A stretch of 27,267 nucleotides of DNA, taken from IMG/VR virus record IMGVR_UViG_3300035703_002616, positions 1 to 27,267 of that record; one strand, 5' to 3'. The notes under the pieces are model-generated. The model did not search any database. It had not been told where the DNA came from and saw only the letters and a program-made list of their open reading frames with translations. Made by a program: the position numbers and the translations under genes. The stretch comes from a virus. The first letter of the stretch is position 1; every line of letters begins with the position of its first letter. Positions 1 through 27,267 of the stretch are shown one piece after another.

Positions 1-4
1 ACGG

Positions 5-97
5 TTCGTTATACACCCTGGGATATGTTTCGTTATTTTAATACGTTATAAAAAATATAAACTTAATTCGTCTTCTGAGTAATTCTTATACCCTGGG
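5..97 (+). repeat. degenerate direct repeat with CCCTGGG core
   Basis: The stretch at 5-22 reads TTCGTTATACACCCTGGG and the stretch at 83-97 reads TTCTTATACCCTGGG. They are the same sequence apart from one and two missing bases. CCCTGGG is an odd-length palindrome and stands out as a GC block in AT-rich DNA. A weaker relative, TCCTGGGTAT, lies inside the HNH gene at 541-550. Role unknown. Confidence 0.5.
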
Positions 98-157
98 GGT
101 GTTTTATATAATTATACGTCGTATTATTATATTCGTTTATATACAGTGTTCGTTATA
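5..157 (+). repeat. dispersed TTCGTTAT direct repeats
   Basis: TTCGTTATA occurs at 5-13 and 149-157, TTCGTTAT at 29-36, and the shorter ACGTTATA at 43-50. The first two copies begin exactly 24 bp apart. Four related octamers in about 150 bp, each containing the less common CG dinucleotide, is more than expected even in AT-rich DNA. The function is unknown; protein-binding sites are one possibility. Confidence 0.5.
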
Positions 158-195
158 AAGAATAAAACAGTGCTGTTTTATTCTAATAGACAGTG
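143..195 (+). repeat. three ACAGTG copies spaced 23-24 bp
   Basis: ACAGTG begins at 143, 167 and 190, giving spacings of 24 and 23 bp, about two helical turns. The middle copy forms the centre of the palindrome at 160-183. The regular spacing would put the sites on nearly the same face of the helix, as in operator or iteron arrays. This is a pattern only, with no known binding protein. Confidence 0.4.
160..183. promoter_or_regulatory. 24-bp near-perfect palindrome, possible operator or hairpin
   Basis: Two 11-bp arms, GAATAAAACAG and CTGTTTTATTC, are exact reverse complements and are separated only by TG. As RNA it would form a roughly 10-bp AT-rich stem. No T-run follows on either strand, so it is not a standard intrinsic terminator. 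It lies 47 bp upstream of the HNH reading frame and could be an operator, a processing site or a transcript-end structure. Confidence 0.5.
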
Positions 196-229
196 ATTTT
201 ATGTTGTTTGTTATTGTTATTATAAACCG

Positions 230-1129
230 ATGCCCCCTTATATAAAAACAAAGGGTCCTTCAAGGCTACACCGAACCGAAAACGAGAGAGTAATTGTCTT
301 TCAAATAAAAAAATTTTTCCAAAAAATTTTTCCAAAAAAGTTAAAACATAAAATTATGAATTACCCAGAAGGAACTATTAAGACAAACACCCAAGGAAAC
401 AAATACATCAGAAAAGATGGAAAATGGGTATATATGAAAAAACCAAAAGAAGAAAGGAAAATATCAAAGGAAAATCCCAAAAGAGTTGTTTATAATTATC
501 CCCCCATAAGATTGTCTGAAAATATGAGAGAAACTCAATATCCTGGGTATTATATCACTGAAGACGGGAGAGCATATCGCAAACCTGGAAAATATGATAG
601 GAATGGAAAATACGGAGAAATTAATGAAAATGGGTTAATATATCTAAAACCTGCGTTCAGGGGACACCCAAAATATCCAGAACATCAATATGAATGCATA
701 AACATCTCAATGTATGATGAAACTGGAAAGTATAAACAAATTAAAAAATCAATTCATCAATTAGTTGCGGAAGCATTTATTCCTAATCCTGAAAGACATA
801 GTGAGATATTACACATAGATGGAAATAATAGGAATAATCATTATACAAATTTAAAATGGGGAACACATAAAGAAAACATGGAGATGGTTGGTTTACCAGA
901 AGGGAGTATTAGAAAAGCAAAAGGAAAGTATAGTGATTATATCAAAAAAGATGGTGAGTGGATTTTAATTCCAAAAAATACTCCTCCATGGAATAAGGGA
1001 TTGAAAGGAGTATCATGGAATACATTACCTGATGGAACTGTTACAACAAAAAAAGTAAATGGAAAACCTAGAACTTACATAAAACAAAATGGTAAATGGG
1101 TTTATCAAAGAAAAAAAAATGATATATAA
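230..1129 (+). CDS. HNH homing-type endonuclease with three repeated basic modules
   Basis: Probable site-specific DNA endonuclease of the HNH_3 type common in phage homing genes. The HNH region spans about residues 175-217, with IHQLVAEAF, then HIDGNNRNN and LKWGTHKEN; the candidate metal-site residues are H176, H195, D197, N203 and H204. A NUMOD4-like segment (YYITEDGRAYRKP, 107-119) precedes it. A small module PEG[TS]I...YI+.[DN]G+W occurs three times, at about 45-68, 221-247 and 266-294, and TPPWNKGLKG (251-260) resembles NUMOD3; both are probably DNA-binding parts. The start is uncertain: neither ATG 230 nor ATG 356 has a Shine-Dalgarno sequence. ATG 356 starts right at the first module, but the frame is open back to 197, so the longer form is kept. 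No evidence of an intron is visible; it looks free-standing. The endonuclease call is firm, its target unknown. Confidence 0.85.
   Translation: MPPYIKTKGPSRLHRTENERVIVFQIKKFFQKIFPKKLKHKIMNYPEGTIKTNTQGNKYIRKDGKWVYMKKPKEERKISKENPKRVVYNYPPIRLSENMRETQYPGYYITEDGRAYRKPGKYDRNGKYGEINENGLIYLKPAFRGHPKYPEHQYECINISMYDETGKYKQIKKSIHQLVAEAFIPNPERHSEILHIDGNNRNNHYTNLKWGTHKENMEMVGLPEGSIRKAKGKYSDYIKKDGEWILIPKNTPPWNKGLKGVSWNTLPDGTVTTKKVNGKPRTYIKQNGKWVYQRKKNDI
307..339 (+). repeat. 13-bp tandem repeat A6T5CC
   Basis: The unit AAAAAATTTTTCC occurs at 308-320 and 321-333, followed by a third A-run at 334-339. If translated it gives KKFFQKIFPKK in the HNH protein's N-terminal extension. It is typical of replication slippage. 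If the HNH protein actually starts at 356, this is leader DNA with spaced A-tracts. Confidence 0.6.
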
Positions 1130-1151
1130 TTAAAAAATTACTGAAAGTACA

Positions 1152-1304
1152 ATGAAATTAGAGTTTGATGATTACGAAAAAGACTTGTTATTAGAAACAA
1201 TTCAGTATAGACTAGATACTGATAAAGTATTAGTAATTAATGATAATTTAAGAGAGGAGATTGAAGACCTTTTAAGAAAGGTCGAAGAAGATGAATACTT
1301 ATAA
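1152..1304 (+). CDS. small acidic protein, 50 residues, unknown
   Basis: ATG 1152 opens a 50-residue frame ending in TAA at 1302-1304. The product is rich in Glu, Asp and Leu (starting MKLEFDDYEKDLLLETIQYR) and looks mostly helical, with an amphipathic C-terminal half DNLREEIEDLLRKVEEDE. No signal peptide or membrane segment is visible. A weak GAAAG lies upstream. Its end overlaps the start of the next small gene by 14 bases, as in translationally coupled phage genes. Small acidic open frames like this are common in cyanophage accessory regions; the function is unknown. Confidence 0.65.
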   Translation: MKLEFDDYEKDLLLETIQYRLDTDKVLVINDNLREEIEDLLRKVEEDEYL

Positions 1305-1461
1305 TATTTCAGTAAATGGAAATAAAATATTAAGTCAAGTGCCGCAGAATGAATTACAGGAGAATCTGAAACTTATCAGAGGACTTGTATGGACTTCTGG
1401 GGGGAATGATGGAAACATTCAGGTGTCTCTAAATAAAAACGAAGACCATTGCAATGATTGA
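1291..1461 (+). CDS. small conserved-looking phage protein, 56 residues, unknown
   Basis: ATG 1291 lies inside the end of the preceding gene in another frame, with GAAGAAG just upstream as a possible ribosome binding site. The frame ends in TGA at 1459-1461. The product begins MNTYNISVNGNKILSQVPQN and continues with an ELQENLKLIRGL helix and a polar tail. The pattern 'short beta-strand, VNGK-like turn, then E-rich helix' resembles small proteins often seen in cyanophages, but no function is known. The 14-base overlap and codon-like composition support it as a real gene. Confidence 0.65.
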   Translation: MNTYNISVNGNKILSQVPQNELQENLKLIRGLVWTSGGNDGNIQVSLNKNEDHCND

Positions 1462-1507
1462 TTTGTAGTGGTAGAATTGTATTTCAAGATTATTCGCAAA
1501 ATTTTTT

Positions 1508-2257
1508 ATGGCAAAAGGATTTACGGTAAAGACAAAACTTCCTTCACAACCTACTGAAGGAGAGTTCAATTTAGAAGCAACAAAAGAATTAATTAGAGGA
1601 AAGACGATTGTATTTTGTCTTCCAGGACGAGGAGTATCATATACATTTTTAAAGAACTTTGTTCAATTGTGTTTTGATCTTGTTCAGAATGGTGCTGGAA
1701 TTCAAATTTCACAAGACTATTCTTCAATGGTAAACTTTGCACGTTGTAAAGTTCTTGGAGCAAATGTTCTCAGAGGTCCAAAGCAAGTGCCTTGGGATGG
1801 TAAACTAAATTATGATTATCAACTTTGGATTGATTCTGATATTGTTTTTAACACTGAATCATTTTATCGTTTGCTTGCAATGGATAAAGACATTGCAGCA
1901 GGTTGGTATTGCACAGAAGATGGTATGACCACCTCTGTTGCTCACTGGTTGCAAGAGGATGATTTCCGCAACAATGGTGGTGTAATGAATCACGAAACAC
2001 TAGAAACCATTCAGAAACGTCGCAAACCATTCACAGTTGATTACACAGGTTTCGGATGGGTTCTCATTAAGAAAGGAGTCTTCGAAAGTCTCGAATATCC
2101 TTGGTTTGCTCCGAAGATGCAAGTGTTTGAATCTGGTGAGGTTCAGGATATGTGCGGAGAAGACGTTTCATTCTGTCTTGATGCAAAAGAAGCAGGATTT
2201 GAGATTTGGTGCGATCCTCAGATTCGAGTTGGTCACGAGAAGACTCGGATTATCTGA
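1508..2257 (+). CDS. glycosyltransferase-like protein, GT-A fold
   Basis: 249 residues. Probable cytoplasmic sugar transferase of the GT-A type, using a nucleotide-sugar donor; acceptor unknown. Visible signatures are an N-terminal strand TIVFCLPGRG (33-42), a DxD metal motif in WIDSDIVF (107-114), a TGFGWVLIKKGVFE segment (180-193) in the acceptor region, and C-terminal CGEDVSFC (216-223) followed by a conserved-type His in VGHEK (H243). This arrangement matches family 2-like glycosyltransferases. No signal peptide or membrane helix is seen. ATG 1508 is preceded by a T-run and no clear Shine-Dalgarno. It is the last gene before the strong terminator and so ends the accessory block. In phages such enzymes may modify the virion, DNA or host surface; which applies here cannot be told. 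A more distant GT-A relative with another role is the alternative. Confidence 0.8.
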   Translation: MAKGFTVKTKLPSQPTEGEFNLEATKELIRGKTIVFCLPGRGVSYTFLKNFVQLCFDLVQNGAGIQISQDYSSMVNFARCKVLGANVLRGPKQVPWDGKLNYDYQLWIDSDIVFNTESFYRLLAMDKDIAAGWYCTEDGMTTSVAHWLQEDDFRNNGGVMNHETLETIQKRRKPFTVDYTGFGWVLIKKGVFESLEYPWFAPKMQVFESGEVQDMCGEDVSFCLDAKEAGFEIWCDPQIRVGHEKTRII

Positions 2258-2275
2258 GAATCTTTCATTGACCTT

Positions 2276-2354
2276 TAAGGACGTTTGAAGTAGAATGCAT
2301 CTATGAGATTTGAGAAATCTTATGGGTGCATTTTTATAAGTCAAAGAGTCCTTA
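2276..2354 (+). terminator. intrinsic terminator within a longer nested stem
   Basis: Core: AATGCATC (2294-2301) plus TATGAGATTT (2302-2311) pair with AAATCTTATG (2315-2324) plus GGTGCATT (2325-2332). This gives 18 consecutive pairs, three of them G-T wobbles, closed by a GAG loop. The T-run 2331-2335 follows the stem. It begins 37 bases after the glycosyltransferase stop and should end that transcript. Unusually, an outer helix encloses it: TAAGGAC (2276-2282) pairs with GTCCTTA (2348-2354), and TTGA (2285-2288) with TCAA (2341-2344). Confidence 0.85.
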
Positions 2355-2408
2355 TGAAAACCCGTTAAAAAAACCTTCATAAAACCGTAACTAAGACATT
2401 TTAAAATT

Positions 2409-2564
2409 ATGGCAAAAGTAACAAAAGGAGCATCTGGTAAAATTCTTTCTTATATTCCTGGACCACCTAAGAAAACTCGTCAAGGAGATGGTGATGGTAC
2501 TAAATATGCTGCGAGTAGTCGTAATAAAGCAAGAAAACCTTATAGAGGTCAAGGAAAAGGATGA
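2409..2564 (+). CDS. small basic protein, 51 residues, conserved-looking, unknown
   Basis: ATG 2409 to TGA 2562-2564. The 51-residue product is strongly basic and rich in Gly, Lys and Arg (SYIPGPPKKTRQGDGDG in the middle, KARKPYRGQGKG at the end), with no hydrophobic core or membrane segment, so it may be largely disordered. The stop overlaps the next start as ATGA, a classic translational coupling. It is the first gene after the terminator and may begin a new transcription unit, though no clear promoter is seen in 2355-2408. The PPKKTRQG...KPYRGQG pattern resembles small proteins of other T4-like cyanophages. Nucleic-acid binding is possible but only inferred from charge. Confidence 0.8.
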   Translation: MAKVTKGASGKILSYIPGPPKKTRQGDGDGTKYAASSRNKARKPYRGQGKG

Positions 2565-3217
2565 GTCAATTAATTGTAAATTTGCCTCCACAAAAAGTAT
2601 GGGTTCGTAAAGAATATCTTCGTGATTTTGAAGACGGATATGGTGAATTTATAGAGGGCGTTTGGGTAACGGCAAAGTCTTTACCCGGACGTTCTTTTTA
2701 TTTTGAAACCTATTTGCCAGAATATGGTGCTCTTTATGATAAATTACCAATTAGTGCATTTTGTTCTTCACCAAATACTCCAGATCAAGATTTAAATCTT
2801 CAAAATTTACAATTTTGGGATTGTATGAGTTATGGAGTTGTCTGTGTTCAGAAAAAACACATTGCAGAACTTGATTTTGAAGTTTATACAAGAGATTTTG
2901 GCCAATTAAAGGGACAATACTTGTTTAGTTTGGACAATTATCACCCGTATAATGATAAAATTGATTGCGGAACAAGTGAATTACCAGAGGAACATAAGTC
3001 ACATAACTGTATTTTACTTGAAAATGGTCAATTTGCCTTGTATCCAAACAATAGAATGCGATTGTATAGTCCATCCAGAACACCAGAGACACCAAAAAAT
3101 CCTAATTTTAAAATTTCAACAAAGTTTTATAGAACAGAAATTGGTTTAAAATGGGGTAGATTGGGTGATACTGATGAATATTTTTGGAAAACACCCGAAG
3201 AAAACCAAAATAAATAG
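2561..3217 (+). CDS. hypothetical protein, 218 residues
   Basis: I do not recognise this family. The start ATG 2561 overlaps the previous stop and has AGGAAAAGG directly upstream, which supports it. The product has many aromatic residues in its N-terminal half (VWVRKEYL 13-20, RSFYFETYLPEYGALYDKLP 44-63, LQFWDCMSYGVVCVQ 83-97), two Cys near the centre (C88, C95), and a polar Pro/Asn-rich C-terminal part with LKWGRLGDTDEYFWK (196-210). No signal peptide or membrane segment is seen, so a globular soluble protein is likely. The speD promoter motif overlaps its last codons. Position between a small basic protein and speD gives no functional hint. It is certainly a coding gene. Confidence 0.85.
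   Translation: MSQLIVNLPPQKVWVRKEYLRDFEDGYGEFIEGVWVTAKSLPGRSFYFETYLPEYGALYDKLPISAFCSSPNTPDQDLNLQNLQFWDCMSYGVVCVQKKHIAELDFEVYTRDFGQLKGQYLFSLDNYHPYNDKIDCGTSELPEEHKSHNCILLENGQFALYPNNRMRLYSPSRTPETPKNPNFKISTKFYRTEIGLKWGRLGDTDEYFWKTPEENQNK
3209..3216 (+). promoter_or_regulatory. T4/cyanophage-type late promoter, AATAAATA
   Basis: AATAAATA overlaps the stop codon of the 218-residue gene and lies 35 bases before the speD ATG. It fits the NATAAATA motif described for cyanophage late genes, which sits at the -10 position. By chance such octamers are frequent in DNA this AT-rich, so the call rests mainly on its place between two genes. Confidence 0.5.
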
Positions 3218-3251
3218 ATTTTTCGTAAAAACCGAATTGGAACAGATCTCA

Positions 3252-3578
3252 ATGGGAAAACACCTTCTACTTGAGGTGTATGATGTAGAGTTTAATCTCC
3301 TGAATGATGCAATTTCCATTCAGGAGACAATGGAACGTGGCATCAAACGTGCAAAAATGACAATTTTGAATACTTTTACTCACTGCTTTCTTCCTCAAGG
3401 TTGTACAATTGTAATTGCATTAGCAGAAAGTCACGTTTCTTGTCATACTTGGCCAGAAAATGGATGCATTGCCATTGATGTTTATACTTGCGGAGAAAAA
3501 AATCCCAAGATAATTGCGATTGAACTTCTAAAATACTTAAACTCTGATAATTATAGTCTTAGAGAAGTATATCGTTAA
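3252..3578 (+). CDS. speD: S-adenosylmethionine decarboxylase proenzyme
   Basis: Removes the carboxyl group of S-adenosylmethionine to give the aminopropyl donor for spermidine synthesis; a cytoplasmic pyruvoyl enzyme. The product is 108 residues, slightly shorter than the bacterial forms of about 125-130. The self-cleavage site is intact: ALAESHVSCHTWPENG, with cleavage between E59 and S60, S60 becoming the pyruvoyl group. H65 and C80 (in DVYTCGEKNP) match the spacing of catalytic Ser63, His68 and Cys83 of the Thermotoga maritima class 1B enzyme (+5 and +20). Start ATG 3252 begins with the usual MGKHLLLEVYDV; the frame extends upstream to 3165, but that part overlaps the previous gene. A late-type promoter lies just before it. 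speD is a known auxiliary metabolic gene of T4-like cyanophages. The next enzyme, spermidine synthase, is not in this window and would have to come from the host or elsewhere in the phage. Confidence 0.95.
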   Translation: MGKHLLLEVYDVEFNLLNDAISIQETMERGIKRAKMTILNTFTHCFLPQGCTIVIALAESHVSCHTWPENGCIAIDVYTCGEKNPKIIAIELLKYLNSDNYSLREVYR

Positions 3579-3608
3579 ATAGTAATAGAGATAGCAACCT
3601 CTTTAAAA

Positions 3609-3632
3609 GTTCCAGTTTTACAAAACCGGAGT
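3609..3632 (+). promoter_or_regulatory. hairpin covering the ribosome binding site of the 79-residue gene
   Basis: GTTCC (3609-3613) pairs with GGAGT (3628-3632) and GTTT (3615-3618) with AAAC (3623-3626), with one A-C mismatch and a TACA loop. The Shine-Dalgarno GGAG (3628-3631) is 8 bases before ATG 3640 and lies wholly inside the right arm. Translation could therefore depend on how the transcript is made or opened. T4 uses such hairpins to keep late genes silent on early transcripts. Here this is a prediction. Confidence 0.5.
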
Positions 3633-3639
3633 TGCACAA

Positions 3640-3879
3640 ATGTCTTTTTATCAAGTTGATAGAAATAAAGATTATATGAAAGAAATGTGGGGAACAACTA
3701 GATTGATTACTGATTATCATCAAGAAAATTCAAAAAAAGTAATTCAAGAAATTATGTTTGATCAAGCACCTAAACATAATTTAAAAAAGCAAACAGAATT
3801 ACATGAAGTAATTAGAAATGATTCTGATTATGATGATTGGGAATATGGAACTGAACCAAGTTATGGCAAAATGATATAA
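3640..3879 (+). CDS. hypothetical protein, 79 residues
   Basis: Not recognised. ATG 3640 has a good GGAG 8 bases upstream. The product is soluble and highly charged: MSFYQVDRNKDYMKEMWGTT at the N-terminus, a probable helical middle (NSKKVIQEIMFDQ), and an acidic aromatic tail NDSDYDDWEYGTEPSYGK. No membrane or signal segment is seen. It sits between speD and the gp25 late promoter. In size and position it could be a small virion or assembly-associated protein, but nothing in the sequence demonstrates this. It is far shorter than T4 gp53 (about 196 residues), so it should not be equated with it. Confidence 0.75.
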   Translation: MSFYQVDRNKDYMKEMWGTTRLITDYHQENSKKVIQEIMFDQAPKHNLKKQTELHEVIRNDSDYDDWEYGTEPSYGKMI

Positions 3880-3896
3880 AAAACTATTATAGATAG

Positions 3897-3904
3897 TATA
3901 AATA
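3897..3904 (+). promoter_or_regulatory. T4-type late promoter, TATAAATA, for the baseplate genes
   Basis: A perfect TATAAATA, the T4 late promoter sequence, sits in a 40-base gap and ends 15 bases before the gp25 ATG. Transcription would start around 3911 and give a very short leader. A 5-bp inverted repeat, ACTAT/ATAGT (3883-3897), abuts it. In T4 this motif is read by host RNA polymerase carrying gp55 with gp33 and the sliding clamp. It probably drives gp25, gp6 and the giant gene together. Confidence 0.75.
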
Positions 3905-3919
3905 AACTTTCATTTTTTG

Positions 3920-4321
3920 ATGGCAAATATTACATCAAGGGCATTTTCAGACATTAGTTTATCTTTTTCTAAAAATCCTATTACAAATGATTTGATTGCA
4001 CTCAAAAATGAAGATGCTATTAAAAAATCAGTAATCAATTTAGTAAAAACTCAAATTGGTGAAAGATTTTATAACAATTTATTAGGAAGCAGTATTACCA
4101 CCTCATTGTTTGAATTAAATTCTAGAGGTGATCTTATATTTTTAGAAGAACAAATCAAAAACTTATTAAATAATTATGAACCAAGAATTGTAGTTCAGAA
4201 TGTTTTTCTTGACATTCCTGATGATAGTAATGAATTATATTTACAAATTCAATATGTAATAGTTGGTTTACCAGTACCAACACAAACAATAGATGTCATT
4301 TTACAATCAACTAGGGCATAA
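3920..4321 (+). CDS. 25: baseplate wedge protein gp25
   Basis: Structural protein of the tail baseplate inner ring; in T4 it binds gp6/gp7/gp53 and starts assembly of the contractile sheath. The 133 residues match T4 gp25 (132). The GPW_gp25 fold is visible, with the EPR motif (NNYEPRIVVQNV, residues 84-95) shared with TssE of type VI secretion, and an N-terminal helix with IKKSVINLVKTQIGERFYNN (34-53), the usual 'GER' region. ATG 3920 is chosen; the TTG at 3917 adds one residue only and is less likely. Its stop overlaps the gp6 start as TAATG. Driven by the late promoter at 3897-3904. Confidence 0.95.
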   Translation: MANITSRAFSDISLSFSKNPITNDLIALKNEDAIKKSVINLVKTQIGERFYNNLLGSSITTSLFELNSRGDLIFLEEQIKNLLNNYEPRIVVQNVFLDIPDDSNELYLQIQYVIVGLPVPTQTIDVILQSTRA

Positions 4322-6189
4322 TGTCTTCTTTTAATCAATTCACCAACTTAGATTTTTATAATCTAAGAACTCAAATAAAAGATTATTTGAGGACAAATAG
4401 TAATTTTAGTGACTTCGATTTTGAGGGGTCAAACTTTAGTGTTCTAATTGATATTCTTGCTTATAATTCTTATATAACCTCATTCAATACCAATATGGCA
4501 GTGAATGAGGTTTTTCTTGATAGTGCAACACTTCGTGAAAATGTCGTATCATTAGCAAAAAATATTGGATATCTACCTCGTTCAAAAAGGGCAGCAAGAG
4601 CAAAAGTTTCCTTTAGTGTATATTCTCCTAATGGGCCTAAAACAATTACCCTAAAGGCAGGAATCGTTGCCTTAGGTGCAGTTGAGGGAGGTAATTATAT
4701 TTTCTCAGTTCCCGAAGATATTATAGTGAATGTCGATAATAATGGGTATGCATATTTTGATCAAATTGAAATTTATGAGGGTTCTTTATTATTAAAAACT
4801 TTTACTTTCAATTCAAACGATTTAAATCAAAAATTTATTATTCCAAATGAAGGTGTAGATACTTCAACTATTAGAGTTGATGTTGAATCTTCTATTAGAG
4901 AAAAATATACTCAATATTCTTCGATATTTGATTTAACAAAAGATTCAAAAATTTTCTTATTACAAGAAACTACTGATGAAAGATATGAAATATTATTTGG
5001 AGATAATGTTTTAGGAAAAAAACCAATTAATGGAAGTGGAATTTCCATTAGTTATATTGTTACTAATGGAAAAAATGCAAATGGTTCTAGAAATTTTACA
5101 TTTTCTGGTATTTTAGAGGATAATAATGGTTTTAAGATTACAAGTGGAATATCATTATTAACTACTGTTCAATCTGCAGAAAATGGAGATGATATTGAAT
5201 CAATAGATTCCATTAAGGTTCTTTCACCAAAGGTATATTCATCCCAGTATAGAGCAGTTACAGCAGCAGATTATCAAGGATTGGTTCCTTATCTTTTTAC
5301 AAATATTGAATCAGTAACTGCTTATGGTGGAGAGGAAATAGATCCACCAGAATATGGAAAAGTATTTTTGATTATTAAACCAAGAAATAGTTCGTTTTTA
5401 TCACAATCAGCAAAAGAAGATATTAAAAATAAATTAAAAAATTATACTATTGCTGGGACTACAGTTGAAATATTAAATCTAAAATACTTGTATGTAGAAT
5501 TAGACGTAACTTGTTACTATAATAAAGAGTCTGCTCCAAGTCAACAAGAATTAATTTCAAAAGTTACAAGTACAATTACGGAGTATTCCAAATCTAAAGA
5601 TTTAAACACATTTGGAGGAAGATTTAAGTATAGTAAATTAGGATCAATTATTGACAATACTCAGCAATCAATCACATCTAATATCACAAAAGTAACAATT
5701 CGAAGAAATTTAAATCCATCATTTGGATTACTTGCAAATTATGAATTATGTTTTGGGAATCAATTTCATATAGGAAAAACAAACTATAATATAAAATCAT
5801 CAGGATTTACAATTTTAAATAATTCGGATACTTTATATTTGTCAGATGTGCCTAATTCAGATAACAAAACCGGAAGAATATTTTTCTTTAAACTTGAAAA
5901 TAATTCTCCAGTTATTGTTGTTCAAAATGCAGGTAAAGTTGACTATGAAAAAGGTGAAATTCTCCTCAGTCCTGTTGTTTTTACTTCCTCTATACAATCT
6001 GACGGGATACACATTCAGGCATACCCAGAGTCAAATGATGTCATTGCTTACAAAGATATATACTTAGAGCTTAGTATTCCATATACAAAAGTAAGTGTAG
6101 TTGAAGATACTTTAACTTCTGGTGAAAATACTTCAGGTACTTTATATAAGACAACATCAAGTTATTCAAACGGAAACTTCATAAGATAA
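4321..6189 (+). CDS. 6: baseplate wedge protein gp6, J-like
   Basis: Core of the baseplate wedge. In T4 two gp6 copies and one gp7 form each wedge, and gp6 forms the continuous inner ring. Length 622 residues against 660 in T4. The N-terminal part is clearly gp6: DFDFEGSNFSVLIDILAYNS (31-50), VNEVFLDSATLRENV (61-75) and IGYLPRSKRAARAKV (82-96) align by eye with T4 gp6 (DYDFEGSRLNVLCDLLAYN, LRSSVV, GYLPTSKSAA). A baseplate_J-like segment YSSQYRAVTAADYQGLVP lies at about 306-323. Start ATG 4321 overlaps the gp25 stop by one base; AGGG four bases upstream is a weak ribosome binding site. The gene is immediately followed by the giant gene after one base. Confidence 0.95.
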   Translation: MSSFNQFTNLDFYNLRTQIKDYLRTNSNFSDFDFEGSNFSVLIDILAYNSYITSFNTNMAVNEVFLDSATLRENVVSLAKNIGYLPRSKRAARAKVSFSVYSPNGPKTITLKAGIVALGAVEGGNYIFSVPEDIIVNVDNNGYAYFDQIEIYEGSLLLKTFTFNSNDLNQKFIIPNEGVDTSTIRVDVESSIREKYTQYSSIFDLTKDSKIFLLQETTDERYEILFGDNVLGKKPINGSGISISYIVTNGKNANGSRNFTFSGILEDNNGFKITSGISLLTTVQSAENGDDIESIDSIKVLSPKVYSSQYRAVTAADYQGLVPYLFTNIESVTAYGGEEIDPPEYGKVFLIIKPRNSSFLSQSAKEDIKNKLKNYTIAGTTVEILNLKYLYVELDVTCYYNKESAPSQQELISKVTSTITEYSKSKDLNTFGGRFKYSKLGSIIDNTQQSITSNITKVTIRRNLNPSFGLLANYELCFGNQFHIGKTNYNIKSSGFTILNNSDTLYLSDVPNSDNKTGRIFFFKLENNSPVIVVQNAGKVDYEKGEILLSPVVFTSSIQSDGIHIQAYPESNDVIAYKDIYLELSIPYTKVSVVEDTLTSGENTSGTLYKTTSSYSNGNFIR

Positions 6190-6190
6190 G

Positions 6191-9100
6191 ATGGCAGAAA
6201 TTAAAAGAGTAAAAATTCAAAATATTATCGAAACTCAAATTCCAGAGTTTTTGAATTATGATAATCCACTTTTCAAAGAATTTTTAAGTCAATATTATCT
6301 TTCATTAGAATACCCAACTGGAATAATTGATATTGCAGAAAATATTGATAGTTATAAAACAATTGAAAAAGTATTTGATCAAGAAGATTTTTATAATAAA
6401 AATAATCCTTGTATTTTATCTTCTGAATTAGATAGCATTTCTTCAGTCATAAATGTAAATCATACTGTAGGATTTTCAGATAAGTATGGTCTATTAAAAA
6501 TTGATAATGAAATTATCACTTATACTGGAATTACAACAAACTCTTTTACTGGTTGCATAAGAGGTTTTAGTGGACTTTCTGAAAATGATAATAAAGAATT
6601 AGTATTTTCATCAACAGAATCAACAACTCACCAAAAAGATTCTACTGTAATTAATATTAATTTACAATTTTCATCTAAGTTATTTGAAAAATTTAAATAT
6701 CATTTTCTTCCAGGATTTGAGGGTAGAGATTTTGTTCAAGATTTGGACATTGATTCTATTTTAGTTGCTGCAAGAGAGTTTTATAAAGCAAAAGGAACTG
6801 ATTTATCATTTTCTATTCTTTTTAATATTCTTTTCGGAAAAGAAGCTTCAGTTATAAATCCATCTGATTACATTGCAGTTCCCTCATCAAATTCATATTT
6901 AAATACAAAAAATATTCTTGTTGAAAAAATTTCAACTGGTAATGTATTAGATTTAAGAGGGAAAACAATATATCAAAATATTGATGGAAAATTATCAAGT
7001 GCATCAATTTACAATATAGAATACAGACTCATTGATGGAAAAGAATTTTATGAATTTCATTTGGATCCAGAAACAATAATAGGTGAATTTAAAACAACCA
7101 AAAAAACTATAATAACAGAAAAAGTTTTCTCTGGAATTGGTTCAACTTCAATTGATGTTGATTCTACTATTGGTTTTGAAAACGAATCAACAATTGTAGT
7201 TAAATCAAATTTAATTGAAACTCCATTATATTTAAATTATAAAAGTAAAACATTAAATCAGTTTTTACAAGTTGATTCTCCATTATATGATTTAAATCCA
7301 GGAGATTTAGTTATAGAAGATAATTTTGCATATGTAACCAGTGAAGAATCAGTTATACAATTTAGAATATGCAATACTATCTCTGATGTTGATGTCAATA
7401 ATACAATTGGACTTAGAGAAGGTGACAAAATTAAGGTTCTTAGTCTTGGAGATTCTATAGATAATAGACCAGAATTTTTAAACTGGAATTATAATGTTTC
7501 TGGAATTGGATTTTCGGTAGGAAAAGCACAAAGTTTTAATATTTTAGATTTAAATAATATAAATTATGGAGTGAGTAATACCTATATCGATCAATCTGAG
7601 GAAAATTTATATGTTTCTTCTTCTGGATTTCCAGAATATAAATTTACTGGTAATAATAGATTAAATATTTTTACTAGAACATCCCCCGAAACTATAACAA
7701 CCAATCAACCTCACAATTTTGAATCAGGTGAAATGGTTTATGTTGGAGTTTCTACTATTTCTGGTATAAAAAATGGATATTATTTTGTATCAAAAGTAGA
7801 TAATAATAGTATAAAGTTATCATTTAGTAATTTTGATAATTTTAATGATAACTTTATACAATTTAATGATGGATCATATACTATATCTGTAGTTAAATCT
7901 GGTTATGAAGATAAAAATTCTTCTAATTATGTAAAAAAAGTAAAAGAACAAAATTTATTTAAAAAAATACCACTCAAAAGATATTCAGAATCTATATCAA
8001 AAATTGATTCGGATACATTATCAGGTCCCATAGGTATTTTAAACAATGGAGTTCAACTTTATTCTCCAAAAGTTTTAAATCAATCAATTTATTATGGAAG
8101 GATTGAGAATATATCCATTGTAAGTAATGGCAATAATTATGACGTAATAAATCCACCAAAAATTAAAATTTCTTCTACATCTGGAAATGGAGCTGTATCC
8201 CACGTTAATGTTAGTGGTTCAATAGATGAAATAAAAGTAGTATCTCCTGGTATTGGATTTTTAGAAAAACCTAAAATCACTGTAACTGGTGGTAACGGCT
8301 CTAATGCAATTTTAGATTCAAATTTTGTAAAAGAAAGAGTAATTTCTGAATTTAATGCATTTTCTGGAGTAGATACTAATTTAGATTCCATTACTTTTTT
8401 AAATAATCACAATTTTATTACAGGTGATGAATTAATCTATAATAACAATTCAAATGTAAGTGTAAGTCCACTACAAAATAATTCAAAATATTTTGCAGGA
8501 GTTGTCTCTCCGACAACTATAAAATTATATAGTAACCAACTAGATTCTTATTCTGGAATTAACACCGTATCAATTAGTGGAATAGGAACAGGATATCATA
8601 ATTTTAAGACAGTAGAATTTAAAAATACAATTAATAAGATCTATGTAATTAATGGTGGAGATAATTATTCAAATAAGTTTATTAATATTTTAACTCCAGA
8701 AAATGATACTTATTATGATAAGTTTGGATTTACTGGAATTAATACGTCTGATAGTGTATTAATTTGCAAAAATCATACATTTAAAGATGGTGATTTGATT
8801 TACTATTCTTTTAGTGGAACTTCAATTGGAGGAATATCAACAACAAATCAATATTATGTAAAAAATATTGATTCCAATTCATTTAAACTTTCGGATGCTG
8901 GTTCTATAACTTCTACTCCAGATAAAAGCAATTTTAATTCACAAAAATATATAACTTTGACTAGTGTTGGAGTTGGAACTCATAAATTTTCATACCCACC
9001 AATAAAAATTTCTTTTGAATCAAACATTGGATTTACTTCAACTTCAATTTCATATCCAGAACTTTTACCAATTGTTTTGGGGTCAATTGAGAGTATTCAA

Positions 9101-12100
9101 TTGGAAAATCCAGGGGTTGGATATGGGTCACCTGATATAATTAACTTTAATAATCCACCAGTTGTTGAAATTGAAAAAGAATCATCCCAAGCAGTATTAC
9201 GACCAATAGTAAATAATGGATCTATCACTGAAGTCCAAATTTTAAATTCTGGTTCTGGATATTTAAATGACACTTACATTGAAATTATTGGTTCGGGAAA
9301 ATATGCAGAAGTTATACCAAATATTATAAATGGAAAAATTGATTCTGTTAAAATCATAAATCGTGGAATTGGATATGATAATAAAATTACTTTCATTATA
9401 AAAAGAAGAGGTTCTGATGCAAAATTCTTTTCCAATTTAACTGAATGGAGAATAAACCAAGTTAATAAATTGAATTCTGTTATTAATACTGACGATAATA
9501 AAGGATTATTACTTCCCAGTCAAAATGAAGATTTTGGTTTGGAGTATGCAGCATTTTTCCCTAAAGTAAGTGTCCAAGAAACCCCAATATCACATTCCCC
9601 AATTCTTGGTTGGGCATATGACGGAAATCCAATTTATGGACCTTATGGATACGAAAATTTAGATGGTTCTGGAAATATTATAAAATTGAAATCAGGATAT
9701 AAAATAAAAGATATACTCTCAAATTCTCTCCGACCAGATAAATCAAATGGATTTTTTATTGATGACTATGAATATTCAATAGATTCCGATTCCGATTTAG
9801 ATGAGTACAATGGAAGATTTTGTGTAACACCAGAATATCCAAATGGAATTTATGCTTATTTTTGCAATTTAGATGAAAATGATAATAATTCTTTCCCATA
9901 TGTTATTGGAAATTATTTTAAGAACAATAGAATAAAAGAAAATTATTTGAAATCATTTAATCAAAAAGATTTAGATATATCTAGTCTTAATTTAATAAGA
10001 AATACAAATCCATACTTTAAAAAAGATTCATCTTACAGTTATTTGCAAGATATCGATTCAAAATATAATCAAGAATATATTATCAAAAAAATCCTTCCAT
10101 CATCAATTGATTCTGTTTTAATTTATGAACCTGGTGAAAATTATCAAGTAAATGATAGAATCATTACAAATAATACTGGAACAGAAGGAAAAGGATTTGA
10201 TTCTTTTGTTTCTAGGATTTCTGGTAAACCTCTAGAATCATTTTCTGTTGGAATTAATACTATAAATTCTATATCTTTTTATAATATAGGACAAACATTT
10301 GTTGGAATTAGCACGATTCCACACGGATTACTTTCTTCAGAAATAATTGAAATTGAAGATTTATCTTCTACTGAATTTAATTTTATTAAAGGTAAAAAAT
10401 TAATTTCTGTATCTCAAAGAGAAACAAATGTGGTTGAAGATATTCAACCACAGTCAACAACTGGTGAAATAACAAATATAAAAGTAAATGATATTTCTGG
10501 ATTTGATATTGATGATTATATAAAAATTAATAATGAAACTGTTCAAATTATTGGCATAAATCAAACCCTTAATGAATTAATTATTAGAAGAAATCAATCG
10601 TTTTTGGGAATACATACATCACCAACTGTAGCATCTCTTCTACCGAAAAAATTTACTTTTATTGAAGAATCAATTCCAAATATAACAAGTATTTTCAATA
10701 ATCAAAAAGTATATTTTAATGCAACAAATTCTATCGGAATTGGAACAACAGGAACATATAATTATAAAAATGTTGGAATCAAAACAGTTTATGGTGGACT
10801 TGTTTCTTCAAATCAATCTGTTGTTGCCATTAACACTTCATTATTGTCTGTTGGTGATTATATCTCTGGAACTCATATTAGTGCAGGAACAGCAGTAACT
10901 AGCATAGGCATTGGGTCCATCGGAATAAATCCTGCACACACTTATAGTGGAGTTGGAATTGCTACAGTATTAATTGATGTTCAAAGAAGTGTTTATGATT
11001 ATTTTATTCCAGAAAAATCAATTTATTTGCCAAAACACAATTTCTATACAGGACAAGAACTATTATACAAAAAAGGTTCCACTGGAATTGGAATAAGTGT
11101 TTCCAATAATCCAAATGATGTTGCATTTGAATTGAATAATCAAATAGTTTATGCAGTAAATTATGGAGAAAACTTTTTAGGAATTTCTACTATTGGATTT
11201 ACTAGTACATCAGGCATAGGAACAAATTACAATTCATTGTATTTTAAAACACCTCCCAATAATATTGGCAAAGATCATTCATTAACTACAAATTATCCAA
11301 TAATAACTGCTAACGCAAATAGTTATACTTCAACAATTCAAACAAAAGAAAATCATGGACTTTTAACAAATGATTTAATAAGATTTGAATATACTCCATC
11401 ATTTATTGAAGAAATAATCCTTAGATATGATTCATACAACAAAAAGATAACTTCTGGTCTTTTTAATTTTTCACCATTAACAGTAAATACAAGTAATAAT
11501 AAAATTACTATTGGAAACAACTCATTTAATACTGGAGATAAAATTGTTTATTATACAAATGGTGGAAATGTAATTGGTGGTTTATCTGATAAAAAAACTT
11601 ATTTTATAATAAAAGAGAGTAAAGATTCTATTAGACTATCTAATTATAAATCAGATGCATTAGTTGGTATTGGGATATCAGTAACTTCTACTGGAACTGG
11701 AACTCATTCATTTGCTAAGATAAATCCTCAAATAAAAGTTACTAAAGGAAATATTATTAAATTTACTTTAGAAAATATTTCTAATATGAAATTAGTTTTA
11801 TATAAAGATTCAGAATTTTTATATAAAATTAATGAAATTAATTATATTCTTCCTAATGGATCTTATCAATTACAAACAAACAATAAAGATATACCAAAAG
11901 AATTTTATTATAATTTGATTCCATTAAATGGATCTGAAATAAGTCAAGATAAGGAAGTATATAATGCAAATAAAATTGTATCACAAGTAAATGTTTATAC
12001 TATAAAAGATTATTCTGTAATAAAAATTACTGATAAATCTTTTAAAATTAATTTACCACAAACACCAGAAATATTATCAATTTCAAATTTAAACGAGATA

Positions 12101-15100
12101 ATATATTCTACAAATTCAAAGTCTGCTTATGGACCTATTTTTGACCTGACTGTTACATTTGGTGGAAAAGGTTATAAAAAATTACCAAAAATAACAAGAG
12201 TAGAAAGCATTCTTGGAAGTAATTCTATATTAAAACCATCATCAAATAATATTGGAAAAATTGAATTATTAGAACTTACAAAAAATAGTTTTGATTATCC
12301 AACAGATAATACATTACTTCCAAAATTAAGTGTTCCTGCAATTTGCGAAATATCAAAGATTTCTAGAATTGGATCTATTGATATTATTAATTTTGGAAGA
12401 AATTATAATGCAAAACCAACTCTTAAAGTTGTTGGTAGAGATGATATTATGTTATCTGCTAATATTCAAGGTGGTTCTGTTGTTTCTGTTGATGTGATAC
12501 AAAATGCAAATGATTTATTTGTTCCATTAGATATTATTTCTACTAGAAATTCTAATGGTTATGATATTGATGAAATTGTTGTTGGTAGTGGAGGCACTAG
12601 CGTAACTTTAGAACTTATTAATTCCGATATTCAAAGATATCCGTTAATAAATTCTGGGTATGGTTCAACAATAACCAATTTTCCATTTAGTGTAGGTGAT
12701 GAAATCTTTATAGAGAGATGTAATATAGAAGAGACAAATAAATCCAACTTTAATTCTGTTGATTATAATTATAAGTTTTTTACAGTAATTGGTATTAATA
12801 CAGGAAATTCTACTGTTACCTATTCTACTGATAACGTTTCCAATAATTTCGGAACATATCAAAATGATTTTGGGTATGGATACGTTGTCAACAAAAAAGA
12901 TATGGCATCATTTAAAATGAACTTATCTGATGATTTGTCATATCTGTCAGGTGAAAAAGTATTATCTACTAATTTTAAAGCCACTGTAATGGAAAATGGA
13001 TGGGATAATGAATTAAATGAACTGCGATTAATTGATTGTGTTGGATCTTTAAAAGTCGGTGATAAACTTTATGGTGAGAAATCAAAATTAAACGGAGAAA
13101 TTAAAAATATAAATCAATTTTCACTAAGATCTTCTCTCGGTGTTTTGAGAAATAAAATTACTTACAAACAAATTAATAATAGTTTAACTAATGATTATTT
13201 GATTAGAATAGAAGATAATGATTATTATCAAAAATTTGCATACTCAATTAAGAGTGAAGTTCCATATGATGATTGGAAAGAACCAGTCAGATCATTAAAT
13301 CATCCATCAGGATTTAAAGAATTTTCAGATTACAATCTTGTAAGTAAACCAACTAATGGAAAATCAAAAACATTAAAAATTTCACCTATTGATTTAAAGG
13401 TTGATTTATCAGTTAATATTGATAATTATGAATCGTTATATTCAAAATCTAATGTTTGTTTGGTTACAGAGGATAATATATTTGAAGATGGTTCAATAGA
13501 AAATGTTTTAATTGGTTCTGAATCTGCAAATGTATCAGGTATTGGAATAACACAAGCAAAAGGTTTATTCTTATCTCCATATATTTTAAACAAAACGAAT
13601 AAGGTACTTTCTATAGATGACATTAGTGATCAATTTACAGGAATAGTTACAACTTCTGGTGGAAAAATAGTAGGTATTAGTTCATTTAAATTAAAAAATA
13701 ATGATACTCCAATTTTTTATAAAGAATTTGCTGCAAATAATTCCAATATTGTTAAGTTAGATTCAAATTCATTTTTCCTACAAAATCACAATTTCCAAAC
13801 TGGTCAAAAATTAAAATATACTTCACCAGTAGGAAATGAAATTGGAATTAAAACAACTAACTTAGTAGAAAGTTCAATCATTAACATTAATCAGAATGGT
13901 AATGTTTCTGTTTCTTCAACTGATTCTAGCATCATTATGCAAATTGGATCAGGTATAGGTAGTGCTGTTTATGAAAATGGTTATAATATAGGAATTACAA
14001 CTACAATTATTGGCATTTCATCTAATGCACCTTCCGGTGTAACTTATTCCATCTTTGGGTCTGTTGATCCGTTTATTCCATCAACTGCTATAACTGGGAT
14101 TGGAACTGGTGCAAGATTTACAGTTTTAATTACATACAATGGTTCTGGGTCCCCACTATCAACATCAATCGTATTAAGAGATGGTGGAAGTGGATATGCA
14201 GTCGGAGATACTGTTTCTATTGCTGGTACATACTTCTATGGAGCAACTCCAACAAATGACTTGAGTTTTGTTGTTTCTAAAGTTTCTAGCACAAAAGTTA
14301 TTTCAGCAGCAAATGCAACATTTTCAAATGTTTCTTCTACTTCTATTACTGGTATTGGTTCAAGTGCAATTTTCAATGTTAAAAGAGGTGCCGATGGTTC
14401 TATTACAAGCACGGAAATTGTTGATGGTGGAGTTGGATATGCACTTACGGATAAAATAAAAATAGTCGGTAATTTAATAGGTGGAGCAACACCACAAGAT
14501 GATTATGTATTTTCACCAACAATACTTGGAACTAACAAATTACCAAAAACAGTATATGTCAGTAAATTAAATGATGCACAATTTAAAGTAAGTGGAATTT
14601 CATCTTTAATCGCAGATTCTGAATTGGATATTGTAAATTTAGGAATTGGAACACACTCTTTTGAATATGTTGGATCAAATGAAAGTTCTTTAATATTAAT
14701 TGATAATATTATTCAGAGTCCGATTTACAGAAGAAATATTTACACAACTCTAGCAAATAGTGTTTCTATTGGATCAACAGTAATATATGTTTCATCTGGA
14801 ATTAATTCAATTACAAAAATTGATAAATTAAAAATTAATGATGAAATTTTAAATATTATTAGTGTTGGTATAGGATCTACCAATTCAATTGAAGTGGAAA
14901 GAGCATTTTTTGGTTCAGAAGAAAAAAATCACAATATAGGAGATACAGTTAGTGTCATTAGAGGTGACTATAATATTCAAAAAGATGTAATTTATTTCTC
15001 AACTCCTCCCTACGGTCCAACAGGTCCAGAAGGATTTAAAATAAATTCTACTTTCCAAGGAAGGGTATTTTCTAGATCATTTGATGATTTAACTCAACCA

Positions 15101-18100
15101 AATGATAAAAATATTATCTTAGATGACATTTCGGTTGATTTTACTGGAATTGCTGCAACTAACTTTATTTTAAAGTCAAATAATTCTACCGTTGTTGGAA
15201 TTTTTACCAATACTAACGGAAGTGGAACCGATATAAACAATAATCCATTTATTTTAATTAACAATATTTCTCAAGTATCCAGAGATGATTTTATCATTGA
15301 TACTCCTAACCAAAATACCATTAAGTTCATAGGTGGAGCACCAAGTGCTGGAAAAATTATTAAACTTGGATTATCCTCAAGTTTTGGATATCAACCATTA
15401 ATAGGTGCTGCTGCAACAGTTAGTGTTTCTGCTGCTGGAACTATTAGTAATGTATATTTGAATGGTTATGGTTCTGGTTATAGAACAGCACCAATAGTCA
15501 GTATTTCTTCCACAGTTGGATCTGGTGCTATTATAACCTCATCAATTGGTGCTGGTGGAACAATTACAGGATTATCTATAACTAATGCTGGATCTGGGTA
15601 TACAACTGCTGGAATTACAGAAGTAATGATACCAATTCCATCAAATTATAGTGATATACCTCTATCTTATGCGAGTGGCAATACTGGTTTGGGGACAAAC
15701 GCAAAAGTATCTGTTCAGGTAGGAAGTGGATCTAGTATTATACAATTTAATATTGAAGAACCAGGAATTGGATACAAAGTTGGAGATGTTTTAGTAGCAC
15801 CCGGAATAACAACAAATCCAAATTCACCAAGTTTTACTGAATTAAAATTTACAGTAGAAGAGGTGTTTACTGATAAATTCAGTGGTTTTTATCCAGGACA
15901 ATTTATTCAATTTGAAGATATATCAAAGTTCTTTAATGGTAAAAAAAGAAAATTTACTTTATATTACAAAGTAAATAACGTTCCTGAAATTATAACATTA
16001 AAATCCCAAGATGGGACAGATTTTGATTTAAATAAAAATATGTTTGTTTTTGTAAATGATATTTTACAAGAACCAATAAAGTCATATGTATTTACTGGAA
16101 ACAGAATAATTTTCAAAGAAGCACCAAAACAAAACTCAAAATGTAATATTCTTTTTTACAGGGGTTCTTCTCTTGATGTTTCAGAAGTTGATCCACCAAA
16201 AACTATAAAGTCCGGTGATGAAATACAAATTTTAGAAAATGCTTTTGTTTCTGATGATATTAGTCAGTTTGAAAGAGTAGTGAAAAAAATAAATTCTACC
16301 GATGATTTTGATACTTTTACTTATGATAGTTTGGGTATAAATCCAGATCCAACTGCAGCAAGACCTTTAAAGTGGACAAAACAAACAAAAGACAGAATTA
16401 TTAATGGTGTTTTATATTCTAAAGAAAGACCAAGTTTGAAGTCAAACATTTACCCATCAACAAATGTTATAAAACCTGTCTCTAAGACTGATAGTGAAAT
16501 ATATGTAGAAAATGCTTTCCCTCTTTTTTCTGGGGTAGACTTATTGACTGAGGATTCTAGAGATGTTTCAATTGTTGAAAATAGATCAATATCACCAGGA
16601 ATACTTACAGCAGTGGTTTCAGCATCATCTACTATAAGTTCAATTTCAATTATTGATTCTGGAAATGGTTATTTGACTAATATTTCCCCAAATGTCTTAG
16701 TATCCTCCTCCGCATTACAAATAAGAGATCCATTTAAAAATTTTAATACATCAGTTGGAGTATCTTCAATTGTTAATTTTAAATCTATAATTATTAACAA
16801 TAATAATCATTATATTGCAGTTGGTTCTACAAATTTTGTTGGGTTATCTACAAATGGAACTCAATGGTCTAGTTATGAAATAATTTCTGGACAAAATATT
16901 ACATATAATTCAATTGCATTTACAGAAAATAATAGATATGTTTCTGTTGGTTCCAGTGGAAAAATATATTCTTCTGTTGGTATAGGCACTACATTCAATT
17001 CTTGGGAAGAAGTTAAGAAGTTTAAACTTTCTGGTTCAATTGGAGTTGGAAATGAAACTTATAATGAATTTAATGAGTATTCGGAAGAGTTTAAATCCGT
17101 ATCATATTCAGAAAATCTTGATTTATGGGTTGTTGTTGGATCATCTAAAACTACTTTTTATGGGGTTGGAGCAGGCACAACAACATTCTTTGAAAGAACT
17201 TTTAGTTCACAGAATTTAAATAGTGTTGCAAATAACAATACAGTATTTTCTGTAGTCGGAGTGAATGGATATATTGGAGTTTCTACCGATGCATATGATT
17301 GGAGTCAAGTGAATCAAGGATTAACAAACAATTCTTTAAATTTTGTAGTTTGGGATTCTGATAGATTTATTGCCTGTGGAAATAATTCCACTATTATTAC
17401 TTCACAGAATGGAAATTCTTGGTCACTTATTAATGAAGTTTCCCCATCTTCCATTGATTTTGTAAAGATTAAACCACACAGTGAAGGTTTATATGTTGCC
17501 TTGGATATTAATAATGACTTATATTATTCATTCAATTTAAAAGAATGGCATTTGAAAAAAACTGGAAACTTTAATGATATTATTTTCAATAATAGTATTG
17601 GTGATTATGGAAGAACAGTGATTGTTGGTTCTGCTGGAACTTCTTTATATTCTGATCCAGTTTATAACAGAGCATCTGGTATAGGTAGTGTAACTTCTGG
17701 AATTATTACTTCAATTCAAATTACAAATGAAGGATTTGGATATTTTGAAAGTAATTTACCTTCGATTATTGTTGAATCGGATACATCAAAAACAGAAACT
17801 ATTTACTCTGTAAAAGTTAAAGGTGATTATGGAACAATAATTGGAATTAATACTTTCCCACAAGGAACTCCAGGAATTGGAACAACTTCTCCAAAAGTTG
17901 AATTTGTCTTAAAATCTAATTATTATGATAATTTAAATTTGGGAATTGGTTATTCATCAATTAATACTTTTGCAGATGAAAATAATAATCCAATTACATA
18001 TAGTCAGTTATCTTCTGGTGATTACTTTGTTATATCAAATAGTTCTGCAAAGGTAAAAACTGGTTATAATTTAGTTGGAATAACTACTTTAAATGGATTT

Positions 18101-18415
18101 GATGAAATAGTTGGTATAGCAACATCATTTATTGATGGTGTTTATCGTGTAGAATTAGTTTCACCACCATCTAGTGGAATTGTCACTGTAACTTGTCATT
18201 TCCAACCAGTTCAACTCTCTCCTGGTGCTGGTGAGGCTCCAATTGAAGTTGGGCTAGTGACTTCTAAGTATTATGGAAATTACTCCTGGAGTAAAATCTA
18301 TGATTATCAGAATAGACAAAGATTATCTCCATTTTCTTTTGCAGTTAATACCTTAAATGGAATAACTGGAATTGAGAGTGGCCCTCAACTTTATAGAACT
18401 AAATCATTAAAATAG
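6191..18415 (+). CDS. giant 4074-residue baseplate protein at the gp7 position, with YHYH and propeller-like regions
   Basis: Probable virion structural protein, inferred to take the gp7 place in the wedge from its position between gp6 and gp8; T4 gp7 is only 1032 residues, and sequence similarity to it is not evident by eye. The N-terminus (FLSQYYLSLEYP, then YHFLPGF and YKAKGTDLSFSILFNILFG, about 170-225) and the C-terminus (GNYSWSKIYDYQNRQRLSPF) are of the kind found in large cyanophage structural proteins. In order: a YHYH-family domain at 1130-1230 (HSPILGWAYDGNPIYGPYG, H1135); a tandem pair of about 70 residues at 2634-2777; GPTGPEG near 2941; a seven-fold propeller-like repeat at 3535-3823. 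About fifteen Gly-rich GxGY modules and seven or more 'HNF.tGd.i.Y' modules fill the rest, so it is probably an extended beta-rich fibrous protein. No signal peptide or membrane segment. Its frame is uninterrupted over 12.2 kb. ATG 6191 follows the gp6 stop by one base, so translation is probably coupled. Confidence 0.9.
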   Translation: MAEIKRVKIQNIIETQIPEFLNYDNPLFKEFLSQYYLSLEYPTGIIDIAENIDSYKTIEKVFDQEDFYNKNNPCILSSELDSISSVINVNHTVGFSDKYGLLKIDNEIITYTGITTNSFTGCIRGFSGLSENDNKELVFSSTESTTHQKDSTVININLQFSSKLFEKFKYHFLPGFEGRDFVQDLDIDSILVAAREFYKAKGTDLSFSILFNILFGKEASVINPSDYIAVPSSNSYLNTKNILVEKISTGNVLDLRGKTIYQNIDGKLSSASIYNIEYRLIDGKEFYEFHLDPETIIGEFKTTKKTIITEKVFSGIGSTSIDVDSTIGFENESTIVVKSNLIETPLYLNYKSKTLNQFLQVDSPLYDLNPGDLVIEDNFAYVTSEESVIQFRICNTISDVDVNNTIGLREGDKIKVLSLGDSIDNRPEFLNWNYNVSGIGFSVGKAQSFNILDLNNINYGVSNTYIDQSEENLYVSSSGFPEYKFTGNNRLNIFTRTSPETITTNQPHNFESGEMVYVGVSTISGIKNGYYFVSKVDNNSIKLSFSNFDNFNDNFIQFNDGSYTISVVKSGYEDKNSSNYVKKVKEQNLFKKIPLKRYSESISKIDSDTLSGPIGILNNGVQLYSPKVLNQSIYYGRIENISIVSNGNNYDVINPPKIKISSTSGNGAVSHVNVSGSIDEIKVVSPGIGFLEKPKITVTGGNGSNAILDSNFVKERVISEFNAFSGVDTNLDSITFLNNHNFITGDELIYNNNSNVSVSPLQNNSKYFAGVVSPTTIKLYSNQLDSYSGINTVSISGIGTGYHNFKTVEFKNTINKIYVINGGDNYSNKFINILTPENDTYYDKFGFTGINTSDSVLICKNHTFKDGDLIYYSFSGTSIGGISTTNQYYVKNIDSNSFKLSDAGSITSTPDKSNFNSQKYITLTSVGVGTHKFSYPPIKISFESNIGFTSTSISYPELLPIVLGSIESIQLENPGVGYGSPDIINFNNPPVVEIEKESSQAVLRPIVNNGSITEVQILNSGSGYLNDTYIEIIGSGKYAEVIPNIINGKIDSVKIINRGIGYDNKITFIIKRRGSDAKFFSNLTEWRINQVNKLNSVINTDDNKGLLLPSQNEDFGLEYAAFFPKVSVQETPISHSPILGWAYDGNPIYGPYGYENLDGSGNIIKLKSGYKIKDILSNSLRPDKSNGFFIDDYEYSIDSDSDLDEYNGRFCVTPEYPNGIYAYFCNLDENDNNSFPYVIGNYFKNNRIKENYLKSFNQKDLDISSLNLIRNTNPYFKKDSSYSYLQDIDSKYNQEYIIKKILPSSIDSVLIYEPGENYQVNDRIITNNTGTEGKGFDSFVSRISGKPLESFSVGINTINSISFYNIGQTFVGISTIPHGLLSSEIIEIEDLSSTEFNFIKGKKLISVSQRETNVVEDIQPQSTTGEITNIKVNDISGFDIDDYIKINNETVQIIGINQTLNELIIRRNQSFLGIHTSPTVASLLPKKFTFIEESIPNITSIFNNQKVYFNATNSIGIGTTGTYNYKNVGIKTVYGGLVSSNQSVVAINTSLLSVGDYISGTHISAGTAVTSIGIGSIGINPAHTYSGVGIATVLIDVQRSVYDYFIPEKSIYLPKHNFYTGQELLYKKGSTGIGISVSNNPNDVAFELNNQIVYAVNYGENFLGISTIGFTSTSGIGTNYNSLYFKTPPNNIGKDHSLTTNYPIITANANSYTSTIQTKENHGLLTNDLIRFEYTPSFIEEIILRYDSYNKKITSGLFNFSPLTVNTSNNKITIGNNSFNTGDKIVYYTNGGNVIGGLSDKKTYFIIKESKDSIRLSNYKSDALVGIGISVTSTGTGTHSFAKINPQIKVTKGNIIKFTLENISNMKLVLYKDSEFLYKINEINYILPNGSYQLQTNNKDIPKEFYYNLIPLNGSEISQDKEVYNANKIVSQVNVYTIKDYSVIKITDKSFKINLPQTPEILSISNLNEIIYSTNSKSAYGPIFDLTVTFGGKGYKKLPKITRVESILGSNSILKPSSNNIGKIELLELTKNSFDYPTDNTLLPKLSVPAICEISKISRIGSIDIINFGRNYNAKPTLKVVGRDDIMLSANIQGGSVVSVDVIQNANDLFVPLDIISTRNSNGYDIDEIVVGSGGTSVTLELINSDIQRYPLINSGYGSTITNFPFSVGDEIFIERCNIEETNKSNFNSVDYNYKFFTVIGINTGNSTVTYSTDNVSNNFGTYQNDFGYGYVVNKKDMASFKMNLSDDLSYLSGEKVLSTNFKATVMENGWDNELNELRLIDCVGSLKVGDKLYGEKSKLNGEIKNINQFSLRSSLGVLRNKITYKQINNSLTNDYLIRIEDNDYYQKFAYSIKSEVPYDDWKEPVRSLNHPSGFKEFSDYNLVSKPTNGKSKTLKISPIDLKVDLSVNIDNYESLYSKSNVCLVTEDNIFEDGSIENVLIGSESANVSGIGITQAKGLFLSPYILNKTNKVLSIDDISDQFTGIVTTSGGKIVGISSFKLKNNDTPIFYKEFAANNSNIVKLDSNSFFLQNHNFQTGQKLKYTSPVGNEIGIKTTNLVESSIININQNGNVSVSSTDSSIIMQIGSGIGSAVYENGYNIGITTTIIGISSNAPSGVTYSIFGSVDPFIPSTAITGIGTGARFTVLITYNGSGSPLSTSIVLRDGGSGYAVGDTVSIAGTYFYGATPTNDLSFVVSKVSSTKVISAANATFSNVSSTSITGIGSSAIFNVKRGADGSITSTEIVDGGVGYALTDKIKIVGNLIGGATPQDDYVFSPTILGTNKLPKTVYVSKLNDAQFKVSGISSLIADSELDIVNLGIGTHSFEYVGSNESSLILIDNIIQSPIYRRNIYTTLANSVSIGSTVIYVSSGINSITKIDKLKINDEILNIISVGIGSTNSIEVERAFFGSEEKNHNIGDTVSVIRGDYNIQKDVIYFSTPPYGPTGPEGFKINSTFQGRVFSRSFDDLTQPNDKNIILDDISVDFTGIAATNFILKSNNSTVVGIFTNTNGSGTDINNNPFILINNISQVSRDDFIIDTPNQNTIKFIGGAPSAGKIIKLGLSSSFGYQPLIGAAATVSVSAAGTISNVYLNGYGSGYRTAPIVSISSTVGSGAIITSSIGAGGTITGLSITNAGSGYTTAGITEVMIPIPSNYSDIPLSYASGNTGLGTNAKVSVQVGSGSSIIQFNIEEPGIGYKVGDVLVAPGITTNPNSPSFTELKFTVEEVFTDKFSGFYPGQFIQFEDISKFFNGKKRKFTLYYKVNNVPEIITLKSQDGTDFDLNKNMFVFVNDILQEPIKSYVFTGNRIIFKEAPKQNSKCNILFYRGSSLDVSEVDPPKTIKSGDEIQILENAFVSDDISQFERVVKKINSTDDFDTFTYDSLGINPDPTAARPLKWTKQTKDRIINGVLYSKERPSLKSNIYPSTNVIKPVSKTDSEIYVENAFPLFSGVDLLTEDSRDVSIVENRSISPGILTAVVSASSTISSISIIDSGNGYLTNISPNVLVSSSALQIRDPFKNFNTSVGVSSIVNFKSIIINNNNHYIAVGSTNFVGLSTNGTQWSSYEIISGQNITYNSIAFTENNRYVSVGSSGKIYSSVGIGTTFNSWEEVKKFKLSGSIGVGNETYNEFNEYSEEFKSVSYSENLDLWVVVGSSKTTFYGVGAGTTTFFERTFSSQNLNSVANNNTVFSVVGVNGYIGVSTDAYDWSQVNQGLTNNSLNFVVWDSDRFIACGNNSTIITSQNGNSWSLINEVSPSSIDFVKIKPHSEGLYVALDINNDLYYSFNLKEWHLKKTGNFNDIIFNNSIGDYGRTVIVGSAGTSLYSDPVYNRASGIGSVTSGIITSIQITNEGFGYFESNLPSIIVESDTSKTETIYSVKVKGDYGTIIGINTFPQGTPGIGTTSPKVEFVLKSNYYDNLNLGIGYSSINTFADENNNPITYSQLSSGDYFVISNSSAKVKTGYNLVGITTLNGFDEIVGIATSFIDGVYRVELVSPPSSGIVTVTCHFQPVQLSPGAGEAPIEVGLVTSKYYGNYSWSKIYDYQNRQRLSPFSFAVNTLNGITGIESGPQLYRTKSLK
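14090..14522 (+). repeat. tandem duplication of about 70 codons inside the giant gene
   Basis: Residues 2634-2777 contain two successive copies of one unit. Each begins ITGIG..A.F.V, continues with DGG.GYA..D...I.G, and closes with GGATP..D or GATPTND, followed by a strand. Copy one contains ITGIGTGARFTV and GATPTNDLSFVV; copy two contains ITGIGSSAIFNV and GGATPQDDYVF. The DNA copies have diverged, so the duplication is not recent. Confidence 0.7.
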
Positions 18416-18416
18416 T

Positions 18417-18424
18417 AATAAATA
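18417..18424 (+). promoter_or_regulatory. cyanophage-type late promoter, AATAAATA, before gp8
   Basis: AATAAATA lies in the 30-base gap between the giant gene's stop (TAG 18413-18415) and the gp8 ATG at 18446, with the correct spacing to give a leader of about 15 bases. It is one of the few real gaps in this tightly packed region, which makes a promoter role plausible. It would start a gp8 and DUF4815 transcript. Confidence 0.65.
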
Positions 18425-18445
18425 TAAAAAAAGTCTCAAATTAAA

Positions 18446-20014
18446 ATGTCTGCTATTATATCTGATCAGTTTAGGATATTAAATGCTGAAAATTTTGTAA
18501 AAAGTTTTGTTTCTGTTGGCAATTCCAATAGTTATTATACTTTTATTGGTCAACCAAATTCTAACAACCCACAAGCAAATGGTCTTTCCACTTGGGGATC
18601 TGGAGTTCCCCCTCTCGATGGGTTTAAAGAGGAAAATGAAATAAAAGAAACAATTATTGCCCTAAAAAAAATTACTTCCAGTGATGTTAGACGAGTAATT
18701 AGAAAAGTTAATTGGACAGCAGGAACAATTTATGAAATGTATAGAAATGACTATTCAATTTATAATTTGAGTCCTATTACAAATTCTTCTAGTTTATATG
18801 ATTGTAACTATTATGTAGTGAATCAAAATCTTCAGGTTTATTTGTGTTTAAATAATGGTTATTCTCCTGATAATTTAAAAGGAAAAGCATCTTTAGATGA
18901 ACCATCATTTGTTGATTTAGATCCAAGACCAGCAGGTGATAGTGGAGATGGATATATTTGGAAATATTTGTTTACAATAAAACCATCAGAAATTATTAAA
19001 TTTGATACAGTTGAATATATTCCAGTGCCAGAAAACTGGGGAGAAGTTGGAGAATCTATTTCAATTAAAAATAATGCAATTGATGGAAAAATAGAAACAG
19101 TTTTGATTAATAGTTATGGAAATAATTATTCTTCAACATTATCAAAAAGAACTTTTACGAATATTCCGATTTTAGGTGATGGATTTGGAGGAAAAGTAAC
19201 TATTACTTTAGACTCTTCCGGAAAAGTTTCTGATGTTTTTGTTTCTGATGGTGGTTATGGTTATACAATGGGTTATGTTGATTTTAAACCAGGTTCAACT
19301 GGTGTAGCATCAGATTTACAAAATAATGGAACAATTGCTTCTTTTTCTGTTATAATTCCACCGAAAGGAGGTCACGGATATGATATTTATAGAGAACTTG
19401 GTTCATACAGGGTATTAATATATTCCAGATATATTACAGACCCATCAAATCCGGATACAATTTTAGGTAATGATTTTGCTAGGGTTGGTATTATTAAAAA
19501 CCCAACAGTATCTGGAAGTAATGTAGAAATATTAACAACATCTGAAGTAAGTGCATTAAATTCATTAAAGTTAACGGGTGCTGCTGTTTCAACAACAACT
19601 TATGCAGTTGACTCCGTAATTAAGCAAACAGTAGGAACAGGAATAACAGCAATTGGATTTGTTGCTTCTTGGGATAATATTACTGGTGTATTAAAGTATT
19701 ATCAACCAGTTGGATTAGCAACTGCTGGTGTAAATTATACTATTAACTCATTTTCCACCTCAATCTCAACTGGTGGGTCACTGCAAATATCTGGAGCAGC
19801 AATAGGATCAAATTTGAATATTGATAACTCTTTTAATGGATCTAGTGTAGTGATAAATAGTAGGACATATCAACTTGGTAGTAACTTTATTTCTGGAATT
19901 TCTTCTTCAGAATATAACAAAAAGTCCGGAGAGATTATTTATATAGATAATAGACAGCCAATACCAAGATCGGCAAATCAAAAAGAAGATATCAAAATCG
20001 TTTTGGAGTTTTAA
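18446..20014 (+). CDS. 8: baseplate wedge protein gp8 with a large insertion
   Basis: Peripheral baseplate wedge protein; in T4 gp8 is a dimer that binds the gp6-gp7 wedge next to gp10. The gp8 signature is clear: GDGYIWKYLFTIKPS (167-181), matching T4 GDGYVWEYLFEIPPD, an FARVGIIKNP segment (344-353) matching the RQISIITNP region, and the C-terminal SGEIIYIDNRQPIPRSANQK (494-513), matching T4 SGEMIYMENRPPI. At 522 residues it is nearly 190 longer than T4 gp8 (334). The extra length lies mainly around 205-300, which carries GxGY-type modules (SYGNNY, SDGGYGYTMGY), and around 355-490. No Shine-Dalgarno is evident before ATG 18446. The next gene starts six bases after its stop. Confidence 0.93.
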   Translation: MSAIISDQFRILNAENFVKSFVSVGNSNSYYTFIGQPNSNNPQANGLSTWGSGVPPLDGFKEENEIKETIIALKKITSSDVRRVIRKVNWTAGTIYEMYRNDYSIYNLSPITNSSSLYDCNYYVVNQNLQVYLCLNNGYSPDNLKGKASLDEPSFVDLDPRPAGDSGDGYIWKYLFTIKPSEIIKFDTVEYIPVPENWGEVGESISIKNNAIDGKIETVLINSYGNNYSSTLSKRTFTNIPILGDGFGGKVTITLDSSGKVSDVFVSDGGYGYTMGYVDFKPGSTGVASDLQNNGTIASFSVIIPPKGGHGYDIYRELGSYRVLIYSRYITDPSNPDTILGNDFARVGIIKNPTVSGSNVEILTTSEVSALNSLKLTGAAVSTTTYAVDSVIKQTVGTGITAIGFVASWDNITGVLKYYQPVGLATAGVNYTINSFSTSISTGGSLQISGAAIGSNLNIDNSFNGSSVVINSRTYQLGSNFISGISSSEYNKKSGEIIYIDNRQPIPRSANQKEDIKIVLEF

Positions 20015-20020
20015 TCTAAA

Positions 20021-23000
20021 ATGCCACAAAATATTAACTTAAATGTAACCCCTTATAATGATGATTTTGATGCCACTAAAGGTTATCAAAGAGTTTTATT
20101 TAAGCCGGGAACTCCAATACAGTCAAGAGAGTTAACAACTTTACAAACTATACTTCAAGACCAAATTGAAAAATTTGGAAAACATTTCTTCAAAGAAGGA
20201 TCAGTAGTAATTCCTGGACAATCATATTACGATCCAGAATACTATTGTGTTCAGGTGGATGAAAACCATTTGGGAATTCCCGTATCTGAATATATTAGCA
20301 ATTTAATAGGAAAGACCATTAAAGGGGAAACAAGTGGTGTTACGGCAAAGGTAGAAAATTATATAAAAAATACAGAATCTGATAACAATAATAATACACT
20401 TTATATAAAGTATCAAAGTTCTAGTGATATAGATTTTCAAACTAACACATTTATTGATGGTGAAAATTTAATAGTTACAGAATCAGTTGACTACTCTCTT
20501 GGTACTATTTCTGCAAATAGTTCTTTTGCGACAACAATTATTTCAGACTCAGTAAAGATAGGAAGTGCAGCAAAAATAGAAGAAGGTGTTTATTTTATAC
20601 GAGGATTTTTCCTAACCGTAAATAAACAAACTGTAATTTTAGACCAATATTCAAATACACCATCATATAGAGTTGGATTTTATGTTAATGAAGAACTGGC
20701 AGTAGCATCTAGAAAATATTCAGATCTATTTGATAATGCACAAGGTTTTTCAAATTATTCTGCTCCAGGAGCAGATAGACTGAGAATAGAAGTATCATTA
20801 ATAAAAAAACAAATTAATGATTTTAATGATGAAAATTTTATAGAGATTCTCCGTATTGAAAATGGAATTTTACAAAAATTTGTAGATGAAACTAATTATA
20901 GTTTAATTAGAGACGAACTTGCAAAAAGAACTTTTGATGAATCCGGTGACTATTGTGTAACTCCATTTTCTTTAAAATTAAGAGAAAGTTTAAATGATAG
21001 AATTGGAAATAATGGAATTTATTTACCAACACAAAAAACTTCACAAGGCAATCAACCATCAGAAAATTTAGCAACTATTACTATAAGTCCAGGAAAGGCT
21101 TATGTTAGGGGATATGAAGTAACTACCATTAATTCTGTATTTGCAGATTACCAAAAACCAAGAGATACCCAAAAATTCAAAAATCAGTCTATTCCATTTT
21201 CTCTGGGAAAACAATTTTTAATTAATAATGTATATGGTTCAAAACCAATTGGCATTTCAACTTTATCTACTATAAAACTATATTCAGACAGAACTATCAC
21301 TTTTGGTGTTTCTTCAGGAGAAGAAATTGGTTCTGCTAGAATTTATAATTTAAAATTAAAAAATGCTGAATATAAGGATGCTACATCTCAATTTGAATGT
21401 TCAATTTATGATGCTCAAACATATACAAAATTAACTTTAAATACGAGTTCTACAATTGATTCATCTTCGTTTATTCAAGGAAAAAGTAGTGGTGCCTCTG
21501 GTTATTTGGTTGAATCTGTTTCTAACTCAAATGTATTAAAATTATATCAAGTTTCCGGTTCATTTATTGAAGATGAACAAATTTTAGTAAATGACTCTGA
21601 AGTGAACCGATCAATTTCAGAAGTAAAAGATTATAGTTTATTTGATGTTCATAGAATTTTTTCTCCAGCATCGGGAATAGGTGGAACATTTAGTGCCGAT
21701 TTAGTTCTAGATGTTCCATATTATATGTCAGAACCTGGAACTAACTATACAATTAGTTCCACTGGAACAGTGACTAGTTCAAAAGAATTTGTTGGAGTAT
21801 CTGTTGGTGATATTGTTTCATATACTAAAAAGTTTGAAACAGTTCCAACTTTTAATAAAGTAATTTCAATAGGACAAAATTTAAAAACAATTGGAATTAC
21901 TTCTACTACATCTGTTTCTGGAATATGCAGTGGATTACTTCCCCAATCAGACATTGAAACTTCTGATTTTAAAATTTTATCGTCTGATATAAAAAATATA
22001 AAAAATTCTTATCTTTATTCTGTTTTTCCTCATAATAATATTTCAAATATTGATCTTACAAATTCAAGCATAACAATAAAAAAATCATATTCAATTTCAG
22101 TTTCATCAAATTCATATTCGCAAACATTAGAAACTGACGAGAATTTAACTCTAGTCAAGTTTGATGAAGAAGATTATAGTTTGACATACAAAAATACTGG
22201 AGTTGTGGAAAGTTTAAACGATCAAAAATTAACAATTTCAGGAAGAACTATAACACTACAAAATCTTAGTATTTCTTCTGGTGATGCAGTTTTAACAGTT
22301 ACCTATACAAAATCAAATGCAAAAGTAAGAAAAAAAATATATAATAGAAATAACTCAATTACAATAAATAGGTCTTCACTAGAAAGATCTGGAATTTCAA
22401 CTGATGGTTTAACCTACAGTTCTGTTTATGGAACTAGAGTTCAAGACAAAGTAATATCATTAAATGTGTGCGATGTTGAATCTATTATAGGCATCTTTGA
22501 ATCTTCAACTACAAACAATCCATCACTACCAAAAGTTTCATTAATTAATCAAAGTAGAAATTTATTAAATGCAATTAAAGGTGAAAGAATTGTGGGGGAA
22601 ATTAGTAATTCTGTTGCTTCTTTTGTTGGACAACCTTCACTTAACGAAGTTGAATTTGTGTATTTAAATGACAGTAGATTTTTATCTTCGGAAAAAATAT
22701 TATTTGAAGAATCTGGAATAACTGCAAATGTCAATCTTGTCTATGTTGGGGATAGAAATATTAAAGATTCTTTTGAATTTGATAATGGACAAAGACAAGA
22801 ATACTATGATTTTTCTAGAATAGTTAGGAAGAAAGATGCAGAAAAACCAACTAGAAGAATTAAAGTAGTTTTTAATAATTACACAATAGATCCAACAGAT
22901 ACTGGTGATTTTGTTTCTGTAAGTTCTTATGATAATGATAGATATTCATATGATATTCCAAATATTGGTTTTATAAGAAATACTGATATTATTGACGTTA

Positions 23001-26000
23001 GACCAAGAGTTTCTCCATATTCTGGTAATAAGTCACCATTTGATTTTTCATCTAGAATATTTGAAACAGAAAATGGTTCATCTAGGGATGTTATATCAGA
23101 AAACAATAATATAGTTTTATCTTATGATGTTTATTTGCCAAGAATAGATAAAGTTTATTTAACAAAAGATGGTGTATTTTCAATTAAACAGGGAGTATCA
23201 TCATTAGATCCTAAACCACCAGAAAGTTTAAATTCTGCTTTAGAGATAGCAACAATTTATTCTCCAGCATATTTGTATAATCCAAATGATTCTAAAATAA
23301 TTACAAAGAATCACAAAAGATATACAATGAAAGATATTTCTGGACTAGAAGACAGAATATCAAATATAGAATATTACACATCTTTATCTTTACTTGAATT
23401 AGAAACTCAGAATCTTTTAATTAGAGATATATCAACTGGTCTTGATAGATTCAAATGTGGTTTTTTTGTAGACAACTTTAAATCACTTTTTGGTGGTGAT
23501 GTTGAAAATAATTTATTTAAATGTAGTATAGACACACAAAATGGAATTCTTAGACCTCAGCACTATACTACATCATTAGATTTAATTTTATATAATAGTG
23601 ATTTATTAAATTCTCCAAATATTGTTAAAAAAGGAGATTTACTATGCCTCAAATATGATGAAAGTGTTTATACAAAAAATGAATTTGCAACAAGAATAGA
23701 AAATGTAAATCCATTTAATACCGTAAATTGGATTGGAACAATTGAATTAAATCCTTCTTCAGATACTTGGGTAGATGAAATCAGAGATGCTAATGATAAC
23801 GGGATCATTAAATCTGAAGGTAATTATGATGCATTATTAACTAGTGGACTATTAGAAACACGTTGGAATACGTGGGAAACTAATTGGCTTGGAGAAAATA
23901 CTGTAGATGGCCCAATTTTAGGAAAAATTGAATTAAGTAAAAACGTATCTTCAACAAATTGGAAAAACGTTAGTAGTACAACAGGAAGAAGAAAACAAGT
24001 TAGAGATGTTACTACTACTACAGAAAATTTAAACTTCTTAGAAAAAACAACTATAAAAACTTTTAATCAAAAAAGAAGTGGAATACAGTATAATATATCA
24101 GAAAAATTTGATGAAATTTCTTTAGGTGAAAAAATAGTTTCTACTGATTTGATTTCAAAAATGAGATCAAGAAACATTGAAATCGTTGCTAAAGCATTAA
24201 AACCAAACACACAGATGTATGTATTTTTTGATAAAGTGGATATGACTTCATTCTTTGTTCCAAAATTATTACAAATTAAGAATGTAAGTGGAACTTTTAT
24301 TGTTGGAGAAAAAATAACTGGTAAATTAGAAAATTCGGATAGAAGTATTGTTTTTAGACTTGCACAATTAAATCACAAATATGGGCCATATAATAATCCA
24401 ACTGAAGTATATGCAGTAAATCCATATTCAATAACTGAAGGATTGGGAGCAAATTATTCTACAACATCTAGTATTTTAAATGTAGATACAGAAAGTTTGC
24501 AGATACAATCAAGTTCTGAATATTTTGGATCAGTTATTGAAGGAATGACATTAATTGGACAACAAAGTAAAGCAACAGCAGTTCTTACTAATCAAAAGAT
24601 AATTACAGATTCATCTGGAACAGTTATTGGTTCTCTTTTTATACCATCTTCATCGGACAATTCAGCAAATCCTTCCTTTAATACTGGAACAAAAACTTTA
24701 ACTTTAACTACCAGTCCAACTAATTTGCCAATTAATGGTTCTAGGGAAAGTTTAGCTGAAACCAATTTCACTTCATCGGGAATTATTAATACAGTAGTTG
24801 ATCAAACAATACAAATAAGAAATGCCAAAATAGAACCAAAGGAAGTATTTGATGAACTCCCACCAACAACAATTACCGAAATCGAGTTAGTTGCTAAAAA
24901 ATCTATAGACAGAGGTACAATCACACAATCAAGATGGGTAGATCCTCTTGCTCAATCATTTGAAGTAACAGAAAAACCTGGAATTTTTATAACAAAATGT
25001 GATGTATTTTTCAAGACTAAACCAATTAATTCGAATATTCCAGTTAGACTTCAAATTAGAACAATGCAAACTGGTCTTCCTACAGAAGAAATTTTACCAT
25101 TTTCTGAGGTATTTCTAGAACCAAGTAAAGTCAATATTTCTGATGATGGAAAAACAGAAACAACGTTTGAGTTTGAGTCTCCAGTATATTTGTCTGGTTC
25201 AACTTCTTATTCTATAGTATTGCTATCAGCATCAAATGAATATAATGTTTGGATTTCTAGAATGGGTGAGGAAGATATTTCAACAATTAACAGACCAGAC
25301 TCAGAAAAAATTATCGTTTCTCAACAACCAACACTTGGTTCACTATTCAAATCTCAAAATGGTGCCACTTGGGATCCAAGTCAATTGGAAGATTTAAAAT
25401 TTGTTCTCTATAAAGCAAATTTCACAATTCAACCAGGATCAATACAATTACATAATCCAGATTTAGATATCGGAAATGATCAAATTGCTTCATTGCCATC
25501 CAATCCAATATCTGCAAAATCAAAAACTAATTTGATTAATTTATCAAATGGTCTCAATAATACACAGCAAGGTTATTTAAGTCCAGGAATAACAATAACT
25601 CAAAATAATAATAGTAATTTTACTGGATCTTTTGTTAAAAAATTAGGTGCCATAGGAATTTCTTCAACATTAAGCATTGCAAATCCAGGAACTGGATATA
25701 CTTCCACATCAAAACTTTATACAAATATATTAACAAAATCAGTATCAGGCAATGGATTTGGTGCTAGAATTGACTTACAAATAGTTAATTCAGTCGCAGT
25801 TGCGGCAACTGTGACTCAAGGTGGTTCTGGATATTCTGAAGGAGATTTGTTGACTGTTGACTCAACAGAAACCGATGGTCTTGGCAAAAAACTAATTATA
25901 AGTATTCCAAATAATGCGGGAATTATATCTGCATATAATTCATTACTTGTTACCAATATACAGGGGTCACCTTTAATTGATCAAGTAAATCCAATTATAA

Positions 26001-27267
26001 TAGGTTCAAACACAGCAAATTCGGTATTTATTGATAGTTTATCCGACGTTGTTACTACAATTTCTGATATTCCAACTTCATTTATAAAAGGATCTGATGG
26101 ACTTCACATTAAAGTAAATCATCCAAATCACGGAATGTATGCAGCAAACAATATTGTAACAATTAGTGGAGTTGAATCTGACATTCCACCAACGACTTTA
26201 TCGGCAGATTACTCACAAACAGCAACTACTAATATTTCAGTAGGAAATACATCTTTGTTGGGAACTTTTGAAAATGTTGCTGTTTCTGAAAACAATCCTG
26301 GATATATTTTAATTGGTTCGGAAATAATTAAATATACAAATGTTTCTGGAAACTTTTTAACAGGCATTACCAGAGAAATTGATGATACGTTATCTTCATC
26401 ATACAATTCTGGACTACTTGTATTTAAATACGAGTTTAATGGAGTATCTTTAAGAAGAATAAACAAGTCGCATAAATTTACTGATATTGATTTGCAAAAA
26501 TATCCAATTGAAATTGATTCGTATTATATAAAAATAGATCAAACTTCCGGTGGAGTTGACAGATCTTCTGGAAATGCAAATTCATATCCAGAATTATATT
26601 TAAAGGAAAATAAATCTGGTGGAAATTATATTAATGTTTCACAGCAAAAGAAATCTCTATATGGCATTAAAGCAACACAAAATATACCATTCAATTTAAT
26701 TAGACCTAATATTCAAGCATTGACACCACAATCTACAACTATTGATGCAAATGTTAGAACATTTAGTGGAACTAGTGTGAATGGAAATGAAATTTCATTT
26801 GTTGATCAAGGATTTGAAAAAATATCTTTGAATTCAAATAATTATTTTGATTCTACTAGAATTATTACATCCATTCCAAACCAAAATGACAGATTAGATA
26901 ATTATCCACAAAAGAGATCCTTAACTTTAGAATTATTACTTAAAACAAATAATTCAAATGTTTCTCCAATAATTGATTTAGATAGAGTTAACATTGTTAC
27001 TACTTTTAATCGTATAAATGATCCAATAGAAGACTTTATAAAAGATAGAAGAGTTAATGAGAATGATTCTGATCCAAATGCTGCGATTTATATTTCAAAA
27101 CCAGTATTTTTAGATAAGACAGCAGACTCATTGAAAGTATTATTTGATGCATATAGAGATGCTTCAAATGATATAAGAGTTTTATATAAACTTTTTAGAA
27201 TGGATTCAAACATTAATGATCAAATTTATGAATTATTCCCAGGATATGAAAACCTTGATGTTAATGG
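20021..27267 (+). CDS. very large DUF4815-type structural protein, 3' end beyond the window
   Basis: Open from ATG 20021 to the right edge: 2415 complete codons without a stop. GGAG (20005-20008) lies 12 bases upstream. The N-terminus PYNDDFDATKGYQRVLFKPG and the following QSRELTTLQTILQDQIEKFG are characteristic of DUF4815 proteins of T4-like cyanophages; this domain covers roughly the first 600 residues. A later landmark is SRWVDPLAQSFEV near 1638-1650, then a GxGY pair (NPGTGYTSTSK and QGGSGYSEGDLLTV) near 1890-1950, then an 'EIIKYT...LTGITREID' unit near 2095-2125. The last visible part (YKLFRM...LFPGYENLDVNG) resembles the region shortly before the C-terminus in relatives, so most of the gene is probably present. 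It is probably a peripheral baseplate or tail-fibre-attachment protein. Equating it with T4 gp10 is not supported here. Confidence 0.9.
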   Translation, partial: MPQNINLNVTPYNDDFDATKGYQRVLFKPGTPIQSRELTTLQTILQDQIEKFGKHFFKEGSVVIPGQSYYDPEYYCVQVDENHLGIPVSEYISNLIGKTIKGETSGVTAKVENYIKNTESDNNNNTLYIKYQSSSDIDFQTNTFIDGENLIVTESVDYSLGTISANSSFATTIISDSVKIGSAAKIEEGVYFIRGFFLTVNKQTVILDQYSNTPSYRVGFYVNEELAVASRKYSDLFDNAQGFSNYSAPGADRLRIEVSLIKKQINDFNDENFIEILRIENGILQKFVDETNYSLIRDELAKRTFDESGDYCVTPFSLKLRESLNDRIGNNGIYLPTQKTSQGNQPSENLATITISPGKAYVRGYEVTTINSVFADYQKPRDTQKFKNQSIPFSLGKQFLINNVYGSKPIGISTLSTIKLYSDRTITFGVSSGEEIGSARIYNLKLKNAEYKDATSQFECSIYDAQTYTKLTLNTSSTIDSSSFIQGKSSGASGYLVESVSNSNVLKLYQVSGSFIEDEQILVNDSEVNRSISEVKDYSLFDVHRIFSPASGIGGTFSADLVLDVPYYMSEPGTNYTISSTGTVTSSKEFVGVSVGDIVSYTKKFETVPTFNKVISIGQNLKTIGITSTTSVSGICSGLLPQSDIETSDFKILSSDIKNIKNSYLYSVFPHNNISNIDLTNSSITIKKSYSISVSSNSYSQTLETDENLTLVKFDEEDYSLTYKNTGVVESLNDQKLTISGRTITLQNLSISSGDAVLTVTYTKSNAKVRKKIYNRNNSITINRSSLERSGISTDGLTYSSVYGTRVQDKVISLNVCDVESIIGIFESSTTNNPSLPKVSLINQSRNLLNAIKGERIVGEISNSVASFVGQPSLNEVEFVYLNDSRFLSSEKILFEESGITANVNLVYVGDRNIKDSFEFDNGQRQEYYDFSRIVRKKDAEKPTRRIKVVFNNYTIDPTDTGDFVSVSSYDNDRYSYDIPNIGFIRNTDIIDVRPRVSPYSGNKSPFDFSSRIFETENGSSRDVISENNNIVLSYDVYLPRIDKVYLTKDGVFSIKQGVSSLDPKPPESLNSALEIATIYSPAYLYNPNDSKIITKNHKRYTMKDISGLEDRISNIEYYTSLSLLELETQNLLIRDISTGLDRFKCGFFVDNFKSLFGGDVENNLFKCSIDTQNGILRPQHYTTSLDLILYNSDLLNSPNIVKKGDLLCLKYDESVYTKNEFATRIENVNPFNTVNWIGTIELNPSSDTWVDEIRDANDNGIIKSEGNYDALLTSGLLETRWNTWETNWLGENTVDGPILGKIELSKNVSSTNWKNVSSTTGRRKQVRDVTTTTENLNFLEKTTIKTFNQKRSGIQYNISEKFDEISLGEKIVSTDLISKMRSRNIEIVAKALKPNTQMYVFFDKVDMTSFFVPKLLQIKNVSGTFIVGEKITGKLENSDRSIVFRLAQLNHKYGPYNNPTEVYAVNPYSITEGLGANYSTTSSILNVDTESLQIQSSSEYFGSVIEGMTLIGQQSKATAVLTNQKIITDSSGTVIGSLFIPSSSDNSANPSFNTGTKTLTLTTSPTNLPINGSRESLAETNFTSSGIINTVVDQTIQIRNAKIEPKEVFDELPPTTITEIELVAKKSIDRGTITQSRWVDPLAQSFEVTEKPGIFITKCDVFFKTKPINSNIPVRLQIRTMQTGLPTEEILPFSEVFLEPSKVNISDDGKTETTFEFESPVYLSGSTSYSIVLLSASNEYNVWISRMGEEDISTINRPDSEKIIVSQQPTLGSLFKSQNGATWDPSQLEDLKFVLYKANFTIQPGSIQLHNPDLDIGNDQIASLPSNPISAKSKTNLINLSNGLNNTQQGYLSPGITITQNNNSNFTGSFVKKLGAIGISSTLSIANPGTGYTSTSKLYTNILTKSVSGNGFGARIDLQIVNSVAVAATVTQGGSGYSEGDLLTVDSTETDGLGKKLIISIPNNAGIISAYNSLLVTNIQGSPLIDQVNPIIIGSNTANSVFIDSLSDVVTTISDIPTSFIKGSDGLHIKVNHPNHGMYAANNIVTISGVESDIPPTTLSADYSQTATTNISVGNTSLLGTFENVAVSENNPGYILIGSEIIKYTNVSGNFLTGITREIDDTLSSSYNSGLLVFKYEFNGVSLRRINKSHKFTDIDLQKYPIEIDSYYIKIDQTSGGVDRSSGNANSYPELYLKENKSGGNYINVSQQKKSLYGIKATQNIPFNLIRPNIQALTPQSTTIDANVRTFSGTSVNGNEISFVDQGFEKISLNSNNYFDSTRIITSIPNQNDRLDNYPQKRSLTLELLLKTNNSNVSPIIDLDRVNIVTTFNRINDPIEDFIKDRRVNENDSDPNAAIYISKPVFLDKTADSLKVLFDAYRDASNDIRVLYKLFRMDSNINDQIYELFPGYENLDVN

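Follow-up and report, generated by a model that had tools for sequence, protein, structure and literature searches.

A conserved candidate control site, with an adjoining repeat array and HNH gene, ahead of the baseplate genes of T4-like cyanophages

What is the role of a long, repeat-laden non-coding stretch that precedes an HNH endonuclease gene and, beyond it, the baseplate genes of a virus? The window analysed here is the entire 27,267-base virus record IMGVR_UViG_3300035703_002616; its base 1 is a contig end, so that the left border of the stretch is cut off. An earlier note on this DNA had described a gap of 229 bases, a length that does not hold: the HNH frame has an ATG at 230 and an in-frame ATG at 356, and the latter is probably the start, because HNH homology begins there and the alignments to relatives point to it. 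With base 1 a contig end and the gene starting at 356, the non-coding stretch is therefore at least 355 bp long and truncated on the left. The genes that follow are these:

356-1129, plus strand: HNH endonuclease gene (Pfam HNH_3, 257 aa from ATG 356), directly 3′ of the conserved core described below
1152-1304, plus strand: 50-aa ORF, which directly follows the core in HNH-minus relatives of the same clade
1508-2257, plus strand: glycosyltransferase-like gene (GT), used as a synteny marker
3917-4321, plus strand: gp25 baseplate wedge gene
4321-6189: gp6, after gp25
6191-18415: ORF of 4074 aa in the baseplate/fibre region
18446-20014: gp8

The baseplate proteins gp25, gp6 and gp8 are encoded downstream of the non-coding stretch, and the baseplate/fibre region holds, besides the 4074-aa ORF, a second giant ORF of at least 2415 aa (20021-27265) that is open at the contig end. 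Relatives of the GT gene occur in 105 phage records, mostly of Synechococcus and Prochlorococcus phages, and the source virus is, judged from its genes, a marine T4-like cyanophage. The stretch is best read as the left part of a control region that separates a hypervariable small-gene region from the gp25-gp6-gp7-gp8 baseplate genes.

The left part of the stretch carries an array of short repeats and palindromes:

5-12, plus strand: TTCGTTAT, first copy
16-22, plus strand: C-box CCCTGGG, first copy, of the same class as the C-box of the relatives' units
29-36, plus strand: TTCGTTAT, second copy
91-97, plus strand: C-box CCCTGGG, second copy, 75 bp past the first; the relatives' shorter unit spacing is 74-78 bp
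106-132, no strand: imperfect palindrome ATATAATTATACG/CGTATTATTATAT, 13-nt arms, 92% complementary
143-195, plus strand: three ACAGTG (143, 167, 190) with the third copy of TTCGTTAT (149-156)
159-184, no strand: perfect dyad AGAATAAAACAG/CTGTTTTATTCT, with modest covariation in 5 sequences

Most of this had been described in the earlier note. The pair of CCCTGGG copies, the three ACAGTG at spacings of 24 and 23 bp, and the palindrome, which is perfect with 12-bp arms around a 2-nt centre, were recovered as claimed. Four copies of TTCGTTAT had been counted, of which three are exact (5, 29, 149); the fourth site reads TACGTTAT at 42-49, with one mismatch. A 24-bp spacing common to two repeat types is true for one TTCGTTAT interval only (5 to 29), and the units of relatives are spaced by about 74-78 and 118-123 bp. 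The covariation of the dyad is modest, its score in 5 sequences being reached by 37 of 500 shuffles.

The repeats are real and exceed chance. Against 2000 dinucleotide-preserving shuffles of positions 1-229, repeated 8-mer pairs number 12 (shuffle mean 2.65; fraction of shuffles reaching the observed value 0.008) and repeated 7-mer pairs 25 (mean 8.27; 0.005), the longest palindrome arm is 12 (mean 5.98; 0.0005) and the commonest 8-mer occurs three times (mean 1.90; 0.041); the commonest 6-mer, at four copies, is not significant (mean 3.23; 0.26). These unbiased counts, that of the 6-mer excepted, exceed the shuffles. None of the 2000 shuffles reached the observed counts of the named words, which were picked after seeing the sequence. 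On this strand of the window, TTCGTTAT and CCCTGGG have no further copies and ACAGTG has three.

Array units in relatives, made up of a C-box, TTYGTTATTNTAAT and ACAGT, are spaced by about 75 and 120 bp and confined to this clade. Three units spaced by 118-123 and 74-76 bp are present in seven loci (L085, L089, L091, L109, L113, L009, L006), and two units 78 bp apart in L004. The unit model scores the window's own units weakly (best E 0.057), and the window's array is assigned to this family because of alignments, C-boxes and the 75-bp spacing. In eight close relatives the conserved block is followed by the 50-aa ORF with no HNH gene in between (L004, L005, L006, L007, L009, L014, L019, L026); at E < 0.01, at least one unit lies upstream of the core in seven of them and none in L026. 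The comparison with HNH-minus relatives that the earlier note had proposed therefore shows that the repeats are not missing from all close relatives and that the endonuclease did not bring them. That they are the endonuclease's own recognition zone, as had also been proposed, is not supported: relatives lacking the HNH gene retain them, and their distance upstream of its likely start is at least 160 bp. With units in these seven relatives and conserved spacings in several, a cluster of putative protein-binding sites within a control region is a fair description of 1-229, and an origin-like element there is possible; the array (1-195) would supply extra binding sites beside the core.

In T4-like phages, small genes are shuffled by promoter-early-stem-loop (PeSL) elements, in which stem-loops flank an early promoter. 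The array units could be taken for such mobile cassettes: they contain -10-like hexamers and hairpins, with no -35 element seen, and they sit at the edge of the small-gene hotspot between gp46 and gp25 that PMC3037559 names. PeSLs are, however, dense where genes shuffle, according to part of PMC4503421, and the units here differ in occupying a single site instead of being dispersed. A search for the unit pattern with up to three mismatches in contigs G001 (88 kb) and G002 (64 kb) returned no copy outside this site, and the core occurs once per genome. This identity was rejected on copy number and is very improbable.

The most conserved DNA of the locus lies just past the repeats, and the coordinates 1-229 of the earlier note stop short of it:

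228-332, plus strand: conserved core, with a C-run (233-237), TATATAAAA (239-247), a CTACA anchor (266-270) and an A-tract (307-318)
307-332, plus strand: A-tract/T-tract tandem at the 3′ end of the core (AAAAAATTTTTCC, a 13-bp repeat)

In composition, the core runs from the C-run through TATATAAAA and TAAnCTAYAA to the A-tract. A gapless alignment of 58 non-redundant sequences on the CTAYA anchor, whose own conservation is forced by that choice, places the C-run at -35 to -29, TATNTAAAA at -27 to -19, CCC and TAA immediately ahead of the anchor, G at +18, AAAT at +25 to +28 and the A-tract at +43 to +46. The TATATAAAA box thus keeps a fixed position, -27 to -19 relative to CTAYAA, and the conserved information amounts to about 57 bits (104 positions at 0.552). 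GC content, 0.45-0.55 on the upstream side, falls to about 0.25-0.35 between +20 and +160.

The core is an element of DNA rather than of RNA structure. No consensus pairs were found among 39 sequences, fold z-scores are near 0 within the core, and Rfam gave no match at gathering and two chance-level matches below it; a structured RNA was ruled out on these results. Hairpin tendency peaks further upstream, at -120 to -100 (mean z about -1, with 18-22% of loci below -2). The anchor mostly falls between genes: the median gap is 107 nt to the end of the nearest ORF upstream (n=153) and 99 nt to the start of the first ORF downstream (n=157), and an ORF of at least 45 aa spans it in 19 of 169 loci. 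Annotation of 13 isolates places no non-CDS feature over the core, which lies inside a gap in 11; in the other two it is overlapped by small hypothetical, probably spurious CDSs (P-HM2 41,558-41,644 and S-SCSM2R 54,785-55,003). Searches of open-licence PMC papers gave no description of the element.

How widespread is the core? An initial model of the block to the right of the array gathered 99 sequences at E <= 0.1, or 84 without duplicates and short ones; with the refined model, 109 of 149 sequences gave a match at E < 1e-3, always a single one and on the operon strand. Among 80 GT loci, 68 carry the core, and seven of the 12 misses have fewer than 300 nt ahead of the GT gene. A sequence-only model found, in each of 20 records (13 isolates and seven contigs), a single match at E <= 7.7e-6, any further ones having E of 0.005 or more, under stricter filters that may lose weak matches and with some of these records having contributed sequences to the model; Syn9, S-CAM9, P-HM2, DSL-LC02, Bellamy, S-SM2, S-8S55, S-T4, S-SRM01 and contigs G002, G010 and G011 were held out of it. 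The core occupies 25,139-25,214 in S-PM2 and 53,476-53,586 in Syn9. P-SSM4, S-RSM4 and Syn19 (E <= 6.1e-10) and P-HM1 (1.8e-4) have it as well. In all, one strong copy is present in 17 of 22 phage isolates and in all seven contigs; the search gave no match in S-CRM01 and KVP40, and chance-level matches in S-TIM5, HTVC008M and T4 (E 0.3, 0.1 and 0.7).

Two gene-blind exact motif searches of IMG/VR added at least 238 new loci among the matches listed; the motifs were derived from GT-found loci and some contigs recur, so that the sets are not independent. The downstream genes were first checked on 158 of these 238 and later on 174. GT, gp25 or gp6 lies downstream on the same strand in 171 of the 174 listed loci with at least 3 kb of downstream sequence (the exceptions are L381, L442 and L455), and in 81 of the 82 with 7 kb; in a short locus, L270, gp25 and gp6 are on the opposite strand. 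The core thus apparently occurs as one strong copy per genome, ahead of baseplate genes, in most of the related viruses checked.

Weak second matches (E 0.005 and up) mostly cover the A-rich 3′ half. Those at E 0.01-0.07 are found in S-PM2 (154,881 and 162,660), P-HM2 (94,786), S-SRM01 (12,777), P-HM1 (92,710) and S-RSM4 (192,713); in S-PM2, P-HM2 and S-SRM01 they lie inside or at the edge of intergenic gaps, and TTGACA-N17-TACAAT comes after one of the S-PM2 matches. They may represent a second, shared leader motif with an A-tract. P-SSM4 has two adjacent core-like matches at 51,732-51,926 (E 0.2 and 6.1e-10), which may be a decayed duplication.

The position of the HNH gene raises the question of whether the region is, above all, where a homing endonuclease recognises its target and inserts. 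Wherever an HNH-bearing sequence has a core (38 of 38), its HNH match begins -25 to +77 nt from the core end. HNH-minus L004 and L005 lack some 785 bp, and the sequences bordering the HNH stretch in the window (about 331 to 1115) come within about 15 nt of each other there. The site is intact in HNH-minus L004, L005 and L026, and the HNH gene is inserted there in the window; L008 was withdrawn as a further HNH-minus example, having a 35%-identical HNH. The HNH gene is read as a mobile gene that entered immediately 3′ of the core, presumably by homing, and the core's 3′ edge may be one putative homing site. The tandem 13-bp repeat AAAAAATTTTTCC (window 307-341) lies at the insertion edge and could mark the insertion.

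The core, however, is present in many HNH-minus loci (63 of 86 anchored sequences are classed HNH-minus) and in isolates without an adjacent HNH, and is therefore not kept by the HNH gene. Conversely, 28 of 66 HNH rows lack a core at the threshold used: L107 has a weak one (E 0.025), L122 begins inside the gene, L119, L121 and L123-L129 adjoin other coding sequence, which their HNH follows, and L131-L146 are short, distant matches. In P-HM2 the HNH is at 2.8 kb and the core at 41.6 kb. A homing zone as the main identity of the region is thus improbable. The HNH_3 gene resembles the free-standing HNH homing genes of phages in being inserted beside a conserved site, but here that site is kept without HNH and cutting is putative. 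In L123, L125 and L127-L129 the HNH comes after another gene, one whose product ends in MVECEFK, and this is apparently a further site that members of this HNH family share.

Could the core instead serve marine T4-like cyanophages as a replication origin? The AT-rich DNA would then be opened, and the first forks primed, by a transcript from the TATA-like box or by an initiator on core and array. One strong copy per genome, a long conserved footprint without RNA structure, AT-rich DNA immediately downstream and, in this clade, a repeat array upstream speak for it. Sections of PMC3016281 describe the minimal T4 origins oriF and oriG as about 100 bp with a promoter and an AT-rich unwinding element, and oriE as having iterons; a single theta origin has been predicted for Syn9 (in a passage of PMC2984593). 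Like oriF (ori uvsY), the core is short (about 100 bp), has gene 25 as a neighbour and combines AT-rich DNA with a promoter-like part; evenly spaced short repeats in the relatives' syntenic DNA recall the oriE iterons (PMC3016281, in part). The units here are, however, longer, degenerate and confined to one clade, with the core outside them.

Skew and duplex stability were tested for signs of an origin in six genomes. GC skew shows no step at the core, nor do the genomes share an extremum of it; the 5 kb upstream have low skew (mean +0.019), with the flanks on both sides alike. GC does fall to about 0.25-0.35, yet duplex instability is ordinary in most genomes, windows less stable than the downstream 100 bp making up 0.5 to 69% of the genome. 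Neither measure supports an origin. As a primer promoter, the TATATAAAA box is at fixed spacing, and no enriched sigma70 pair lies over the A-tract stretch. T4 itself has no core match (best E 0.7). A neighbourhood of uvsW and gp25 shared with oriF was also rejected: the helicase encoded upstream of the core in the six genomes (Syn9 49,158-50,396; 43-54% identity to that of Syn9) is distinct from UvsW, and T4 UvsW finds its best matches 53-79 kb away from the core, on its downstream side, in each of the six, with UvsY adjoining UvsW in S-SSM7. The oriF location, between gene 25 and uvsY, is therefore shared on the gp25 side only, and even there gp25 is downstream of the core in cyanophages and upstream of oriF in T4. 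A replication origin is possible and rather unlikely. The same doubtful standing attaches to the broader proposal of a dedicated origin, or some other DNA-transaction site present once per genome and served by an initiator of its own, common to marine T4-like cyanophages and unlike described T4 origins in sequence, in which the array would be accessory binding sites and homing endonucleases would exploit an ever-present site.

A packaging start (pac-like) or other terminase site would also fit one strong copy per genome, and S-PM2 is reported to show raised read density near its ORFanage, read as terminal redundancy in PMC4503421. The S-PM2 ORFanage, as delimited there, ends near 15.5 kb, however, and the core is at 25.1 kb, which leaves a packaging role quite improbable.

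The leading reading, tentative as it is, is that the core is a cis-acting, protein-bound transcription-control site that opens the gp25 baseplate operon; with the uvsW argument for an origin dropped, it leads because of the core's orientation, its position in a gap and its TATA-like box. It is favoured by the GT, gp25 or gp6 downstream of 171 of the 174 listed motif loci, by the operon-strand orientation of all 109 core matches, and by the anchor in an ORF gap, the drop in GC and the upstream hairpin peak. Strict terminator-like sites are found only upstream, on the plus strand (11 matches over four bins there, against none among 86 loci in any of the three bins downstream). Against the reading stand the scarcity of strict terminators within 250 nt upstream (5 of 74 loci), a number on which a generic terminator was rejected as the conserved part, the lack of a standard promoter, and the single strong copy per genome with its roughly 57 bits, far above a promoter's needs.

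Sigma70 -35/-10 pairs scoring at least 10 are not enriched over the A-tract stretch (+100 to +230; 0% versus 5% of shuffles). Their clearest excess is at +200 to +330 (32% versus 5%), and they reach 11% versus 2% at 0 to +130 and 12% versus 2% at -400 to -270. A sigma70 promoter directly after the core is unsupported as a general feature; good -10 boxes can be seen by eye in single genomes. T4-type late promoters (NATAAATA in S-PM2) likewise have an AT-rich box near structural genes, but the core consensus differs (TATNTAAAA in the 58 non-redundant sequences, rather than TATAAATA or NATAAATA), and the core is long and unique; the cyanophage late motif NATAAATA numbers 36-60 per genome in six genomes.

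As a transcription-control site, the core, whose orientation toward the baseplate operon is fixed, would be a binding site at the DNA level on which a phage- or host-encoded regulator and RNA polymerase would assemble, with the TATATAAAA box as the promoter-like part. The C-run and hairpin-rich DNA upstream may shield the operon from read-through, and the A-tract would form part of the leader that precedes the first gene.

T4-like cyanophages rank with the most abundant viruses of the sea, and most of those checked have in common this one-copy, position-fixed, unannotated candidate control site. One known coordinate in S-PM2, Syn9 or P-SSM2 offers a target for learning how the baseplate operon switches on or where replication starts. 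An ever-present core would explain the repeated landing of HNH genes at this locus, and it provides a gene-free marker for finding the locus in metagenomes.

Follow-up and report, generated by a model that had tools for sequence, protein, structure and literature searches.

The giant baseplate protein gp7 encoded in this cyanophage DNA contains, at residues 3510–3824, what structure prediction supports as a closed seven-bladed beta-propeller with four-stranded blades. Comparison with relatives shows that the propeller marks one lineage of T4-like cyanophages, in which it is kept as part of gp7. We infer, with confidence somewhat above even, that this lineage-kept domain is placed on an outer arm of the baseplate and serves as a non-catalytic binding platform.

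The window, that is, the whole stretch of DNA analyzed, is a 27,267-base virus record with a GC content of ~26–33%. Its gene order runs from an HNH endonuclease gene (230–1129, upstream of the baseplate module) through glycosyltransferase-like, S-adenosylmethionine decarboxylase, gp25, gp6, and 4074-aa ORF genes to gp8 and a large DUF4815/VrlC-type protein. A 218-aa ORF at 2561–3217 matches PHROG 3704 'ferredoxin' (343 bits) and has no Pfam match; the label may be misplaced, as the ORF is far longer than a ferredoxin. The baseplate wedge genes are as follows.

3917..4321, plus strand: gp25, baseplate wedge subunit (PF04965, PHROG 261)
4321..6189, plus strand: gp6, baseplate wedge subunit (PF21379, PHROG 219)
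6191..18415, plus strand: gp7-type baseplate wedge protein, 4074 aa (gene order, PHROG 2885, T4 gp7 match)
18446..20014, plus strand: gp8, baseplate wedge subunit (PF09215, PHROG 438)

The best matches of gp6 and gp8 are the Synechococcus phages Sf-FS3, S-SCSM2R, and S-SSM7; this kinship makes a marine picocyanobacterium the probable host.

Because it lies between gp6 and gp8, as gp7 does in the T4 gene order, matches PHROG 2885 ('baseplate wedge subunit', 2108 bits), and aligns with T4 gp7, the 4074-aa ORF is assigned as gp7, the baseplate wedge protein of a T4-like cyanophage. The first-pass annotation had spoken of a giant baseplate protein, to which the PHROG and T4 gp7 matches now give a name. 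Residues 148–291 align with T4 gp7 678–813 (hhalign probability 92, E 5.7e-7), and a profile comparison with T4 gp7 in the PDB gave an E of 2.2e-5. The cyanophage protein is ~4 times the size of T4 gp7, and the homology is confined to ~140 N-terminal residues; a T4 gp7 counterpart of its C-terminal region was looked for and none was detectable. T4 Gp7 has been described as absent from cyanomyophages and pelagimyophages, with VrlC in its place (PMC7029224). The N-terminal match argues, contrary to that description, for a Gp7 that is present and enlarged, and so backs the gp7 label doubted there. In S-SSM7 (locus 1–15674) and Sf-FS3 (locus 1–15668), the gp7 region is split over three consecutive ORFs, two of them very large with one of ~1 kb in between; it forms two ORFs in DSL-LC02 and B23, and a single ORF in close relatives. 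Within the 4074-aa protein, the following parts can be told apart.

6632..7063, plus strand: T4 gp7-homologous N-terminal region, residues ~148–291 (hhalign, PDB profile match)
9437..9874, plus strand: YHYH domain (PF14240), residues 1083–1228 (88.8 bits, cut-off 25)
16619..16717, plus strand: flanking small repeat A and linker, residues ~3477–3509 (G-x-G-Y motif at 3491)
16718..17662, plus strand: predicted seven-bladed beta-propeller, residues 3510–3824 (AlphaFold2, VIA-align, blade profile)
16718..16780, plus strand: predicted N-terminal closing (velcro) segment, residues ~3510–3530 (W/F3518 on the strand completing blade 7)
17663..17815, plus strand: flanking small repeat B, residues ~3825–3875 (G-x-G-Y motif at 3848)
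17816..18412, plus strand: gp7 C-terminal region (in relatives, conserved next to the propeller)

The repeats are evident in the protein sequence. All seven motifs listed in the first-pass annotation (HYIAVGST, RYVSVGSSG, LWVVVGSS, FSVVGVNG, RFIACGNNS, LYVALDINN, and RTVIVGSAG) were found, at gp7 residues 3541–3816. It had placed them at window positions 16790–17660, which indeed correspond to residues 3534–3824; these residues belong to the domain, but its true start lies ~25 residues earlier, at ~3510 (window ~16718), because the N-terminal side supplies strand D of blade 7. The tryptophan said to follow most motifs is present as well (W motifs at 3559, 3605, 3704, 3744, and 3786), and blade 3 lacks a W there. 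A unit length of about 41 residues is accurate as an average but not for each unit: the spacings between A strands are 42, 62, 42, 40, 41, and 37, repeat lengths range over 37–62 residues, and blade 2 ends with an extension of ~20 residues. A profile made from 18 blades, all from other phages (S-8S55, S-CAM9, and DSL-LC03), detects seven copies in gp7 3510–3824 with 52.4 bits; the top score was 6.2 bits among 500 shuffles and 2.1 among gp7 tiles off the domain.

Structure prediction and comparison with the PDB yielded both circular closure and seven blades; an open ring or fewer than six blades, the outcomes named beforehand as contrary to a propeller, did not occur in the model. The AlphaFold2 model, built with a 63-sequence alignment, has a mean pLDDT of 90.5 and a pTM of 0.86. 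In VIA-align, model residues 49–363 (gp7 3510–3824) align with seven-bladed propellers of known structure at Z 27–29 and, for most matches, an rmsd of 2.6–3.5 Å. In the Foldseek ranking, Ycf48 chains come second and third, alongside many WD40 propellers, and the predicted structure of S-SSM7 gp7 matches the propeller model along its full length. According to both the model and the alignment, blade 7 has only strands A, B, and C of its own, and its fourth strand (D) precedes blade 1. On that closing strand, one column holds W in 96% of relatives (weighted), in the place of the blade-end W, and F3518 in the window copy. The predicted closure of blade 7 is thus a classical velcro.

The propeller sits between two copies of a small beta repeat, whose G-x-G-Y motifs are 345–371 residues apart in propeller carriers. 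The same motifs are 41–48 residues apart in the propeller-less S-SM2, B23, S-SCSM1, and SynMITS9220M01, the four such phages in which both motifs could be located. At the level of sequence, this spacing shows the propeller to be a clean insertion of ~310 residues near the gp7 C-terminus, bounded on either side by a small beta repeat. The small repeat itself (G-x-I-x-S-I-x-I-x-x-x-G-x-G-Y) occurs in at least seven copies in gp7, against a mean of 0.11 in shuffles; its sites lie at 969–1062, 2660–2669, 3128–3137, 3485–3494, and 3842–3851, and two copies flank the propeller.

At the equal gp7 site, the propeller is found in S-SSM7, Sf-FS3, S-SCSM2R, S-8S53/55/56, S-CAM9, DSL-LC02, and DSL-LC03, whereas it was undetected in gp7 of S-SM2, P-SSM2, Bellamy, SynMITS9220M01, S-B05, B23, and S-SCSM1. 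The carrier proteins are annotated as baseplate wedge, YHYH protein, or 'large exoprotein', and the propeller is unnamed in the records examined. A full-text search, with most subscription papers outside its reach, found no publication on this gp7 domain. A loci search with the bare window domain returned no related loci, and a 7-member propeller alignment was too divergent as a query. Among IMG/VR contigs found via the gp7 C-terminal region, 78 of 80 contain the propeller by BLAST, and the remaining 2 end just before its position. Conversely, contigs found via the propeller have it in one ORF with the gp7 C-terminal region in 83 of 84 cases, and gp8 is nearby in 82 of 84, the exceptions being contigs cut off at or shortly after that point. 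In a gp8 tree built for 17 phages, a single gain or loss explains the propeller distribution, with modest support (63/82; 62% of bootstraps). A mobile cassette was considered and rejected, since every full contig examined has the propeller in gp7 ahead of the same C-terminal region.

Of three gp7 segments compared, the propeller shows the lowest conservation in 1233 of 1275 pairs, with a mean identity of 0.45 as opposed to 0.62 and 0.57 for the other two. In 119 closer pairs, its median dN/dS is 0.185, compared with 0.129 and 0.158, although some dS values are high and the ratios are rough. The propeller evolves faster than its neighbors, yet under purifying selection. Conservation peaks in blades 6–7 and the exit linker and is lowest in blade 2 and the A–B loops, the differences between blades being small. 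Invariant positions in the 63-sequence alignment are mainly fold residues (Gly, Trp, Ser, Val), and no conserved acidic/arginine catalytic cluster stands out among these relatives. The first-pass annotation had proposed looking for a conserved pocket across homologues; no conserved residue set resembling a pocket stood out in the same alignment.

As to fold family, the suggestion of an HCF136-like or BNR/sialidase-like propeller held in part: the HCF136/Ycf48-type BNR group is nearest, by the prediction and by the Pfam and PDB matches of relatives, but the sialidase likeness amounts to a degenerate Asp-box. The window copy has no Pfam match to PF14870 (PSII_BNR), and, searched by itself against Pfam, PHROG, and PDB sequences, the window propeller gave nothing usable, with FGF and RCC1 below cut-off. 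The DSL-LC03 copy, by comparison, scores 31.2 bits with PSII_BNR (cut-off 27) and matches the solved Ycf48 (2XBG) with an E of 5e-5, and 9 of the 63 alignment members match PSII_BNR at E ≤ 0.01 (best 2.3e-9). These relationships place the gp7 propeller in a broad BNR/Ycf48-like group. Like Ycf48/HCF136 (PF14870; PDB 2XBG, 5OJR), it would have seven blades with a repeat of the V-G-x-x-G-x-I-x-x-S-x-[DN]-G-x-x-W type; in contrast to that free lumenal assembly factor, it forms an internal part of a phage baseplate protein. The surface with which Ycf48 binds D1 is a six-arginine patch (PMC10403576). When columns rather than superposed residues were compared, the window domain had only 5 Arg, and conserved R/K columns were few and scattered. 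Because the D1-binding arginine patch is missing, the sequence evidence indicates that the gp7 propeller is not a Ycf48. A bacterial genome scan with the DSL-LC03 copy, which detects close relatives only, found none. Similar propellers occur in unrelated phages, in a tail fibre of Caulobacter phage KSC (locus 4001–4375) and a protein of Limnohabitans phage DC31 (locus 4500–6290). In the Actinomycetia phage DSL-LC01, one is a free protein near collagen-like genes (locus 4896–5768), annotated as a photosystem II assembly factor.

In the proposed arrangement, the N-terminal few hundred residues of gp7 would, as in T4, anchor the protein to the core of the wedge, and the ~3700 residues that follow would form an outer arm showing the propeller at the baseplate edge. 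We infer this outer position across a gp7 C-terminal region whose model is weak (pLDDT 65, too poor for a fold search) and which has no detectable T4 counterpart. The entry segment, blades 6–7, and exit linker, as the more conserved side, would be seated on gp7, and the variable blades and A–B loops would point outwards. The propeller, whose shape is one often used for binding platforms, would then act as a non-catalytic binding platform that faces either the surface of the host or a different tail protein.

For the ligand of such a platform, the host cell surface is favored, at about an even chance, because the propeller evolves faster; a partner tail or fibre protein follows close behind, so that host-surface contact and tail-protein docking are nearly equally likely. 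Docking, to which we attach a little less than even confidence, would make the propeller a structural dock for another virion protein (a side fibre, VrlC/DUF4815, or gp8), with no host contact. It is favored by the fixed position in gp7, by the gp8 tree, on which one gain or loss suffices, by the purifying selection, and by the lack of swapping; a receptor-binding tip that adapts fast would not typically show a dN/dS well below 1 or lack signs of domain swapping. Examples of either role exist among phage propellers: that of phi11 is receptor-binding (PMC4901313), and that of the SU10 nozzle provides a short-tail-fibre dock (PMC9509320), a precedent for docking. Carriers also have an extra ORF of 225–605 aa soon after the VrlC-type gene, but so does the propeller-less P-SSM2 (527 aa). 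Speaking against a dock, no part of the gp7 tail is less conserved than the propeller, whereas a virion-internal interface would be expected to be conserved. That a propeller from the group of Ycf48, a cyanobacterial photosystem assembly factor, was captured once by the gp7 of a cyanophage lineage and is now an adsorption module directly touching the cyanobacterial surface seems unlikely to us.

An enzyme that clears the host surface, sialidase-like or otherwise glycan-cleaving, would suit the BNR-like sequence group and the degenerate Asp-box-like S-x-x-G-x-x-W motifs in the blades. Classical sialidases have six blades, however, against seven here, and the top-conserved positions among the 63 relatives are mainly structural, with no acidic/arginine active-site cluster, which leaves catalysis very improbable. 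Still harder to credit is a mimic of host Ycf48 that acts on host photosystem II. Relatives do match PSII_BNR and Ycf48 structures, but the domain is internal to a virion baseplate protein, the D1-binding six-arginine patch (PMC10403576) has no visible counterpart, and related propellers are also found in phages whose hosts are not photosynthetic. The preferred reading, a non-catalytic binding platform, concerns a separable gp7 domain that one lineage has and another lacks, and hence a concrete part for host-recognition tests.

By setting, the closest known propeller appears to be the C-terminal domain of phiKZ gp131 (gp131C; 4GBF), which, from its description, is likewise a seven-bladed propeller at the periphery of a myophage baseplate (PMC4901313). 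It belongs to a separate protein of an unrelated phage, whereas the gp7 propeller is a built-in domain; its absence among the Foldseek and VIA-align matches listed is no argument against the likeness. The phi11 receptor-binding protein also displays a baseplate propeller, whose cavity could accommodate a sugar, but it has five blades and is a trimeric receptor-binding protein of a siphophage (PMC4901313). The nozzle protein of SU10 and T7, like gp7, contains a propeller within a structural tail protein, with velcro closure and, in SU10, seven blades; it differs in being from a podovirus and in that the propeller makes up the protein core, docking fibres and needle (PMC9509320).
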